From contig NZ_QYUO01000002.1 of assembly GCF_003591035.1 (NCBI RefSeq), forward strand, positions 1,364,001 through 1,428,000: a stretch of DNA of 64,000 bases, read 5' to 3'. Positions 1 through 64,000 of this stretch are shown here, piece by piece. Each line of letters starts with the position of its first letter. Positions within the stretch are counted from its first letter, which is position 1. This DNA comes from Noviherbaspirillum saxi (GTDB lineage Bacteria; Pseudomonadota; Gammaproteobacteria; Burkholderiales; Burkholderiaceae_D). The translations under genes and the position numbers were made by a program. The notes beneath the pieces were generated by a model. The model had not been told where the DNA came from. It ran no database searches and saw only the letters and a list, made by a program, of their open reading frames with translations.

Positions 1-927
1 GTCAGAGGATGCAGTACGCTCTACGGAGCGATAGTATTCGTACTTCGGCCTGCGCGCTTCCAAGTACTTGCGGAGCGTTGCATCGTCTGCCAGTTCAACG
101 AACTCGACGCGCCGGTTTTGAGCATGTCCTGCGTCGGTGCTATTGTCGGCGATCGGATAGCTCTCGCCCGCCCCCTGGAAGTACAGGGAATCGAGGGGGA
201 TACCTTGCTGGCTCAGGAATTTTGCGACCGCTCGCGCGCGCCGTTCGGATAGGTCAGCATTGAGTCTTGACGATCCGGTATCGTCGGTATGGCCGACCAG
301 GAGCAGCTTGCGTTTGGCCATATGTCGCAGGTAGTTCTCCTTTTCCTGCTGATTCTTGATTTTGTCGGCCATGATGCGTGCATTGTAGCTTTGCGCAATC
401 GCGGTGAAGTAATCCTGCGCACGCGGTGTGAGTCGGTCCGAACCGGACTCGAAGTGCCCGCCCTCCGGGGTATGGTCGCGAATCGCGACGACACTGCCAA
501 TGGCATTTTTTTTGATTTCTTCCGCTTGCCGATTGTCTTTAAGCGCAGCGTCTTCAATCGTCACACCGCGACTGTCGACCGTAGCGAACGCAATATCCAG
601 GTTGTACTGTTTCGCCACCTTGGACAACTCGCAACGCCGCATGTCCATATCTGCGCCGATCAGGCCTCCGATCAACGCACCGGCACCCGCGCCGACAAAT
701 TTGCCACTGTGCTTGTCTAACTGATGTGCGATGACGGCGCCGGCGATGGCACCAACGGCGATGCCTATATTACGTGCGTTGTTGGAACAAGGATCGTCGT
801 TATTGAAGGTCTGCTTGAAGGAAGGCTGGCCAGTTTTTGGGTCGACAGCGCAGCCGTTTGCGAGAAAACATAATGCAACTGCAAGAGAGATCTTACTGAG
901 CACTAACCGCTGTTTTTTCTTGGTCAT
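1..927 (-). CDS. OmpA-family lipoprotein with glycine zipper (3' end outside the window)
   Basis: The reading frame is open from an ATG at 927 to the window edge, giving 309 codons without a stop, so the C-terminus is cut off. The N-terminus has a charged start, a hydrophobic stretch and a lipobox (FLANGC), which indicates an outer-membrane lipoprotein. Residues about 50-95 form a glycine-zipper segment rich in GAxxG repeats. Residues about 160-290 carry an OmpA/Pal-type peptidoglycan-binding domain, seen in the HTDDTGS, NADLSERRARAV and NRRVEF motifs. Such proteins anchor the outer membrane to the cell wall. Family membership is clear; the exact role is not. It stands alone, transcribed toward the window edge, with no partner gene visible. 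Confidence 0.85.
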   Translation of the reverse strand, partial: MTKKKQRLVLSKISLAVALCFLANGCAVDPKTGQPSFKQTFNNDDPCSNNARNIGIAVGAIAGAVIAHQLDKHSGKFVGAGAGALIGGLIGADMDMRRCELSKVAKQYNLDIAFATVDSRGVTIEDAALKDNRQAEEIKKNAIGSVVAIRDHTPEGGHFESGSDRLTPRAQDYFTAIAQSYNARIMADKIKNQQEKENYLRHMAKRKLLLVGHTDDTGSSRLNADLSERRARAVAKFLSQQGIPLDSLYFQGAGESYPIADNSTDAGHAQNRRVEFVELADDATLRKYLEARRPKYEYYRSVERTASSD

Positions 928-1758
928 TGTTGTTCTTGAATAAGGATGGATCGTCGAATCTCGTGCTCGATGAACGCTCGTGGCATGCAGAAGCGACGGC
1001 GAAATTAGCGGCGACATGTTCCCTTCCTACTATAAGGAACATATGCAAGGACCGACGAGCCAAGTGCGCTTCGGGCGGCGCGGTTAAGACTAAATCGGAG
1101 AGTAGTTGGATAGGATTGCCCCTGCTGCGGCTGCTATGAAATAAAGGTCCCTGCCGAATGGTTTTAGTATTCTTTATGTTTCTCTAAAGAAAATACGCTT
1201 CATTAGAGACTAGCCGCACAAAACGCGCATCCCATAAACATGGGGTTTCTAGGGAAAAATGGTAGTAGTCAATTACGTTGACTGGAGAGGTACCGACAGA
1301 GGCGGAAGCTCAGAATCTTTTCTGCTTCGAACTTGTAAACACAACACAAATCAATCAGCGAAGGGCGCAGCCTTTATGTAGCGCCCGACGGACTTGCGAT
1401 AATCGGCTTTGCCAGTAGTGGAGTGGAATAAAAACGATCTCGGACCAGTGCGCAGTCCAAATACGATAGCGATAATTAAAGGTCTTATGGACGGCATGCT
1501 GCCACGCAGAAGTTGTCAAATCTATACCAAATAGACTGGATCCTCGACCGTCTGCTTGTGCCGAGAGTAATCGTTCACGAAGTTTTAAGGCCTGACCAAA
1601 TCTGACAGCCCCCAGCAGGTCAAGACCGGTTCACTACAAATCATCTCCATGCTCATGGCCACCGCTAGCATCGTTAAGAATGCAGGATCTGACAAAGCTT
1701 GTGACAACACCGAGCGGGGATCAACGTTTTCGCAATCGCATTATTGGTAGCCGCCCAT
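928..1758. other. Gene-poor interval
   Basis: About 830 bases with no convincing gene on either strand. The open frames are short, lack ribosome binding sites and have no recognisable protein character. Composition is more AT-rich and mixed than in neighbouring genes, so it may be an old intergenic region or decayed sequence. I saw no repeat, tRNA or clear promoter. Confidence 0.5.
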
Positions 1759-2139
1759 TCAGACTGCACGATGCCGGGTTCCCGCCCCGCGGGTGACGTG
1801 AAGAACGCGGCTTGGCAGGTGCACTTTCGCGGTATGCCATACGCCGCGAGGAACAACGACGGCTCCGCTATCTTTCAAAACCAACTCCTGCACGCCATCG
1901 GATTTCTCGAGCAGAAGCCTGATGGAACCAGACAGAAGATAGACAAATTCATCTGCTTCGGGATGCATTTCCCAGTTCGGCCAGTCTGCGGTGAATTCGT
2001 ATTCGGAGATCAGCCAGCCGCTGCCGTAGCGTTCGATTTCGGTCTCCGGCAAACTCCAGAACTGCTCGCCTCCCGGCAGTTCGGTTGCCATACCGTCCGC
2101 AGCGAGGTGCACATAGGAGTGTTGAGGGTTCAGCGCCAT
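1759..2139 (-). CDS. Cupin-domain protein
   Basis: A 126-residue single-domain cupin. The conserved small beta-barrel is shown by the WEMHPEADEFVYLLSG segment (metal-binding His and Glu region of cupin motif 1) and by the VVPRGVWHTAKV segment (motif 2 His). The ATG at 2139 is chosen because GAGAGG lies a few bases upstream; an in-frame start 33 bases further upstream has no such site. Small cupins of this kind bind a metal and act as isomerases, dioxygenases or ligand sensors. The substrate cannot be read from sequence, and the gene stands alone. Confidence 0.8.
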   Translation of the reverse strand: MALNPQHSYVHLAADGMATELPGGEQFWSLPETEIERYGSGWLISEYEFTADWPNWEMHPEADEFVYLLSGSIRLLLEKSDGVQELVLKDSGAVVVPRGVWHTAKVHLPSRVLHVTRGAGTRHRAV

Positions 2140-2238
2140 GATGCCTCTCGGTTCAAATAGGTGATGGAGCACGAACCCACTAAAAAGCCCTTCGCGAAAT
2201 CGGGCGGCTGGCTTTCACTGCGGGTTATTTCCTGCGCG

Positions 2239-2403
2239 TTATTTCGACTTTTTGTCCGCAGCTTGATCTGCGCCGGTATCAGCTTGCTTGGTATTTCGCT
2301 CCACGCGCGGCTTTCCGGGTGGCACTCTCTTGGTATTCCTGAATTCGCTGTACTTGGTCCCGGTCTTGTCAGCTGGATACTTGTTGTTTGCGGTCTTAGC
2401 CAT
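2239..2403 (-). CDS. Small basic hypothetical protein (54 aa)
   Basis: An ATG at 2403 is preceded by AAAGGAAATCCT, a good ribosome binding site, and leads into 54 codons ending in TAA. The product is hydrophilic and rich in Lys, Arg, Thr and Asn, starting MAKTANNKYPADKTGTKYSE, with no hydrophobic segment. It looks like an unstructured nucleic-acid-associated or stress-type small protein, but I recognise no family. The evidence is the strong ribosome binding site and the biased composition only. Confidence 0.5.
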   Translation of the reverse strand: MAKTANNKYPADKTGTKYSEFRNTKRVPPGKPRVERNTKQADTGADQAADKKSK

Positions 2404-2522
2404 AGGATTTCCTTTAATAGGTCGTTGTGAACAGAAAATGATTAGTCACATCGTTTCCTAATAAGGTTTCATGTTCTTTCCGGCATCGAAATGGATATCC
2501 GCGATCGATATCCATCGGCAAT

Positions 2523-3407
2523 TCAATGTTGCGCCGGTGCAAAAAAGCGTTCGCCCATTTCTTCAAGACCCAGGGTTTCCATCATTTCCTGCAGCTTCTG
2601 GCTGGGACGACTGCGCGGCAAGTTTTTATAGCTTGCGATGATCAGTTCATTCTTCATCGAGTGTTCCCACCCTACCAGTTCAGTGACGTTGACCTGATAG
2701 CCGTGGGCTTCCAACTGCAGGCAGCGCAGTACATTCGTCACCTGACTTCCGAATTCGCGGGTATGCAAGGGATGACGCCAGATCTCGGTCAGTACGCTCT
2801 TGCCGAGCGCCTTGCCCTTGTTGCGCTTGAGTACACTTGCAACCTCCGCCTGACAGCAGGGTACGAGGACAATGAACTTCGCCTTCTTTTCCAGCGCGAA
2901 GCGGATCGCATCATCGGTCGCGGTATTGCAGGCATGCAGCGCCGTGACCACGTCGACCGTCGCGGGCAACAATGGAGAAGTGATCGAATCGGCAACCGAA
3001 AGGTTGAGGAACGACATGCCGGGAAAATCGAGTTTCTTCGCGAGCGCTTCCGATTTCGCCACCAGCTCGTCGCGTGTTTCGATACCGTAGATATGCCCTC
3101 CCGTCTCCAGCGTTTTGAAGAACAGGTCGTACAGGATGAAGCCAAGATAGGACTTGCCGGCGCCGTGGTCGACCAGCGTCAATTCCTGCTTGTCCTGCAC
3201 GATCTGTTGCAGCAGCGGTTCGATGAATTGATACAGGTGATAGACCTGCTTGAGCTTGCGTCGGCTGTCCTGGTTCAGCTTGCCGTCGCGCGTCAGAATA
3301 TGCAGTTCCTTGAGCAGTTCAATCGACTGCCCGGGCTTGATTTCGGGAATGTTGTGCATGGTAAGAAATGGGTAAAGGCAGCGCAGCCATTGTTGCAAGA
3401 CAGGCAT
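2523..3407 (-). CDS. SAM-dependent methyltransferase, Methyltransf_32 type
   Basis: A 294-residue protein with a Rossmann-type methyltransferase core. The SAM-binding motif I is LVDHGAGKSYLGFIL (residues about 77-91), followed by an acidic motif at IYGIETRDEL. The segments TALHACNTATDDAI and VLVPCCQ are typical of the Methyltransf_32 group, whose members methylate small molecules, RNA or protein. An internal ATG at 3359 (MHNIPEI) is an alternative start, since the first 16 residues carry no recognisable feature. The gene is separate from its neighbours, and the substrate is unknown. Confidence 0.8.
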   Translation of the reverse strand: MPVLQQWLRCLYPFLTMHNIPEIKPGQSIELLKELHILTRDGKLNQDSRRKLKQVYHLYQFIEPLLQQIVQDKQELTLVDHGAGKSYLGFILYDLFFKTLETGGHIYGIETRDELVAKSEALAKKLDFPGMSFLNLSVADSITSPLLPATVDVVTALHACNTATDDAIRFALEKKAKFIVLVPCCQAEVASVLKRNKGKALGKSVLTEIWRHPLHTREFGSQVTNVLRCLQLEAHGYQVNVTELVGWEHSMKNELIIASYKNLPRSRPSQKLQEMMETLGLEEMGERFFAPAQH

Positions 3408-3554
3408 TGAATCGGGAGCGCTGGCGGCGGGATGCGGAATTTTACCTTATTCGGATCGGACGCCATTGCGGACTCGGGCGCCGATACGCTTATCGAGGCT
3501 ATCTAATTTAGCGGACATCGTTTTATCATGATGGCTACGCAAACAGAGGAAAAC

Positions 3555-4082
3555 ATGCAGATACGGGATGCAAACATTAACGACATCGATCGCATCGCTG
3601 AAATTTATAACGATGCGGTTCTCAATACGACAGCAATCTGGAATGAAATTGCTGTCGATGCGGCCAACCGTGCGGCTTGGCTGGCAGATAGGCAACGCGT
3701 GGGGTACCCGGTCCTCGTTGCCGTTGACGACGCCGGAATGGTGCTCGGGTATGCTTCATTCGGCGACTGGCGTGCTTTCGACGGTTACCGGCATACAGTG
3801 GAGCACTCCGTGTATGTCAGCAAGGATAGCCGTGGCGCAGGGACTGGAAAAGCATTGATGATTGCGCTGATCGAGCGTGCGAGGGAGCTTGGCAAGCATG
3901 TGATGGTCGCAGGCATAGAAGCAGGCAACGATGCATCGATTCAATTGCACCGCAAGCTGGGATTCGAGCAGGTCGGGCTGATGAAGGAAGTCGGTACCAA
4001 GTTCGGAAGATGGCTCGATCTCGCGTTCCTGCAGTTGACGCTTGACTCGCGCGCCGATCCGGACGCCGGCCAGAGATCCTGA
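3555..4082 (+). CDS. mnaT: L-amino-acid N-acetyltransferase, MnaT/YncA type
   Basis: A 175-residue GNAT enzyme. The acetyl-CoA-binding motif A is VSKDSRGAGTGKALM. The segments IYNDAVLNTTAIWNE, YASFGDWRAFDGYRHTVEHSVYV, GKHVMVAGIE and KFGRWLDL match E. coli MnaT (YncA) almost position for position, as far as I recall that sequence. MnaT acetylates methionine sulfone, methionine sulfoximine and related toxic methionine analogues in the cytoplasm; the phosphinothricin acetyltransferases are close relatives. The ATG at 3555 is preferred over the frame start at 3528 because AGAGGAAAAC lies just before it. The gene converges on gcdH, with a strong hairpin between them. Confidence 0.9.
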   Translation: MQIRDANINDIDRIAEIYNDAVLNTTAIWNEIAVDAANRAAWLADRQRVGYPVLVAVDDAGMVLGYASFGDWRAFDGYRHTVEHSVYVSKDSRGAGTGKALMIALIERARELGKHVMVAGIEAGNDASIQLHRKLGFEQVGLMKEVGTKFGRWLDLAFLQLTLDSRADPDAGQRS

Positions 4083-4098
4083 TACAGGAATAAGAAAC

Positions 4099-4127
4099 CC
4101 GGCGAAGGCGGAAGACCGCCTCGCCGG
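4099..4127 (-). terminator. Hairpin between convergent mnaT and gcdH
   Basis: CCGGCGA-A-GGCGG, a four-base loop AAGA, then CCGCC-TCGCCGG: a 12-bp stem with one bulged A. Read on the minus strand it is followed by GGGTTTCTTATT, a moderately T-rich tail. It therefore probably ends the gcdH transcript and may also stop mnaT. Confidence 0.65.
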
Positions 4128-4141
4128 AATGGCGTGGCGCC

Positions 4142-5329
4142 TTAAAACGCCGCGATGCCTGTCTGTTCTCGGCCCAGGATCAGTGCATGAATGTCATGCG
4201 TGCCTTCATAGGTGTTCACCACTTCCAGATTCACCATATGACGGATCACACCGAACTCGTCCGAGATCCCGTTCCCGCCCAGCATGTCGCGCGCCATCCG
4301 CGCCACGTCCAAGGCCTTGCCGCAGGAATTACGCTTCATCATCGAGGTGATCGCGACTGCCGCCGTGCCTTCATCCTTCATCCGCCCCAAGCGCAGGCAA
4401 CCCTGCAAACCCATCGTGATTTCGGTTTGCATGTCGGCCAGCTTTTTCTGGATCAACTGGTTGGCCGCCAGCGGCTTGCCGAACTGCTTGCGGTCCAGCA
4501 CGTACTGCCGTGCGGTATGCCAGCAGGCTTCGGCTGCACCCAAGGCACCCCAGGCAATGCCGTAACGGGCAGAATTGAGGCAGGTGAACGGTCCCTTTAG
4601 TCCACGCACTTCCGGAAACGCGTTTTCTTCCGGGCAGAACACTTCATCCATCACGATTTCGCCAGTGATCGAGGCGCGCAAGCCGAACTTGCCTTCGATC
4701 TTGGGCGCCGACAATCCCTTCCAGCCTTTTTCCAGCACGAAGCCGCGGATCGCGCCTTCGTCATCCTTGGCCCAGACCACGAATACATCGGCAATCGGGG
4801 AATTGGAAATCCACATCTTGCTGCCGGAAAGGCTGTAGCCGCCATGGACCTTCTTGGCCCGCGTGACCATCGATCCCGGATCGGAACCATGATCCGGTTC
4901 GGTCAGGCCGAAGCAACCGATCCATTCGCCGGTGGCCAGCTTGGGCAGGTATTTCTCCTTGGTCTGTTCGTTGCCGAATTCAAAGATCGGCACCATCACC
5001 AGCGAGCTTTGCACGCTCATCATCGAGCGGTAGCCGGAATCGACGCGTTCGACTTCGCGCGCGATCAAGCCGTAAGACACATAGTTCAGGCCGGGACCGC
5101 CATACTGTTCCGGAATGGTGGGGCCGAGCAAGCCGAGTTCCCCCATTTCGCGAAAGATCGCTGGATCGGTTTTTTCATGGCGAAAGGCTTCGAGCACGCG
5201 CGGCTGCAGCTTGTCCTGGCAGTAGGCTGCGGCGGCATCGCGCACCATGCGCTCGTCATTGTTCAACTGCTGGTCCAGCAGCAACGGATCGTCCCAGTGG
5301 AAACTTGCTTTTGTCTTTGATGTACTCAT
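4142..5329 (-). CDS. gcdH: Glutaryl-CoA dehydrogenase
   Basis: A 395-residue acyl-CoA dehydrogenase of the glutaryl-CoA group: FAD-dependent oxidation and decarboxylation of glutaryl-CoA to crotonyl-CoA and CO2. Diagnostic segments are the FAD-binding [14 protein letters not shown] and [17 protein letters not shown], the [30 protein letters not shown] helix pair, and the C-terminal [16 protein letters not shown] with the catalytic base Glu at about residue 375. The length is normal. The start at 5329 follows GGAGCGGTA. It is the last gene of the minus-strand nicotinate-type operon, 39 bases after nicB. Glutaryl-CoA is the expected end of the reductive nicotinate route, so its position there is meaningful rather than accidental. 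Confidence 0.93.
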
Positions 5330-5368
5330 TACCGCTCCTTCGTCAATTCGACTCGTTCTTGAAATGCA

Positions 5369-8300
5369 TTATTGCGGGCTGGCGTTGCGCAACCTCGCGA
5401 CCGTTTGTTCGATGTCGTTCCATGCCGGTTTATCTGGCGCATAAACCTGTCGCATGTAACGCGCAAGCTGTGCAATCTGTTCGTCGCCGAGATTATCCTT
5501 GAACGCCGGCATGAACCCCATTTCGCGGCTTGCCGGCTGCTGTATGCCATGCAGGATGATCTGTACCAGATTGTCCGGCGTGGCGCTGTACAGGTTGCTG
5601 TTGAGTGCAAGCGACTTGTTCAGGCCGAGCACCGCCGGTCCGTTGCCATCGTGGTGACAGCTACCGCAAGCGGCGCTGAACAGACGGCTGTCCGCCTCCC
5701 TGAACTGCCCGGCGCGGGCGTTGGCTGCCGTCACCAGTTCTTGCGCCGCGACCTTGGCCTGCTGTATCGGAGCGGGCGTATTGAATGTCGCCAGATAGTG
5801 CGCCATTGCGCGCAGATCTTCATCGGGCAGTGCCGCAAGTTCTTGCACCACCGGCGCCATCGGCCCGGCTGCGACGCCATGCTGTTCGGTATGCCCGAAC
5901 CTCAGGTAGCGGAACAATTCCTGCTCGCTCCACGGCACGGGTGCATGGCTAAGAGAAGTCAGGGCTGGCGCTTCCCAGCCCTCGACGACTGCACCCGATA
6001 AATAACTCGCACCGAATTTTTCAGCACCCGCAGCATTACGCGGACTGTGGCAGGCGGCGCAATGCCCTACCCCGTTCACCAGATAGGCGCCGCGATTCCA
6101 CTGCGCCGATCTGTCCGGATCGGCCGTGTCCGGACCCGGCTTCAGGTAAAGCGCGTTCCACACACTCATCAGCGGTCGGACGCCGAAGGGAAAAGCCAGT
6201 TTCGTTTCCGGCACTTCGGCGCGTACCGGCGCTTGCGACATCAGATACGCATACATCGCCATCAGGTCGTCATCGCTCATTTTGGTGAACGATGTGTACG
6301 GAAATGCCGGATACAGATGGCGGCCGTCGCGCGATATGCCTTCGCGCATCGCGCGCTGAAAAGCCGTGAAAGACCATTTGCCGATCCCTGTGTCGGGATC
6401 GGGAGTCAGATTGGTTGTGAAGATTTTTCCGAATGGCGTATCCAGCGCACGGCCTCCGGCGTTGCGGATTCCGCCGGGCGCGGTATGACATACCGCGCAG
6501 TCGCCGGCCGCGGCCAGCAGACGGCCACGTTCAATGACACGCTCGGAGTATATAGACGGATCGATGCGTGCCACTTCGGGAATGGATGATTTCCATCCGG
6601 CGGCAGCGGCAACCAGGCCGGCGGCTCCCGCCAGCAAGGCGCCGGGAATTGCCCACCATGCCCGCCGGCCGCGCGGCGGCGTCGCGGCAACAAGCGGCGG
6701 CGGTTCGAGCGCCGCCTTCACCACTTCCGGCGTGAACGGCGGCTGCCGGAAGCGAACGCCGGTCGCGTCGAAAATGGCATTGGCGATCGCTGCGGTCCCG
6801 GGGACCGATGAAGACTCGCCGGCGCCCAGTGGAGGCTGATCGGGATGCGGCATCATCATGACATCGATGACCGGGACCTCGCGGAAATTCAGGATCGGAT
6901 AACTGCCCCATTCGCGATTGAGCACCGCATTGGTTTGCGGATCGACCTGAACTTTTTCCTTCAGCGCGCGGCTGGTGGTTTGCACCACGTTGCCATGGAT
7001 CTGATGCTTCACGCCGGCCGGATTGACCATCAAGCCGGCATCGTGTCCCACCACGACGCGGCGCACATGCACTTCGCCGGTATTGCGGTTGACTTCAACG
7101 TCCGCCACCCAGGCAGCCCACGCCGCGCCAAAACCCGGAAAGCGGCTATGCACATAACGCGCGTAGGCAAAGCCCTGCCCCTTCAGGAACTCGCCGTCGG
7201 CTGCTTGCTGCTGCGGCTTCGTGTGCTTAACCCAGCCGGCACGCTGGGCTGTCGCGCGCACCAGTTCCGCCGCCCTGTCGTCTTTCAGGTGGCGCAGCCG
7301 GAACTCGACCGGGTCGACCCCCGCCTCGTTAGCCAGTTCATCGATATAACTTTCGTGCGCGAACGAGTTCGGCAATGCGGAGACGCCGCGCAGCCAGGAT
7401 GCGCGCAGAATCGGTGCCATGTCGTTGATCGTGACGCGCAGATGCTTGTAGTCGTAAGGCGGCACCGAGGTGCGGTCGCCCATTTCATAGGCAGTCGGCG
7501 TCGGCACGACCTTCCCGGTCAGCAGCAAGGCCAGGGTCACCGCGCCATTGGAGGGATAGGACGTCTGGAAGTCATATCCCGCGACGCTGCCGTCGGCGTT
7601 CAAGCCACCGCGTATATCCATCAACTGGGCCGCACCTTTCGGTTCCCACTGGTGCTCCTGTGCACGCGTTAGTTGGACCCGCACCGGTTGTCCGACCGCG
7701 CGCGATAGCAAGGCAGCGTCGGCTGCGACATCGTCGGCGCAATTGCGGCCATAGCAGCCGGCGGCCTCCATGCGGACGATGTCGACCGCCAAATCGGACA
7801 TGTCCATAAGTTTCGCAAGGTCGGCGCGCAGCACATGCGGATTCTGCGAACCCGCCCATACTGTCAGACGGTCGGCATGCCAGTCAGCGACCGCGCACGA
7901 CGGCCCGATCGAGCCGTGCAATTGGTAGGGCCAGACATACGTTCTGTCCATGCGCACAGCCGCACCTGCCAATGCCGCGTCAACATCGCCCTGGTTGGCG
8001 ACCACGCGTTGCGTGGATGGATTGGCGCGAATCGCAGCTTCGACATCGCCCAGCGCAGGCATCGCCGGCCAGTCTCTCCATGTAACGCGCAACTCCCGCA
8101 TGGCTTGTTCCGCATGTTCTTCGCGCGCGGCCACGACGCCGACAAAATCGCCGATCACGACCACGCCGGCAATACCGGGGATATGCGAAATCGAATTTTC
8201 ATCGACCGCTTCAAGCGTATTGCCGATAAAGTCGCCATGATCGGCACCGGCATATGGCGGCCTTATTACGCGGCCATGCAACATGCCGGGCACGCGCATG

Positions 8301-8950
8301 TCATGCACAAAGGTCAGTTCGCCTGCGGCCTTGGCCGGAATATCGACACGCGGCGTACTTTGTCCCACCAGTCGATAATCTTCCGGCCGCTTCAACGGTA
8401 CATCGACATCAAGTGGCAACTCGACATGCCGGTCGCGCACCAGATCGGCATAGGCGAGCGATCGGTCCGGTTCGGCGCGAACGAATACCGCGCCAGCGTC
8501 AATCGCCAATGCCTCGGGCGATACGCCGAATTCCTGGGCCGCTTGCTGCAACAGCCATCGACGCGCCTGCGCGGCGGCGGCGCGCAGAGGCACGGCGTGG
8601 ATCTGCAAGGAAGCGCTTGCGATGGTGGCGCCCTGGTTCGGCGCGCGTGTCGTATCGCCAAGAACCATGCTGACACAGGCCATGCGGACATCGAGTTCTT
8701 CCGCTACGATTTGCGCAAGCGCGGTGCGAATGCCGGTTCCAAGGTCGACATGCCCATTGAGGGCGGTAACGCTGCCATCGTCCCAGACCGCCACCAGAAT
8801 TTCCACGCCTTCGGCCGAGTTACCCGGCACTGCGGCCGGCTGACCTTTTACCGGAGGCAATGGCGGGGGCGGATCGCGCGTAACCAACAATACACCTGAG
8901 GCTTGATGAAAGTCGCGCCTGGTCTGCGGCATGTCGGCACGTCGGTTCAT
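5369..8950 (-). CDS. nicB: Nicotinate dehydrogenase-like large subunit: molybdopterin domain fused to three cytochrome c domains
   Basis: A 1193-residue protein. Residues 1 to about 750 are the molybdenum-cofactor part of the xanthine oxidase family, starting with a Tat-like RRDF motif and ending with GAGESS near residue 708, which carries the catalytic Glu. A hydrophobic segment at about 765-785 should anchor the protein in the membrane. Three c-type haem sites follow: CAVCH (about 817), CAACH (about 962) and CGSCH (about 1093). This architecture and length match Pseudomonas NicB, which with NicA hydroxylates nicotinate at C6 and passes electrons to the respiratory chain. The start is the ATG overlapping the nicA stop (ATGA). 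Isoquinoline or aldehyde oxidation are possible alternatives; the neighbouring hnr and ena favour nicotinate. Confidence 0.85.
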   Translation of the reverse strand: MNRRADMPQTRRDFHQASGVLLVTRDPPPPLPPVKGQPAAVPGNSAEGVEILVAVWDDGSVTALNGHVDLGTGIRTALAQIVAEELDVRMACVSMVLGDTTRAPNQGATIASASLQIHAVPLRAAAAQARRWLLQQAAQEFGVSPEALAIDAGAVFVRAEPDRSLAYADLVRDRHVELPLDVDVPLKRPEDYRLVGQSTPRVDIPAKAAGELTFVHDMRVPGMLHGRVIRPPYAGADHGDFIGNTLEAVDENSISHIPGIAGVVVIGDFVGVVAAREEHAEQAMRELRVTWRDWPAMPALGDVEAAIRANPSTQRVVANQGDVDAALAGAAVRMDRTYVWPYQLHGSIGPSCAVADWHADRLTVWAGSQNPHVLRADLAKLMDMSDLAVDIVRMEAAGCYGRNCADDVAADAALLSRAVGQPVRVQLTRAQEHQWEPKGAAQLMDIRGGLNADGSVAGYDFQTSYPSNGAVTLALLLTGKVVPTPTAYEMGDRTSVPPYDYKHLRVTINDMAPILRASWLRGVSALPNSFAHESYIDELANEAGVDPVEFRLRHLKDDRAAELVRATAQRAGWVKHTKPQQQAADGEFLKGQGFAYARYVHSRFPGFGAAWAAWVADVEVNRNTGEVHVRRVVVGHDAGLMVNPAGVKHQIHGNVVQTTSRALKEKVQVDPQTNAVLNREWGSYPILNFREVPVIDVMMMPHPDQPPLGAGESSSVPGTAAIANAIFDATGVRFRQPPFTPEVVKAALEPPPLVAATPPRGRRAWWAIPGALLAGAAGLVAAAAGWKSSIPEVARIDPSIYSERVIERGRLLAAAGDCAVCHTAPGGIRNAGGRALDTPFGKIFTTNLTPDPDTGIGKWSFTAFQRAMREGISRDGRHLYPAFPYTSFTKMSDDDLMAMYAYLMSQAPVRAEVPETKLAFPFGVRPLMSVWNALYLKPGPDTADPDRSAQWNRGAYLVNGVGHCAACHSPRNAAGAEKFGASYLSGAVVEGWEAPALTSLSHAPVPWSEQELFRYLRFGHTEQHGVAAGPMAPVVQELAALPDEDLRAMAHYLATFNTPAPIQQAKVAAQELVTAANARAGQFREADSRLFSAACGSCHHDGNGPAVLGLNKSLALNSNLYSATPDNLVQIILHGIQQPASREMGFMPAFKDNLGDEQIAQLARYMRQVYAPDKPAWNDIEQTVARLRNASPQ

Positions 8951-9444
8951 GCGGATTCTCCCTGCGATGCGGCCAGCATCTGCGCTGCACGCTTTACCGC
9001 CTGCATGATCTCGATATGCGTTCCGCACCGGCACAGGTTGTGCGACAGCGCGTCCCGAATCTGGATATCAGTGGGGTTACGGTTGGATTGCAGCAGCGCG
9101 ACGGTGGTCATGATCATTCCGTTAAGACAATAACCGCATTGCGCCGCCTGCTCTTCGATGAATGCCTGCTGCACCACATGCAGCGCATCGGGGCCGCCCA
9201 AGCCTTCCAGCGTAGTGATGCGACGGCCTGCGATACCATCTACAGGAATCAGGCAGGAGCGCGCGCACTTGCCGTCGACCAGCACGGTACAGGCGCCGCA
9301 TTGTCCGAGACCGCAACCATACTTCGGACTGTTGAGGCCGAGGTCGTTGCGCAGGACATACAGCAAGGGCGCGCTGCCAGGCACGTCGAGGCAATGCTGC
9401 TCGCCATTGACGATCAGCGAGACAGCCTCTGGCGAAGTGTTCAT
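8947..9444 (-). CDS. nicA: Nicotinate dehydrogenase-like small [2Fe-2S] subunit
   Basis: A 165-residue iron-sulfur subunit of the xanthine oxidase family. It has a plant-type [2Fe-2S] site (CGLGQCGACTVLVDGKCARSC) and an alpha-helical second [2Fe-2S] site (QCGYCLNGMI and CRCGTH). It relays electrons from the molybdenum site of the large subunit to the haems. The ATG at 9444 is chosen because AGGTGAGGGC sits immediately before it; a GTG nine bases upstream is less likely. It begins 13 bases after the ABC ATPase gene and overlaps nicB by four bases, so the two subunits are translationally coupled. Confidence 0.88.
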   Translation of the reverse strand: MNTSPEAVSLIVNGEQHCLDVPGSAPLLYVLRNDLGLNSPKYGCGLGQCGACTVLVDGKCARSCLIPVDGIAGRRITTLEGLGGPDALHVVQQAFIEEQAAQCGYCLNGMIMTTVALLQSNRNPTDIQIRDALSHNLCRCGTHIEIMQAVKRAAQMLAASQGESA

Positions 9445-9457
9445 TGCCCTCACCTGG

Positions 9458-10234
9458 TCATACGCTCAGGTATGCCTGCCGCACTGCTTCATTGGCGGCC
9501 AACGCTTCCATCGAGCCGTCGAAACGGATCTGGCCTTTTTCAAGCACATAGGCTCGATCGGACACCAGTTCCGCGAAATGCATATTTTGCTCCGACAGCA
9601 GGATGCTCACGCCTTGCGCTTTCAATTCCAGGATCATTTGCGCCATCTGCTCGACGATCACCGGCGCGACCCCTTCGGAAGGTTCATCCAGCAGCACCAG
9701 ATAGGGATTGCCCATCAGCGTGCGCGCCACGGTCAGCATCTGCTGCTCGCCGCCGCTCATGCGTCCGCCAGGGCGGTTCGGCATTTCACCCAGATTGGGA
9801 AACAGCTTGAACAATCGTTCAGGCGTCCATAGCGGCGCAGCCGTGCCATCTGGCCATGTGCGTGCAGGCTGACGGCCCACATCCAGGTTTTCCATCACGC
9901 TGAGGTCGGCGAATACGCGCCGGTCTTCCGGTACGAAACCGAGGCCGCGCACCGCGATTTCGTGCGGCTCAGCCGTGGAAATGTCATGCCCCATGAAGGC
10001 AAGCTGTCCGCGCCGCTTGGGTATCAGCCCCATGATCGCCTTGAGCGTGGTCGACTTGCCGGCGCCGTTGCGTCCCATGAGAGCGACCACCTCGCCGCGA
10101 TGGACATTGAGGTCGACGTTAAAAAGAATCTGTGCCGCGCCGTACCAGGCATTAAGCGACTGCACGCTCAACAGCGCGCTGCTTGCCGGATTACTGGACA
10201 ACACCTGTGCCATGCTCGCCGTCGCTATCTGCAT
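9458..10234 (-). CDS. livF: Branched-chain-type ABC transporter ATPase (LivF-like)
   Basis: A 258-residue ATPase. Walker A is GRNGAGKST, the signature is MSGGEQQML, Walker B is LVLLDEPSEG, and the switch His sits in SILLSEQN. The short spacing and the FVPEDRRVFADLSVMENL segment are typical of LivF. The start overlaps the stop of the preceding ATPase gene as TGATG, so expression is coupled. Together with livG, the fused permease and the binding protein it forms a complete hydrophobic-amino-acid-type uptake system. In this operon it probably imports nicotinate or a related pyridine carboxylate rather than leucine; that substrate is inferred from context only. Confidence 0.9.
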   Translation of the reverse strand: MQIATASMAQVLSSNPASSALLSVQSLNAWYGAAQILFNVDLNVHRGEVVALMGRNGAGKSTTLKAIMGLIPKRRGQLAFMGHDISTAEPHEIAVRGLGFVPEDRRVFADLSVMENLDVGRQPARTWPDGTAAPLWTPERLFKLFPNLGEMPNRPGGRMSGGEQQMLTVARTLMGNPYLVLLDEPSEGVAPVIVEQMAQMILELKAQGVSILLSEQNMHFAELVSDRAYVLEKGQIRFDGSMEALAANEAVRQAYLSV

Positions 10235-11013
10235 CAAGCGACCTCCCTGGATTTTTTCAATTTTTCAAAGGTTTTGCCGCTGCCGAAATAGACTTCCTGC
10301 ACCTTGGGATCGTCACGGATCTCGTGTGGCTTGCCTTCCGCAATCAGGCGGCCGCGCGCCAGCACGATCATCCGGTCGGCATAGGCAAAGACTACGTCCA
10401 TGCTGTGTTCGGTGAACAGGACCGCCATGTTGCGTTCGGTGACCAGCTTCTTGGTCAGCGCCATCAAATCATTGCGTTCCCGAGGCGCCATGCCGGCGGT
10501 CGGTTCATCCATCAGCAACAGCTTGGGTTTGTTCGCCATGGCAATCGCGAGTTCGACACGCTTCACGTCACCATAGGCCAGCACGCTGCAAGGCCGATCC
10601 GCCTGCGCTGCCATCCCGACCTGCTCCAGCAAGCCAAGCGCCTCGTCGCGCTTGTAGGCTGCCGCCTTGCGCCACATCGAGAACAGTCTGTGATCGGCCG
10701 ACAGCAATGCCATCTGCACATTCTCCACCACCGTCAGCGAGGCGAAGGTCTCTGCAATCTGGAATGTGCGGCTGACGCTGAGGCGCCAGATTTCGCGCGG
10801 CTTGAGGCCGACCAGTTCTTTTCCATCGAACAGGATGGAGCCGGCATCGGCCTTCAGCTGTCCATTCACCATGTTGAAGGTGGTCGATTTTCCTGCACCG
10901 TTGGGCCCGATCAAGGCCAGCAACTCACCCGCGCGCAGCTCGAAGCTGATGCCGTCTACCGCCTTGACACCACCGAAGGATTTGCCGAGATTGCTTACTT
11001 GCATCAGGCTCAT
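10234..11013 (-). CDS. livG: Branched-chain-type ABC transporter ATPase (LivG-like)
   Basis: A 259-residue ATPase with Walker A GPNGAGKST, the LivG-typical SRTFQIAETFASLTVVENV segment, a signature region LAYGDVKRVELAIAM, and Walker B LLLMDEPTAGM. The signature shows YGD in place of the usual SGG, which is known in LivG-like proteins. The start overlaps the permease stop (TGATG). It is the second ATPase of the uptake system in this operon. Confidence 0.9.
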   Translation of the reverse strand: MSLMQVSNLGKSFGGVKAVDGISFELRAGELLALIGPNGAGKSTTFNMVNGQLKADAGSILFDGKELVGLKPREIWRLSVSRTFQIAETFASLTVVENVQMALLSADHRLFSMWRKAAAYKRDEALGLLEQVGMAAQADRPCSVLAYGDVKRVELAIAMANKPKLLLMDEPTAGMAPRERNDLMALTKKLVTERNMAVLFTEHSMDVVFAYADRMIVLARGRLIAEGKPHEIRDDPKVQEVYFGSGKTFEKLKKSREVA

Positions 11014-12908
11014 CAGATCGCCTCCTTCGCTTCGCGCCTGCTGTCGAACAGCTGGCGTGCAAAACCTGCGATACCCTGCGGGAACAGCAGCACGAGCAGC
11101 AAAATGATCCCGCCTAGCATCGCGCGCCAGTAATCGGTGTTACGTGCGACCGTATCGTGCAGCCAGTTGAAGGTGACCGCACCGACCACCGGGCCGATCA
11201 GCGTTTGTATACCGCCCAGCATCACCATCACGATGCCATCGACCGATTTGCCGACATACAGGGTTTCCGGCGAAATGCTCCCTTTGGAAAACGCATACAG
11301 CGCCCCTGCCGCTCCCGCCGCCGCGCCGGCCAGCACAAAGGCCACCCATTGCACGCGCTTGACGTCCATGCCGATAGCATCGGCCCTGAGCGCGGAATCG
11401 CGGCTGGCCCGCATCGCGTAGCCGAAGGGCGAAAACAGTATGCGCCGCAACAGCAGCACGCCGCCGGCCACGATGGCAAGCGTGACGTAATAATAGGATG
11501 TCTTGTCCGACAGCCACGGCGCCGGCCACACGCCGGTCAAGCCGTTGCTGCCACCGGTCACGCTATCCCATTGATAACAGATCGCCCAGGTAATTTGCGC
11601 GAAAGCGAGCGTGAGCATTGCCAGGTACACACCGGACAGGCGCACGCAGAACCAGCCGTACACCAAAGCGCCTGCAGCAGCCACCAGGGGCGCGAGGATC
11701 AACGCCGCTTCCATCGGCAGGCCGGCGCTGCGCACCAGCAAGGCTGCGCCGTACGCGCCAAGGCCGAAATAGGCGGCGTGGCCGAAGGAATGCATGCCGG
11801 CCGGCCCCATGATGAAATGCAGGGCGACCGCAAACAAGGCCGCCACCATCAGATCGATGGCAAGCACGGTGACATACGGTGAATTGCCCATCAACAGAGG
11901 CAAGCCAATCAATGCGGCGATCACCGCAATTACCGCAAACTTGTAAGCGGAGCCGGATGCGCGCAGCGGCGCTTCCACCGCGCCCGCATTGCGCGTCGGC
12001 GCCTGTGGCCTTCCCAGCAAGCCGCTCGGACGCAGGACCAGCACCACTGCCATGACCAGGAATTCCACCACCAGTGTGAGTTTTGAAAACGAGACGCTGA
12101 TGCCGATGACATCGACCAGGCCCAGCCAGATGCATACGGCCTTCAGTTCGGCGATCAGGAGCGCGGCAATATAGGCGCCGGTGATCGACCCCATGCCGCC
12201 GACAACTACGACAACGAATGCAGCACCGATTGTGACTAGGTCCATTTCCAAATTGGCGGGTTCTCGCGGCAACTGCAGCGCTCCGCCCAGACCTGCAAGC
12301 AAGGCGCCGAGCGCGAAAACGCTGGTGAACAACCATGCTTCATTGACGCCGAGCGCGCCGACCATTTCGCGATCCTGGGTCGCGGCGCGTACCAGCGTGC
12401 CCCAGCGCGTGCGGGTCAGCAGCAGCCAGAGCAAGCCCAGCACCACTGGGCCGACGACGATCAGGAACAGGTCATAGGTGGGAAACTGACGGCCGAAGAT
12501 TTCAACCGAGCCTGACAGACCCGGCGCGCGCGGCCCCAGGAGTTCATCTGGCCCCCAGATCCACAACGCGGCATCCTTGATGACCAGCACCAGTGCGAAT
12601 GTAGCCAGCAGCTGGAACAGTTCTGGAGCGCGATAAATCCTCCGGAGCAGTACGAATTCGACCAGTGCGCCGAGCACACCGACGGTGACCGCAGCCAGCA
12701 GTATCGCGGGCCAGAACCCGAGGCTAGCGCCAAGGCGGTCGACCAGCGTATAGGCCAGGTAAGTACCGAGCATGTAAAACGATCCGTGCGCGAAGTTCAC
12801 GATTCGCGTCACGCCGAAAATCAGGGAAAGTCCGGCCGCCACCAGGAACAGGGACGACGCCCCCGCCAGACCGTTCAGTAATTGCACCGCGAAGCCAGAA
12901 AAACTCAT
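11013..12908 (-). CDS. Fused LivH-LivM type ABC permease
   Basis: A single 631-residue polypeptide containing both inner-membrane permeases. Residues 1 to about 290 are LivH-like (GLSLIFGVTRIVNFAHGSFYMLG near the start, VLVLRPSGLLG at the end). Residues about 320-620 are LivM-like (GPAGMHSFGHAAYFGLGAYGAAL and the coupling-helix region GYAMRASRDSALRADAIGMDVKRVQW). About 18 hydrophobic segments are visible. In most bacteria these are two genes. The ATG at 12908 follows GAAAGAACGTGTG. The fusion is genuine, since the frame is open through the junction at about residue 300. Confidence 0.88.
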   Translation of the reverse strand: MSFSGFAVQLLNGLAGASSLFLVAAGLSLIFGVTRIVNFAHGSFYMLGTYLAYTLVDRLGASLGFWPAILLAAVTVGVLGALVEFVLLRRIYRAPELFQLLATFALVLVIKDAALWIWGPDELLGPRAPGLSGSVEIFGRQFPTYDLFLIVVGPVVLGLLWLLLTRTRWGTLVRAATQDREMVGALGVNEAWLFTSVFALGALLAGLGGALQLPREPANLEMDLVTIGAAFVVVVVGGMGSITGAYIAALLIAELKAVCIWLGLVDVIGISVSFSKLTLVVEFLVMAVVLVLRPSGLLGRPQAPTRNAGAVEAPLRASGSAYKFAVIAVIAALIGLPLLMGNSPYVTVLAIDLMVAALFAVALHFIMGPAGMHSFGHAAYFGLGAYGAALLVRSAGLPMEAALILAPLVAAAGALVYGWFCVRLSGVYLAMLTLAFAQITWAICYQWDSVTGGSNGLTGVWPAPWLSDKTSYYYVTLAIVAGGVLLLRRILFSPFGYAMRASRDSALRADAIGMDVKRVQWVAFVLAGAAAGAAGALYAFSKGSISPETLYVGKSVDGIVMVMLGGIQTLIGPVVGAVTFNWLHDTVARNTDYWRAMLGGIILLLVLLFPQGIAGFARQLFDSRREAKEAI

Positions 12909-12982
12909 CACACGTTCTTTCTTTCAACGGATTGATCCGTAACGAGACTGCGTTTTGCCGGCAGTTGGACCGGCGGCAGATC

Positions 12983-13005
12983 ATGCCGGGCGTCGCGCCC
13001 GGCAT
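12983..13005 (-). promoter_or_regulatory. Intra-operon hairpin between binding protein and permease
   Basis: ATGCCGGGCG, loop TCG, CGCCCGGCAT: a perfect 10-bp stem with a 3-base loop and no T-run. A stable hairpin directly after a periplasmic binding-protein gene usually protects the upstream mRNA and lowers expression of the permease genes. That function is inferred from position. Confidence 0.55.
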
Positions 13006-13013
13006 TTCCGGCA

Positions 13014-14219
13014 TTAATCGGCAGGACGGCGTTTCGCCACTTGCTCGGCGGATGGCAGATATTTCGCGCCATCCAGATAGCGATAGTCGACCATCACGCC
13101 TTTGCCGCCCTCGTTCTTGGTACGTCCGACATAGGCGCCCATGGTCGACTGATGATCCTCGGCGCGGTAAATAATAGGTCCGAATGGCGTCTTGACCGAC
13201 AAGCCCTCGAAGGCCTTCACCAGTTTTTCGGTTTCGGTCGACTGCGCCTTTTTCATCCCGGTAGCGAGCGACATGATCGCGCTATAGCCGACCACCGAGC
13301 CAAGGCGCGGATAGTCCTTGAACTTGGCTTCATAGGCTTTGCGGAAGGCCGCATGTTCCGGCGTCTGGATGCCATACCATGGATATCCGGTCACGATCCA
13401 TCCATTCGGGCTTTCATCCTTCAGCGGGTCCATGTATTCCGGTTCGCCGGTCAGCAGGCTGACCACATCGCGGCCCTTGAAGAGTCCACGCGTATTGCCT
13501 TCCCGTACAAACTTCGAGAGATCGGCGCCGAACAGGACATTGAAGACCGCGTCCGGTTTCGAATCGGCCAGCGCCTGCACCACGCTGCCCGCATCGACCT
13601 TGCCCAGCGGGGTTGCCTGCTCGGTCACGAATTCCACATCCGGCTGCGCCGCCTTCAGCAATTCCTTGAAGGTCGCGACCGCCGACTGGCCGTATTCATA
13701 ATTCGGGTACACCAGCGCCCAGCGCTTTTTCTTGAGCGCAGCCGCTTCGGGCACCAGCATCGCCACCTGCATATAAGTCGATGGACGCAGACGATAGGTG
13801 TAGCGGTTGCCGTTTTCCCAGACGATCTTGTCGGTCAGCGGTTCGGCAGCGAGGAAAAAGAATTTGCGCTGCTTGGCAAAATCGGTCAATGCCAGCCCGA
13901 TATGCGACAGGAAGGTGCCGGTCAGCACGTCGACCTTTTCACGCGAGATCAGGTCTTCGGCCACGCGTACCGCATCGCCCGGATTGGCGTTATCGTCGCG
14001 GGTGATCAGTTCCAGTTTTTTGCCGTTCACGCCGCCGGAAGAATTGATTTCTTCCACGGCCAGTTCCAGGCCCTTGCGGTATGGCTCAAGGAATGCCGGC
14101 TGCGCCTTGTAGCTGTTGATTTCGCCGATCTTAATGACGCCCTGTGCATAGGCGCCGACGGAACTGGCAGTAGCCCAAAGGACAGCGGCCGCGGTCAGCC
14201 AGTTGGTAGTTTTATTCAT
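13014..14219 (-). CDS. livK: Periplasmic binding protein of a branched-chain-type ABC transporter
   Basis: A 401-residue type I periplasmic binding protein. The N-terminus is a signal peptide ending near GAYAQG. The mature part starts IKIGEINSYKAQPAFLEPYRKGLELAVEEIN and contains ELITRDDNANPGDAVRVAEDLI and VDVLTGTFLSHIGLALTDFAKQRK, as in LivK-like proteins. It captures the ligand in the periplasm for the fused permease and two ATPases encoded just downstream. By context the ligand is probably nicotinate or another N-heteroaromatic acid. The start at 14219 is supported by an AAGGAG-type site. Confidence 0.88.
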   Translation of the reverse strand: MNKTTNWLTAAAVLWATASSVGAYAQGVIKIGEINSYKAQPAFLEPYRKGLELAVEEINSSGGVNGKKLELITRDDNANPGDAVRVAEDLISREKVDVLTGTFLSHIGLALTDFAKQRKFFFLAAEPLTDKIVWENGNRYTYRLRPSTYMQVAMLVPEAAALKKKRWALVYPNYEYGQSAVATFKELLKAAQPDVEFVTEQATPLGKVDAGSVVQALADSKPDAVFNVLFGADLSKFVREGNTRGLFKGRDVVSLLTGEPEYMDPLKDESPNGWIVTGYPWYGIQTPEHAAFRKAYEAKFKDYPRLGSVVGYSAIMSLATGMKKAQSTETEKLVKAFEGLSVKTPFGPIIYRAEDHQSTMGAYVGRTKNEGGKGVMVDYRYLDGAKYLPSAEQVAKRRPAD

Positions 14220-14281
14220 GGTGTACTCCTTGGTGGTGGACTGATTTGGTGACCAATCGATACGATCTTTCGCGCCATGGC

Positions 14282-14866
14282 TTAGCGCAAGCCATCCTCG
14301 CCTTTGATTTCGTGGGACTGGAGCCCTCCCACGCGGGGCAACGGCCGGCCGCTATCGGTGACGACAACGGCGACGACGATCTCGTTGGCACGCGGCGCAT
14401 CCGCCACACGCGCTTCCATCGCATCGAAATGACTGCGAACGAAGGCGGCATCCTTATGGCCGAGCGGCACATCGATCGCTGTGCCGAGGCCACCGCGCTT
14501 TTTGCTGGAAGGCACAAGGGCTGCGCCCTTGCTGACCGCCTCGCGCAAAGGGGCGCCGAGTTTCGGATGCAGGATCGCAGCCGCATGTTCGAGCTCGCCT
14601 GCTTCGCCGACAATGGCCGCCTTGCCGTAACTCTGCGCCTGCTCCGGGGCGATGCCGAGCGCTTGGACACATTTGCGTCCAAGCAGACCGCCCAGTTCCT
14701 CTCCGATGGCAATCAGTTCGTCGAGCGACTCCACATAGCGGCCCGAATACGGATTTTCGATCACCGCCATCGCCAGCGCCTTGCGTGTCGCAGGTGCGAC
14801 CGGCCTGTCCATTTCGACGTGTATCTCTTCAAGCTGCACGATCAGTTTTCTTATCTTTGCCGGCAT
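14282..14866 (-). CDS. AA_synth (PF06684) family protein, copy 1
   Basis: A 194-residue protein of the so-called amino acid synthesis family. Landmarks shared with its neighbour are GKAAIVGEAGELEHAAAILHPKLGAPLREAV, the ALVPSSKK segment, AIDVPLGHKDAAFVRSHFDA, RANEIVVAVVVTDSGRPLPRVGGL and a final DGLR. The family has no established reaction, in spite of its name. The gene lies 42 bases downstream of a paralogue, in the same operon as hnr and nicAB. It may take part in a step after ring opening, for which the operon otherwise lacks an enzyme; that is inference. Confidence 0.8.
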   Translation of the reverse strand: MPAKIRKLIVQLEEIHVEMDRPVAPATRKALAMAVIENPYSGRYVESLDELIAIGEELGGLLGRKCVQALGIAPEQAQSYGKAAIVGEAGELEHAAAILHPKLGAPLREAVSKGAALVPSSKKRGGLGTAIDVPLGHKDAAFVRSHFDAMEARVADAPRANEIVVAVVVTDSGRPLPRVGGLQSHEIKGEDGLR

Positions 14867-14908
14867 TGCATGTCCCTCCAGAGGTAATGTGTGAATGTCG
14901 CTACCGGA

Positions 14909-15547
14909 TCAGCGCAAGCCGTCCCAGCGGGCGATTTCCTCAGCCTTCAGTCCGCCTACGCGCGCATGGACGCGCGGCCCTGTGCTCATGGCAAGAATCA
15001 CGACAAGTTCATCGGCGCGCGGCGATCCCGGCACACGGACTTCGATCGCATCGAAATGGCTGCGTACATAAGCGGCGTTAATGTGGGTCATCGGGACGTC
15101 GAGCGTGGCGCCCGGCGCAGCCACTTTCTTGGTTGAGGGCACGATAGCGAGGCCATTGCCGGGTTGCCCCTTGGTACTGCCCTTGCCGGCCGCATAATCG
15201 GCCGCATTGCCTTTCCAGCCCAGCAATTCACGCATTGCATAGCCACCGGGCACATGCCACAACGCACCATGCTCAAGCTCGCCCGCAGAGCCGATCAATG
15301 CACCCTTGCCATATCCTTCGATACGCTCCGCCGGCACATCAAGGTGTGCGAGCAGTTCATGCGCAAGACGCACGCCAACCGGGTTAAGCTGTTCCATCAT
15401 GGGCAGAATGTCGGGCTCGTAGTGACCTGCATATAGATTGGTCAGGACGCCGGCGATATAGCCTCGGCGCAATGGCACGGCGGCCACCGGTCCGGATTCA
15501 TGAAAGATGTCTTCGACGTGCCAGAAGACTCGACGTATTTCAATCAC
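14909..15547 (-). CDS. AA_synth (PF06684) family protein, copy 2
   Basis: A 212-residue paralogue of the next gene in the operon, sharing GYGKGALIGSAGELEHGALWH, LAIVPSTKKV, LDVPMTHINAAYVRSHFDAIEVRV, RADELVVILAMSTGPRVHARVGGL and a C-terminal WDGLR. The start is taken as GTG at 15547 because AGGGGGTAAGCCC stands directly before it; a longer frame exists upstream but adds a non-conserved tail. Two different family members side by side suggest a heteromer or two consecutive steps. The function is unknown. Confidence 0.8.
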   Translation of the reverse strand: MIEIRRVFWHVEDIFHESGPVAAVPLRRGYIAGVLTNLYAGHYEPDILPMMEQLNPVGVRLAHELLAHLDVPAERIEGYGKGALIGSAGELEHGALWHVPGGYAMRELLGWKGNAADYAAGKGSTKGQPGNGLAIVPSTKKVAAPGATLDVPMTHINAAYVRSHFDAIEVRVPGSPRADELVVILAMSTGPRVHARVGGLKAEEIARWDGLR

Positions 15548-15625
15548 GGGCTTACCCCCTACAGGTTTCGGTTGATGATGGCTGTGACGGCCACCGCCTA
15601 TGCGCAACAATTGAACAATCGTACT

Positions 15626-16585
15626 CTATAGCATTGCCGGAAATCGTACCTTGCGCGAAGCCGGCATGGCGTTCAATCGCTGTTCGGTCGGCATTGCGGC
15701 AGCAATGCCCTTCTCTGCAACACCATCGGCCATCCTGCCAGCTACGACGACCTGTTCTTGACACACAAGAATAGCACTCCAGATCAATCCGGATGCTTGC
15801 AATTGCCGTGCCCGTTCCAATCCGTAGTGCAATGCTTCATGGACCACTTCTGCATCCAGCGGCGGCACATCCACTGTGACAGGTATCGCACCGAGATCGG
15901 TGTCGTCTTTCAGAGTGCAGGCCGGCTGACGTTTGATGCGTGCGTCGTCGACATTGACCGTGTTCGCAATCATGGTTGCCGCCGCATCGGCTTGCGCGGC
16001 GCTTGCGGCAAGCACGGTCACGCTGTCGGCGATACCCAAGGAAAAACTGCGGCCACGCCATCCGCTGGTGGCGATTCCGCGCACTGGCATTGAGGCTTCA
16101 ATCGTGAGCCGCATACCCGTATCGAGATCGGCTCCGTAGACGGCTTGTATAGTCGCAGCGTCGATATCGGTGCACACACCGACGCAATAGCTAGTGCCCG
16201 CACTAAGGTGGAGCGCAATGTCTCCACCATTGTTGATTGCCGCACGTGTGACGAACGGCTTTTCATAACAGCGAATGATTTCCTGCGCGACGGCGCCCGC
16301 GACAGCAGCCATCGGCGTAATGTAGCGCGCACGGAAAGGATGGCATGCGTCCCACATGCGTCGCGCAATCGCGCCGTTGAGCATGCAGATGTCGCCAACC
16401 GGTTGGCGCAATGCGGGCAATTCGCTGACCAACTCGGACAAGATAGTTTCGAAGCGTTGCCATGCCTGTTCATGACAAGCATTGACTGCATCCATGGCTC
16501 CGTCCGCCTGGATGATTAAATCAATCGGCCCATGCGAGAAATGCAGACGGCCATCGGTAAGCGCAACGCAGCGCGGCATCATCAT
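15626..16585 (-). CDS. UPF0280 family protein (ApbE-like fold)
   Basis: A 319-residue member of UPF0280, a family related to ApbE flavin transferases. Visible landmarks are AVAGAVAQEIIR, RAAINNGGDIALHLSAG (the glycine- and Asp-rich segment also seen in ApbE-like proteins), RGIATSGWRGRSFSLGIADSVTVLA and DAAATMIANTVNV. It starts nine bases after hnr, so the two are surely co-transcribed. The Eubacterium 6-hydroxynicotinate reductase carries a covalently bound flavin; an ApbE-like protein next to hnr is therefore a good candidate for attaching it. That is inference from family and position. Confidence 0.78.
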   Translation of the reverse strand: MMMPRCVALTDGRLHFSHGPIDLIIQADGAMDAVNACHEQAWQRFETILSELVSELPALRQPVGDICMLNGAIARRMWDACHPFRARYITPMAAVAGAVAQEIIRCYEKPFVTRAAINNGGDIALHLSAGTSYCVGVCTDIDAATIQAVYGADLDTGMRLTIEASMPVRGIATSGWRGRSFSLGIADSVTVLAASAAQADAAATMIANTVNVDDARIKRQPACTLKDDTDLGAIPVTVDVPPLDAEVVHEALHYGLERARQLQASGLIWSAILVCQEQVVVAGRMADGVAEKGIAAAMPTEQRLNAMPASRKVRFPAML

Positions 16586-16594
16586 GGACCTCGC

Positions 16595-18220
16595 TCAGCC
16601 AAGCATGGGGCCGACTGCCGCCGGCCATGCATTGATGTCGGGTTGCTGCATCCACTTGCGCTGCGCCGGCGCACCGTCGTTGTGCCACGCGCCGTGTTCC
16701 AGTACCGATGACAGCGAACGCACATACTCCATATGCCCTCCCAACGCTTCGTAGTCGGACAGTCGCATGGTGAATTCAATGGGCGCGACGATCGCGGGCG
16801 TCGGCACCGTGCCGAAGCTATTGTCAGGCATCCGGCTCACATCTGTCATGACGGTAATGCCACCGCCCGGCCATACATAGGCCGGCGCGCCGCCACAGGT
16901 GACGTTGACCAGGGCGTGCTTGATCGAACGCGTCAGCAGGACGGGATTTTCGGTCACGCCGGCGCGCAGACTCCCGCCTGCGCCGCCCAGAAACAGCACC
17001 GTTGTCAGCGAGGGTTCGCAGTTTTCGCCGATGCGGTCGACTACGGCCTGCACTTCGACCGGCATCGGCATCTGCACCGGCACAAGATTCTCATCGAGCA
17101 CAAACCATGCGGCGTGTTCGCCGGTCGTGGACGTCATCAATAGTTGCAGACCGGGCCACGCCACCTTGGCGTCCCAGCCTTCGATAATACTGAGCGGATC
17201 TGCGATGTCGGTCCCGCCCCAGCCTGTGCCCGGATTGGCCACCTGAAAATAGCGGCCCGGCGTGGATTTGCGTCCGCGTATCTTGACGCCGGAAGGCGGT
17301 ATGTCGAGACAGCGCCCGGCCTGATGTTCGGTCAAGACGCCCGTGATGTGGTCGTCGACCACAATCACTTCGTCTGCCTTGCCGAATACCTGTTTCGCAA
17401 AGATGCCGATGGTGGCGGAGCCGCACCCGACCCGCATGCGCTGCTCTTCGACGCCGTTGACAATGGGCGCGCGACCGGCCTGGACGACGATTTGCGATCC
17501 GCCGTCTATGGTGATTTCGGCGGCCTGCTTATTACCGAGTAATTGCATGATTTCCGCAGTCAGGCGCCCTTCTTTCTTGCTGCCGCCGGTCAGATGATGT
17601 ACGCCGCCGAGCGACAGCATCTGCGAACCGTATTCGGCGGTGGTGACGTGGCCGACGACTTCGCCCTTGTAGCGGATATTGGCTTGTTCGGGACCAAGGT
17701 AGCGGTCGGTATCGATCTTGATCTTGAAGCTGCAGTAACTGAAGATGCCTTCGGTAACCACAGTCACCATGTCGACATCGGCTGCCTTCGATGAAACGAT
17801 GAAGGGGGCCGGCTTGTAATCGGGATAGGTGGTCGATGAGCCTACGCCGGTCACGAATACCTCGTCGGCCTGGAGCAGATCGCCGCTCCAGGAACCGGAC
17901 GGGGCAGCGGCGCCGGCAGCTTCCTGCGCTGTGGGTGAATGCTCCGCTGCCTGCTGTCGCCCGACGAACGGTACCACCGGGTTGTCGCCGGCCGCGACCG
18001 CCTTTTTCAACAGAATCACCGGATCGACCCGTACCAGCGTGCCGCCGATGTTGGCGTAGCGGTCGCACGCGCCGGATCGCCCTTCGGTGATCTGACACAG
18101 TACCGGACAGGCATTGCATTCGATTTTGTCGCCCGCCATGCGTTCGCTGCGCGGTTTGGCCCGTTCAAGCACCTGAGGCTCGAATCCTGGCAATCCGTCG
18201 GTCTTCGTATGCTCCGTCAT
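16595..18220 (-). CDS. hnr: 6-Hydroxynicotinate reductase
   Basis: A 541-residue iron-sulfur flavoprotein matching the 6-hydroxynicotinate reductase family, which reduces 6-hydroxynicotinate to 1,4,5,6-tetrahydro-6-oxonicotinate using reduced ferredoxin. Near the N-terminus Cys35, Cys38, Cys42 and Cys52 (CNACPVLC with a further Cys) form a likely [4Fe-4S] site. The rest contains many Gly-rich segments (SLGGVHHLTGGSKKEGRL, VGCGSATIGIF, LFLGGAGGSLRAGV, YVWPGGGITVMTDVSRMP). The ATG at 18220 follows GGGAGA; a longer frame upstream runs into the operator region. It is the first gene of the operon, and its product feeds the enamidase encoded nearby. Confidence 0.85.
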   Translation of the reverse strand: MTEHTKTDGLPGFEPQVLERAKPRSERMAGDKIECNACPVLCQITEGRSGACDRYANIGGTLVRVDPVILLKKAVAAGDNPVVPFVGRQQAAEHSPTAQEAAGAAAPSGSWSGDLLQADEVFVTGVGSSTTYPDYKPAPFIVSSKAADVDMVTVVTEGIFSYCSFKIKIDTDRYLGPEQANIRYKGEVVGHVTTAEYGSQMLSLGGVHHLTGGSKKEGRLTAEIMQLLGNKQAAEITIDGGSQIVVQAGRAPIVNGVEEQRMRVGCGSATIGIFAKQVFGKADEVIVVDDHITGVLTEHQAGRCLDIPPSGVKIRGRKSTPGRYFQVANPGTGWGGTDIADPLSIIEGWDAKVAWPGLQLLMTSTTGEHAAWFVLDENLVPVQMPMPVEVQAVVDRIGENCEPSLTTVLFLGGAGGSLRAGVTENPVLLTRSIKHALVNVTCGGAPAYVWPGGGITVMTDVSRMPDNSFGTVPTPAIVAPIEFTMRLSDYEALGGHMEYVRSLSSVLEHGAWHNDGAPAQRKWMQQPDINAWPAAVGPMLG

Positions 18221-18262
18221 GTTGAATCTCCCGGTCAGGCTGGTACAACTTGCAAGCGTGTA

Positions 18263-18324
18263 AATGTAGTGTACACTACATTTTCGTTTAGTGTACACTA
18301 CATATTCATGTAGAATTCACTACA
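18263..18324. promoter_or_regulatory. Three tandem operator copies in front of hnr
   Basis: A perfect 20-bp palindrome with core TGTAGTGTACACTACA lies at 18263-18282 (core 18265-18280). A second copy at 18287-18302 matches 15 of 16 core bases. A third at 18309-18324 (TGTAGAATTCACTACA) matches 13 of 16. Their centres are exactly 22 bp apart, about two turns of DNA, so bound dimers would sit on one face. The likely ligand is the TetR-family regulator encoded at 19538, acting on the hnr operon and perhaps on fpr. Confidence 0.8.
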
Positions 18325-18699
18325 TTGAAATCGAATTCAAAGTGTCCGAAATGACCGGAAACCCGCGTATTTGCAGGCCTGAAAGGAATTTCGGAAAGGC
18401 GTGGAGACTGCATCGAAGATATAGGTAGCGTCATTTGTCTTGACCGCAAACCGAATGGGCCGCAGCTACGGGACTCATGCTGCCGCGAAACGTAGGATTG
18501 GCTCGCAAGACGGGCCGTTGCAAAAAAGGAAATATTGCGCCGACCCCAGCGCTGACCTGGTGATGGAGTTGCCCAGGAGACCAAAGTCGAAAAATCCGAC
18601 TGCCAATGCAGAGACCTGAAGGCAACAAACAGGTAAACTTGCATATTTGGTGCGCGGAACGCGCACACGGATTTTTTTATTGCCTGTTACGGAGAAAGC
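18325..18699. other. Divergent intergenic region, 5' side of fpr
   Basis: About 375 bases between the hnr operators and fpr. The only frames are short and without protein character. It probably contains the fpr promoter and leader, but I could not place -35 and -10 boxes with confidence. No further copy of the hnr operator is visible here. Confidence 0.4.
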
Positions 18700-19473
18700 A
18701 TGAGTGCCTTTAACGAAGAACGTGTCCTGACCGTCCATCACTGGAACGGCAGCCTGTTCACGTTCACCACGACACGTGATTCGACGCTGCGGTTCAGCAA
18801 CGGCCATTTCACGATGATCGGCCTGCGAGTCAACGGTAAACCGCTGCTGCGGGCGTACAGTATCGTCAGCGCCAACTACGAAGAACACCTGGAATTCCTG
18901 AGCATCAAGGTGCCGGAGGGTCCGCTGACCTCGCGCCTGCAGAATATCCAGGTTGGCGACACTGTGATCGTTGGCCGCAAGCCGACCGGTACCCTGGTCA
19001 TTGATTATCTGTTGCCCGGCAAGCGGCTTTATCTGCTATCGACCGGCACCGGCCTTGCTCCTTTCATGAGCATCATCCGTGATCCGGAAACCTATGAAAA
19101 GTTCGAACAGGTGATCCTGGTCCACGGCGTGCGTACCGCCGACGAACTGGCCTACCACGATCTGCTGGTCGAACACCTGCCGAACCATGAATTCCTGGGC
19201 GACCTGGTGACCAGCAAGCTGCGCTATTACCCGACCGTGACCCGCGAACAGTACAGGAACATGGGACGCATCACGGACCTGATCGAGAACGGCAAGCTGT
19301 TCTCTGACCTCGGTGTGCCTGATCTTGATCGCGAAACCGATCGCGTCATGATCTGCGGCAGTCCAGCCATGCTGCGCGATCTCAAGCGCATGCTGGAAGC
19401 GCGCAAATTCACCGAGGGGAATACTTCCACACCGGGCGACTTTGTGATCGAGCGCGCGTTCGCAGAACAGTGA
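18700..19473 (+). CDS. fpr: Ferredoxin-NADP(+) reductase
   Basis: A 257-residue bacterial Fpr. The FAD-binding segment is LLRAYSIVSANYEEHLEFLSIKV, the NADP part is YLLSTGTGLAPFMSIIRDPETYEKFEQVILVHGVRTADELAY, and the C-terminal part contains RVMICGSPAMLRDLK. The start follows GGAGAAAG. The enzyme moves electrons between NADPH and ferredoxin or flavodoxin in the cytoplasm. It is divergent from hnr, whose reductase needs low-potential electrons, so it may supply reduced ferredoxin for ring reduction. A general oxidative-stress role, as for other Fpr proteins, is also possible. Confidence 0.9.
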   Translation: MSAFNEERVLTVHHWNGSLFTFTTTRDSTLRFSNGHFTMIGLRVNGKPLLRAYSIVSANYEEHLEFLSIKVPEGPLTSRLQNIQVGDTVIVGRKPTGTLVIDYLLPGKRLYLLSTGTGLAPFMSIIRDPETYEKFEQVILVHGVRTADELAYHDLLVEHLPNHEFLGDLVTSKLRYYPTVTREQYRNMGRITDLIENGKLFSDLGVPDLDRETDRVMICGSPAMLRDLKRMLEARKFTEGNTSTPGDFVIERAFAEQ

Positions 19474-19537
19474 GCGCGATAACGATTCCCGCAACGGGCT
19501 CGACGACAGCCCTGGCGACTTTCGAATAGCATCCAAT

Positions 19538-20245
19538 ATGGCGACCACTTCCTCCCGGCGCGGCACTGCAAGTACGGCTTCGGCCAAGCGTCCGCGCCAG
19601 AGGGAGCTCGCCGCGCAATCGACGCAGGAAAGCATCCTGCGCGCCGCCACCAAGGTGTTTGCCAAGCACGGCTTCGCAGGCGGTCGTATCGAACAGATAT
19701 CGAAAGCGGCGAATTCGCATGACCGCATGATTTACTACTACTTCGGCAGCAAGGAAGAGTTGTTCATCGCGGTCATCGAAGATGCCTATCGGCGCTTCAA
19801 TGAAGCCGAATCGAAAGTCGTCTTGAGCCTCGAAGATCCGGTCGAGGACATGAAGACCATCGTTCGCTTCATGTGGAACTACTACCAGCAGCATCCCGAA
19901 TTCATCACGCTACTCAACAGCGAAAATCTGCACCGGGGCAAGCACATCTCTAAATCCCTGCGCGCGCGCGAATATTCGTCGGCCGCGATTTCCCTGCTTG
20001 ATGGCGTGCTCGCCAAAGGCGCGGCGTCCGGCGTTTTCCGCGCGGATCTGCGTGCTCGCGACATCTATCTGATGAGTGCCGCACTCGCCTATTTTTATTT
20101 GTCCAATCGTTTCACCCTGTCCGCATTTCTTGGCGAAAACCTGGACGAACCCGAAGCCCTGGCGCAATGGGAAGCCTTCATTACCGCAGCGGTGATCAGG
20201 CAGGTTTCGGCCAAGGTCGAAACAAGCGAAACTGCGGCGGCTTGA
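19538..20245 (+). CDS. TetR-family transcriptional regulator
   Basis: A 235-residue TetR-type repressor. The N-terminal DNA-binding domain is clear: QESILRAATKVFAKHGFAGGRIEQISKAANSHDRMIYYYFGSKEELFIAVIEDAY, with the typical Tyr-Tyr-Phe end of the helix-turn-helix. The C-terminal part is a helical ligand-binding domain. An Ala/Arg/Ser-rich tail precedes the DNA-binding domain. It lies between fpr and the enamidase gene on the plus strand. It is the only regulator near hnr and probably binds the palindromes at 18263-18324, with a pathway intermediate as inducer. The start at 19538 lacks a clear ribosome binding site. Confidence 0.88.
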   Translation: MATTSSRRGTASTASAKRPRQRELAAQSTQESILRAATKVFAKHGFAGGRIEQISKAANSHDRMIYYYFGSKEELFIAVIEDAYRRFNEAESKVVLSLEDPVEDMKTIVRFMWNYYQQHPEFITLLNSENLHRGKHISKSLRAREYSSAAISLLDGVLAKGAASGVFRADLRARDIYLMSAALAYFYLSNRFTLSAFLGENLDEPEALAQWEAFITAAVIRQVSAKVETSETAAA

Positions 20246-20329
20246 ATTTGAAACGTTCTATAACTTTTTTCGATTGAATCCACGTTCCGGACCTTGCCGG
20301 AGCGGGGTTGCTGAAACAGGAGGCGGGCC

Positions 20330-21532
20330 ATGGCAGATGCAGCAAGCGTTCAGAAATCCGGAAAAGTCGTCATCAAAAACATCGGGCTTTTGTTGTCCGG
20401 CGATATAGATCAGCCTATCCTCTCGGCTGACACAATCGTGGTGAACGACGGAATTATTACCGCAGTAGGCAAAGCTACCGACTGTGATATCGAACGCGCT
20501 GATGTCGTGATTGACGCCCGCAAGACATGCGTGGCGCCCGGCCTGATCGACAGTCATGTCCATCCCGTCTTCGGCGACTGGACACCGCGCCAGAACCAGC
20601 TCGGCTGGATCGATTCCACGATGAACGGCGGCGTCACCACCATGATCTCCGCGGGCGAAGTGCATCTTCCTGGCAGGCCCAAGGATATCGTCGGCCTCAA
20701 GGCATTGGCGATCACCGCGCAGCGTGCATTCGACAATTTCAGGCCGGGCGGCGTCAAGGTGCTTGCCGGTGCGCCGGTCATTGAAAAAGGCATGACCGAA
20801 CACGATTTCAAGGAACTGGCCGAAGCCGGCGTAAGCCTGCTCGGTGAGGTCGGCCTGGGATCGGTCAAGGCCGGCGAAGAAGCGCAAAGAATGGTGGCAT
20901 GGGCCCGCAAGTACGGCATTCAAAGCACCATCCATACGGGTGGCCCATCGATTCCCGGATCGGGCCTGATCGACAAGGATGTGGTGCTCGAAGCCGATGC
21001 CGATGTAATCGGCCACATCAACGGCGGACATACTGCACTGCCCGAAGCCCATGTCTGCGAGCTGTGCGAAAAATCCAGCCGCGCCATTGAAATCGTCCAC
21101 AACGGCAACGAGCGCGTGGCGATTGCGGCCGCTCAGATGGCGATGCAGCTCAAGTGTCCGCATCGCGTCATCCTCGGCACCGACGGACCGGCGGGATCGG
21201 GCGTACAGCCGCTGGGCATACTGCGCATGATTTCGCTGTTGTCGAGCATAGGACGCATTCCGGCCGAACTGGTGTTCTGTTTCGCCACCGGCAATACCGC
21301 CCGCATACGCAAGCTGAATTGCGGCTTGATCGAACCGGGCCGGGCAGCCGATTTCGTATTCATGGACAAGGCCCAGCATTCGGCCGGCCGCGACCTGCTC
21401 GATAGCATACAACTCGGCGATATACCCGGCGTCGGCATGGTGGTTATCGATGGCATCGTGCGCTGCGGGCGTAGCCGCAACACGCCGCCGGCAACGGAAA
21501 TCCCTGTGGCAACCACGATGTCCGCGCATTAA
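20330..21532 (+). CDS. ena: Enamidase (amidohydrolase superfamily)
   Basis: A 400-residue metal-dependent amidohydrolase. The HxH metal motif is at His76-His78 (GLIDSHVHP). Segments NGGVTTMISAGEVHLPGRPKD, LAITAQRAFDNFRPGGVKVLAGAPVIEKG, LLGEVGLGSVK, HTGGPSIPGS, VIGHINGG and the C-terminal SRNTPPA agree closely with the Eubacterium barkeri enamidase as I remember it. That enzyme hydrolyses 1,4,5,6-tetrahydro-6-oxonicotinate to ammonia and 2-formylglutarate. The start follows AGGAGGC. Its presence beside hnr is the best single argument for a reductive nicotinate route. Confidence 0.88.
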   Translation: MADAASVQKSGKVVIKNIGLLLSGDIDQPILSADTIVVNDGIITAVGKATDCDIERADVVIDARKTCVAPGLIDSHVHPVFGDWTPRQNQLGWIDSTMNGGVTTMISAGEVHLPGRPKDIVGLKALAITAQRAFDNFRPGGVKVLAGAPVIEKGMTEHDFKELAEAGVSLLGEVGLGSVKAGEEAQRMVAWARKYGIQSTIHTGGPSIPGSGLIDKDVVLEADADVIGHINGGHTALPEAHVCELCEKSSRAIEIVHNGNERVAIAAAQMAMQLKCPHRVILGTDGPAGSGVQPLGILRMISLLSSIGRIPAELVFCFATGNTARIRKLNCGLIEPGRAADFVFMDKAQHSAGRDLLDSIQLGDIPGVGMVVIDGIVRCGRSRNTPPATEIPVATTMSAH

Positions 21533-21662
21533 ACGGCTCGACCGAGAGAGTTCCTCAAATGGATGCCGGCGAATGAAAATCGCGCCGACATCCATCGAAA
21601 AAATTCACTTTTTATCTTGACGGTACGAATTTACACTCCCATGACACATCACAGGGGTGATC

Positions 21663-21854
21663 ATGAAAGCGTCGGAATTAGTTTCCGAATTATCCAACCT
21701 GATTGCCCAATTCGGCGACCTGAACGTCGCCTACGATTGCGATTCCGTTTTGACGGAAAGCATATCTTTTGAGGTACTGGATGCACCGTATTTGAGCGCT
21801 CCCGTATTTGTGGTTCACCTTTTGGAAACCGGCAACGAGGGCTCGCTGATCTGA
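21663..21854 (+). CDS. Small hypothetical protein (63 aa)
   Basis: The ATG at 21663 has AGGGG five bases upstream and opens a 63-residue acidic protein (MKASELVSELSNLIAQFGDL onwards) with no signal or membrane segment. The short region after the first 20 residues (NVAYDCDSV) resembles small phage- or plasmid-type proteins with a similar helix followed by a strand, but I cannot name a family. It converges on the HPP gene with a 17-base gap. Confidence 0.6.
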   Translation: MKASELVSELSNLIAQFGDLNVAYDCDSVLTESISFEVLDAPYLSAPVFVVHLLETGNEGSLI

Positions 21855-21871
21855 TCGACCGATCGAGGATA

Positions 21872-23005
21872 CTAATTTCCCACAGCCTGCATCACAGGCA
21901 CCCTCGACGCCTCCAGGCCCCTGCGGTACAAAGCAGCCACCAGGTCCGACTGCGTAATGATTCCTACGATCGAGCGGGACTCGTCGACCACCGGCAAGTG
22001 ATGAAATCCCCGGTCGGAAAAAAGAGGCACCAATTCCATAATGGTCTGCGTCGCATGGGCCACCTGCACTTTCGTCGTCATGATGTCGCGCATGCACACG
22101 GCATTACGCAGCCGTGGCGGACCGCCATCCGCTGCCGCAACCAGATCCCGGAGCGTCACGATACCGATGAGTCGCTTGGTCGAGTTCACCACCGGAAGGC
22201 TGGACAAATCATGCTGGCTCAACACGGCCCATGCCTGCGCGACCGTCATATCCGGACGCGCGAAGACGATATCCCTGGACATGATGTCGGCGCAGCGAAT
22301 ATCGCCCGAGCGTCGGCTGAAGGCCCGCAATTCGGCTTGCAGGAAGATTTCCTGCAGGTCGTCTTCATTGACATCCAGCAGTTCGTCATATTCCTTGATC
22401 GCGGCATCAAGATCGGCACGCGTGAATCCCAGACGTTCGACGGGCGGCGGATCCGACGTGCCGTGACGATTTCCCTGATGCGGTTGGTGCGGATAGCGAC
22501 GCCGCAACAGATTATTGAATACCAGCGCCATGAGTAGGAGAAAGCCGGAGTTGATCGCGACGGGAAATATGACGAATCCATAACCAAGTGTAGTTACTGC
22601 CGGTCCGCCAAGGACTGCCGTCAGGGCGACCGCACCGCCCGGCGGATGCAGACAGCGCAAGCTGAACATGGCGGCGATCGCCATGGCGCCTGCGACCGCG
22701 GCCGCGACCGCCGGGTCAGGGATCCATTTGGCGCAGGTCACGCCGATGAGTGCCGATATCACATTGCCGCCGATGATGGACCATGGCTGGGCCAGCGGGC
22801 TGGCAGGCACGGCAAATAACAGTACGGCGGACGCGCCTATCGGTGCGATGAACCACGGATTGGCTTCGCCGAACGTAATGCGGCTGAACCATTCGGCAAA
22901 TCCGATTCCTACGCATGCGCCCAGGCACGCGATCGCTTTCTCGCGGCGCGCAGCCAGGATGGGAGCCGGGATGAAGCTTTTCAGCCAGGCTAGAAGCTCG
23001 CTCAT
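21872..23005 (-). CDS. HPP-family membrane protein with two CBS domains
   Basis: A 377-residue protein. Residues about 20-170 form the HPP integral-membrane domain (WFIAPIGASAVLLFAVPASPLAQPWSIIGGNVISALIG and CLHPPGGAVALTAVLGG contain the family signature His-Pro-Pro). Residues about 240-370 are a CBS pair (IMSRDIVFARPDMTVAQAWAVLSQHDLSSLPVV and IMTTKVQVAHATQTIMELVPLFSDRGFHHLPVVDES), which usually senses adenine nucleotides. HPP proteins have been linked to nitrite transport in plastids and cyanobacteria; a role here is unproven. The start at 23005 follows GGAATCAAGAC. Confidence 0.9.
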   Translation of the reverse strand: MSELLAWLKSFIPAPILAARREKAIACLGACVGIGFAEWFSRITFGEANPWFIAPIGASAVLLFAVPASPLAQPWSIIGGNVISALIGVTCAKWIPDPAVAAAVAGAMAIAAMFSLRCLHPPGGAVALTAVLGGPAVTTLGYGFVIFPVAINSGFLLLMALVFNNLLRRRYPHQPHQGNRHGTSDPPPVERLGFTRADLDAAIKEYDELLDVNEDDLQEIFLQAELRAFSRRSGDIRCADIMSRDIVFARPDMTVAQAWAVLSQHDLSSLPVVNSTKRLIGIVTLRDLVAAADGGPPRLRNAVCMRDIMTTKVQVAHATQTIMELVPLFSDRGFHHLPVVDESRSIVGIITQSDLVAALYRRGLEASRVPVMQAVGN

Positions 23006-23303
23006 GTCTTGATTCCGAATTCAAAAACCGCGGGCAATATAGCATGCTGCTCGCCAGTCGCTAACACATGCTAGACATGCATAGTCAGTTACCGCTCTGC
23101 AACTAAAAGTTAAATAAGTTAGTATTTGCCTGTTTCAAATAATTTCCCGGACACAATATTGTCGATTTTTCGTTTAGGTGAATAACCCATACACAACCTA
23201 TTCGAACAGATAATTTGGTCAAAAATTTATCGTAACCAAAATCTCAATCCCAACACACTCGAGGCGCAAACGTCCGCGCTTATGTTGTTCCACAGGAGTT
23301 AAG

Positions 23304-25001
23304 ATGAATCTGTCAAATATGAAAGTCAGCACCCGTCTTGTCGCAGGTTTTGGTCTTGTTATCGCCCTGTTGCTGACGATGAGCGCAGTGGGTCTCTGGC
23401 GCCTCTCGCAAGTCGAAGCAAAACTGGAAAAGATCGTCAACGACAATGTCTATCGGTTGAACCTTAACCAGACCATGTCGGAATCCGTGCACATCGTCTC
23501 GCGCGTCATCCGCTCGATAGTGTTGCTGGACGACCAGGCCGCGATAGATGACGAATTCAAAAAGATCCTGGACGCGCGCAAGGCTTATGACGATGCGGCC
23601 GCCGCTCTTGAAAAACTGCCAGCCAGCGAAGCAGGCGCAGCAATACGTGCCAAGACACGGGAAGCACTTGGTATCGCGCGCGCGCTCAATCAGAAAGTGA
23701 TGGACCTTGCCAAGGAAAACAAGGATGACGAAGCGACCGAACTCCTGCTAAAGGAAGCCAGCCCTGCGTCGAAACGCTGGCAGGACGCGCTGGATGAAAA
23801 TATCCACCTGCAGGAGACAGGCAATAAAAAGGACGCCGCCGAAGCACAGGCATCGTATGAAAACGCTTTCGCCACGATGCTGATCATGTGCGGCATAGCC
23901 ATTGCCATCGCCGTGGCCGCTGCCGTTCTTATTGCACGCAGTTTGTTGAAGCAACTAGGCGGCGAACCGGGCTACGCGGCATCGATTGCCGAAAAAATCG
24001 CAGCCGGCGATCTGACGGTCGATGTCGAATTGCACAATGGCGATCAGTCCAGCCTGCTATATGCAATGCGTGCAATGCGCGACAGCCTGGTGAACATCGT
24101 TGGCGAAGTCCGTGCCGGCACTGATACGATCGCCACGGCTTCGGCCCAGATCGCCGCTGGCAATACCGATCTGTCATCCCGTACCGAACAACAGGCCAGT
24201 TCGCTGGAAGAAACCGCCTCATCGATGGAGGAACTGACTTCGACAGTGAAACAGAATGCCGACAATGCGCGTCAGGCCAATGCATTGGCGGCAACCGCTT
24301 CCGAGATCGCCAACCGGGGTGGTAATGTGGTTGCTCAGGTGGTCGATACCATGGGTTCGATCAATGAGTCGTCACGCAAGATCGTCGACATCATCAGTGT
24401 CATCGATGGCATCGCATTTCAAACCAATATTCTCGCGTTGAACGCAGCCGTCGAAGCCGCACGTGCGGGCGAACAGGGCCGTGGCTTTGCCGTAGTGGCT
24501 AGTGAAGTGAGAAATCTGGCGCAACGTTCGGCGGCGGCGGCAAAGGAGATCAAGTTCCTGATCGACAGTTCCGTCGAGAAAGTGGAGTCCGGTGCAAAGC
24601 TGGTGGATCATGCGGGCGAAACCATGCATGAAATCGTCGACAGCGTGAAACGGGTGACCGATATCATGGCTGAAATTACCGCGGCAAGCCAGGAACAGAC
24701 CGCAGGCATCGAACAGATCAACCAGGCGATTTCGCAGATGGATCAGGTAACGCAGCAGAATGCCGCGCTGGTCGAAGAGGCAGCCGCAGCGGCAGAGGCG
24801 ATGCAGGATCAATCGCAAAAACTGGGACAGGTCGTCGGTGTCTTCAAGATCAATGCCAGCAGCGAGCATTATTCCGCTGCACCCTCGTCTCCGAAGCGCA
24901 GCGCTTCCAATTCCGTCGCGGTGGCCCGCAAGCCCGTGTCGCTGCCGGCGGCGCGTCGGGCCGTGACACCCGCCGCCGGCAATGACTGGGAAGAGTTCTA
25001 G
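23304..25001 (+). CDS. Methyl-accepting chemotaxis protein
   Basis: A 565-residue chemoreceptor. It has an N-terminal membrane segment ([18 protein letters not shown]), a four-helix-type periplasmic domain to about residue 190, a second membrane segment ([20 protein letters not shown]), a HAMP domain (about 210-265), and the signalling domain with the highly conserved hairpin tip [39 protein letters not shown]. The C-terminus NDWEEF resembles the pentapeptide that tethers CheR and CheB. It stands alone; the ligand is unknown. The 298 bases before it are AT-rich and hold its promoter, which I could not place exactly. AGGAG precedes the ATG. Confidence 0.93.
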
Positions 25002-25032
25002 GATTTCACTTTTTATTACCAGTATCCTTCGC

Positions 25033-25070
25033 AAGGCGCATGCATTCCGGCATGCGCCTTTTTCTTTTTT
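25033..25070 (+). terminator. Rho-independent terminator after the chemoreceptor gene
   Basis: AAGGCGCATGC, loop ATTCCG, GCATGCGCCTT: a perfect 11-bp stem followed by TTTCTTTTTT. It lies 31 bases after the stop codon of the chemoreceptor gene. Confidence 0.93.
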
Positions 25071-25334
25071 AAAACCGGATTGCATGTGCTCAAGCAAGGA
25101 TGACGGTGGCTTGTCATTTTCGCAGAGCAAAACATGGTTTTAAAAGTGTTGACTATTGCGCAAGCTTCAACTAGCGTGGATTGCCGCAGTAGTTTAGGGG
25201 TGCGAACAGGTCGTTTGCGTAGGCAACAGGATCCGCTCTTCCCTTCCGGGAAAGCGAATGAAATCCTTCGGTGCAATCGGCGGTGGCGGCAAGCTTGCAG
25301 GCAATAAAAACAACGCGAAACGAGGAGACAACAC

Positions 25335-26384
25335 ATGCGCTGGAAAAACCGGCCTCCCGGCTCCAACTGGGGCGACTTCGGCCTGGACGATCAACTTGGG
25401 CGAGTCAACCTGATCCAGGCGGAACAGGTGCTGAAGGGCGCAGCCGAAATACGCGCAGGACGCAGTTTCTGCCTTTCGCTGCCGCTGGATCTACCCGGCG
25501 GCAATCTGCTCAATCCGCGCCGTCATCCGCCGCGTCTGGAACCCACTTACCGCGACGGCAAGCCGGTGCTCAACTTTCCGATGGCTCGCATCGACAAGGA
25601 CAGTATCGACGTGGTGTCGGATGACCAAGTGCTGATTTCGCTCCAGTACTCGACGCAATGGGATTCGCTTGCGCATGTCGGCGCGCGCTTCGATGCGGAT
25701 GGCGATGGGCACGAAGAACTGGTGTATTACAACGGTTATCGTGCCGACCATGACGTCAAAGGTCCGATGCAATACGGCGAGCATGGCGAAGAAACCGCAT
25801 GCGGCTGCGATGGTCGCAACCTCTCGTTTGCGGGCGCGCTGGGCATCGAAAACATGGCGGTCCATGGCATGCAGGGGCGTGGTGTACTGGTCGACCTGGC
25901 GCGTCATTTCGGCGAGCAACGCAAGCTGATCGGTTTTGACGAGTTGCAGGAAGTCATGCATGCCGACGGTGTCGAAATCGAAGCGGGCGATTTTCTGGTA
26001 CTGAGGACCGGCTTTGCCGAAGTCGTGACCAGAATGGCCGGCGATCCCGATCCCGAGGTGCTGCACCATTCCTGCAGTGTGCTGAACGGTCGCGACGCGC
26101 GTCTGCTGGAGTGGATAAGTGATTCGGGGATTGCCGCGATCTGCGCCGATAACTACGCGGTGGAAGCCTATCCCGCCGCGGAAGCCCATGGCAGGAAATC
26201 GATTCTTCCTTTGCATCACCATTGCCTGTTCAAGCTGGGCATTCCGCTTGGCGAACTCTGGTATTTACCCGAACTTGCCTCCTGGCTGCATGACAATGGC
26301 CGCAACCGTTTCATGCTGACCGCGCCGCCGTTGCGCCTGCCGGGCGCGGTGGGATCGCCTGTTACGCCCATCGCTACCGTATAG
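25335..26384 (+). CDS. Cyclase-family metal-dependent hydrolase
   Basis: A 349-residue protein of the cyclase family (PF04199), which includes kynurenine formamidase-like metal hydrolases. The typical metal segment is WDSLAHVG followed by FD, and later segments GRGVLVDLARH, GDFLVLRTGF and AAICADNYAVEAYP are characteristic of the larger members of the family. The ATG follows CGAGGAGACAACAC. It is followed 78 bases later by a Bug solute receptor, a common pairing in Burkholderiales catabolic loci. The substrate is unknown; the closeness to the nicotinate genes may or may not matter. Confidence 0.85.
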   Translation: MRWKNRPPGSNWGDFGLDDQLGRVNLIQAEQVLKGAAEIRAGRSFCLSLPLDLPGGNLLNPRRHPPRLEPTYRDGKPVLNFPMARIDKDSIDVVSDDQVLISLQYSTQWDSLAHVGARFDADGDGHEELVYYNGYRADHDVKGPMQYGEHGEETACGCDGRNLSFAGALGIENMAVHGMQGRGVLVDLARHFGEQRKLIGFDELQEVMHADGVEIEAGDFLVLRTGFAEVVTRMAGDPDPEVLHHSCSVLNGRDARLLEWISDSGIAAICADNYAVEAYPAAEAHGRKSILPLHHHCLFKLGIPLGELWYLPELASWLHDNGRNRFMLTAPPLRLPGAVGSPVTPIATV

Positions 26385-26462
26385 ATCAAGCTGGATCAAG
26401 CCATCCGGCACGACGGCGATCGACAATAAGACACTGCATTCTCTTCAACGAAAGATTCAACC

Positions 26463-27464
26463 ATGAACATACATATCACCATTCGCAGCTTGCTTACAGC
26501 GGCATGCGCGGCGCTGTCCTTCGCAGCCTCTTCGGTTTCCGCACAAAGTTATCCGACCAAACCAGTGACCATCGTCGTGCCTTTCGCGCCGGGTGGCACC
26601 ACCGACATCCTTGCACGCGCAGTCGGCGCCGAACTGGGCAAGGCGCTGGGGCAGCAATTCATCATTGACAACCGGCCCGGCGCGGGCGGCAATATCGGCA
26701 CGCAACTCGTATCTCGTGCCGCAGCGGACGGCTATACGCTGCTGATGGGAACGGTAGGCACACATGGCATCAACCAGTCGCTGTATCCGAAACTTCCATA
26801 TGATCCGATCAAGGACTTTGCGCCGGTCACGCTGGTCGCATCGGTGCCGAACGTACTTGTGGTGAACACGGCATTTGCCGAGAAAAACAAGATCACCGAT
26901 ATAAAGAGCTTCCTGGCGCATGTCAAAGCCAATCCGGGACGCCTGAATATGGCTTCGGCGGGCAACGGTACCTCCATTCATCTTGCCGGAGAATTGTTCA
27001 AGACGCAGACCAAAACCTTCATGGTGCATATTCCTTATCGCGGCTCGTCGCCTGCCATTGCCGATCTGATCGGAGGACAAGCTGACCTGATGTTCGACAA
27101 TTTGCCTTCCGCGATTGGCCATATCAAATCCGGTCGTCTGCTCGCCCTCGGCGTGACCAGCAGCAAACCCTCGGCCGCATTGCCGCAGGTGCCCGCCATC
27201 GCGCAGACCGGCGGAGACCTCGCCGGCTACGAGGCCAGCTCCTGGTTCGGCATCCTCGCCCCAGCCGGCACACCGAAGGAAATCGTCGGCAAGCTGCAGC
27301 AGGAAATCAGCAAGGCACTGTCAGCGCCGTCCGTCAAAGAGAAGCTGCAGGCGCAAGGCGCAGAGCCAGTCGGTAATACACCGGAACAGTTCGCAGCACA
27401 TATCCAGGCAGAGACCCGCAAATGGGCAAAGGTGGTCAAGGACTCCGGCGCCAAGGTCGATTGA
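26463..27464 (+). CDS. Bug/TctC-family periplasmic solute receptor
   Basis: A 333-residue Bug-family receptor with a signal peptide ending at SVSAQ-SYP. Family segments are PTKPVTIVVPFAPGGTTDILARAVGAELGK, IDNRPGAGGNIGTQLVSRAAADGYTLLMGTVGTHGIN, VTLVASVPNVLVV, FKTQTKTFMVHIPYRGSSPAIADLIGGQADLMFDNL and the C-terminal WAKVVKDSGAKVD. Bug proteins bind carboxylates in the periplasm. No membrane TctAB partners are nearby, which is usual for this expanded Burkholderiales family. It is probably co-transcribed with the cyclase-family gene. Confidence 0.93.
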   Translation: MNIHITIRSLLTAACAALSFAASSVSAQSYPTKPVTIVVPFAPGGTTDILARAVGAELGKALGQQFIIDNRPGAGGNIGTQLVSRAAADGYTLLMGTVGTHGINQSLYPKLPYDPIKDFAPVTLVASVPNVLVVNTAFAEKNKITDIKSFLAHVKANPGRLNMASAGNGTSIHLAGELFKTQTKTFMVHIPYRGSSPAIADLIGGQADLMFDNLPSAIGHIKSGRLLALGVTSSKPSAALPQVPAIAQTGGDLAGYEASSWFGILAPAGTPKEIVGKLQQEISKALSAPSVKEKLQAQGAEPVGNTPEQFAAHIQAETRKWAKVVKDSGAKVD

Positions 27465-27621
27465 TCACTTCCCTCCCTGCATTGCCTGCCATTCGCTTCT
27501 CTCCGGCAGGCATGCCGGAAATCCGATTGCATGGTGTTAAGCAGACAAAGATGGTCTGCGGTAAATTACTAGCCGGGAGCGTTACCGCATTTATCATTCA
27601 TCCGCTTACTAGGAGACCCAT

Positions 27622-27954
27622 ATGAAAACTATTGCACTGACCGGATTGCTGCTGTCCTCCCTCCTGCTCGCGGGATGTGCCGGCATGACCGACTCGCAAG
27701 GCAAGGCATCGGCGCCTGCACCACAAGCGGCAAACAGCGACGCGACCATCAGCCAAAAGGTAAAGGACGGCCTCCAAGGGGATCCCGATACCGCAGGACA
27801 AAAAGTCAATGTCGACACCGCGCAAGGCAAGGTCACGCTGAAAGGCGAAGTCCAGTCCGTCGCCGCATTTCGCAAGGCGCCAACCATTGCGAAAGCCGTC
27901 GCCGGGGTTGTGGCGGTCGACAACCAGTTGATCGTCTGCATGACCTGCAAATAG
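27622..27954 (+). CDS. BON-domain lipoprotein
   Basis: A 110-residue lipoprotein. The signal ends in LLLAGC, followed by a short Ala/Pro linker. Residues about 40-105 form one BON domain (SDATISQKVKDGLQ, KVNVDTAQGKVTLKGEVQS, AGVVAVDNQLIV), a small fold associated with phospholipid or envelope maintenance, as in OsmY. The mature end carries a CMTC pair of cysteines, which is unusual. AGGAGACCC precedes the ATG, and a terminator follows. Confidence 0.88.
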   Translation: MKTIALTGLLLSSLLLAGCAGMTDSQGKASAPAPQAANSDATISQKVKDGLQGDPDTAGQKVNVDTAQGKVTLKGEVQSVAAFRKAPTIAKAVAGVVAVDNQLIVCMTCK

Positions 27955-27979
27955 GGCGGGCGCAGGACACACTTCCTTC

Positions 27980-28009
27980 AAGGGCGCTCGCATTCGGGCG
28001 CCCTTCTTG
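27980..28009 (+). terminator. Terminator-like hairpin after the BON gene
   Basis: AAGGGCGC, ten-base loop TCGCATTCGG, GCGCCCTT, then CTTGT. The stem is perfect over eight pairs, but the T-tail is short. It begins 25 bases after the stop codon. The remaining ~250 bases up to the PilZ gene hold no gene that I can support. Confidence 0.7.
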
Positions 28010-28259
28010 TAACGAAGACGCCATCGCCAAAGGAACCGCATCCGGCTTTCTTCGGCATGTATCGATGATGTTGTCAATTGAGCATCTATGCGTGAAATGC
28101 TTCGTTTCGCAGATATTGCAATAACGCCTATAATTGCTCCCCGACACGGTGCTGTACGAATCATAAGTACCGACCACCCATACCGCATTTACTTTTTATT
28201 CAAGCGCGCGACGTAGGCATTGCTGCGACTGCGCGTCCAACAGCGCCGTACCAGCCAGC

Positions 28260-28610
28260 ATGCTTGTCGATATTGAGCGAAGACTGATCTCCAGAACGCC
28301 TTTGCACCATCCTGCAAAGGTACTGGTATCGCGCGACCATCCGTTCGAGGTCGAGACGGTCGACGTGTCCGTCGGCGGTATTGGGGTCGTCGCTTTGCAT
28401 CCGATACTTCCCGGCACGCCATGTGCGGTTGCCTTCGAACTGTCCATGCCGGAAGGCATGCGGCGCATCAATGCCTGGGGCTCTGTCGTCTACGACAGTC
28501 TTTTCGATACACAGCTGCATCGCATCGGCATCACCTTTGTCGATATGGATGCCTATAGCAGGCATTTGCTGCAGCGAGTCGACCAGCATCGGCATGCCAC
28601 GCATCGATAG
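28260..28610 (+). CDS. PilZ-domain protein
   Basis: A 116-residue single-domain PilZ protein, the receptor fold for cyclic di-GMP. The two binding motifs are seen as ERRLISR (Arg-rich switch) and DVSVGGIG (DxSxxG-type), followed by the beta-barrel ending LHRIGITFVDMD. It probably changes motility or surface behaviour in response to c-di-GMP. The ribosome binding site is weak, so a start slightly further upstream is not excluded. Confidence 0.8.
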   Translation: MLVDIERRLISRTPLHHPAKVLVSRDHPFEVETVDVSVGGIGVVALHPILPGTPCAVAFELSMPEGMRRINAWGSVVYDSLFDTQLHRIGITFVDMDAYSRHLLQRVDQHRHATHR

Positions 28611-28771
28611 TTTCGTTTCGCTCCATATCCGAGGGTATGAATCCCCCGTTTCCAACACATCCTGCGACCTGGATCAAGTTCCGGGCTCAAGCGTGGTCGA
28701 ACTCTGACGTGCGACAAACGCACGGCTCCGCCTGTGTTTACATTGGTATCAGGCGAACCAAGGGGATGTAA

Positions 28772-28858
28772 ATGAACGGCCCGGATTTTCTTGCCAATGT
28801 CCTGCTGGTGATTTTTGTGGTTGCGACAGTTGTTGCTTTTGCAACCGGAACAATTTGA
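28772..28858 (+). CDS. 28-residue single-span membrane miniprotein
   Basis: AAGGGGATGTAA is followed by an ATG at 28772 and 28 codons ending in TGA. The product is MNGPDFLANV and then a hydrophobic stretch of about 17 residues (VLLVIFVVATVVAFATG). The excellent ribosome binding site and a clean transmembrane helix support a real small membrane protein. I recognise no family, and its partner, if any, is unknown. Confidence 0.5.
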   Translation: MNGPDFLANVLLVIFVVATVVAFATGTI

Positions 28859-28924
28859 TCCACCGGCTCGGCTGCATGGCGCAGGAAATGTTAGAATGCG
28901 CGCCTTTTCCCCAAGGCGTATAGC

Positions 28925-29155
28925 ATGTTGTTGATCATAGTCTGGACGGCGTTCGCGACAGCCGCTCTCTTCGGTGCCGGTTATTCGCACTACCGCTATC
29001 GTGTGCTGCACAACCGCTATTACGCGGATCTGTTTTCAGGTGCGCCGGCACAGCGCGCCGCTGCCGCCAGCCGGGGTCCGGCCCGTTTCGTTGCCCTGCC
29101 GCTGATTATTCTCGCGCTGACCTGTATCCTGGTCCCATTATCCTTTCTTATCTGA
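28925..29155 (+). CDS. Small membrane protein with two spans (76 aa)
   Basis: AAGGCG precedes the ATG. Residues 3-19 and about 54-74 are hydrophobic spans, joined by a basic Arg/Tyr-rich loop (SHYRYRVLHNRYYADLF) that should lie on the cytoplasmic side. No family recognised. It lies between the 28-residue miniprotein and another small gene, all on the plus strand. Confidence 0.6.
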   Translation: MLLIIVWTAFATAALFGAGYSHYRYRVLHNRYYADLFSGAPAQRAAAASRGPARFVALPLIILALTCILVPLSFLI

Positions 29156-29202
29156 CCCGCAATCTACTTGAGATTGCTTGCAATAACATCAAGGACATGG
29201 CC

Positions 29203-29400
29203 ATGGCTAAAAAAGAAACACTCGATCCCGAAACCCTCGCATTGATTCAATGGTGTACCGAGGTCGAAAAATATCTTGTGGCCGGCGGCGCAACGCTCGC
29301 CCAGGCGCAAGAGCATATCGAAGAGGAAGTGGAGTGGTTCACCGACCAGTTCTATGATGGTTTGACTCCGGAAGAAGCAGCCAAAGCCGCACTGAACTGA
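29203..29400 (+). CDS. Small acidic hypothetical protein (65 aa)
   Basis: Starts MAKKETLDPETLALIQWCTE and is largely helical and acidic, with EEEVEWFTDQFYDGLTPEEAAK near the end. The second of two close ATG codons (29203) is preferred because it lies about eight bases from AAGGAC. Similar short proteins are common in Burkholderiales without a known role. No signal peptide. Confidence 0.65.
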   Translation: MAKKETLDPETLALIQWCTEVEKYLVAGGATLAQAQEHIEEEVEWFTDQFYDGLTPEEAAKAALN

Positions 29401-29470
29401 TGCATGCTGCCATAGGGCGTTGACAGACTACGGAGTATAGTGACACCGACAGCATTTTTCCGGGGTTATC

Positions 29471-29812
29471 ATGCAAGAAGCCAATGCACAAATGGCGCTC
29501 AGACTTCATCAGATTACCGGCGAACCGCTGGCGCACTGCAGCTATCTGCTGAACCAGACCAAGGGCGATTATGAAACAGCTCTCAAGATCCTGGAACGCA
29601 TCCTTCAGCAGCGTCAGCAGGAGTCGACCGGACAGACCGCCGAAACGCCGGACGCCGGCTTGACGGACGCTCCGTCGGCCGCATCCGTGGTCGACCTCGA
29701 GCACCGGGTGCAGCGCCTGGAAACCCAGCTCGCGCTGCTCGCCGAGACCCTGGATACGGTAAGCGGAAAGCTGACGCTTTTGCTTGAAAAGCTATCCAGC
29801 GATCCGCAGTGA
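29471..29812 (+). CDS. Hypothetical protein with an EF-Ts/UBA-like head and coiled coil (113 aa)
   Basis: Residues about 8-42 (MALRLHQITGEPLAHCSYLLNQTKGDYETALKIL) resemble the UBA-like three-helix head found at the N-terminus of elongation factor Ts: a helix, a turn, then a short helix with an Asp/Ala pattern. Residues about 72-108 are a heptad-rich coiled coil (VVDLEHRVQRLETQLALLAETL). A Thr/Ala/Pro linker joins them. The domain similarity is my reading only; the function is unknown. Confidence 0.6.
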   Translation: MQEANAQMALRLHQITGEPLAHCSYLLNQTKGDYETALKILERILQQRQQESTGQTAETPDAGLTDAPSAASVVDLEHRVQRLETQLALLAETLDTVSGKLTLLLEKLSSDPQ

Positions 29813-29897
29813 GCTTCAACTTCTCTTTCGACTACCGTTAATCGAAAATGCAGTGCCGGCAAGATAACAAGCCGGCGCGATCATCGACTATCACGGA

Positions 29898-31034
29898 TCA
29901 ATGTCGGATGATCCACTCCCGCGCCGGCATCGCGATGATTTCTGTCGCGTTCGGCTCCCCAGCCCTCACATTGAATGCACTGATGCGCACATTCAGTACG
30001 CCGTTCGGCAATGAAGTGGTATCGAAGTTCAGTGTTGCAAACTTGTCGTCCGAAATCGAGAATACGCCCAAGCGCGGCATATATCCGTTGGCCGGCAGCA
30101 GTTCGACGTTCTTCAAACCGCTACCGCGTACTTCCAGAGTCACTCGTCCGTTCACGATCTCTCCATGCAGTGGCGCCATGGTCACCGATGCGATGAAACC
30201 TGCCGGCGTTCCATTTTGGACATTCCACTGTCGCGCCGGCATCGCCACGATTTCGCTGGCTCCGGGCTGACCGGGCGTGACGTTATAAGCGCTGATCCTC
30301 AAGCTATTCGCGCCATCAGGCAATGACCTGGTATCGAAATCGAGCCAAGCCATGCGCCGGTCGGAAGAGACATTGAAAGTGCCATAGATCGGCGCGTAGC
30401 CGCTGGCCGGCAGCAGTTCCGCATTGGCGATATTGGAACCGTAAATCTCCAGCCGCATCACACCGCTCACTACGGCTCCGGGAGCAGGCGCCGACGTCAG
30501 GCTGGCGCTAAAGCTTCCTGACGGTGGAGCTGCGTTGTTGATGTTCCAGGTACGCGCCGACATGGCGACGATTTCCAGCGCACCCGCCTCCCCGGCCGGC
30601 GTGTTGAAAGCGCTTGCCCTGACGCTGAACGGGCCATTGGGCAGCCTGGTGGTGTCCAGGTCCAGCCAGGCGCGCGTCTTGTCCCCTGTGATGTTAAACA
30701 CGCCATAACGCGGCATATAACCGCTGCCTGGCAATAATTCGACATTGGCCATCTCGTTGCCGCTGACTTCTATTCGGACCACTCCGCTGACACTGGCGCC
30801 ATTGGCCGGTGCCGCCGGTGCCGACGCAAAGAAAGGCGCATACGGATTACCTGAACATTCGGGGCTGAAGCTACAGCTGTTGAGCGCCCTTCCTTCCGAA
30901 GTCCACACGGTCGGACGCAACTGCGTCGTCGTACCAGCGCCCGAAGCACTCACCTCATTCACGTCTCCGCCGCCGCATGCGGCCAGCAGCAAGGCCAGGC
31001 TGCACGCGGATACCAACTTCATCTTTCCAAACAT
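29898..31034 (-). CDS. Lipoprotein with three Ig-like repeats
   Basis: A 378-residue lipoprotein. The signal ends in SLALLLAAC-GGG. Three repeats of about 90 residues follow, each with a pattern of SGVxRxEVxG, NxELLPxxGYxPxxGxFxI, WLDxDTxxLPxG, RxSAFNxxxGExxAxEIxAMxAR, and ending with a Trp. They resemble bacterial Ig-like (Big) modules found in surface proteins. The ATG at 31034 follows GGAGAAG; the upstream extension of the frame is rejected because it lacks a signal peptide. Probably an outer-membrane surface protein; the ligand is unknown. Confidence 0.85.
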   Translation of the reverse strand: MFGKMKLVSACSLALLLAACGGGDVNEVSASGAGTTTQLRPTVWTSEGRALNSCSFSPECSGNPYAPFFASAPAAPANGASVSGVVRIEVSGNEMANVELLPGSGYMPRYGVFNITGDKTRAWLDLDTTRLPNGPFSVRASAFNTPAGEAGALEIVAMSARTWNINNAAPPSGSFSASLTSAPAPGAVVSGVMRLEIYGSNIANAELLPASGYAPIYGTFNVSSDRRMAWLDFDTRSLPDGANSLRISAYNVTPGQPGASEIVAMPARQWNVQNGTPAGFIASVTMAPLHGEIVNGRVTLEVRGSGLKNVELLPANGYMPRLGVFSISDDKFATLNFDTTSLPNGVLNVRISAFNVRAGEPNATEIIAMPAREWIIRH

Positions 31035-31289
31035 GATTTTCTTCTCCAATTGGTATGACCAACGCGTCCTTGAGGAGAGTCGAGTTCTATAAACGGCAAG
31101 GTGCGTACGGCTGATGACAGACTCCCTGAATATCACTCTCCAGGTATTTCGTAATCCGATGGAATGCGAACAGGGATTCAGTTTTGTGTAGCGCCGCTCG
31201 CGCACGTTTGATGCACCTCAAGCGCGCGGAATTGTGTGCATCTGATGTGACAGTCGCCGTCCATAGCGTTGTAATCGCGCACAAGCGAA

Positions 31290-31460
31290 GGGATTAATGA
31301 ACAGGCCTTCCGGGCGTACCGAGAGAATCGCGACCAGCAAGACGAAGGCGATGATGTCCTTGTAATCCGCCGACAATCGCGCCGGGCATGCTGCCCATGC
31401 CGCCAGCACGCCGGAGATCGCAAACGTCAGCATCGCAACGCGGTTGGGATCGATGCCGCC
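31290..31460 (-). pseudogene. Remnant of a LivH-type ABC permease
   Basis: One open frame contains GGIDPNRVAMLTFAISGVLAAWA, which matches the middle of LivH, joined directly to YKDIIAFVLLVAILSVRPEGLF, which matches the LivH C-terminus. About fifty residues between these parts are missing, and no N-terminal third is present. No start context is seen. It is therefore a deletion remnant of a branched-chain-type permease, unrelated to the intact fused permease at 11013-12908. Confidence 0.65.
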
Positions 31461-31610
31461 GAGGGTCAGTCCGTTAGGGACCTGTTGAAATAGCAAATCC
31501 AAACTTGCTCTGCTTTTTTCATTAATTCCCGTGTCGTGCAGCAATCCTTTGTTGCGATCTTCGCCGCATTCGTTCTACAGAAGACAATCAAATGAAATTT
31601 ACAAGTAAGT

Positions 31611-31770
31611 AATTTCAGAATATTGTTTTGCTATGCAAAACTAAATCAGCTTATTCCATTTCTAGTTTGCAATTTCAGGTGGCTCAGGCGACATCTATTG
31701 CTAAGTTTTTTATAAATTCGGCTATGATGGTTTCCAATTTCAGAATTTAGTTTTGCTCTGAAAAACTAAA
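31611..31770 (+). promoter_or_regulatory. Duplicated 35-bp operator-like element before the Bug receptor
   Basis: Two copies of a 35-bp element at 31611-31645 and 31736-31770 agree in 31 positions. Both begin AATTTCAGAAT, and each contains an inverted repeat: GTTTTGC-TAT-GCAAAAC in the first and TAGTTTT-N7-AAAACTA in the second. They lie upstream of the Bug receptor gene at 31847, in strongly AT-rich DNA. The IclR-type regulator encoded downstream is the likely binder. Confidence 0.65.
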
Positions 31771-31846
31771 GATGAGAAGCAGAAAGTCTTAAGGACGGCA
31801 GTACCACGTTGTAAACCCATTTAAAACAAGCTTTTAAGGAGACAAC

Positions 31847-32836
31847 ATGATCACCCGCTTTATGTCACGATTTGCACCGGCTGCGATGGCCGCAGCAACC
31901 CTCATCGCGATTACGACGACAAACATCGCCAGCGCGCAATCCTATCCGTCCAAACCTATCCACATCATCGTGACCTTTACCCCCGGCGGTGCGCCCGACA
32001 TTATCGGGCGGCTGCTTGCAGACCGCATGTCGGCTGCCTGGGGGCAGCCGGTCGTCGTGGAAAACAAGCCAGGCGCAGGAGGTAATATCGGTGCAGACGT
32101 GGTTGCGAAAGCGCCTGCCGACGGCTATACACTGGTGGTCGGCACGGTCGGTACGCATGCGATCAATGGCGCGCTGTATCCAAAGATGCCATACGACATG
32201 GTGAAGGACTTCAGCCCGATCAGTCTGCTGGCCACCACGCCCAATATGCTGGTCGTGCATAACAATGTACCGGCGAAAAACCTGAAGGAGCTCATCGAAC
32301 TCGGCAAGAAGGACGGCAAGATGACCTTCGCCTCGTCCGGCTCGGGCACATCGATCCATGTATCGGGCGAACTGTTCAAGACGCAGACCGGGATCGACAT
32401 GCAGCATGTCCCCTACAAAGGCCGGGCCAGTGCGATACCCGACTTGCTGGGTGGCCGGGTCACCATGATGTTCGATAACATGCCGTCGAGCCTGCCGCTG
32501 GTACGCGAAGGCAAGCTGCGCGCACTCGGCGTGACGAGCGCAAAGCGCTCCCCGGCCGCACCCGATATTCCTACCATTGCGGAATCGGGCCTGCCCGGCT
32601 TCGAGGCGGTGTCCTGGTTCGCGCTGTTCACATCGGCTGGGGTGCCCAAACCTGTGATCGACAAGCTGCAGGCAGAAGTCGCCAAGATTTTGAAATCGCC
32701 CGAGGCATCCAAGCGACTGCTCGATATCGGCCTTGAACCCGTGGGCTCCACTGCGGAAGAACTGGCCGCCTACCAGCGCAGTGAAATCGCCAAGTGGAGC
32801 AAGGTGGTCAAGGATTCAGGCGCGAAGGCAGAATAG
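31847..32836 (+). CDS. Bug/TctC-family periplasmic solute receptor
   Basis: A 329-residue Bug receptor with signal peptide ending at NIASAQ-SYP. Family segments include PSKPIHIIVTFTPGGAPDIIGRLLADRMS, VENKPGAGGNIGADVVAKAPADGYTLVVGTVGTHAIN, ISLLATTPNMLVVHN, FKTQTGIDMQHVPYKG and the terminal KWSKVVKDSGAKAE. It is similar to, but clearly distinct from, the receptor at 26463. AAGGAGACAAC precedes the ATG. It is followed 44 bases later by an IclR regulator and preceded by the duplicated operator, which suggests a small substrate-induced unit. Confidence 0.93.
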   Translation: MITRFMSRFAPAAMAAATLIAITTTNIASAQSYPSKPIHIIVTFTPGGAPDIIGRLLADRMSAAWGQPVVVENKPGAGGNIGADVVAKAPADGYTLVVGTVGTHAINGALYPKMPYDMVKDFSPISLLATTPNMLVVHNNVPAKNLKELIELGKKDGKMTFASSGSGTSIHVSGELFKTQTGIDMQHVPYKGRASAIPDLLGGRVTMMFDNMPSSLPLVREGKLRALGVTSAKRSPAAPDIPTIAESGLPGFEAVSWFALFTSAGVPKPVIDKLQAEVAKILKSPEASKRLLDIGLEPVGSTAEELAAYQRSEIAKWSKVVKDSGAKAE

Positions 32837-32880
32837 GATCTGCTGCTCCAAGGACCCGCCGTTTTTTCGATGAGACCGAG

Positions 32881-33711
32881 ATGACTCCTTCCGACAGCGA
32901 CAGAGACAGCGATACCGAGATAGCGCCTTCGGCAACGGCAAGCCGCCACGGTGAAAACCGCTATTTCATTACCGCGCTGTCGCGCGGACTCGATGTGCTT
33001 GCCTGCTTCCGCTCCGGCGACATATCACTCAGCAATCAGGAGATATCGGAACGCTGCGGCCTACCGAAATCGACCGTCACCCGCATCGTGTACACGCTGT
33101 CGCGGCGCGGTTATCTGATGCCGGTGGAACCGGGCGGCCGGTATGGGCTGGGAACGGCGACCCTTGCCTTGGGAAGTTCGATGTTGGCGCGAATGGATAT
33201 CCGCCAGTACGCGCGTCCGCTGATGCAGGAACTGGCCGACCAGGCGGGCGCCACGCTCGCGCTGGGGGTACGCGACCGCTTGTCCATCATTTATACCGAA
33301 GTGGTACGCAGCACCGCCACGCTCGCCCTCACCCTTCAGGTCGGCTCGCGCATCCCGCTGGCTACCTCGGCAATCGGACGTGCTTACCTCGCAAGCGCGT
33401 CCGAACCCGAACGCAATGCCATCATGCGTCTGGCGCATGAACTGGACGACTCGGCAGCCGAATCGATACGCGAAGGTATTGCCCGGGGAAAAATCGATCT
33501 GCAAGAATATGGCTGCACCACGTCGTTCGGCGAGTGGCAGAAAGATGTGAATGGCATTGCGGTTGCGTTTCGCACGACGGGGACCATCCCCACCATGGTA
33601 ATGAATTGCGGCGGCCCGTCTTCCAGCCTGTCGCGCGAATTTTTGCTGGAGGAGGTAAGACCAAAACTGCTGGCCATGGCCAAGCGTTTCGAATCGTCGG
33701 CTTTTTCCTGA
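32881..33711 (+). CDS. IclR-family transcriptional regulator
   Basis: A 276-residue IclR regulator. The N-terminal winged helix is visible as YFITALSRGLDVLACFRSGDISLSNQEISERCGLPKSTVTRIVYTLSRRGYL, and the C-terminal ligand domain as RLSIIYTEVVRSTATLALTLQVGSRIPLATSAIGRAYLAS and CTTSFGEWQKDVNGIAVAF. The ATG at 32881 (MTPSDSD) is preferred over the frame start 87 bases earlier, which overlaps the receptor gene. It probably controls the preceding Bug gene through the repeats at 31611-31770. Confidence 0.92.
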   Translation: MTPSDSDRDSDTEIAPSATASRHGENRYFITALSRGLDVLACFRSGDISLSNQEISERCGLPKSTVTRIVYTLSRRGYLMPVEPGGRYGLGTATLALGSSMLARMDIRQYARPLMQELADQAGATLALGVRDRLSIIYTEVVRSTATLALTLQVGSRIPLATSAIGRAYLASASEPERNAIMRLAHELDDSAAESIREGIARGKIDLQEYGCTTSFGEWQKDVNGIAVAFRTTGTIPTMVMNCGGPSSSLSREFLLEEVRPKLLAMAKRFESSAFS

Positions 33712-33960
33712 GCGGAGTCAGGCAGTTCCGGTATTTATCCCGGACCATTGACATGGTTTCAACCTTACTCTCTGCGCTTAAAAGCTTGCATTCACCGGGT
33801 CAAATGACGCAAATTTACCGGTATGCCCCATCGACAATGCAACTTTTACAAATGTTGAAGCGATAACCCTGAAAAATGCAGGCGCAAAACTTGCAGCGAT
33901 GTCGAGCGCAGCCATTTAATTCAATGGACAACTGCTTTCTACCTTCTCAGGAGACATAAC

Positions 33961-34707
33961 ATGCCCCAACGATTCCTTCCTCTTTGTATAGCAGCATTTT
34001 TAATGACGCTGGGCACGGCCTCGGTGCATGCCCAGACTTCGAGCAGCAGCGGTGCCGCAGACACTACTACCAAGGATGCGAGCGGCAAAACCGATGCCAA
34101 CCGGACCGGCCAGATGAGCCCGACCGGTGAAAACGAAACGACAAGTTCAACGAAGAAACCGATGACCAGCGGTTCTTCCGGCAGCAAGTCCACGTCGGGC
34201 AGCAGCGGTGCCGCAGACGCCACTACCAAGGACGCAAGCGGCAAAACCGATGCCAACCGTGCAGGCAAGATGAGTCCGACCGGTGAAAACGAAACGACAA
34301 GTTCAACGAAGAAACCGATGACCAGCGGTTCTTCCGGCAGCAAGTCCACGTCGGGCAGCAGCGGTGCCGCAGACGCCACTACCAAGAGTGCAACCGGCAA
34401 AACCGATGCCAACCGTGCAGGCAAGATGAGTCCGACCGGTGAAAATGAAACGACAAGTGCAACGGAGAAACCGATGACCAGCGGTTCTTCCAGCAGCAAG
34501 TCGATGTCGAGCAAATCGCGCTCCGACAATAAGGCCACCTCCGGCTCTGGCAGCGCTAGCGCCGGTTCCAGCGGCGGCGGCGAAGCGATGACAAAAGATG
34601 CAGCCGGCAAGACCAGTTCCAATCGTGCCGGAAAAATGAGCCCCTCCGGTGAAAACGAAACCACCAGCGCTACACCCAAGGCTCGCACCGACAGTCCGAA
34701 CAAATAG
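33961..34707 (+). CDS. Secreted Ser/Thr-rich repeat protein
   Basis: A 248-residue protein with a signal peptide ending at VHAQ, then nearly three identical units of 52 residues and a degenerate fourth. Each unit contains ATTKDASGKTDANRAGKMSP and GENETTS, then a Ser/Gly/Lys-rich stretch. There is no Cys or aromatic-rich core, so it is probably disordered and periplasmic or surface-exposed. AGGAG precedes the ATG. Similar proteins are annotated only as hypothetical. The complementary strand is also open for 254 codons, but that is a result of codon bias. Confidence 0.75.
   Translation: MPQRFLPLCIAAFLMTLGTASVHAQTSSSSGAADTTTKDASGKTDANRTGQMSPTGENETTSSTKKPMTSGSSGSKSTSGSSGAADATTKDASGKTDANRAGKMSPTGENETTSSTKKPMTSGSSGSKSTSGSSGAADATTKSATGKTDANRAGKMSPTGENETTSATEKPMTSGSSSSKSMSSKSRSDNKATSGSGSASAGSSGGGEAMTKDAAGKTSSNRAGKMSPSGENETTSATPKARTDSPNK
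34045..34512 (+). repeat. Three tandem copies of a 156-bp unit
   Basis: Units begin at 34045, 34201 and 34357 with AGCAGCGGTGCCGCAGAC, exactly 156 bp apart, and differ at few positions. They encode the 52-residue repeats of the secreted protein. Such arrays change copy number easily by slippage or recombination. Confidence 0.92.
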
Positions 34708-35062
34708 AGCGGTTTACTCTCTATGTAAAGGAAGCAAGGTCGCCGTGGAGGGTATACGTACTGGGAGGTACGCAGAGCACCGCAGGCGCGACTTTGTCCT
34801 TAGCACATGAGAGAAAATTGTTCGGCGGGCGATAGAAGGTTTCGCTGAATCACCAACGGCGGCATGGCAACAACAGTTCCATGCCGCCTATCGACGCTTG
34901 CAATATATCTGCATAAATTCTCGTTATGCACGGCAAACATCGGCAGCCACCGATCGGCTCTACCGTCGCTAAAAATCCCTAGACGTCCTGAACGTTTTGT
35001 CGTTTCAGGATGTCAGTGCATCAGATTCTAAAAAACGAAGCTGAATTTGAAGCGGAGAATCA
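34708..35062. other. Interval without a gene
   Basis: About 355 bases between the repeat protein and the small HTH gene. No supported frame. A weak inverted repeat (GACGTCCTGAACG and CGTTTCAGGATGTC) is visible around 34980-35010 and may be part of the control region of the HTH gene. Nothing else seen. Confidence 0.4.
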
Positions 35063-35365
35063 ATGGCCGAACAGAAATCACAAGAAACATCCACACCCGA
35101 ACCGATTTATGATCCGAACCGCCTTTTGGATTCCCTTATCCGTAAACTGAAGCTGAAAAACGATGCCGCCCTGTCGCGCGCATTGCAGGTTGCTCCACCG
35201 GAAATCAGCAAGATACGTCATCGGCGCGTACCTGTTCGCGCTTCGCTATTGATACGCATGCATGACGTCACCGACCTGAGTATTCGCGAATTGCGCGATT
35301 TGATGGGTGATCGCAGACAGAAATACCGGATGGGCGAGTCATTTATCAGGGTCAGGCCACTTTGA
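35063..35365 (+). CDS. Small helix-turn-helix protein
   Basis: A 100-residue protein. Residues about 20-80 look like a Cro/C1-type helix-turn-helix: LLDSLIRKLKLKNDAALSRALQVAPPEISKIRHRRVPVRASLLIRMHDVTDLSIRELRDLMG. The basic C-terminus ends RVRPL. GGAG precedes the ATG. It probably binds DNA as a local or phase-related regulator; the target is unknown. Confidence 0.75.
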   Translation: MAEQKSQETSTPEPIYDPNRLLDSLIRKLKLKNDAALSRALQVAPPEISKIRHRRVPVRASLLIRMHDVTDLSIRELRDLMGDRRQKYRMGESFIRVRPL

Positions 35366-35419
35366 ACAAGCAGCTTCACGGTTGCCAATGTGATGGTTGA
35401 CTGAGGACAAAGAGGAACG

Positions 35420-35442
35420 GCACGCCTTCTCAAAAGGCGTGC
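35420..35442 (+). terminator. Hairpin between convergent small genes
   Basis: GCACGCCTT, loop CTCAA, AAGGCGTGC: a 9-bp perfect stem between the HTH gene (plus) and the 59-residue gene (minus). There is no strong T-run on either side, so it may act as a bidirectional but weak terminator. Confidence 0.5.
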
Positions 35443-35465
35443 TCGGTCATTCTTATCGCACCTGG

Positions 35466-35645
35466 TCAGGCATGGTGCTTTTCGAGCGTTTCCCTTAGTT
35501 CTTCGATGCACTTCTGCATGGTGAATGCGCGCACTGACTCGCGCTCGTCCTCTCCCGCGATGTCTTCCACATGAATGCTGGATTCCCAGCGTTGGATAAG
35601 GTCCTCCAGGTCGTCGAGCGGTACGCTCAGCTCTGTTGATAGCAT
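35466..35645 (-). CDS. Small acidic hypothetical protein (59 aa)
   Basis: The ATG at 35645 is preceded by AAGGATATTGC and leads to MLSTELSVPLDDLEDLIQRW and on to a TGA at 35466. The product is acidic and helical, ending in EELRETLEKHHA. A longer frame in another phase over the same DNA has no ribosome binding site and an implausible Arg/His-rich composition. No family recognised. Confidence 0.6.
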   Translation of the reverse strand: MLSTELSVPLDDLEDLIQRWESSIHVEDIAGEDERESVRAFTMQKCIEELRETLEKHHA

Positions 35646-36052
35646 GCAATATCCTTAGTCAAATAAACATACCTGTCGATACATGCACATCATATTGACG
35701 GCATGGCGGTATGCAGTGATGTGACAGATCGCATGTCCTGAAGTTTGCAAAAATATTCAATTTTTTCCCGCTTTTCTATTTGAAAAAAGCAGATGCGCCT
35801 CAGAAAAACTTCAGATTCCATCGCGGTTCAAACGTCGGAGATCGCACGTAGATATCCGCAAGCGAGATTGCATGGGGTGGACGGGACGGGTTGCAGATCA
35901 ACTGCGTCATGACGGCAAGTGCGCCAAGATGACATGATGTCGCGTTACAGGTCGGGATTGGTATGCACCATCTGCGCATCGTGTACTCTATAACTCATAC
36001 AACGGTTCATCGGAATCAAGACAATCAAGTCGACACCTGGAAGGAAGCAAGA
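35646..36052. other. Interval without a gene
   Basis: About 400 bases, AT-rich around 35750-35800 with a T-rich and A-rich stretch, giving way to the epimerase gene. The first 90 codons of the long frame starting at 35963 are not conserved in type and were not included in the gene. A promoter for the epimerase gene is expected here, but I could not place it. Confidence 0.4.
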
Positions 36053-36985
36053 ATGCCGCCCATCCATTTCAACGATCGCCGAGAAAGCGTTTTGGTGACC
36101 GGCGCCACCGGATTCATAGGCCAGACCCTGGTAAGAGCGCTACTTGCGGACGGTCAGCAGGTCACTGTCTTGAGCCGCGATCCGCGCCGCGCCGGACGCT
36201 TGTTCGAAGGGCGAGTCAAGTGCATAGGCGGCATGGCCGAATTGCCTGCCGACTTCAAGGTCGATGTGATTGTCAATCTCGCCGGCGCCCGTATTCTTGG
36301 ATGGCGCTGGAGCGCCGCGCGACGCAAGGTGCTGCTTGACAGCCGGCTCGGTGTGACGCGAAAACTGGTGGACTGGATCGCAAGGGCTGAAAAGAAGCCG
36401 AGGCTCATGTTTTCCGCATCGGCAATCGGCTATTACGGCATCCAGAAACAAGGCGATGATACGGGACTGACCGAAGACAGCCCGCCCCAGCCCATCTTCA
36501 TGTCGCAACTTTGCCAGGCGTGGGAAACCGAGGCTCAGCGCGCGAGCGATTACGGCGTGACGGTGCTCCGCATGCGCTTCGGCCTTGTGCTTGGCAAGGG
36601 AGGCGCCCTGCCGATGATGATGCTACCGATCAGGCTGGGGTTGGGAGGCCCTTTGGGTGGAGGAAGGCAATGGCTGTCATGGATTCATGTCGATGACCTG
36701 ATAAGAGGAATTGCCCATCTGTGGAACACAAGCGACGCCCTGACCGCAGCCTACAACTTCGCCGCGCCGGGAGCCGTCACACAGCGCGAGTTCAGCAAGA
36801 CGGCGGCGCGGATTTTGCGGCGTCCCAGCCTTATCCCAACGCCAGCATGGCCGATGCGCTTGATATTGGGTGAACAGGCTGACCTCCTTTTGGAAGGCCA
36901 GCGCGTCGTGCCCGATGGCTTGCAGAACGCAAAGTTCGGGTTTCTGTATCCCGATGTGCAGAGCGCCTTGAAAAGCCTGTACTAA
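36053..36985 (+). CDS. TIGR01777-type NAD(P)-dependent epimerase/oxidoreductase
   Basis: A 310-residue extended SDR protein. The Rossmann nucleotide motif is VLVTGATGFIGQTLVRALLADG. Family segments are VNLAGARILGWRWSAARRKVLLDSR, SASAIGYYG with the catalytic Tyr, LRMRFGLVLGKGGALPMMMLPIRLGLGGPLGGGRQWLSWIHVDDL and the C-terminal DUF1731 part ending with the PDVQSALKSL segment. GGAAGGAAGC precedes the ATG at 36053. These proteins are widespread; the substrate is unknown. Confidence 0.88.
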   Translation: MPPIHFNDRRESVLVTGATGFIGQTLVRALLADGQQVTVLSRDPRRAGRLFEGRVKCIGGMAELPADFKVDVIVNLAGARILGWRWSAARRKVLLDSRLGVTRKLVDWIARAEKKPRLMFSASAIGYYGIQKQGDDTGLTEDSPPQPIFMSQLCQAWETEAQRASDYGVTVLRMRFGLVLGKGGALPMMMLPIRLGLGGPLGGGRQWLSWIHVDDLIRGIAHLWNTSDALTAAYNFAAPGAVTQREFSKTAARILRRPSLIPTPAWPMRLILGEQADLLLEGQRVVPDGLQNAKFGFLYPDVQSALKSLY

Positions 36986-37206
36986 AAAGCGAGGCCAGCG
37001 ACATGTGTTTCGTTCCGGCTCTTGATTGACGTGTCATACCTGCTGTGCAGCGAAGCCTCAATGAGCCGGTCAGGGTGAAAGCACTCTAGCAGCAGACATG
37101 ACGAAGAATGCACCAGATATACGCCACCCGCCGGTCCGGCCACCCAGTCCGCCAAGACCGGAACCAAGGCGGCGCGCATTTCGATGCATGCGCCGCACCT
37201 GCAGGA

Positions 37207-37623
37207 TCACTTCTTCGAAAACTTGGCGGTAAGCTGTTCCAGCTTCTCGGCGTGGCGTCGCTCGGCTTCTTCGGCTTCGCGCTGGGCCTTGCGCTGTTCG
37301 GCGACCTTTTTGTACCGTTCGCGCAGCATGGTCTTTGCGCGTTCGCGATGTTCCTCGACAACTTCACCCGCTGCATTGCCCTGCAGATCGAAGCGGGAAG
37401 TTGCACGCTCCATCGCCTTCAGGTAGGGAGTGGAATTGGTATGGATACCAAGCGCAATGCGCAGTACCTTTCGCGGAACGTCGGGCTGGGCAGCGATGAT
37501 CTGCTTATCGATCCCGATGGAAAGCGCACGGCATTCCCGGAAAACAGCGTACTGTTCCTGCAGGGTTTTGAGGAGCTGACGCGGCGAAGGCGCAGAGTTT
37601 TCGGGTGGAGTGGTAACGTTCAT
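37207..37623 (-). CDS. ProQ/FinO-family RNA chaperone
   Basis: A 138-residue basic protein. Residues about 15-95 form the ProQ/FinO fold (PRQLLKTLQEQYAVFRECRALSIGIDKQIIAAQ, RKVLRIALGIHTNSTPYLKAM, RFDLQGNAAGEVVEEHRERA), followed by a highly charged helix rich in Lys, Arg and Glu. Such proteins bind structured small RNAs and mRNA 3' ends. The length is that of the short ProQ proteins common in betaproteobacteria. It is convergent with the epimerase gene, with a 220-base gap holding nothing obvious. Confidence 0.9.
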   Translation of the reverse strand: MNVTTPPENSAPSPRQLLKTLQEQYAVFRECRALSIGIDKQIIAAQPDVPRKVLRIALGIHTNSTPYLKAMERATSRFDLQGNAAGEVVEEHRERAKTMLRERYKKVAEQRKAQREAEEAERRHAEKLEQLTAKFSKK

Positions 37624-37711
37624 TCAAGCCAATACAGGAAATCTACGGTTCGAAGCTTAACATACAGGACAGCATACTTGTTTCTTCTGTGCACTTTATG
37701 TCGCGCGGCCG

Positions 37712-39226
37712 TCAAAAAATCCTTCTCGCTCTAGCGTTTTCTTGTTGCGACCTGCCATCCATCGTGTCATGCGATGGCGCCACTTCTTCGAGCGGCTTGC
37801 GTTCGGCATCGACGGCGAAGCGCAGGGCGAGTAAACCGGCCACAATGACCAGCACCGCGCCGATTGCATAGCCGACGGCGACCGCATCGCGGCTGCCGCT
37901 TTCTATCAGTACACCGAACAGCACGGGAGCGATAAAGCCGCCGGCCCCGGTACCGACTGCATAAAACACCGCGATCGCCATTGCACGCATTTCCAGTGGA
38001 AAGACTTCGCTGACGGTGAGATAGGCGGAACTGGCCGCGGCAGAACCCATGAAAAACACGAGCGACCAGGCAAGCGCCTGACTCCGGGCATCCAGCCAAC
38101 CCAGCATGAAGGCCCATCCGGTCAAGCCCAATCCAATACCTGACAGTACGTAGGTCAAACCGATCATCCTGCGCCGACCCACCTTGTCGAATAGAGGACC
38201 AAGCAGCAAGGGGCCGAGCACATTGCCCAGCGCGAAAGGGAAGATATAGAGCGCGACCCGACTTTCGGACACGCCGTAAAAACGGGTCAGCACCAGGGCA
38301 TAGGTGAAAAAAATCGCATTGTAGAAAAACGCTTGCGACACCATCAGCGCAAAGGCAACAACGCTACGCCGGCGATAGCGCTGCAGCAGCGTACGCGCCA
38401 CCTGGACGAGCGTGGGAATCGCACGCGGTCCCGACGACACGCTGCCCGACACGGGTGGCAGCTTTCCATGTTCAGCCTCGATCTCGGCTTCGATGCGCGC
38501 GATGATGCGGCGCGCTTCATCCGCATGCCCATGGGCGACCAGCCAGCGCGGGCTTTCCGGCACGTTCCTGCGTACCAGCAGAATCGCCACTGCCAGCAGT
38601 CCGCCGACCACGAAACCGGCGCGCCAGCCCAGCTGTGGCCCGAGCACGCGTGGATCCAGCAACACCAGGCTGAGACCGGCACCAAGGGCTGCGCCTATCC
38701 AGAAACTGCCGTTGATCGCCAGATTGACGCGGCCTCGCACGCGCGCGGGGATCAGTTCGTCAATCGCCGAATTGATCGCCGCATACTCGCCACCTATGCC
38801 CAGGCCGGTAACGAAGCGGCATATCGCAAAAAACAGGAAATTCGGTGAAAACGCCGTGGCAATTGTCGCCGCCATGTAGACAAACAGCGTGACGAGAAAG
38901 AGCTTTTTTCGCCCCCATTGATCGGTAAGCCGGCCAAAGGCAAGCGCTCCGATGACGGCGCCGCCGACGTACAGGGAACCGGCCCATCCGATCTGGGTGG
39001 CGCCGAGCCCCAGTGTATCGGGCCGCTCCAGCACGCTGCCTATCGAACCCACCAGCGTGACTTCCAGGCCATCCAGAATCCATGCGATTCCCAAGGCGAT
39101 CACCACTCGCCAATGCCAGCGCGACCAGGGCAGCCGGTCCAGACGGGCGGGGATGTCGCTATGGGTTTCTGTCACGTGTCGAGTTTGAGGACGACTAAAC
39201 GATTGAGTTACGTCGACAAGTCTCAC
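37712..39226 (-). CDS. MFS transporter, metabolite:H+ symporter type
   Basis: A 504-residue major facilitator with twelve membrane segments. Motif A is GRLTDQWGRKKLF, the fourth and fifth helices contain RFVTGLGIGGEYAAINSAIDELIPARVRGR, and the central loop has ESPRWLVAHG. The second half repeats the motif as LFDKVGRRRM. A likely GTG start at 39226 overlaps the adaptor stop as GTGA, so it is coupled to the secretion operon and is its last gene. Uptake or export of a small organic compound is expected; its link with secretion is unknown. Confidence 0.85.
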   Translation of the reverse strand: MRLVDVTQSFSRPQTRHVTETHSDIPARLDRLPWSRWHWRVVIALGIAWILDGLEVTLVGSIGSVLERPDTLGLGATQIGWAGSLYVGGAVIGALAFGRLTDQWGRKKLFLVTLFVYMAATIATAFSPNFLFFAICRFVTGLGIGGEYAAINSAIDELIPARVRGRVNLAINGSFWIGAALGAGLSLVLLDPRVLGPQLGWRAGFVVGGLLAVAILLVRRNVPESPRWLVAHGHADEARRIIARIEAEIEAEHGKLPPVSGSVSSGPRAIPTLVQVARTLLQRYRRRSVVAFALMVSQAFFYNAIFFTYALVLTRFYGVSESRVALYIFPFALGNVLGPLLLGPLFDKVGRRRMIGLTYVLSGIGLGLTGWAFMLGWLDARSQALAWSLVFFMGSAAASSAYLTVSEVFPLEMRAMAIAVFYAVGTGAGGFIAPVLFGVLIESGSRDAVAVGYAIGAVLVIVAGLLALRFAVDAERKPLEEVAPSHDTMDGRSQQENARARRIF

Positions 39227-40596
39227 CCGCCAATGTCGCGGAATGGATCGAGTGCAAGGTCGATCACGCGCCGCTCGCGCACCACGACCTCCGCGCTTGC
39301 CGTCATGCCGTAACGCAAGGGATATTGTGTTTCTCCGATCAGATAGTGATCCTGCACCAGCCTTACCCTGCCCTCGTACACCGGCTGCTTGTTTTGCGCG
39401 GAAGGTTTGGTCGCCGGCGAAATGTATTCCATCGTGCCGTTGATCAGGCCGTAACGCTGATACGGAAAGGCATTGAACTTCAGTTTCACCGCCAGACCTT
39501 CGCGCAGGAAGGCGCGGTCATGCTCGGCAATATCGACCTTGAGCACGGGACGCGCATTTTTCGGCGCAATGCCGCCCAGAGGTGCATTGGCTTGCACCTT
39601 GTCGCCGGCCTGGGTGGATGTCACGTCGGTGATGACGCCGTCGACCGGAGACACCACCAGCAGAAAGTTGTCCTTGTCGATGTTTTCAAAGCGTATGCGC
39701 GCGGCCGCATCGGCCACGAGACGGGCGGTCTGCACCTGCAGCCGCGACTTGTCTTCGGCGCTGGCAATCTCGCGCATCGCGCCATCGTATTGCAGCCGCA
39801 ACCGGTCGAGCTGGGGACCGCTGCCTTCGAGTTGCGCGCTAGCTTCGCCGAATTCCTGACTTAGTCTGAAGTTGAGTTCGCCTATTTTCGACTGCGCCAC
39901 GCGCAGCGCATTTTCGGCCGCCAGCAAGGTACTCTTCTTTGCCTCGACCTGGAGCTGCGATACCCCGCCGCCGCCGGGCATGGCAAACAGACGCGCAAAC
40001 TTGTCTGATTCTTCCTTGGCCGTGTCGCGCGCGCGCCGTGCATTGTCGAGATTGCTGCGCGCTTCCTGCAACTGCGCACGCTGTCCTTCGGCCAGCTTGG
40101 TGGTGCCTTCGGCCAGCCGCTTTTCATGCAGGCGTTCTTCCACTTCGATCTGCTGCTTCAGGGTTGCCGCACGGCGCTCCATCAAAGCTTTGCGCTCAGG
40201 GAATTGCTTCCATTCGCGTTCGGCATCTTCCAGCTTCAGCTGCGCCTCCAATGCATTGGTGGCCGCTTCTATTGCACCACGCGCATTGAGCCTCGCCAGC
40301 ACATCGCCTTTCGATACCGGCTGGCCTTCGGCGATATACAGATTGGCCAGCTCTCCATCAACCGGCGCATAGATGCGTCGCACCTCAGAGTCGGGTACCA
40401 GCGCACCCTGTGCCGTTACGATCACATCGGCGTGCCCAATGATCGCCCAGGCCAATCCTGCCGCAACCAGCGCGAGCATGGTGATCACCGCTGCGCGGGC
40501 CAGCCGTGACGGCTCGGAAGTCAGGATGGCGATGCCTTCCGCGCTATGGTCTTCCAGCGCTTCGGACAACGGCTTGAGCTGCAGGTCGTTCTTCAT
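39223..40596 (-). CDS. HlyD-type periplasmic adaptor
   Basis: A 457-residue membrane-fusion protein. One membrane segment is at residues about 33-53. Then come a split lipoyl-like domain (VRRIYAPVDGELANLYIAEGQPVSKGDVLARL and later VVSPVDGVITDV), a long coiled-coil hairpin from about 100 to 240, and a C-terminal beta-barrel (KLKFNAFPYQRYGLINGTMEYISP). The ATG overlaps the stop of the FHA gene (ATGA). Such adaptors join an inner-membrane exporter to a TolC-type channel, encoded two genes upstream here. Confidence 0.9.
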   Translation of the reverse strand: MKNDLQLKPLSEALEDHSAEGIAILTSEPSRLARAAVITMLALVAAGLAWAIIGHADVIVTAQGALVPDSEVRRIYAPVDGELANLYIAEGQPVSKGDVLARLNARGAIEAATNALEAQLKLEDAEREWKQFPERKALMERRAATLKQQIEVEERLHEKRLAEGTTKLAEGQRAQLQEARSNLDNARRARDTAKEESDKFARLFAMPGGGGVSQLQVEAKKSTLLAAENALRVAQSKIGELNFRLSQEFGEASAQLEGSGPQLDRLRLQYDGAMREIASAEDKSRLQVQTARLVADAAARIRFENIDKDNFLLVVSPVDGVITDVTSTQAGDKVQANAPLGGIAPKNARPVLKVDIAEHDRAFLREGLAVKLKFNAFPYQRYGLINGTMEYISPATKPSAQNKQPVYEGRVRLVQDHYLIGETQYPLRYGMTASAEVVVRERRVIDLALDPFRDIGG

Positions 40597-43088
40597 CGCT
40601 CTACGCCTCCTAACAGGGCAAGCTTGGCTTTCAACACGCCCGGTTCGATCACGCGCTGCAGCTCCATCATGGAACGCCGCTGCAATTCGGCTTCGGCCTG
40701 AATTTCGGACTGCAGCTTGGCCCATTGAGACGGATAGGTGACCTTGAGATCCTGATAGATGCGCGCGCCCTTGTTCGCGTCTTCGGATGCGCCGGAAAGC
40801 AACCGCGCCTGTGCGCGGAATTCATTCGATACACCGGATTCCAGCCGCTGTGCGCCGGCGATCGCACCGTTTTCCCGGTAGCGCCGCCACGATACCTGGG
40901 CGCGCGCCAAAATATCATCGGCCTGCTTGATTGCCTTGTCGCGCAGCACTCGCACATCGGCATCGATCGCGCGAATGAAATAGCCATCCTCGTCCGCCTC
41001 CAGCATTGCATAGAAGGCCAGCAGGCGTTCGTCATAAGCCTTGGTGCCGCGCGCCTTCTGCACCGCATCGAATTGCGAGGTGATTTCGCGCTTATGGTCC
41101 AGCCGCTTCGCCGCAACATCGGACCACGGCCCGGACGGCATCTGTTCAAGCGTCGCAATTGCCTTGCCGGTGTTTCCTTCATTCCAGGCTTGGGACGCTT
41201 CCTGATACTGGCGCGTGAATGGTGCGGACGGTAGGCTTCCATTGGCCCTCAGGGCTTGCATGCGCGCCTCGAATGGCGGAGTCGCGAACCGGACGTCGGA
41301 TAACTGTGCGACCAGCGGGCTCAGGCGTCGGGCGCTGGCCAGGTCGCGAAGCGCGATGTATTCGCGCAAGTCTCCCTGCAACGCCTCCATGCCGGCCAGT
41401 CGCGGATACTTTTCGGTGTATTCCTTGAACACCGCTTCGAGCGCTTCCGGCCGGTCCTGATTCAATTCGTCGGCAATCGTGGCGTGCAGTCTGTCGATAG
41501 CCGCAAGATAAACGGCCTTGTCGCTTTGCAGCTTGCGCAGATGACTTAGCGCGACCGCATAGGGTTCCTTGAATTCGGGTACCAGCACCGACACACGCCC
41601 CAGCGCGCGTTGATGCCCAGACGGGTCTTCATCCCACCACTTGAGCAGTGCCTTGATCTGTTGATCATCGACATACATGCGGATCGGCGCTTCGAGTCCG
41701 CCTCTGCCGATCACGAAGCGTTCCAGCGTGCCTACCCATTGCAGTTCATCGATCAAGCCTTGCACATCGTCATTCCGGCGACCGCTTTCCTTGGTGGCGG
41801 CAAGCGCCTTGTCTGCGCCGTCGAAATCTTTTTTCTGCAGCCGCCTCAGCCATTCGGGCAATCCTGCACGCAGCACGGCTTCGGTACCAAAGGCCTTGAG
41901 CGCAGCGCTTTCCGGTTGCCGCGCCAGGTACTGGTCTGCGGCGGCGGCGGCCTTTGCATATTCGCCATTGGCAAGCAGTTCGCCAAGCTCGCGCTCCGGC
42001 GCCCCGCTCAGGTACACGCCCGTCGCAACGACCGATACCACCGCAAGCGCGCCGGTACCCAATAACAGCGAGCGTTTCAAGCCACGGCGCTCACCGGATG
42101 GAAACACTTCGCGAAGCGCCAGCCGCAGGGTCGAATGCTTGCCCGATGCGGGGGGCTTGTCGGCGCCGGGAGATGCATCGGCTGTTGCTGCCGGCGTCTC
42201 CTGCCCAGCTTCCTCGGCGGGTGCCGCATCGACGCAAAAAATGTCGAGAAATGAATCAGCCGATGCGATAAAAGTCGTCTTGTCCGCGTCACCGGTCTGC
42301 GCGACGGCCGCCTGCGGCCGTGCAAACTTGGTGAGCGTGGGATCGGCTTCGGGCTGTTCTTCTTCGTAACTGACACGATAGACAAAATGATGCCCGCCAA
42401 AGGCCAGCATGTCACCCTGTTGCAGGCGGGCCGCATGCTCATCCAGCCGCCTGCCGGTGAGAAAAGTGCCATTGGTGCTGCCGAGATCTTCGATATACGG
42501 CGCCCCGCCCTTCTGAAAAATATGGGCATGGCGGCGCGACAGATAATTCAGCTGCTGCGGATGCTGTTCCTTATAACGCGCAAATGCCTCATCCGCCTTG
42601 CTGATCAGGAAGGGAAAGCGGGTGACCACGATCGGCTGCAATCCGGATTCCGTATCGGAGGGCGTGAGCGTCACACTGGTCAGCCGTCCTGCGGGGCGTG
42701 CGGCCGGCAGGACGGCGCGCAGTTCTATGCTGAAGCACAGCGTACCGCCGAAACAGATCACGTCGCCATCATGCAGCTTGCGGGTTTTTTGCCGGATATC
42801 TTCTCCGTTCACGGTCGTGCCGTTCTTGCTGCCCAGATCCGCGATATACACTGCCCCGTACTCGCAAAAGATACGTGCATGCCGGCGCGACAGGTCGACC
42901 ACCAGCTCGGGCGCGTAAGTGTCGAACGGCGGTTCGGTCCGTCCGACCGGGAACAGCGCGTCGCCGATACGTATTTCTTCCAGTTCCGAATGGGAAACCG
43001 GTTTGAGCCTGATGTCCACTTCATTGCCGCCGGCGGATCGCATTGCGGGGCCGGCCTGTTCATCACGGACGGTCTGTTGCGTCAACAT
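40593..43088 (-). CDS. Membrane protein with two FHA domains
   Basis: An 831-residue protein. FHA domain 1 covers about residues 35-125 (SRRHARIFCEYGAVYIADLGSKNGTTVNG). FHA domain 2 covers about 150-240 (LSRRHAHIFQKGGAPYIEDLGSTNGTFLTG). Both keep the phosphothreonine-binding Ser-Arg-x-His and Asn-Gly residues. A single membrane span lies at about 345-365 (LLGTGALAVVSVVATGVYL), and the remaining 460 residues are helical and presumably periplasmic, with a Gln/Glu-rich coiled-coil tail. It starts directly at the stop of the outer-membrane factor gene (TAAATG). A double-FHA protein in a type I-like secretion operon is unusual and implies control by a Thr kinase. Confidence 0.85.
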   Translation of the reverse strand: MLTQQTVRDEQAGPAMRSAGGNEVDIRLKPVSHSELEEIRIGDALFPVGRTEPPFDTYAPELVVDLSRRHARIFCEYGAVYIADLGSKNGTTVNGEDIRQKTRKLHDGDVICFGGTLCFSIELRAVLPAARPAGRLTSVTLTPSDTESGLQPIVVTRFPFLISKADEAFARYKEQHPQQLNYLSRRHAHIFQKGGAPYIEDLGSTNGTFLTGRRLDEHAARLQQGDMLAFGGHHFVYRVSYEEEQPEADPTLTKFARPQAAVAQTGDADKTTFIASADSFLDIFCVDAAPAEEAGQETPAATADASPGADKPPASGKHSTLRLALREVFPSGERRGLKRSLLLGTGALAVVSVVATGVYLSGAPERELGELLANGEYAKAAAAADQYLARQPESAALKAFGTEAVLRAGLPEWLRRLQKKDFDGADKALAATKESGRRNDDVQGLIDELQWVGTLERFVIGRGGLEAPIRMYVDDQQIKALLKWWDEDPSGHQRALGRVSVLVPEFKEPYAVALSHLRKLQSDKAVYLAAIDRLHATIADELNQDRPEALEAVFKEYTEKYPRLAGMEALQGDLREYIALRDLASARRLSPLVAQLSDVRFATPPFEARMQALRANGSLPSAPFTRQYQEASQAWNEGNTGKAIATLEQMPSGPWSDVAAKRLDHKREITSQFDAVQKARGTKAYDERLLAFYAMLEADEDGYFIRAIDADVRVLRDKAIKQADDILARAQVSWRRYRENGAIAGAQRLESGVSNEFRAQARLLSGASEDANKGARIYQDLKVTYPSQWAKLQSEIQAEAELQRRSMMELQRVIEPGVLKAKLALLGGVER

Positions 43089-44567
43089 TTACTGGCTCGC
43101 ATTCCGGATTTCGACAGTGGGCCAGCCGCCGCCAAGCGCCTTGTACAGGGTCACGGTGTCCGACAGGATTTGCTGATGATTGGCCAGCAGGGCGAGCTGT
43201 GCGCCGAGCAAAGAACGTTGCGTCTCGAACACTTCAAGCTGGGATACCACGCCTTCGCGCAGCTGTCCTTCGATCTGGGTGGCAACAACAGAGAGGTTGT
43301 CGGCTTGCTGCTGCAATTCGACATGCTGCTTCTTGTGCACATCCAGATTCACCAGCGCATTTTCGACTTCTTCAAAGGCGCTGATCACGGTCTTTCTGTA
43401 CTGTTCTTCGGCCACCTTGATTTCCGCCTCGCTGGTTTTTACGCGCGCCTTGACACTCGGGTCGAGCAGGGGAATATTGATGCTTGGCAGGAAGCTGAAC
43501 GTGAACGCCTTGAGCAGGTCGGTGAGCGCGAAACTTGACGAGCCGCCGCGGCCGGTCAGGCTGATCGATGGCAATTGCGCCAGCTTGGCTTGTCCGATCA
43601 GGTTATGCGCTTGCAGCACCCGGAATTCGGCGGCGACGATGTCCGGTCTGCGCTTGAGCAAATCTGACGGCAAGCCGTTGGGCACTGCCGGCAAGGCGAC
43701 ACGTTGCTGCAATTCACCCGGCGGTACCGTGAAATCGCCAGCGGGAATGCCCAACAGGGTCGCCAATGCATTGCCGGCCACGCCGCGCACACGCTGCAGA
43801 TCGAGCAGATCGTTGCTCATGCGATTGATTTCGGCACGCTGTTGCAGGACTCGGGTATTCGGCAACAAGCCATTCTTGTACATCGCGTCATAGATGGTAA
43901 GGATCTGGCGATTCTTGTCCAGCGCCTGACGCTGCCGCGCGATCTGCTCGTCGAACTGCAATATCTGGAAATACGATGTCGACACGCCGGATACCAGCGT
44001 CAGATAACCGGCGCGCCAGTCGGCTTCGGTTGCGCGCAGTTCGGCGGTTTGGGCCTGCACGCCCTTTTCAACCTTGCCCCACACATCGATATCCCAGTTG
44101 ACCTGGGTACCGAGATTGAATTGTTTGGACAACTTCTGCCCGGTGCTCTTCTCGAAGCTTGCGCCTGCACCCGCATCCAGGCTGGGCAATGCTCCGGCGC
44201 GCGCTTCGCCGATGGCAGCGTTGGCAACCCGGGTACGCGCAGCGAGGATCTTGATATCGATATTGCCTCCGATCGCGCGGTCCACCAGTCCGTCAAGGTA
44301 GGGATCGCGAAACTCCCGCCACCAGTCGGGGCGTATCGTCTCCGCCGGCGATACGGCCGCCTGGTTTTCCGACCATGCGGTTTTCATCGGTGCGTCCGGC
44401 TGTTTGTATTCGGTCAGCTTGACATCGGCACAGCCGCAAAGCACGACAGCGCACAAGCCGGCACTCAATGCCGGCCGTGCGAACAGCGATGTGCCCGGAC
44501 CGCGTTTTCGATGCAACTCTTGCGCTGTCACGGCCCGGGTTTCCGGAATTCGATGATGAGCATTCAT
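43089..44567 (-). CDS. TolC/NodT-type outer-membrane factor lipoprotein
   Basis: A 492-residue outer-membrane efflux protein of the NodT/CusC group. The signal ends in AVVLCGC, giving an N-terminal lipidated Cys. Segments typical of the family are WWREFRDPYLDGLVDRAIGGNIDIKILAARTRVANA, ATEADWRAGYLTLVSGVSTSYFQILQFDEQIARQRQAL, LLKRRPDIVAAEFRVLQAHNLIGQAKLAQLPSISLTG and EVENALVNLD. The ATG at 44567 has only a weak ribosome binding site. It is the first gene of the four-gene operon with the FHA protein, HlyD adaptor and MFS gene. Confidence 0.92.
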   Translation of the reverse strand: MNAHHRIPETRAVTAQELHRKRGPGTSLFARPALSAGLCAVVLCGCADVKLTEYKQPDAPMKTAWSENQAAVSPAETIRPDWWREFRDPYLDGLVDRAIGGNIDIKILAARTRVANAAIGEARAGALPSLDAGAGASFEKSTGQKLSKQFNLGTQVNWDIDVWGKVEKGVQAQTAELRATEADWRAGYLTLVSGVSTSYFQILQFDEQIARQRQALDKNRQILTIYDAMYKNGLLPNTRVLQQRAEINRMSNDLLDLQRVRGVAGNALATLLGIPAGDFTVPPGELQQRVALPAVPNGLPSDLLKRRPDIVAAEFRVLQAHNLIGQAKLAQLPSISLTGRGGSSSFALTDLLKAFTFSFLPSINIPLLDPSVKARVKTSEAEIKVAEEQYRKTVISAFEEVENALVNLDVHKKQHVELQQQADNLSVVATQIEGQLREGVVSQLEVFETQRSLLGAQLALLANHQQILSDTVTLYKALGGGWPTVEIRNASQ

Positions 44568-44632
44568 TTTCAAACCATTCGCTGAAAGCAGACTGCGCAA
44601 CGATTCCGCAGTCCATACCTTGATCCATGCAG

Positions 44633-46552
44633 TCAATTCGCAAGCCATACCTTTGCATCCACAAATACGTTGAACAGGCGTGGGTCCAGATGTCCGTCCC
44701 GGCATTCCTTGTCGATCAGGTCGAGCGCCTGGGCCGGCGACAGCGCTTTTTTATAGGGCCGGTCACCTGCGGTCAGCGCGTCGTAGATATCGCATATCGT
44801 CAGTATCCGCGTCTGAATACCGATCTCGTTTCCACGCAATCGCATCGGATAGCCGGAACCGTCGAGCTTTTCATGATGGCCGTGCGCGATCGACGGTACA
44901 CCCGAGAGATCCCGTGTCCAGGGAATCAGGATCAGAAAGGAATATGAATCCACGACGTGCGACTCGATCTGCCGACGCTCATCCTCGGTCAGGCATCCCC
45001 TAGATACGCTGAGCGCGGAGAATTCCGCTTCTTCCAGCAATGGCATGGCGCAACCGTCGGTGTCGTGATACAGATATTCCATCACATCGCGCAATCCGCC
45101 TGCACTGGCGGTATGCGAGATAGCCGGTTCGTTGGCGGCGCGGATGGCCTCCATAAACTGCCGAAGGCGTGCGCATTCTTCTTCCAGGTTTTCTTCGATC
45201 CTGCGCTTCTCGTCCCTGAACGCATGGATGCTCAGTTCGCGCTGTGCATGTCTTTCCGCAAGACTGCGATATGCCTGGCGCTCCAGACAGGCCTGCGCAT
45301 ACTTGAAGCGCTGTTCAAGCAGACGCATGTCCGCATGGTGCAGTTTCTTTTCCTTGCGCAAGACATGCTCGCGTACGCCGACCTTGCCGAAGTCGTGCAA
45401 CAGCGCTGCGTAGCGGATTTCCCGCAACTGGTCTCTGGAAAATTCTATGCGGCGCAGCTCGGGAGTGTCTGCCCGGTCCACCGCTTTGGCAAGTCCTTCC
45501 GAATAGGCGGCAACCCGGAACGAATGACCCGCCGTTGCCGGATCGCGTTCTTCGATTGCCTGAACCGACGCGCGTACAAAGCCGTCAAGCAACTGTTCGA
45601 TGTCGGAATACAACTGGAAGTTTTTCAGCGCCACCGCGGTCTCCGCGCATACGCCGGTCAGCATTTCCAGGTCCGGCTCCTTGAATGCATACGGATTGGA
45701 AGATGCATCGACCTGAATCAATCCCAGGCATTCGCCTTCCAGCAGCAAGGGTACGCACATCACACTGCGGATCGCCTGGTCGACAATCGATTCCTGCACA
45801 CCGAAATGTCTGTCGGCCAGTGTGTCCACCGAAAGGATCGAGCGCTTGTTATGTACCACTTCGTCGATGATGGTTTGCGACATCCGTACCCGCGTAAGAT
45901 CTTCCACCGTGCCATCGCGGCGGCGGGCGGCCACCGGCGTTAGTGCCTCGTTCGGATTCTTTTTCAGCAAGATGAATGCGCGGTCGGCCAGCGGAAACAA
46001 TTCGAAAATGAAATTCATTATCTTTTCGATCAGTGTCGCCCGATCGGTGACCGCTCCCAAGGCAATACCGACCTGCGCCATCGCATGCAGCTTGCGCACC
46101 GTCTGTTCCAGGTCGCCTTCCAGCATGGCGGCGCCCGATTCCAGGCTGCCGGTATACACGGTCGCGTCGACTGCTCTGGTTATGATCGTGGGCTGGCTGT
46201 CATCGGGCGCATCTATCAGCGAATGGAACACGATCTGTGCGGACGACACGACCAACTCGTCGCCATCACGCAACGGATGCCAGGAACCCGGCGTCAGCCT
46301 GGTGCCCAGTACGAAGGTGCCGTTGAACGAGTGCAGGTCTTCAACGAAATAACTATGGCCGCGACGGCGGATGCGCGCATGCCGGCGGCTGATGGTGTGT
46401 TCGGGAATGCAGAGAAATTTCTCGGTGCCAAGCGAATCCTGCGGCTCCCGGCCGATCACGACCTCATCGTGAAGTGGAAATATGACCGGTTCTGAAGTGC
46501 CGGCGCCGGTCACTTCGAGATAGGCCATCACCGTCCCGTCGGACCTCGCCAT
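44633..46552 (-). CDS. FHA-GAF-HD-GYP protein (c-di-GMP phosphodiesterase candidate)
   Basis: A 639-residue protein. Residues about 10-110 are a FHA domain (FVLHDEV-like start, SRRHARIRRRGHSYFVEDLHSFNGTF). Residues about 145-310 are a GAF domain. Residues about 340-635 are HD-GYP (LLHDFGKVG, HGHHEKLDGSGYP, ILTICDIYDALTAGDRPYKKALS), with a poorly conserved stretch in the middle. HD-GYP proteins break down cyclic di-GMP. The ATG at 46552 follows AGGAAACCAGA. It is 66 bases upstream of the secretion operon and may be its first cistron; it links phosphothreonine signals with c-di-GMP. Confidence 0.88.
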   Translation of the reverse strand: MARSDGTVMAYLEVTGAGTSEPVIFPLHDEVVIGREPQDSLGTEKFLCIPEHTISRRHARIRRRGHSYFVEDLHSFNGTFVLGTRLTPGSWHPLRDGDELVVSSAQIVFHSLIDAPDDSQPTIITRAVDATVYTGSLESGAAMLEGDLEQTVRKLHAMAQVGIALGAVTDRATLIEKIMNFIFELFPLADRAFILLKKNPNEALTPVAARRRDGTVEDLTRVRMSQTIIDEVVHNKRSILSVDTLADRHFGVQESIVDQAIRSVMCVPLLLEGECLGLIQVDASSNPYAFKEPDLEMLTGVCAETAVALKNFQLYSDIEQLLDGFVRASVQAIEERDPATAGHSFRVAAYSEGLAKAVDRADTPELRRIEFSRDQLREIRYAALLHDFGKVGVREHVLRKEKKLHHADMRLLEQRFKYAQACLERQAYRSLAERHAQRELSIHAFRDEKRRIEENLEEECARLRQFMEAIRAANEPAISHTASAGGLRDVMEYLYHDTDGCAMPLLEEAEFSALSVSRGCLTEDERRQIESHVVDSYSFLILIPWTRDLSGVPSIAHGHHEKLDGSGYPMRLRGNEIGIQTRILTICDIYDALTAGDRPYKKALSPAQALDLIDKECRDGHLDPRLFNVFVDAKVWLAN

Positions 46553-46700
46553 TCTGGTTTCCTGTTCCATCGCAATACCCTTCGCCCGACTCGACGACGT
46601 GAACGTGAGCCGTGGTGATTACAGTATGGTCATCGCAGGAAAAAATGCCAGCATGTCGATGTCTGCGACGAACACGGCAATCACCTGATGGTATCGGTAT

Positions 46701-47117
46701 TTACTTGACGGTAATCGTTATTTTTCGCGAGAAGATCGGAGGCTTGTGCGGCACATGCTTGTCATCGCCCATCAATAGCTGCAGCGTATGCCGGCCCGGA
46801 GGAAGTTCTACCATTGTTTCCGTTTCGCCGGCGCCGAAGTGCAGATGGTTGCGGTCCGACGGGATCTCTTGTCCTGCGGGCGTGAGTTCCGTGTTGATCA
46901 GCAAATGGTGGTGTCCGGTATTCGGGAACACGATGCCTTTCGGCGCAACGCCCATGTTGCGCAAGCCGAACCAGACCCGGAAAGGTTTGCCGGCGGCAAG
47001 CACTTCACCGTCGTTGGGCCAGCCGATATACAGATAAGGTTTGGCCGGCGTTTGGCCGACAGCCGGGGCTGGCAACAGGCTGAATGCCAGGACGACGATA
47101 CCAAGTATTTTAATCAT
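46701..47117 (-). CDS. Secreted DUF4399 protein, copy 1
   Basis: A 138-residue exported protein with signal peptide ending near AVGQ. The DUF4399 core is LYIGWPNDGEVLAAGKPFRVWFGLRNMGVAPKGI, then NTGHHHLLIN, IPSDRNHLHFGAGETETMVELPPGRHTLQLLMGD and HVPHKPPIFSRKITITV. The many His residues suggest metal binding. The ATG at 47117 follows AGGAG. The family's function is not established. It is followed by an independent gene and preceded by a paralogue in tandem. Confidence 0.82.
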   Translation of the reverse strand: MIKILGIVVLAFSLLPAPAVGQTPAKPYLYIGWPNDGEVLAAGKPFRVWFGLRNMGVAPKGIVFPNTGHHHLLINTELTPAGQEIPSDRNHLHFGAGETETMVELPPGRHTLQLLMGDDKHVPHKPPIFSRKITITVK

Positions 47118-47180
47118 GGCCTGCACTCCTCGTTCTACTGACAATCACACGCTTGTTCGAATCGGCATGCACCGGTCTAT

Positions 47181-47609
47181 TCATTTCACGGTGATGGTTA
47201 TTTTTTTGGAATGCACCGGCGGGTTATGCGGAACGTGTTCCTTGTCGCCAAGCAGGAGTTGCAAGGTGTGCTTGCCTGGCGGAAGCTCGATACGCGCTTC
47301 GGTTTCTCCCGCGCCGAAATGCAGATGATTGCGATCCGAGGGAATCGGCTCGGTGGATGGAGGCAGGTCCGCATCGACCACCAGATGATGGTGTCCGACA
47401 TTCTTCATATCGACACCCTTGGGCGCAACGCCCATGTTGCGCAATCCCATTCTTACCCAGAACTTGCCGCCAGTGATCACAGCGCCGTCCGCCGGCCAGA
47501 TGAAATACACAAGCGCGTTTTCCGGCGCGGGATTCTGCTCCGCTGCAAACACGGGTGCATGCATGCCCGCCAAGATGGTCAAGGCAGAGAACAGGATATA
47601 TCTTGTCAT
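47181..47609 (-). CDS. Secreted DUF4399 protein, copy 2
   Basis: A 142-residue paralogue of the preceding entry: ALVYFIWPADGAVITGGKFWVRMGLRNMGVAPKGV, GHHHLVVDADLP, RNHLHFGAGETEARIELPPGKHTLQLLLGDKEHVPHNPPVHSKKITITV. The signal peptide ends near PVFAAE. The ATG at 47609 follows GAAGAGG; the longer upstream frame has a non-signal, Cys-rich tail and is not used. The two copies were probably formed by duplication and diverged. Confidence 0.82.
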   Translation of the reverse strand: MTRYILFSALTILAGMHAPVFAAEQNPAPENALVYFIWPADGAVITGGKFWVRMGLRNMGVAPKGVDMKNVGHHHLVVDADLPPSTEPIPSDRNHLHFGAGETEARIELPPGKHTLQLLLGDKEHVPHNPPVHSKKITITVK

Positions 47610-48023
47610 ATTGGGCCTCTTCCCGAATGTTTCGCTTTGCATTCTTTGTATACGCACGCACACGCATGCACACTCACTCATGCTGCCTGAAAGACATGAG
47701 CGCAGTTTTTTCGTGACCTGCATCCGGAGAAAACTAAGCGCCCGTATATTTCATCGGCGCTTTGATAGATACCATGTATAGGGTAGAACAGAATATTGTG
47801 CGTTCAGCACGAAAAACTGCGTAATGTTGATATTAAACAGAATTCACTTGGCGAGACGGCTCAAAGATGGATTTTCACAGGCGACTACTGCGCCAGGATA
47901 ACGTGTGTGCAATGGCTTGCCTTGATTGTACGTTTTCCTGTTCTAAGCTTCGATCAGTGCCCATCGCTGCTTTTTGCTGACAGGGTCCGGGCATTGGACA
48001 ATTCTTTTGCCGTGGGAACCATC
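47610..48023. other. Divergent interval with lower GC
   Basis: About 410 bases between the minus-strand DUF4399 gene and the plus-strand caspase gene. The frame of the caspase gene stays open back to 47796, but its first 76 codons carry no protein character and precede the signal peptide. No sigma-54 site was found here. The promoters of both neighbours must lie in this interval. Confidence 0.45.
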
Positions 48024-49976
48024 GTGTGGCGAAAAATATTAATCGTTGGCGTGTTCGCGGCGTTCTCATACGGCGCCTTGCTGGCTGAAGTTGAAGCAGC
48101 AGATGACGACATCGCCCTAAGTCGCATCACCACCAGTGTCCATCGTGATGTCACCACCATAGGCACCGCGCTCGTTATCGGCAATGGCCGCTATCGAAAT
48201 GAGCCACTCGAGAATGCACAGGACGATGCCCGTGCGATGGCAGGGAAACTAAGTGCATTGGGCTTCGATGTCATGCACTATGAAAATCTTTCTTCGTCGC
48301 AGATGCGTGCGGCGGTGTCCCGGTTTCATCGACACCTGACGGAGGGCGGCACCGGCCTGTTTTATTATTCCGGGCACGGCGTGCAGTTGAACGGACATGC
48401 CTATCTACTGCCGCTCGATGCCAAAGTGCATGCTCCCGAACCGCTGCGCTCCAGCGCCATCGGCTTGTACGAGATCCTCGAAGGCATGGCCCCGGCGCGT
48501 GCGCGCAAACTGAATATCGTCGTGCTGGACAGCTGCCTGAATAATCCTTTCGATGATCCTGTTGACATGCGGCGCGTGTCGAAACGCCTATCCGACCCGG
48601 CCGTATCGATCGATCAGACACTGGTTGCCTATGCCACCATCCCCGGATCGCCCGCCATTGATGGCGAACGTAACGGCATGTTCACTTCCCGCATCCTGGA
48701 TGCGATGGCATTCGCCGACACCGATATTCAGGCCTTGTTTCAGCACATCCAAACACAGGTCAGCGCCGCAACCGGCGGCCGCCAGCAGCCGCATACAACG
48801 TCAACGCTGACGCGACCCATCAGCCTTGTCGGAAACGCCCCGTCCGGCCGTCCGCTGCTGGCGCAGAAAAGCGCGCCGGAATCCATGTCGTCGCGCACCC
48901 GCGGCGTGTTGCCCAAGGATAGCGCCGAGCAGTATGAACTCACGTTCTGGGAGTCGATCAAGGACAGTACGCATGCCAGCGATTACGAAGCTTACCTGCA
49001 GGCTTATCCGAATGGCCGCTTTGCCGCCCTCGCGCGCGCGCGCATAGAAAGAATCCGCGCTGCCGCACCCAAGCCCGACGCGGTACCGGACAAACCTCCC
49101 GCTGCCAAAGCGGCCCCGGAACGGCCACGTGCTCCTCCCGCGCCCAAACCACAGCCGCAGCCGGAAGTGGCACGGCCGGCGCCGGCCCCGCCGCCTGCGC
49201 CCAAGCCTGCCGACACCCAGGCATCTGACAAACCGCCGGCTCCGGCGCCTACCACCTCCGCAGGCGACGTCAGGGATTGTCCGACCTGTCCCGTGCTTGT
49301 CTCCATCCGCACCGGTGCTTTCACGATGGGCAGCGCAGCCGATGATTTGTCGGAACGACCGCCGCACCGGGTAACCATCAATACACCCTTTGCCATCGGC
49401 AAGTATGAGGTCACCGTTGCGCAATGGGATGCCTGTGTCGAAGCGGGAGCCTGCCAGCGCATTACCGCTCCCGATCCTCGGCCGAAGGAATCGCCGGTAC
49501 GCGATGTAAGCTGGGATGATGCACAAGCCTATGTCAAATGGCTGACCAAGGTAAGCGGCAAGCCATACCGGCTTCCGTCCGAAGCGGAATGGGAATTCGC
49601 GATCCGGGGCGGTACGTCGACGCGCTATTGGTGGGGAGACCAGATGCGGCCCGGAAATGCGAACTGCAAGGATTGCGGCGAGCCGTGGCAACGCGACGCG
49701 CCGGTCAATGCCGGTTCCTATGCGGCCAATCCCTATGGACTTCACGACATGAACGGCAGCGTATGGGAATGGGTCAGCGACTGCTGGCACAATTCCTACA
49801 AGGGTGCGCCGACCGATGCGCGTGCCTGGGATGAACCGAATTGCCGGGTAAGAGTCATCCGAGGTGGATCATGGCGTGAAGGCGCGAGTTACATGCCGTC
49901 TTCCACCCGGTTCAAGTATGACGCCAGCGTCCGCCATTCGCAGAATGGTTTCCGCGTGGCGCGGGATATGCCGTAA
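48024..49976 (+). CDS. Caspase (peptidase C14) fused to a formylglycine-generating-enzyme-like domain
   Basis: A 650-residue exported protein. A GTG start at 48024 gives WRKILIVGVFAAFSYGALLAEVEA as signal. Residues about 40-270 are the caspase domain: ALVIGNGRYRNEPLENAQDDARAM, the catalytic His118 in YYSGHGVQLNG, and Cys171 in VVLDSCLNNPF. A Pro/Ala-rich linker (about 350-405) leads to a sulfatase-modifying-factor domain (about 410-650): IRTGAFTMGSAADDLSERPPHRVTI, IGKYEVTVAQWDACVEAG, RLPSEAEWEFAIRGGT, and VIRGGSWREG near the end. The start is uncertain because there is no strong ribosome binding site. It is convergent with the kinase gene. Confidence 0.85.
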   Translation: MWRKILIVGVFAAFSYGALLAEVEAADDDIALSRITTSVHRDVTTIGTALVIGNGRYRNEPLENAQDDARAMAGKLSALGFDVMHYENLSSSQMRAAVSRFHRHLTEGGTGLFYYSGHGVQLNGHAYLLPLDAKVHAPEPLRSSAIGLYEILEGMAPARARKLNIVVLDSCLNNPFDDPVDMRRVSKRLSDPAVSIDQTLVAYATIPGSPAIDGERNGMFTSRILDAMAFADTDIQALFQHIQTQVSAATGGRQQPHTTSTLTRPISLVGNAPSGRPLLAQKSAPESMSSRTRGVLPKDSAEQYELTFWESIKDSTHASDYEAYLQAYPNGRFAALARARIERIRAAAPKPDAVPDKPPAAKAAPERPRAPPAPKPQPQPEVARPAPAPPPAPKPADTQASDKPPAPAPTTSAGDVRDCPTCPVLVSIRTGAFTMGSAADDLSERPPHRVTINTPFAIGKYEVTVAQWDACVEAGACQRITAPDPRPKESPVRDVSWDDAQAYVKWLTKVSGKPYRLPSEAEWEFAIRGGTSTRYWWGDQMRPGNANCKDCGEPWQRDAPVNAGSYAANPYGLHDMNGSVWEWVSDCWHNSYKGAPTDARAWDEPNCRVRVIRGGSWREGASYMPSSTRFKYDASVRHSQNGFRVARDMP

Positions 49977-50024
49977 ATGCGGCCGTAAATGCGGCCGTAA
50001 CAGCATACGGTAAGGCTCGTGCCT

Positions 50025-52163
50025 TCAAGGCTTTTTCGCCTTGGTCGTTATTTGCACAAAATCGACCATGATACGGTCCTTCCCATGTTTGGCCGCAATC
50101 AGGCCGAGCTGCTTTTCCACTGCGGCCAGATACTCAGTACGCGATTTATAGTCCGGCGTGCGCCCCTCGAACAAAGGAACCGGCGTGACGAGCAGCACGA
50201 TGAATTCTTTTCCGAACGGTTTTGAAATCACCCAGTTTTCCAGGCCGCCTATCGATGCGCGGTAGTTAGGCGGCGCCTGGTTGGCTTTCGAACGGCGGCT
50301 GGGCAATAAATGCGCGACGCTGCCATCGAGCGCGTAATAGTCGACATACACATAAGAATTGTAGCTCGGTGTCTTGATATCGACGACGAGCAAATCGCCT
50401 TCCGTCAGTTCCGCATTGGGTGCCCTGGTTTGCACCGAGGCTTCGGTGCCGCGCTCATGATTGCGTGTCCAGTAAGGCGAGAATGTGTTGACCACCGCAC
50501 ACTTCTCGGCACTGACCGCCTGCACCGACAGGTCAAGCCTGGTCACGCCGGGCACCGCTGTCAGCGTGTCCCTGAGCCGGCTCATGGGCATGTCGTCCGA
50601 AACGTATCCCTGCACATCGAGCGTATTGCCGCGTGCGGATGCCAACATGGCCGAACACGGTATGCGTGCCAGCACCGGCGTCACCGCCGCCAGCTTCAAC
50701 GGAGGTACGGGTACCGCTTTCGGTTCTTCTGCCTTGCGCGGCGGTGGCGATGGCGCCGCCACCGGCGGAGAAGGAGGCGTTACCACGGACGGAGAGGAAG
50801 GCGTCGCCACCGGCGGAGAGGGAGGCGCCGCGGGCGTTTCTGGTCGTGGTGCGCTGACCGGTGGCGGCGTCGGAACGGGACGTTCGGCGCCGCCGCTGCG
50901 CTGAAGGCGCCAGTAGTAGCCGACACCTGCCGCCGCCAGGGTTGCGATCAAGACAACTGCAGAAACCATCGCGATGTAAGCAACCTTCGAATGCTCAGCA
51001 TTCATTGCGCGAAGAAAATTCTCGACCGTTGCCGTACGCGCATCGCGCTGAAACGATAACGCCGCACGCAATGCCCGCCATTGCCGCTGTCCGAGATCCT
51101 TGGGCCTGACCGCCTTCATGCCGGCGCCGCGCGCCTGCGTGGCCGAAGCCCGATTGAATGGGTGCTTGCCGGTTAGCAGTTCATAGGTGATGCACGCCAA
51201 CGCATAGATATCGTCCCTTGGGTCGGGCTCCAGCCTGTCCAGCATTTCCGCGCTGGCATACGCTGGTGTCAGGCCGCCAAGACTGCCTGGATCGAAGACG
51301 GTCACATCCGCATCGTCTTCCGGTTTATGAAAGACGCGGGCGATGCCGAAGTCGATCACCTTGACTTCTCCGCGCTCGGTCAGGAACACGTTGGCCGGCT
51401 TCAGGTCGCAATGCACGAATCCGCGTTCATGCGCATATGCCAAGGCCTTGCCCATGCCATTGGTAATGTGCCAGACTTCCGCGTAGGGCAAGCCCTTGAA
51501 GTCAGGCGCGCGCAATATTCTGCTGAGCGATTTGCCTGAAAGCAGCTCCATCGTGAGGTAAACCGTCGAGCCGTCACGATCGAAGTCATAAACGGTAACG
51601 ATATTGGGATGCGCGAGCGCCTGCGCTTTTTTTGCCTCGCGTTGCAGGGTGATCAGCGATTTTGGATGCCCTCTAAACTGGACGTTCAGCACCTTGATCG
51701 CAATATACGGCTTGCGGTCCGATGCTTCGAGCTTGCGCAGGTCCAATGCACGATAAACAGTGCCCATGCCGCCAAAACCGATGCATTCTTCCAGAACGAA
51801 ACGTCCGTTCAACGTATCGCCGGTTCCCTTCATCCGGTCGGGATCCTTGCCGCCATTGTCCTGCGGCGGCATGCTTGCCGGTACTTTGGAGCGCGCAGGC
51901 AAATCGGTAGGACGTGTCTGAATATGGGTGGCTTCGGAGTTGGTGCGCTGGCCCGATTCCATCAGATGTTCGACCCGCCTGCGCAGTTCGACATAGACAT
52001 CGGGCGGCAATTCTATCCTGGTGTTTTCCTCGCTCAACAAGTCGGCCAGCCGTGCCGAACTGGCCCGATCGGACGCGAGCACATGGTCGACCTGCGCGAG
52101 AAACTCCCTATGCGAAAGGCCGCCGCTTTGGAAAGTACGAATTGCCTGCGCGAGAGTAGCCAT
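50025..52163 (-). CDS. Transmembrane Hanks-type Ser/Thr kinase with DUF4384-like periplasmic domain
   Basis: A 712-residue protein. Residues 121-390 are the kinase: glycine loop IGFGGMGTVY, ATP-binding Lys157 in YIAIKVL, catalytic HCDLKPAN (His251-Cys-Asp253), and DFG 271-273. The Cys in place of Arg in HRD makes it an RD-minus kinase, likely active without loop phosphorylation. A membrane span lies at 394-416. A Pro-rich linker and then a C-terminal domain (SPYWTRNHERGTEASVQT, VYVDYYALDGSVAHLLPS, FGKEFIVLLVTPVPLF) resemble DUF4384. It is the only kinase nearby, so it is the likely partner of the FHA proteins and of the PP2C phosphatase at 63007. Confidence 0.9.
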   Translation of the reverse strand: MATLAQAIRTFQSGGLSHREFLAQVDHVLASDRASSARLADLLSEENTRIELPPDVYVELRRRVEHLMESGQRTNSEATHIQTRPTDLPARSKVPASMPPQDNGGKDPDRMKGTGDTLNGRFVLEECIGFGGMGTVYRALDLRKLEASDRKPYIAIKVLNVQFRGHPKSLITLQREAKKAQALAHPNIVTVYDFDRDGSTVYLTMELLSGKSLSRILRAPDFKGLPYAEVWHITNGMGKALAYAHERGFVHCDLKPANVFLTERGEVKVIDFGIARVFHKPEDDADVTVFDPGSLGGLTPAYASAEMLDRLEPDPRDDIYALACITYELLTGKHPFNRASATQARGAGMKAVRPKDLGQRQWRALRAALSFQRDARTATVENFLRAMNAEHSKVAYIAMVSAVVLIATLAAAGVGYYWRLQRSGGAERPVPTPPPVSAPRPETPAAPPSPPVATPSSPSVVTPPSPPVAAPSPPPRKAEEPKAVPVPPLKLAAVTPVLARIPCSAMLASARGNTLDVQGYVSDDMPMSRLRDTLTAVPGVTRLDLSVQAVSAEKCAVVNTFSPYWTRNHERGTEASVQTRAPNAELTEGDLLVVDIKTPSYNSYVYVDYYALDGSVAHLLPSRRSKANQAPPNYRASIGGLENWVISKPFGKEFIVLLVTPVPLFEGRTPDYKSRTEYLAAVEKQLGLIAAKHGKDRIMVDFVQITTKAKKP

Positions 52164-52480
52164 AGGTTTTACATCAGAGTTGCCTTAGTAACCGTTCCGG
52201 ACAGCAGTCATCCACAGTAGCCATCGTCTACAAGCAAACATCATGCGCTAGAGCGGCATTGTTCTGTTGAGCTTCAACAGAATGTCGGCTTCCTTTAGCC
52301 GGTCCGGCGCTGTCACAGGGCACTAATGAATGGTATTCCATACTGCGCAGAATGAAACCGCATGCGCGGTGCTTGCCTAAACTTTAATCAAGATACTACA
52401 TCGCTTTCTTCGCTTCGAGCGCTTTGCATGATTCGTTGCGAAACGTTCAACCATCCGTGCTGCCGACGTGTCTGAAGTGG

Positions 52481-52507
52481 TCCAACATGCATGTCTGATG
52501 TGTTGGA
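52481..52507. promoter_or_regulatory. Inverted repeat UAS, peptide cluster 1
   Basis: TCCAACA at 52481-52487 and TGTTGGA at 52501-52507, separated by 13 bases, 123 bp before the -24 element. It is shared with the other two peptide clusters and is placed like an enhancer site for a sigma-54 activator. The remaining bases from 52164 to 52480 hold no gene that I can support. Confidence 0.7.
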
Positions 52508-52629
52508 TGCAGCCCATCAACAGTCGGCTAGTCTGCTCCACGCTCCACTGCACCGCCTTCCCGCTTTCCACACACTTTCCACCATATATTCAAGCACTTA
52601 GCGCTTCCACCGGCCCACTCCACACGCGC

Positions 52630-52645
52630 TGGCACACTCCCTGCT
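52630..52645 (+). promoter_or_regulatory. Sigma-54 promoter, peptide cluster 1
   Basis: TGGCACACTCCCTGCT: GG and GC are ten bases apart, as required by sigma-54 -24/-12 promoters. It lies 120 bases before the first peptide gene and repeats almost unchanged before clusters 2 and 3. Confidence 0.85.
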
Positions 52646-52749
52646 ATCTCCTTATCGAGTGCGACACAATGATCGGCACCCAACCCCAAACGAATTACCC
52701 GCTTCACCTTACTTGACTTACTTAACCACTACCTCTCAGGAGAATTTCC

Positions 52750-53025
52750 ATGACTACCTTGATCATCACCGACCTGTCTGTTACCGAACAACTCGACTCC
52801 CGCGCGATGGCTGCAGTTCGCGGCGGCATGTACAAAGGTGCGCCTTTCTATCTCGGCCCGCTATTCAGTGCGTCCAAGAACGACTTCCAGTTCGACGCTT
52901 CCCAAATGCTTGGCCAAAGCCAGAACACCCTGGTCAACAACGGCAACAACGCCGCTTTCGTTTCCGGCATCACTTCCACCGTGAAACCGCATCAGCATGG
53001 CACCAACACCATCAACTTCGGCTAA
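52750..53025 (+). CDS. Double-glycine leader peptide, type 1 (cluster 1)
   Basis: A 91-residue precursor. The leader MTTLIITDLSVTEQLDSRAM plus AAVRGG ends with Gly25-Gly26, a typical double-glycine cut site recognised by C39-type peptidases. The mature part of 65 residues is rich in Asn, Gly and Gln (NTLVNNGNNAAF) and ends KPHQHGTNTINFG. It has no Cys and no membrane segment, so it is not a disulfide or lanthionine peptide. CAGGAGAATTTCC precedes the ATG. It is the first gene of the cluster under the sigma-54 promoter. Confidence 0.85.
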   Translation: MTTLIITDLSVTEQLDSRAMAAVRGGMYKGAPFYLGPLFSASKNDFQFDASQMLGQSQNTLVNNGNNAAFVSGITSTVKPHQHGTNTINFG

Positions 53026-53113
53026 TCCTGTGATCGCTGTCCGCCGGTGGAGGCAATGCCTCCATCCGCCGGAATCGCATCCACCGCATACCATTCATAC
53101 AAGGAGTTACACC

Positions 53114-53380
53114 ATGTCCACCATCGCCATTCACGATCTCGCCAACAGCACCGAACTCGACCAGCGCGCCATGTCGCGTGTGCGCGGCGGCACCAACAGC
53201 TGGCTCGCCGGCCTGGGTCCGATTGCCAACATCAATGTCGGCGTCACCCAAAACCTGAACCAGTTGCAAAACGTCGAAGTCAACACCCTCAACAATGTCG
53301 GCGTCATCGGTGCAGGTTTCGTACCGCCCCATATCACCGTCAATCCTTCGCAGTGGGGCAATATCAGTGCAACCGTCTGA
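53114..53380 (+). CDS. Double-glycine leader peptide, type 2 (cluster 1)
   Basis: An 88-residue precursor starting MSTIAIHDLANSTELDQRAM and then SRVRGG, with Gly25-Gly26 as cut site. The core has a repeated hydrophobic/Asn pattern (IANINVGVTQNLNQLQNVEVNTLNNVGVIGAGF) that could form beta-rich assemblies. It follows the first gene by 88 bases; a hairpin (TGGAGGC-AAT-GCCTCCA) in between may tune its level. GGAG lies upstream of the ATG. A near-identical copy is at 62223. Confidence 0.85.
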   Translation: MSTIAIHDLANSTELDQRAMSRVRGGTNSWLAGLGPIANINVGVTQNLNQLQNVEVNTLNNVGVIGAGFVPPHITVNPSQWGNISATV

Positions 53381-53586
53381 CAGCGTTGCTACCGCTTACC
53401 AATCCCGGCCCATCACCACGGATCGGGATCGATATAAGACGGCCGTCCCGATGTCCACTGGACAAAGGGATCGGCCGCATTGTCGCGTCTGTTCACCTAT
53501 ACTGGTGATAACCGTTTGCGACACTGACGCAGTGCTATCTGTCGCAGTGCTATCTGTATTTATTAACAGCGTTCAAGGAAACCATC

Positions 53587-53787
53587 ATGGCCAGCATCAC
53601 AATCAAGGATCTGCCGGAAAGCATCGATCTTGACCACGAAGCAATGGTCGCCATCACCGGTGGCGCACGCAGTGGAAGACACCAGGCATTTCATCAGCCT
53701 GCGGCACAACGTGGCACGCGCATCGTCGACTACCCGACCGGCGTACATCGCAGTTTTCCTTCGGTGAAAAATCAGTCTTCACGGTAA
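53587..53787 (+). CDS. Double-glycine leader peptide, type 3
   Basis: A 66-residue precursor: MASITIKDLPESIDLDHEAM then VAITGG, with the same leader spacing (I6, D8-L9, L15-D16, A19-M20, G25-G26) but a very different, basic 40-residue core (ARSGRHQAFHQPAAQRGTR and on). It lies 206 bases after the type 2 gene. A perfect 15-bp tandem repeat is at 53528-53557 just upstream. No proper sigma-54 site was found, so it may depend on read-through from cluster 1. Confidence 0.75.
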   Translation: MASITIKDLPESIDLDHEAMVAITGGARSGRHQAFHQPAAQRGTRIVDYPTGVHRSFPSVKNQSSR

Positions 53788-53988
53788 GACTGAAATCTCG
53801 GGACGAACGATACCGTCCTGGCATACACAGTATTGCATCGCCGAATTGATTTTTTATTCGTGATCCTGTCTTCTTCGATTTGCCGGAAGAGGACTGTTAG
53901 TGCTCGACGATCGAAATTATCGTCGGCGTAATTGATACCGTGACAGCAAGAACGAATAGCCGGCAGGCGCCGGCTGTTTGACAGGAGC

Positions 53989-55530
53989 TTATAACCTGAA
54001 CTCGGCAACGGCCTGGTTCAGCTTTTCGGCCTGTTCCTCCAGCGATCCCGCGGCGGCGGCAGCCTGTTCTACCAGTGCCGCATTCTGCTGCGTCACCGAA
54101 TCCATTTGCGATACCGCAAGGCTGACCTGGTCGATACCCGTGCTTTGCTCGACCGAAGCCTGGCTGATTTCAGACATGATGCTTTCGACCTTGGCGACAG
54201 CGTTCACGATTCTTTCCATCGTTTGACCAGCACGATCGACCATCACTGTCCCTTCGCTGACCTGCCTGACCGAGTTATCGATCAATTCCTTGATTTCCTT
54301 GGCGGCGGCAGCGGAGCGGTGTGCAAGACTGCGGACTTCGCTCGCCACCACAGCAAAGCCCTTGCCCTGCTCACCAGCGCGCGCTGCTTCGACGGCTGCA
54401 TTGAGTGCAAGTATATTGGTCTGGAATGCAATGCCTTCGATCACGCTGATAATGTCGACGATACGACCCGATGCGCTGTTGATGCCGTCCATGGTTTCCA
54501 CTACCAGGCTGACAACTTCGCCTCCCTCCTTCGCGATCGAGGACGCTTCCAGTGACAATGCGCTTGCCTGTCGTGCATTGTTGGCATTCTGACGCACGGT
54601 CGTCGCCAGGTTTTCCATGCTGCTTGCCGTTTCCTGCAGCGATGCGGCCTGCTCTTCGGTGCGTTGCGACAGGTCGGCATTGCCGGACGCGATTTCACGC
54701 GTTGCCGTTGCGATCAGGCCGGATCCTGAGCGCAGGTCGCCCACCATCCGCGACAGACTGGCTTGCATGCGCTGCAGCCCGGCCATCAAATGACCGATCT
54801 CGTTCCGACCACCCTGTTCAATCCGGCCGCTCAGGTTGCCGCTCGCAATGCGGTCGAACTGGACCATTATGGCGCCGAGCGGTTTGACGATGGACTTGCG
54901 GATTTGCCATGCCACGCCTGCACCAAGCAACACCCCGAGCACGATGAGTACGATCGCATAGCGCGTAAACTGCGTGAATTCTTCCTGCGATGCTGCGTAT
55001 TCCATCTGTGCACTATCGAGCTGCCGTTTCGCGAGTTCACCGCCGCGCGCATTGAGTTCGCGGTCCAGCGCCGGCACAATTTCCATCACGTGCCTTGCAA
55101 GCTCATCCTTGTTGCCTTCCTGTATTGCCTTAACAAGCCCCGCCACACCGGTATCGAAGAATGCGTTGCGGCGCTGCGATACTGTTGCGGCAAGCAAGTT
55201 TTCCTCGGCGGTGTGCGGCAGTTTTCCATATGCATTCCATGCGTCGTGGGATTTCTGCATGAAAGCTTGCGCCGCAGTGATACGTTTCGCGGCTTCTGGC
55301 GATTCGGGCGCAAACGCAGCCTGATCCAGCAATACCCGAACAAGCACCTGGTTCGATCGCGCATCGGCTAAATGAATACTGGCGGCCAGCTGATTCTCAT
55401 AGATATGCCGCGTCACTTCATTACTTTTATACAGCGCCGCAAGTGAAGCAAGCCCGGCTACGATCAGCATCACGCTATTGAAAGCGATCAGGTAGACAAG
55501 GCGCATGCCGACAGTGGTATTGCGAAACAT
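53989..55530 (-). CDS. Methyl-accepting chemotaxis protein
   Basis: A 513-residue chemoreceptor: membrane segment at about 12-33 (LVYLIAFNSVMLIVAGLASLAAL), four-helix periplasmic part to about 185, second segment (YAIVLIVLGVLLGAGVAW), HAMP, and the signalling hairpin [41 protein letters not shown]. It lacks a C-terminal CheR-binding pentapeptide, ending in AVAEFRL. The ATG at 55530 (MFRNTTVG) is preferred to the upstream extension. It lies between peptide clusters 1 and 2; whether it senses the peptides is unknown. Confidence 0.92.
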   Translation of the reverse strand: MFRNTTVGMRLVYLIAFNSVMLIVAGLASLAALYKSNEVTRHIYENQLAASIHLADARSNQVLVRVLLDQAAFAPESPEAAKRITAAQAFMQKSHDAWNAYGKLPHTAEENLLAATVSQRRNAFFDTGVAGLVKAIQEGNKDELARHVMEIVPALDRELNARGGELAKRQLDSAQMEYAASQEEFTQFTRYAIVLIVLGVLLGAGVAWQIRKSIVKPLGAIMVQFDRIASGNLSGRIEQGGRNEIGHLMAGLQRMQASLSRMVGDLRSGSGLIATATREIASGNADLSQRTEEQAASLQETASSMENLATTVRQNANNARQASALSLEASSIAKEGGEVVSLVVETMDGINSASGRIVDIISVIEGIAFQTNILALNAAVEAARAGEQGKGFAVVASEVRSLAHRSAAAAKEIKELIDNSVRQVSEGTVMVDRAGQTMERIVNAVAKVESIMSEISQASVEQSTGIDQVSLAVSQMDSVTQQNAALVEQAAAAAGSLEEQAEKLNQAVAEFRL

Positions 55531-55837
55531 GAATTCTCCGTATCGTTTGTGCGCGGGAATGCGGCAGCCGGAATTTGCTATGAGGATACTTAAATATACA
55601 ATATTTGTATACATAAAGTGATCCAGATCCGGGCCGTCAAGTTGGAGCTCATCGTCGGCGCGATTTCTTTACAACACCGTTGGACGAGCCGCCGCTTTGA
55701 TCTATAAAAGGCTGAATGAATCAGGCGTCTTCGCAGATAGGCAAGACGGACAACGTCATTAAGTAGCCCGGGCAGGGAGTTGCCTTTGTCCGTCTTTAGA
55801 TGCGGTGCTCTGTGACTTTTCATGACTGTCGCCGTTA

Positions 55838-55867
55838 ATCCAACAGCTGATCTTTAATGTGTTGGAT
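55838..55867. promoter_or_regulatory. Inverted repeat UAS, peptide cluster 2
   Basis: ATCCAACA and TGTTGGAT separated by 14 bases: a perfect 8-bp inverted repeat. It ends 122 bases before the -24 element. Same element as in clusters 1 and 3. No other gene can be supported in 55531-56108. Confidence 0.75.
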
Positions 55868-55988
55868 ATGGCCCATCAGCAGCTAGCTGGCGCGATCCTC
55901 GCCCCACTGCGCCACCTCCCCGCATACCGCATATTTTCCCCTGCATATTCAAGCACTTAGCACATCACCTGCCTCACTCCACACGCCC

Positions 55989-56004
55989 TGGCACACTCCC
56001 TGCA
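55989..56004 (+). promoter_or_regulatory. Sigma-54 promoter, peptide cluster 2
   Basis: TGGCACACTCCCTGCA, correct GG to GC spacing, 120 bases before the first peptide gene of cluster 2. Confidence 0.87.
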
Positions 56005-56108
56005 ATATCCCTATCGAGTGCGACACAATGACCGGCACCCAACCCCAAACGATTCACCCGCTTCACCTTACTTGACTTACTTAACCACTTCCTTTCAGGA
56101 GAATTGCC

Positions 56109-56384
56109 ATGACTACCTTGATCATCACCGACCTGTCCGTCACCGAACAACTCGATGCCCGTGCCATGACTGCCGTCCGCGGCGGCATGTACAAAGGCGT
56201 CTACCCCTTCTGGAGCCCGCTCGTGAGCGTCTCCAAAAACGACTTCCAGTTCGAAGCCGACCAGGCACTCGGTCAAAGCCAGAACACTATGGTCAACAAC
56301 GGCAACAACGTCGCCTTCGCGTCCGGGATCACTTCCACCGTGAAACCGCATCAGCATGGCGCCAACACCATCAACTTCGCTTAA
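56109..56384 (+). CDS. Double-glycine leader peptide, type 1b (cluster 2)
   Basis: A 91-residue precursor of the type 1 family with leader MTTLIITDLSVTEQLDARAM-TAVRGG. The core starts MYKGVYPFWSPLVSVSKNDF and ends TINFA. Residues 25-26 are the double glycine. An identical protein is encoded at 61527. CAGGAGAATTGCC precedes the ATG. It is the first gene behind the cluster 2 sigma-54 promoter. Confidence 0.85.
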   Translation: MTTLIITDLSVTEQLDARAMTAVRGGMYKGVYPFWSPLVSVSKNDFQFEADQALGQSQNTMVNNGNNVAFASGITSTVKPHQHGANTINFA

Positions 56385-56440
56385 TCGCAACATCCTGTTC
56401 ATTCATTTACGCAAGCCACTTATTCCTTTAGGAGAATCTC

Positions 56441-56716
56441 ATGAAAGCCCTGATCATCAACGACCTGTCCGTGACCGAAGAACTCGACGCCAGCGCCATG
56501 GCTGCTGTGCGCGGCGGCACCTACAAAGGCATGCCCTTCTACTTCGGCCCGCTGGTTAGCATGTCCAAGAACGACTTCCAGTTCGATGCCGAACAATCGC
56601 TTGGCCAGAGCCAGAATACGCTGGTCAACAACGGCAACAACGCCGCTTTCGTTTCCGGCATCACCTCGACCGTGAAACCGCATCAGCATGGCACCAACAC
56701 CATCAACTTCGGCTAA
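56441..56716 (+). CDS. Double-glycine leader peptide, type 1c (cluster 2)
   Basis: A 91-residue precursor, leader MKALIINDLSVTEELDASAM-AAVRGG, core TYKGMPFYFGPLVSMSKNDF and on to TINFG. It follows the preceding gene by 56 bases that include AGGAGAATCTC. Identical in protein to the gene at 61859, although the DNA differs in the second half. Confidence 0.85.
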   Translation: MKALIINDLSVTEELDASAMAAVRGGTYKGMPFYFGPLVSMSKNDFQFDAEQSLGQSQNTLVNNGNNAAFVSGITSTVKPHQHGTNTINFG

Positions 56717-56772
56717 TCGCAACATCCTGTTCATTCATTTACGCAAACCACTTATTCCTTTAGGAGAATGTC

Positions 56773-57048
56773 ATGAAAGCACTGATCATCAAAGACCTGT
56801 CCGTAACCGAAGAACTCGACGCCGGCGCCATGGCTGCGGTGCGCGGCGGCACCTACAAAGGCATGCCTTTCTACTTCGGCCCGCTGTTTAGCATGTCCAA
56901 GAACGACTTCCAGTTCGACGCTTCGCAGACGCTCGAGCAAAGCCAGAACACCCTGGTCAACAACGGCAACAACGTTGCATTCGCATCCGGCATCACTTCA
57001 ACCGTGAAACCACATCAGCATGGTGCCAACACCATCAACTTCGGCTAA
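56773..57048 (+). CDS. Double-glycine leader peptide, type 1d (cluster 2)
   Basis: A 91-residue precursor, leader MKALIIKDLSVTEELDAGAM-AAVRGG, core TYKGMPFYFGPLFSMSKNDF with TLEQSQNTLVNNGNNVAF. It is a tandem duplicate of the preceding gene, again with 56 bases of nearly identical spacer. It is the last gene of cluster 2, followed by a strong hairpin. Confidence 0.85.
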   Translation: MKALIIKDLSVTEELDAGAMAAVRGGTYKGMPFYFGPLFSMSKNDFQFDASQTLEQSQNTLVNNGNNVAFASGITSTVKPHQHGANTINFG

Positions 57049-57059
57049 TAAGCTGCGCT

Positions 57060-57100
57060 CGATACCGCCGGTGAGGGCAAAGCCTCCGCCGGCGGTATCG
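57060..57100 (+). terminator. Terminator after peptide cluster 2
   Basis: CGATACCGCCGG, a 17-base loop, then CCGGCGGTATCG: a perfect 12-bp stem, followed by CAATGTATTTT. It separates the peptide cluster from the convergent hipBA genes and may stop both. Confidence 0.7.
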
Positions 57101-57120
57101 CAATGTATTTTCTGAGGTAG

Positions 57121-58392
57121 TCAGCCTTGCCGCCCTGCAGGCTTGACAGCTTTTCCAGGCTTCGGCGGAGGTGAGGTCAACGTCGTATTGAGTCCTGTCT
57201 CCCAGCATGCGAGTAAGCGCTCCCCGGCCTTCCTGAACTCTGGACGATCTCCCATGTACTGTCTGATGTCCGCGCGCGTCGCAGACATGGCATCGGCCAC
57301 CCGCTCGACGATCTGCGATATGTGATCGTTCGCCAGGCCGCAATGAACACGGCCGAAGTCATGGAGTTTTCTGGCATTCGGGAAGCGTTTGGAACCGCCC
57401 AAGGTCAGTGCCAATGTATCGTGCGTGATGTACGGCGTGGTCGATACGATGTCATACGTGGGCGCGAACGAGACCGGAGCGTCCGCATTGTCATATAAGA
57501 CCCCGAAATTCTTCAGATGGGCATCTCCATTCTGTACAGCACATGACACGACGAAGGAAGTGAAAAATTCCTCCATCGCCTGCTTCTTATGTTCTGTGTC
57601 AACGTACTCACCGATGCGCCTGGCGAGCTGTTCATAACTGGAATCGTATTTTCTGGCCGTGCCAACGCCGTTGAGCGAACAGAAATCTTCAAAACCAACA
57701 TATCGACCATCATCCTTGCGATCGAAGCGGTCGACCACAAGGAATCGTCCATTGTCCGAGAGTTGCAGCTTCGGGATTCTGAGGCCTGCACGCTTGGCGA
57801 CCTGCATGCAAAAAAACTCGTTTGTCGCAAGCTCCGGAAATTCCTTAGGGTCAAAAGTTTTGACGATATGCGTCGCATCGCTCGCCGTGATGCGACCTTG
57901 CATGGCGGGCTTGTCTTCATCGCGCACCAGCACCTTAGGCTGTACGCCGGATACGCCAGAAACGGCCGAGTAACGTTCCATCAGGTAGTGCAGAAGGCCT
58001 TCGGTATCCTTGGTGTGCAGGATTTCCTTGATGCTTTGCGGCGGCACATCGGCTTTTACTTGCTCATTGGAGTAGCGCAGGCGTCCGATCTGAGAAGAAC
58101 CGACCAGATCCAGCATATTGAGATCATCAAAACCAGAAATGGCCTTGCTGAAGCGCAGCATGATCGTGCGACGCAGATCGCCTTCCGGCAAATTCATCTG
58201 AAACACCGGATGCAGCTCGTCATAGATGTAGCTTTCGGTTTCTACCGGCATGGTCAGTGAAACCGCGCAATGGCTTTCGCACTTGAGATCGTAGGTAAAG
58301 ACGAAGCGCTTTTCCGCGGCGCGGTCGATCGCCCCGGCAACGATGTGATCGTCGCCGCTTCCTTCGCGGCGATTTACCCAGACCAGCATCAT
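57121..58392 (-). CDS. hipA: HipA-type toxin kinase
   Basis: A 423-residue HipA-family Ser/Thr kinase. Typical segments are FQMNLPEGDLRRTIMLRFSKAISGFDDLNML, VSGVQPKVLVR, THIVKTFDPKEFPELATNEFFCMQVAKRAGL, RFLVVDRFDR, and the catalytic loop FVVSCAVQNGDAHLKNFGVLYD, followed by APTYDIVSTTPY. HipA toxins phosphorylate targets such as aminoacyl-tRNA synthetases and cause dormancy. It overlaps the antitoxin gene by four bases (ATGA), the usual coupling. Confidence 0.9.
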   Translation of the reverse strand: MMLVWVNRREGSGDDHIVAGAIDRAAEKRFVFTYDLKCESHCAVSLTMPVETESYIYDELHPVFQMNLPEGDLRRTIMLRFSKAISGFDDLNMLDLVGSSQIGRLRYSNEQVKADVPPQSIKEILHTKDTEGLLHYLMERYSAVSGVSGVQPKVLVRDEDKPAMQGRITASDATHIVKTFDPKEFPELATNEFFCMQVAKRAGLRIPKLQLSDNGRFLVVDRFDRKDDGRYVGFEDFCSLNGVGTARKYDSSYEQLARRIGEYVDTEHKKQAMEEFFTSFVVSCAVQNGDAHLKNFGVLYDNADAPVSFAPTYDIVSTTPYITHDTLALTLGGSKRFPNARKLHDFGRVHCGLANDHISQIVERVADAMSATRADIRQYMGDRPEFRKAGERLLACWETGLNTTLTSPPPKPGKAVKPAGRQG

Positions 58393-58790
58393 TCTTCGCT
58401 CTCCTTCGCTTTCTTCGGACGACGTACGCGCTTGCGCAAGCTTGTAATGGCTTCATCGGGCTGAGGCGATGTCGTCTCGGCCCAAGCGGCATTCTTCGGC
58501 CCGCGTGGTCCCATGGCAGAAAGCGCATGGCGTGAACGGAGTTGTTCCGCCGACTCCATTGCCAGGCTACGCAGCGTCGGCCGCTTGCGAACCGGTTGCA
58601 ATGTCAATTCCAGTGCAAGACGCTCACAGACGCGCATGATTTTCCGAATGCCCAGTTCGGCCAGCCTGCCGTTTTCGAGACGGCTGAGTGTTGCCCGGGA
58701 AATTTCGGCAAAAGCGCACAGTTCTTCCTGCTGCACGCCTTTTTCCAGCCTTGCTTTTTTTATCTCCAAGCCTATTTGAATTAAGTCCAT
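58389..58790 (-). CDS. hipB: HipB-type antitoxin (XRE helix-turn-helix)
   Basis: A 133-residue protein with an N-terminal helix-turn-helix at residues about 5-60 (IGLEIKKARLEKGVQQEELCAFAEISRATLSRLENGRLAELGIRKIMRVCERL) and a basic C-terminal tail (ITSLRKRVRRPKKAKE). It is longer than E. coli HipB because of this tail. It should bind its own promoter, neutralise HipA and be co-transcribed with it. The AT-rich stretch just before the start is the likely operator. Confidence 0.88.
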   Translation of the reverse strand: MDLIQIGLEIKKARLEKGVQQEELCAFAEISRATLSRLENGRLAELGIRKIMRVCERLALELTLQPVRKRPTLRSLAMESAEQLRSRHALSAMGPRGPKNAAWAETTSPQPDEAITSLRKRVRRPKKAKESEE

Positions 58791-58874
58791 AATGAATCAC
58801 AAACTACACATTAAATAATATTTATTTATATTGTATAGTATGCGATACATAAAGCAATGATAACGAAGATGGAT

Positions 58875-59044
58875 TTATTCCTTTTTAACTGTACTCATCA
58901 TCAGGCCTCCAACCAAACCGGCTCCAGGCCGAATATGATGCTGGTCGTCTGAACACGCTGATGGCGCAGGCTGGCGACCACGAGACCTTATCCAAGCGCG
59001 GTGAAAACCACGCCCAGAACGACCAGATAGCCAATCCCCCGCAT
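58875..59044 (-). pseudogene. Remnant of an EamA/DMT-type transporter C-terminus
   Basis: On the minus strand from 59044 one frame reads MRGIGYLVVLGVVFTALG, a stop, then GLVVASLRHQRVQTTSIIFG LEPVW. A second frame ends AGLVGGLMMSTVKKE. The TTSIIFGLEPVW and AGLVGGLMM pieces look like the last helices of EamA transporters, broken by a stop and a deletion or frameshift. It lies ten bases after the oxidase stop. The call is tentative. Confidence 0.45.
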
Positions 59045-59053
59045 TACGCACTC

Positions 59054-60238
59054 TCACAAAATGCCGCGTTCCGGATAAGGCTCATGCTTAAGCACCCGTT
59101 CATAGCCCAGCCGACTGAGATCGATGGTTTCAAACCGCCCTTTATTGATCAGCTCCGCAACGCCGCGCCCGGCAGCCGGGGCATGCATCATCCCATGGCC
59201 TGAAAAACCGCTCACGACGTAAAAATTCTCGTGGTTTCCAGTCCAGCTGCCGATGATGGGATTGCCATCCAGCTCGCTTTGCTCATACAGCCCCGACCAC
59301 GTGCGATGACACTTCACGCCCTCAAAGGCAATCGGAAAGCGATGCGCAAGTGCCGGCCAAACGACCTCCTCGAAGTAGTGATGATCAACATCGAAATTGA
59401 ATCCCCTGGGTTCATGCGAATTGACCAAGCCGCCGGAGAAGCCCTGGCCTTCGGAGCGAAAAGCCAATCGGTTGAGATCCTTTACATAGGGCAAGGGCTC
59501 GATCTGGCGATGCCCGGTGAAGTAATGTTCAAAACGGCGCAGTGGCGACACCGGAAGGACCATGCCTGCCATGGCACTAACCTGTGCCGACCAGGCACCT
59601 GCGGCATTGACAAAGTAATCGGCGGCAAGCGTCGTACCACTGGATAGTGTTGCCCCGACAATCGTGTCAGAAGACCAGGTGAAACCACTGACCCGATCGC
59701 TGATGAACTCCACGCCGAGCGACTTCGTCTTTTTGCGCGTACCCTGCAGAAAGCTGTTCGGGTCGCACCAGCCATCTTTGGGGGAATAGGCGGCGCCATC
59801 GAGGTCATCAACGTGCATCGAAGGAAAAAGCTGTTTCAAACCTTCTCTGTCGAGCATCCTTATGTCTGCCCCCAGCGCCTGCTGCACCTGCGCATTCTCC
59901 TCAAGCATCTGCAACGCCCTGCTTCCTTGCACGATGAATAAATAGCCTTGTTCCACCCAGTCGATCGGCGCAGGAACGCCGTCCACGCTCATCTCAGCCG
60001 AAAAGTTCTTGATGCGTTCAATGCTGAAGTTGGACATCTCAATGTTTTCCGGACAAGAGAACAACCGCCGGGCGCCGCCGGACGCACGCACTGTCGATGC
60101 ATATTCATAGGTCGGGTCAGGTTCGATGACGGCGACCTCCATGGCCGGATTCTGCTGTTTCAAAAAGTAGGCAACGTAACAACCGACAATGCCTCCGCCA
60201 GCAATAAGAACGTCATATTTGTTACGAAGGCTATGCAT
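59054..60238 (-). CDS. FAD-dependent amino-acid/amine oxidoreductase (DAO family)
   Basis: A 394-residue flavoprotein. The FAD dinucleotide-binding motif is DVLIAGGGIVGCYVAYFLKQ, and family segments are RASGGARRLFSCPENIEMSNFSIERIKNF, YFVNAAGAWSAQVSAMAG and FYVVSGFSGHGMMHAPAAGRGVAELI. The fold is that of DadA, sarcosine and glycine oxidase-like enzymes. CTGAGGAGAAACGC precedes the ATG. It is divergent from a GntR regulator, which is likely to control it through the palindrome at 60282. A former transporter partner lies decayed downstream. The substrate is unknown. Confidence 0.88.
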   Translation of the reverse strand: MHSLRNKYDVLIAGGGIVGCYVAYFLKQQNPAMEVAVIEPDPTYEYASTVRASGGARRLFSCPENIEMSNFSIERIKNFSAEMSVDGVPAPIDWVEQGYLFIVQGSRALQMLEENAQVQQALGADIRMLDREGLKQLFPSMHVDDLDGAAYSPKDGWCDPNSFLQGTRKKTKSLGVEFISDRVSGFTWSSDTIVGATLSSGTTLAADYFVNAAGAWSAQVSAMAGMVLPVSPLRRFEHYFTGHRQIEPLPYVKDLNRLAFRSEGQGFSGGLVNSHEPRGFNFDVDHHYFEEVVWPALAHRFPIAFEGVKCHRTWSGLYEQSELDGNPIIGSWTGNHENFYVVSGFSGHGMMHAPAAGRGVAELINKGRFETIDLSRLGYERVLKHEPYPERGIL

Positions 60239-60281
60239 GCGTTTCTCCTCAGATCATTCCGAAAAAGGTATATTATCCTAT

Positions 60282-60293
60282 TTTGGATCCAAA
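60282..60293. promoter_or_regulatory. Palindromic operator between oxidase and GntR genes
   Basis: TTTGGATCCAAA, a perfect 12-bp palindrome in the AT-rich divergent region. FCD-type GntR proteins bind short symmetric sites of this length, so it is the probable operator for the neighbouring regulator. Confidence 0.65.
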
Positions 60294-60346
60294 TTAATAT
60301 ACAGTTTCTGGCGCTGGGATCACGCCATTGTTAACGTTCGCCATCC

Positions 60347-60970
60347 ATGGAAAAATTGACATCAGACCACATTGCGCTTGAGTTAAGAAAGCGCATCCAT
60401 GCCGGCGCTCTTGCTGGAGGGGTATCGCTCAAGCAGGAAGAACTGGCAGACGAGTTCGGCGTCAGCCGCATCCCTGTGAGGGAAGCGCTCAAGCGACTGG
60501 AGGTGGAAGGACTGATCCGCCACCAGCCAAACAAAGGTGCCGTCGTCCTTGCTCATAGCGTTGAGGACGTCATTGAAATGCTCGATATCCGGCTCGGCCT
60601 GGAAACGCGCGCACTCGAACTGGCAGCACCACGATTAACTCCAGCGGACCTGGATGCCGCAGGGGAAATTCTCCGTCAGTATGATGCGACCAGCAAACCT
60701 GCTCAATGGACCGATCTGAACCTGCAATTCCATTTGGTCCTGTACAAGGCAGCAGGCAAACCGCGTCTTCTGAAGATGATTGAAGAATTGTTCCTAAGTA
60801 CCCAGCGCTATACCCGCATCCTTATCTCCCATACGGTTGGCCGGGAACAACCGCAGAGAGAACACCATGAAATGCTGAATGCCCTCCGCGACGGCAAGAC
60901 AAATCACGCTATTTCACTACTACGGCAACATATTCTGCATACACAGAGAGCGCTGACAGATTCGCAATAA
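60347..60970 (+). CDS. GntR-family regulator, FCD type
   Basis: A 207-residue regulator. Winged helix at residues about 5-68 (SDHIALELRKRIHAGALAGGVSLKQEELADEFGVSRIPVREALKRLEVEGLIRHQPNKGAVV) and a helical FCD ligand domain with LDIRLGLETRALELAAPRL and the metal-binding His residues of FHLVLYKAAG and HHEMLNALRDG. It is divergent from the oxidase and probably induced by its substrate. The ribosome binding site is weak. Confidence 0.9.
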   Translation: MEKLTSDHIALELRKRIHAGALAGGVSLKQEELADEFGVSRIPVREALKRLEVEGLIRHQPNKGAVVLAHSVEDVIEMLDIRLGLETRALELAAPRLTPADLDAAGEILRQYDATSKPAQWTDLNLQFHLVLYKAAGKPRLLKMIEELFLSTQRYTRILISHTVGREQPQREHHEMLNALRDGKTNHAISLLRQHILHTQRALTDSQ

Positions 60971-61247
60971 GCAAGGACTCGGCATTCTCCTGACGTCGTT
61001 CGCGCTGAACGACAGTTCGATATTGTCGCTATTGCTCACCATGTTCGACGGGCTGGAATCGATATGCGATAGCCCTGATGTCTGGTTTAACCCGGCATAT
61101 GTATAGCAAGTGTCGGGCGGTGTACATCGCTCCCTATCAACAGTGTCTTGTTTCCTGTGTGAAGGCGTACTTGATGCTCGTTAAAAAAATGCAAGATTAG
61201 CCAGTAATCCATTAGGCTTGCCTCAGCTTTGCATTAGTCTTCATTAA

Positions 61248-61275
61248 TCCAACAGTTGATCTTTAATGTGTTGGA
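61248..61275. promoter_or_regulatory. Inverted repeat UAS, peptide cluster 3
   Basis: TCCAACA and TGTTGGA separated by 14 bases, ending 122 bases before the -24 element. Almost identical to the cluster 2 copy. The bases 60971-61247 hold no supported gene. Confidence 0.75.
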
Positions 61276-61397
61276 TATGGCCCATCAGCAGCTAGCTGGC
61301 GCAATCCTCGCCCCACTGCGCCACCTCCCCGCATACCGCATATTTTCCCCTGCATATTCAAGCACTTAGAGCCTCCTCCGCCTCACTCCACACGCCC

Positions 61398-61413
61398 TGG
61401 CACACTCCCTGCA
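61398..61413 (+). promoter_or_regulatory. Sigma-54 promoter, peptide cluster 3
   Basis: TGGCACACTCCCTGCA, same sequence as in cluster 2. The distance to the first peptide ATG is 129 bases instead of 120, because a 9-bp unit (TTGACTTAC) is duplicated in the leader. Confidence 0.87.
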
Positions 61414-61526
61414 ATATCCCTATCGAGTGCGACACAATGACCGGCACCCAACCCCAAACGATTCACCCGCTTCACCTTACTTGACTTACTTGACTTACTT
61501 AACCACTTCCTTTCAGGAGAATTGCC

Positions 61527-61802
61527 ATGACTACCTTGATCATCACCGACCTGTCCGTCACCGAACAACTCGATGCCCGTGCCATGACTGCCGTTCGCGG
61601 CGGCATGTACAAAGGCGTCTACCCCTTCTGGAGCCCGCTCGTGAGCGTCTCCAAAAACGACTTCCAGTTCGAAGCCGACCAGGCACTCGGTCAAAGCCAG
61701 AACACTATGGTCAACAACGGCAACAACGTCGCCTTCGCGTCCGGTATCACTTCCACCGTGAAACCGCATCAGCATGGCGCCAACACCATCAACTTCGCTT
61801 AA
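61527..61802 (+). CDS. Double-glycine leader peptide, type 1b (cluster 3)
   Basis: A 91-residue precursor identical in protein sequence to the gene at 56109, with Gly25-Gly26 as cut site and a core beginning MYKGVYPFWSPL. Only a few silent DNA changes separate the copies. First gene behind the cluster 3 sigma-54 promoter. Confidence 0.85.
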   Translation: MTTLIITDLSVTEQLDARAMTAVRGGMYKGVYPFWSPLVSVSKNDFQFEADQALGQSQNTMVNNGNNVAFASGITSTVKPHQHGANTINFA

Positions 61803-61858
61803 TCGCAACATCCTGTTCATTCATTTACGCAAACCACTTATTCCTTTAGGAGAATTTC

Positions 61859-62134
61859 ATGAAAGCCCTGATCATCAACGACCTGTCCGTGACCGAAGAA
61901 CTCGACGCCAGCGCCATGGCAGCTGTGCGCGGCGGCACTTACAAAGGCATGCCCTTCTACTTCGGCCCGCTGGTTAGCATGTCCAAGAACGACTTCCAGT
62001 TCGATGCCGAACAATCGCTTGGCCAGAGCCAGAACACCCTGGTCAACAACGGCAACAACGCCGCTTTCGTTTCCGGCATCACTTCCACCGTGAAACCGCA
62101 TCAGCATGGCACCAACACCATCAACTTCGGCTAA
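61859..62134 (+). CDS. Double-glycine leader peptide, type 1c (cluster 3), recombinant
   Basis: A 91-residue precursor identical in protein to the gene at 56441. Its DNA follows that gene through the first half. From about 62030 it follows the type 1 gene of cluster 1 (CAGAACACCCTGGTCAAC and CACTTCCACCGTG instead of CAGAATACGCTGG and CACCTCGACCGTG). This marks a recombination point. The spacer before it is the same 56-base spacer as in cluster 2. Confidence 0.85.
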   Translation: MKALIINDLSVTEELDASAMAAVRGGTYKGMPFYFGPLVSMSKNDFQFDAEQSLGQSQNTLVNNGNNAAFVSGITSTVKPHQHGTNTINFG

Positions 62135-62222
62135 TCCCTGTGAGCGAACCCCGACGGTGGAGGCCAGTCCTCCACCTACCGGATCCGCATCCCACCTCAC
62201 CATACATTCCAGGAGTTACACC

Positions 62223-62489
62223 ATGTCCACCATCGCCATTCACGATCTCGCCAACAGCACCGAACTCGACCAGCGCGCCATGTCGCGTGTACGCGGCGGC
62301 ACCAACAGCTGGCTCGCCGGCCTGGGTCCGATTGCCAACATCAATGTCGGCGTCACCCAAAACCTGAACCAGTTCCAAAACGTCGAAGTCAACACTCTCA
62401 ACAATGTCGGCGTCATCGGTGCAGGTTTCGTACCGCCCCATATCACTGTCAATCCTTCGCAGTGGGGCAATATCAGCGCGACCGTGTAA
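62223..62489 (+). CDS. Double-glycine leader peptide, type 2 (cluster 3)
   Basis: An 88-residue precursor that differs from the copy at 53114 by one residue (Phe for Leu in NLNQFQNVEV). Leader MSTIAIHDLANSTELDQRAM-SRVRGG. A hairpin (GGTGGAGG, five-base loop, CCTCCACC) lies in the 88-base gap before it. GGAG precedes the ATG. Confidence 0.85.
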   Translation: MSTIAIHDLANSTELDQRAMSRVRGGTNSWLAGLGPIANINVGVTQNLNQFQNVEVNTLNNVGVIGAGFVPPHITVNPSQWGNISATV

Positions 62490-62542
62490 AAACGGCACTG
62501 GCTGAGGGACAACTAAGGATGCGGACACCTACTATGCGCCAT

Positions 62543-62558
62543 TGGCACGCCAATTGCT
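62543..62558 (+). promoter_or_regulatory. Consensus sigma-54 promoter before the type 4 peptide gene
   Basis: TGGCACGCCAATTGCT fits the sigma-54 consensus TGGCACG-N4-TTGCW at every position. It is 76 bases upstream of the ATG at 62619. The TCCAACA/TGTTGGA element is not seen upstream of it. Confidence 0.9.
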
Positions 62559-62618
62559 GTATGAAGAAGCAGGAGCATTTCTGACGCAATATAACCAACA
62601 GCCACCTTGGAGACCATC

Positions 62619-62903
62619 ATGACCACACTTTCTATCAAAGACCTTCCGCTGAACCGCGCCCTTGATTCCAAGGCAATGTCGGTCATTCGGGGCGCCGGCG
62701 CACCATGGGTCTTCGGATGGATCAGGCCATATGTTGGTTCCACCCCTGCTTTCGGACCGGCTGTGAACTTTTTCCAGATCAACAATACCTATATCGCCGA
62801 TCAGATGATCAACCAAATCCAGGTGGTTGACATTAACAACTCGGCATCGAATTCAAACATTAACGTCATCCTTGATGAACGCAGCACAAACCTGAAGCAT
62901 TAA
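62619..62903 (+). CDS. Double-glycine-type leader peptide, type 4 (GA variant)
   Basis: A 94-residue precursor with the common leader spacing: MTTLSIKDLPLNRALDSKAM then SVIRGAG, so the cut site is Gly25-Ala26 instead of Gly-Gly. The core has WVFGWIRPYVGSTPAF and an Asn/Ile-rich part (FFQINNTYIADQMINQIQVV). No Cys. The ATG at 62619 follows TTGGAGACC; an ATG 12 bases earlier is ignored because the leader alignment starts here. Own sigma-54 promoter. Confidence 0.8.
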   Translation: MTTLSIKDLPLNRALDSKAMSVIRGAGAPWVFGWIRPYVGSTPAFGPAVNFFQINNTYIADQMINQIQVVDINNSASNSNINVILDERSTNLKH

Positions 62904-63006
62904 GCACGCAAGGCCGAGGATTTTGGATGTACGATGTTTATACGACGCGCGGCGGAACGTTGCCCCGCATGGCGTCGCGATGACGGCATGATTCGTGGAG
63001 ACTGTG

Positions 63007-63777
63007 ATGACTGATGCAACACACTTTCGATGGACATCCTCGTCGCGCTCCCACGTGGGCTTGATCCGTGAAATCAACGAGGATTCGTTTCTCGATCGGC
63101 CCGAGCGCGGCATGTGGGCAGTCGCCGACGGCATGGGCGGACACTCTTTGGGGGATTATGCGAGCCGCATGGTGGTCGCCCGACTGGACGACATTCCCTA
63201 TCCTGGCGATCTGAAAAATTTTTTGATCGAAGCGAAGAACCGGCTGCAATCGGCCAACCACGACCTGCGCCAGGAAGCGATCGTGCGCGACGTCTATATC
63301 ATCGGCAGCACCGCCGTCGTTCTTCTGGCATGGGAAAGTGAGTGCGGCTATCTGTGGGCAGGAGACAGCCGCATCTACCGGTACCGGCAGGGCGAACTGC
63401 AACTGCTGACGCGCGATCATAGCCAAGTCGAGGAACTCAAGGCCCGCGCCGGACTCAGCGACGAAGAAGCACAGCAACATGCGACACGCAACATGATTAC
63501 CCGCGCAGTGGGCGCAGCCGACATGCTGGAAATCGATGAAAACGTGGTGCAGGTCGACGACGGCGACATGTTCCTGTTATGCAGCGACGGTTTGAGCAAT
63601 GCAGTCAGCGAGCAGGAAATGCGCAACGCGCTTTCGGTTGGCGATTGTGGGCAGGCATCCGAAACCTTGATCAACATGGCGCTCAACGGCGGCGGACGAG
63701 ACAATATTTCCGCGGTTGTCGTGCGCGTGGACGATGATCGCAGAGGTGACATGACGGCGCTGAATCCGGCGCTGTGA
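63007..63777 (+). CDS. PP2C-type protein phosphatase
   Basis: A 256-residue soluble phosphatase. The metal-binding motifs are clear: EINEDSF (Asp near residue 26), VADGMGGHSLGD, VYIIGSTAVVLL, LWAGDSRIYRYRQGELQLLTRDHSQVEEL, LCSDGLSN and GGRDNISAVVVRV. GTGGAG lies six bases before the ATG at 63007. It removes phosphate from Ser/Thr and is the natural counterpart of the kinase at 50025 and the FHA proteins. It follows the type 4 peptide gene by 103 bases. Confidence 0.9.
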   Translation: MTDATHFRWTSSSRSHVGLIREINEDSFLDRPERGMWAVADGMGGHSLGDYASRMVVARLDDIPYPGDLKNFLIEAKNRLQSANHDLRQEAIVRDVYIIGSTAVVLLAWESECGYLWAGDSRIYRYRQGELQLLTRDHSQVEELKARAGLSDEEAQQHATRNMITRAVGAADMLEIDENVVQVDDGDMFLLCSDGLSNAVSEQEMRNALSVGDCGQASETLINMALNGGGRDNISAVVVRVDDDRRGDMTALNPAL

Positions 63778-63811
63778 CAATACGCCGCAATTAGCCTGTA
63801 CATATTCGGCG

Positions 63812-64000
63812 CTACCGGCGCTGGATGGGCGTGTCGCCATTTCCGTCAGGCTGCACAGCCTGACGGCGAAAGTCCTTCGAATGAATGCCATGCTTTTTCA
63901 GCAGCATCTGCAAATGCGAACGGTTCATGTCGCAACGTCTGGCCAGTTCCGCCACCGTACCACCCACTTCCTTCAAACCTTTTTCCAGAAAGGCCTTTTC
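63812..64000 (-). CDS. C-terminus of a Fis-type, probably sigma-54-dependent, regulator (partial)
   Basis: Minus-strand frame from the window edge to a TAG at 63812, 62 residues. It contains EKAFLEKGLKEVGGTVAELARRCDMNRSHLQMLLKKHGIHSKDF, the Fis-type helix-turn-helix that ends NtrC-class activators. The AAA+ part lies outside. It is convergent with the PP2C gene. It is the best candidate for the activator of the four sigma-54 promoters in this region. Confidence 0.75.
   Translation of the reverse strand, partial: EKAFLEKGLKEVGGTVAELARRCDMNRSHLQMLLKKHGIHSKDFRRQAVQPDGNGDTPIQRR

Follow-up and report, generated by a model that had tools for sequence, protein, structure and literature searches.

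What do ten small genes with a common N-terminal leader encode at this locus, and how would their products leave the cell? The window analysed is the whole stretch of 64,000 nucleotides from Noviherbaspirillum saxi. All ten open reading frames are present at the starts that the initial annotation had given, and they encode peptides of 66-94 residues, none of which contains a cysteine (Table 1). Type A is represented by six copies (52750, 56109, 56441, 56773, 61527 and 61859), type B by two (53114 and 62223) and types C (53587) and D (62619) by one each. Two pairs of type A products are identical at the protein level (56109 and 61527; 56441 and 61859) because of a segmental duplication, and the diverged type A pairs display dN values of 0.05-0.15 and dS values of 0.35-0.60.

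The leader follows one pattern common to the ten precursors, as the initial annotation had proposed. It ends in GG or GA and keeps conserved hydrophobic positions, the arrangement of a double-glycine-leader/C39 exporter system. From the alignment of the seven distinct leaders, the residues M1, I6, D8, L9, L15, D16, A19, M20 and G25 are invariant. A profile built from these seven rows detected 13 places with E<=1 in the whole genome (6.5 Mb). A chance origin of the leaders was rejected because the top ten matches are exactly these ten genes (E 8.8e-17 to 2.1e-14); moreover, across the exporter loci, one shuffle of the 10996 ORFs gave 0 leader matches against 108 in the real ones. The three other leader genes are located elsewhere in the genome, at C2:143227, C2:255247 and C1:1639884; the first two are preceded by sigma-54-like sites, at distances of 77 bp and approximately 295 bp, respectively. 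A lack of leader conservation in related genomes had been named as a refuting outcome, and the leader is conserved: 18 of 60 genomes, including that of N. saxi, match the profile, of which 16 possess a full-length cNMP-C39 exporter and two have a single match each. The full-length exporter orthologues (at least 76% identity) are restricted to these 16 genomes, all of which contain leader matches, and the same 16 match the type A peptide, the match in genome G006 covering residues 1-39 only.

The cores comprise 40-68 residues and had been described as four unrelated types. This description stands for type C, for which the profile comparison reveals no relation to the other types, and is partly wrong for types A, B and D because they share a weak Q/N motif. 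The hhalign probabilities within this group are 79, 72 and 41, and the three cores are probably remotely related, with the reservation that their N/Q composition may inflate the relation. The N+Q fraction is 0.20-0.24 in A, B and D, which are near neutral, and 0.12 in C, which is not N/Q-rich and bears a net charge of +6. Each of the A, B and D cores has more than 120 database matches and is conserved across genera; type A matches number up to 21 within one genome, and type D contains a strongly conserved W-V-x-G-W-I motif. The cores of Marinobacterium (M) and of the VAPV/IAPV type (E) show no profile relation to A, B and D (best probability 6%, B-E). AlphaFold2 predicts no confident fold for the monomers of type A (39 alignment rows, mean pLDDT 52.7) or type D (36 alignment rows, mean pLDDT 44.6), and the models are too weak for a fold search. 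They would fit unfolded subunits, but also shallow alignments.

Table 1. Positions of the peptide genes, predicted control sites and neighbouring genes, numbered from the first letter of the window.
Feature	Position	Strand	Remarks
HlyD-type membrane fusion protein	39223..40725	-	true start probably more internal
Protein with two FHA stretches	40593..43088	-	
TolC-type outer-membrane factor (OEP)	43089..44705	-	
FHA-GAF-HD protein	44633..46570	-	homologue in 4/42 exporter loci
Ser/Thr protein kinase with DUF4384	50025..52163	-	homologue in 14/15 carrier genomes searched
Predicted UAS, array 1	52482..52519	+	CCAACA-N13-TGTTGG overlapping TGTTGG-N7-CCATCA
Predicted sigma-54 (-24/-12) promoter, array 1	52630..52645	+	TGGCACACTCCCTGCT
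GG-leader peptide gene, type A	52750..53025	+	array 1; 91 aa
GG-leader peptide gene, type B	53114..53380	+	88 aa
GG-leader peptide gene, type C	53587..53787	+	66 aa; core short, cationic, containing DYPTG
Predicted UAS, array 2	55840..55878	+	
Predicted sigma-54 promoter, array 2	55989..56004	+	
GG-leader peptide gene, type A	56109..56384	+	array 2
GG-leader peptide gene, type A	56441..56716	+	
GG-leader peptide gene, type A	56773..57048	+	
Predicted UAS, array 3	61249..61287	+	
Predicted sigma-54 promoter, array 3	61398..61413	+	
GG-leader peptide gene, type A	61527..61802	+	array 3; protein as 56109
GG-leader peptide gene, type A	61859..62134	+	protein as 56441
GG-leader peptide gene, type B	62223..62489	+	
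Predicted consensus sigma-54 promoter, type D gene	62543..62558	+	TGGCACGCCAATTGCT
GG-leader peptide gene, type D	62619..62903	+	94 aa; core GAPWVFGWIRPY...ADQMINQ; leader end Gly-Ala
PP2C-type Ser/Thr phosphatase	62995..63777	+	homologue in 36/42 exporter loci
Sigma-54 activator (AAA+ EBP)	63812..65128	-	L005:12813-14129; window holds C-terminal end 63812..64000
cNMP-C39-ABC exporter	65125-68184		past window end
PpiC-type (parvulin) isomerase	about 68204-68968		past window end

The exporter is located 1.1 kb beyond the end of the window and combines two cNMP stretches, a C39 protease and an ABC exporter; the C39 residues Cys317, His390 and Asp406 are in place. There are four C39 matches in the genome, and only the frame of this exporter (1037 aa, the other three comprising 261-349 aa) is long enough for a fusion with an ABC exporter. 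The assignment to the NHLP-type exporters (TIGR03796) was rejected, the score of 560.6 bits lying below the equivalog cut-off of 853.3. Together with the HlyD and OEP genes, localized in the window 20-25 kb from the exporter, it forms the gene set of a tripartite type I secretion system. This gene block recurs in Beta- and Gammaproteobacteria. Among 42 exporter loci, whose counts are not independent because many come from the single genus Caballeronia, the strict Gln/Cys/His pattern of a C39-ABC exporter is found in 40 (the other two being L067 and L068), the activator in 41, HlyD and OEP in 34, and the order OEP-FHA-HlyD-isomerase-exporter-activator in 33. Leader peptides are present within the fetched DNA of 37 of these loci and absent from that of five. 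Concerning the kinase, no homologue was detected in Marinobacterium at the threshold used for the 15 carrier genomes searched. From the gene content, export of the peptides by the C39 system is a well-supported prediction.

The control regions are equally regular. The sigma-54 pattern has four matches in the window, all before peptide genes, and this pattern allows a Y that is present in three of them, the full consensus being found only before the type D gene. Three of the four sites share a palindromic upstream site; for the type D promoter the UAS candidates are weak and lie within the upstream type B gene. The exact sequence CCAACA-N13/14-TGTTGG occurs at four places in the whole genome, three of them before these arrays. 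The fourth (C1:2641048) is probably due to chance; by eye, it is near short-chain-dehydrogenase-like and AMP-ligase-like frames and no leader gene. Across the loci, sigma-54 sites precede 64 of 67 array-first genes and 3 of 38 internal genes, and are found in 7.3% of random windows. UAS pairs were counted in 55 of 61 non-redundant upstream regions against a shuffled mean of 6.2, the motif being derived from the same data in which it was counted. At the sequence level, the arrays thus display a -24/-12 element, a predicted UAS and a linked AAA+ activator, and their predicted co-regulation is well supported. The C39 exporter, the conserved co-localisation in other genomes and the common promoter pattern support the proposal that the peptides form a secreted repertoire of several members that share a processing signal, in contrast to a lone bacteriocin.

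The search for known families gave no assignment. Nothing was above cut-off for five window peptides in Pfam and NCBIfam, nor for four peptides from other genomes in Pfam. Among the rSAM-modified GG peptides (TIGR04149), only type B gave a match (15 bits, cut-off 25). Curli subunits (CsgA/CsgB) are small, secreted and Q/N-patterned; in contrast, seven peptides of the present system gave no Curlin_rpt match at E up to 10, in a scan where HMMER's filters discard most weak matches.

A GG leader with a C39 exporter is the classic arrangement of class II bacteriocins or microcins, and cores that kill competitors would fit the name Bacteriocin borne by one UniRef relative (P0069) and the best match to Bacteriocin_IIc (PF10439), which is that of type B and remains below threshold (E 0.081, 13.4 bits, cut-off 27.1). 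However, the gaps between adjacent type A genes (56385-56440, 56717-56772 and 61803-61858) span 56 bp only, too little to hold an immunity gene. Among the window genes that recur in the loci (small ORFs left out), none was recognised as an immunity or modification gene, and the A, B and D cores are near neutral and under purifying change. Killing seems an unlikely function. Passages of PMC3223724 cover C39/GG bacteriocin export in general terms only. Somewhat less improbable, and still unlikely, is a signalling role in which the exported cores are pheromone-like signals and the cNMP domains read ppGpp or a similar ligand. The domain order cNMP-C39-ABC is that of HetC from Nostoc PCC 7120, a proposed exporter of pheromone-like signals. 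The N-terminal domain of HetC reportedly binds ppGpp and is required for function, and no fusion-protein or outer-membrane genes are reported near hetC (PMC10986499). Kinase, phosphatase and activator genes are also located near the peptide genes. Against this, the cores are long, present in many copies and conserved across genera, where peptide signals are usually more variable, and no dedicated receptor is evident among the window's own genes compared across the loci. The low confidence of the monomer models and the type D motif, which suggests a specific contact, would suit another surface role, for instance in shielding the envelope, in contact with a host surface or in the binding of metals, with N/Q cores that fold only on a partner, but nothing positive was found for it and the nearest GG-leader precedent is a matrix. 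Such a role is the least probable of these explanations.

That precedent is provided by Synechococcus elongatus, where the GG-leader proteins EbfG1-3 are reported to form amyloid fibrils and the C39 transporter PteB is required for efficient secretion and biofilm, its cysteine being needed for efficient secretion (PMC9981879, PMC4997328). By published description, EbfG1-4 and PteB resemble the present system in their several small GG-leader proteins (in one operon for EbfG) and their C39 transporter, and by analogy in a putative extracellular role. The present system differs by its occurrence in Beta- and Gammaproteobacteria, its HlyD, TolC-type and FHA/kinase/PP2C genes, its predicted sigma-54-type promoters with UAS and its higher number of copies. 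In the Fap system of Pseudomonas, the C39 protease FapD, a periplasmic protein with its own signal peptide, is needed for export of matrix amyloid, and FapF is the outer-membrane channel (PMC5557850); here, in contrast, the C39 domain is part of the ABC exporter. The latter shares the HetC-type order of an N-terminal cNMP, a C39 peptidase and an ABC exporter, and differs from HetC by two cNMP stretches, linked fusion-protein and outer-membrane genes and candidate cargo. Its C39-ABC core aligns with PCAT1 (PDB 4ry2) over residues 304-1012; compared with PCAT1 and bacteriocin exporters, it has an extra N-terminal cNMP region, and its cargo is not bacteriocin-like by the family tests.

We therefore propose, with a probability of about 0.55, that the ten genes encode the cargo of a sigma-54-controlled, probably phospho-linked type I system that builds an extracellular matrix in the manner of EbfG and PteB. 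Of the structural, adhesive and signalling roles put forward by the initial annotation, a structural or adhesive one is favoured. For its operation we infer that the activator encoded beside the exporter binds the TGTTGG/CCAACA palindromes approximately 110-150 bp upstream of the -24/-12 promoters and turns the arrays on together. The 26-residue leader would be the recognition tag of the precursors, the C39 domain would cut after Gly-Gly or Gly-Ala, and the mature cores would leave through HlyD and the TolC-like channel. The system is probably tied to phospho-signalling, the parvulin isomerase, FHA proteins, Ser/Thr kinase and PP2C phosphatase presumably setting its activity. Once exported, the A, B and D cores, unfolded and with their Q/N content, may assemble into a biofilm matrix, probably fibrous or adhesive, a role suggested by the likeness to EbfG. 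Type C, which differs from the other types and has no sigma-54-like site (at least 8/10) within its own 300 bp upstream, points against this explanation.

More tentatively, and at less than even odds, the system may be a proteobacterial counterpart of EbfG, that is, a widespread and undescribed functional-amyloid or fibre secretion with several leader-tagged subunit types and a tripartite C39 exporter. A and B would then be the bulk subunits, D (WVFGWI motif) a possible nucleator or anchor, and C a cationic component. Subunits would pass through the exporter directly from the cytosol to the outside. A nucleotide bound to the cNMP domains would gate this exporter, as would threonine phosphorylation sensed by the FHA proteins, and the arrays would form one sigma-54 regulon.

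In the open-licence PMC literature, no account of this system was found in titles and abstract openings among the matches listed. The export system is carried by Noviherbaspirillum, Caballeronia, Cupriavidus and others. It opens the questions of the roles of double-glycine peptides in Gram-negative bacteria beyond killing, of the ligand read by the cNMP domains of HetC-like exporters and of a possible role of Ser/Thr phosphorylation in gating type I secretion. Approximately 360 protein clusters among the matches listed, mostly unnamed or "hypothetical", are likely cargo of one regulated export system, and the signature of leader and promoter allows more such cargo to be found.

All ten small leader-peptide ORFs proposed in the initial annotation were found in the window, and the leader pattern described there agrees with the leaders aligned here. 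The genes are grouped as three arrays and their cores are of types A to D. Array 3 shares blocks with arrays 1 and 2 (92-97% DNA identity). With the PP2C gene, its order A-A-B-D-PP2C matches the A-A-A-B-D-PP2C of Noviherbaspirillum sp. Root189 (L039, types assigned by eye), so array 3 is probably the oldest of the three. In the diverged type-A pairs of the window, dN is well below dS. A leader profile search of the 6.5 Mb genome gave 13 places, of which the top ten are the window genes. Further genes with the same leader and different cores occur at G000:C2:143227 (L037:1501) and C2:255247 (L038); a sigma-54-like site lies 77 bp ahead of one of the two.

Positions of the peptide arrays and of neighbouring features (window numbering)
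Feature	Position	Strand	Remarks
Array 1	52750, 53114, 53587		A, B, C
Array 2	56109, 56441, 56773		A, A, A
Array 3	61527, 61859, 62223, 62619		A, A, B, D
Sigma-54 activator, exporter, PpiC-type isomerase	from window end onward	-
Two DUF4399 genes, side by side	46701-47144, 47181-47723	-
Caspase-like Peptidase_C14 fused with FGE-sulfatase domain	47796-49976	+	between kinase and FHA genes
Methyl-accepting chemotaxis protein	53989-55614	-	between arrays 1 and 2; homologue in 3 of 42 exporter loci
HipA-type protein and HTH partner (HipBA-like pair)	57121-58790	-	between arrays 2 and 3

The exporter is a protein of 1019 residues composed of two cNMP stretches, a C39 peptidase and ABC parts. Residues Gln311, Cys317, His390 and Asp406 of the C39 part, which we take to be catalytic, are all present. 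The window itself carries genes for a PP2C phosphatase, a Ser/Thr kinase, an FHA-GAF-HD protein, an outer-membrane factor, a two-FHA protein and HlyD. The block is split: the HlyD and channel genes lie 20-25 kb away from the exporter, separated from it by the peptide arrays and unrelated genes.

Exporter orthologues including the cNMP part were detected in 16 of 60 genomes (own included). Type-A matches occur in the identical 16, the match in G006 being limited to residues 1-39. With at most 13 candidates scored per genome, leaders were matched in all 16 and, by a single match, in two of the 44 others. A scan with the cNMP part yielded 42 named loci, many from Caballeronia. The order OEP-FHA-HlyD-isomerase-exporter-activator is kept in 33 of them, PP2C is present in 36 and FHA-GAF-HD in four. 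A DUF4399 gene is found in 28, so the DUF4399 genes may belong to the system. Leader peptides (108 in total) occur in 37 loci, against none in one shuffle of 10996 ORFs. The five others are L041, L074 and L076 (10.9-15.8 kb covered), L044 (N. massiliense, coordinates coinciding with G006:C2), where leaders lie 10-14 kb past the exporter, and L069 from N. aridicola, which has a type-A relative (P0105) elsewhere. A kinase homologue was recovered from 14 of the 15 genomes searched, as two matched pieces in six; none was found in Marinobacterium.

The 64 kb window has four matches to the motif TGGCAC-N5-YTGCW, where Y was admitted after three sites were seen with C, versus 0.24 expected (no shuffle of 100 reaches four). 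Each match lies ahead of a peptide array or of the type D gene. Across the 42 loci, 64 of the 67 array-first genes have a -24/-12 site upstream (at least 8/10 positions, GG and GC obligatory), in 63 cases at -130 to -50. Of the 38 internal genes, 3 have one; the background is 7.3% of random same-locus windows and about 8.4% of Markov-shuffled upstreams. At a threshold of at least 9, these values are 42/67, 1/38 and 1.2% of random windows. The three first genes without a site are type C-like (L067, L068, L075). Upstream of these sites, CCAACA...TGTTGG pairs (at most two mismatches, gap 0-20) were detected in 55 of 61 non-redundant regions versus a shuffled mean of 6.2, and the opposite arrangement in 51 versus 6.4, with most frequent gaps of 14 (23/55) and 7 (21/51); these counts are descriptive, the motif having been discovered in the same data, which cover many species. 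The genome contains four exact CCAACA-N13/14-TGTTGG sites, three of them upstream of the peptide arrays, and no match to the backwards control. We infer that the linked activator binds this motif. Taken alone, export and co-regulation of the peptides appear very probable from the sequence.

At E<=0.001, types A, B and D matched 129, 121 and 168 database proteins respectively, the window's own included. Named relatives come from Noviherbaspirillum, Herbaspirillum, Janthinobacterium, Massilia, Cupriavidus, Paraburkholderia, Burkholderia, Caballeronia, Trinickia and others. Among those listed with names, all are "hypothetical" or "uncharacterized" except one "Bacteriocin" (P0069). The short type C core was found again in five loci, with YPxG in four. 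The A, B and D cores contain 20-24% N+Q, have a charge near zero and lack Cys. Their profiles resemble each other around Q-x(3)-Q-x-Q (A-B, 53 columns, probability 79; B-D, 25 columns, 72; A-D, 16 columns, 41), each score exceeding all 100 column shuffles. No Pfam or NCBIfam family scored above cut-off in the five window peptides scanned, and AlphaFold models of types A and D gave no confident fold. In Marinobacterium rhizophilum (L075:14916-17932), the cores QLNIxV...Q-x-NSN-x-V-x-Q look curli-repeat-like by eye; Curlin_rpt did not match the three peptides scanned.

The closest documented parallel is EbfG1-4/PteB. The EbfG proteins are reported to carry GG leaders, to be required for biofilm and to be served by the C39 transporter PteB (PMC9981879; PMC4997328), and EbfG1-3 are reported to form amyloid (PMC9981879). 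HetC shares the cNMP-C39-ABC architecture, its reported ppGpp binding being a lead (PMC10986499), and the C39 protease FapD is needed for another Gram-negative amyloid (PMC5557850). These parallels, with the core composition and the absence of a confident fold, make matrix building our best single guess for the window peptides (probability roughly 0.55). That they act as signals is a weaker possibility, somewhat ahead of the antimicrobial one, and other surface roles seem the least likely.

GG-leader peptides and C39 exporters are already known as a kind. Among the papers listed in literature searches (titles and beginnings of abstracts), none was seen to describe them together with tripartite export, an isomerase, FHA, kinase and PP2C genes, and sigma-54-type promoters served by a UAS of their own; this combination may be new.
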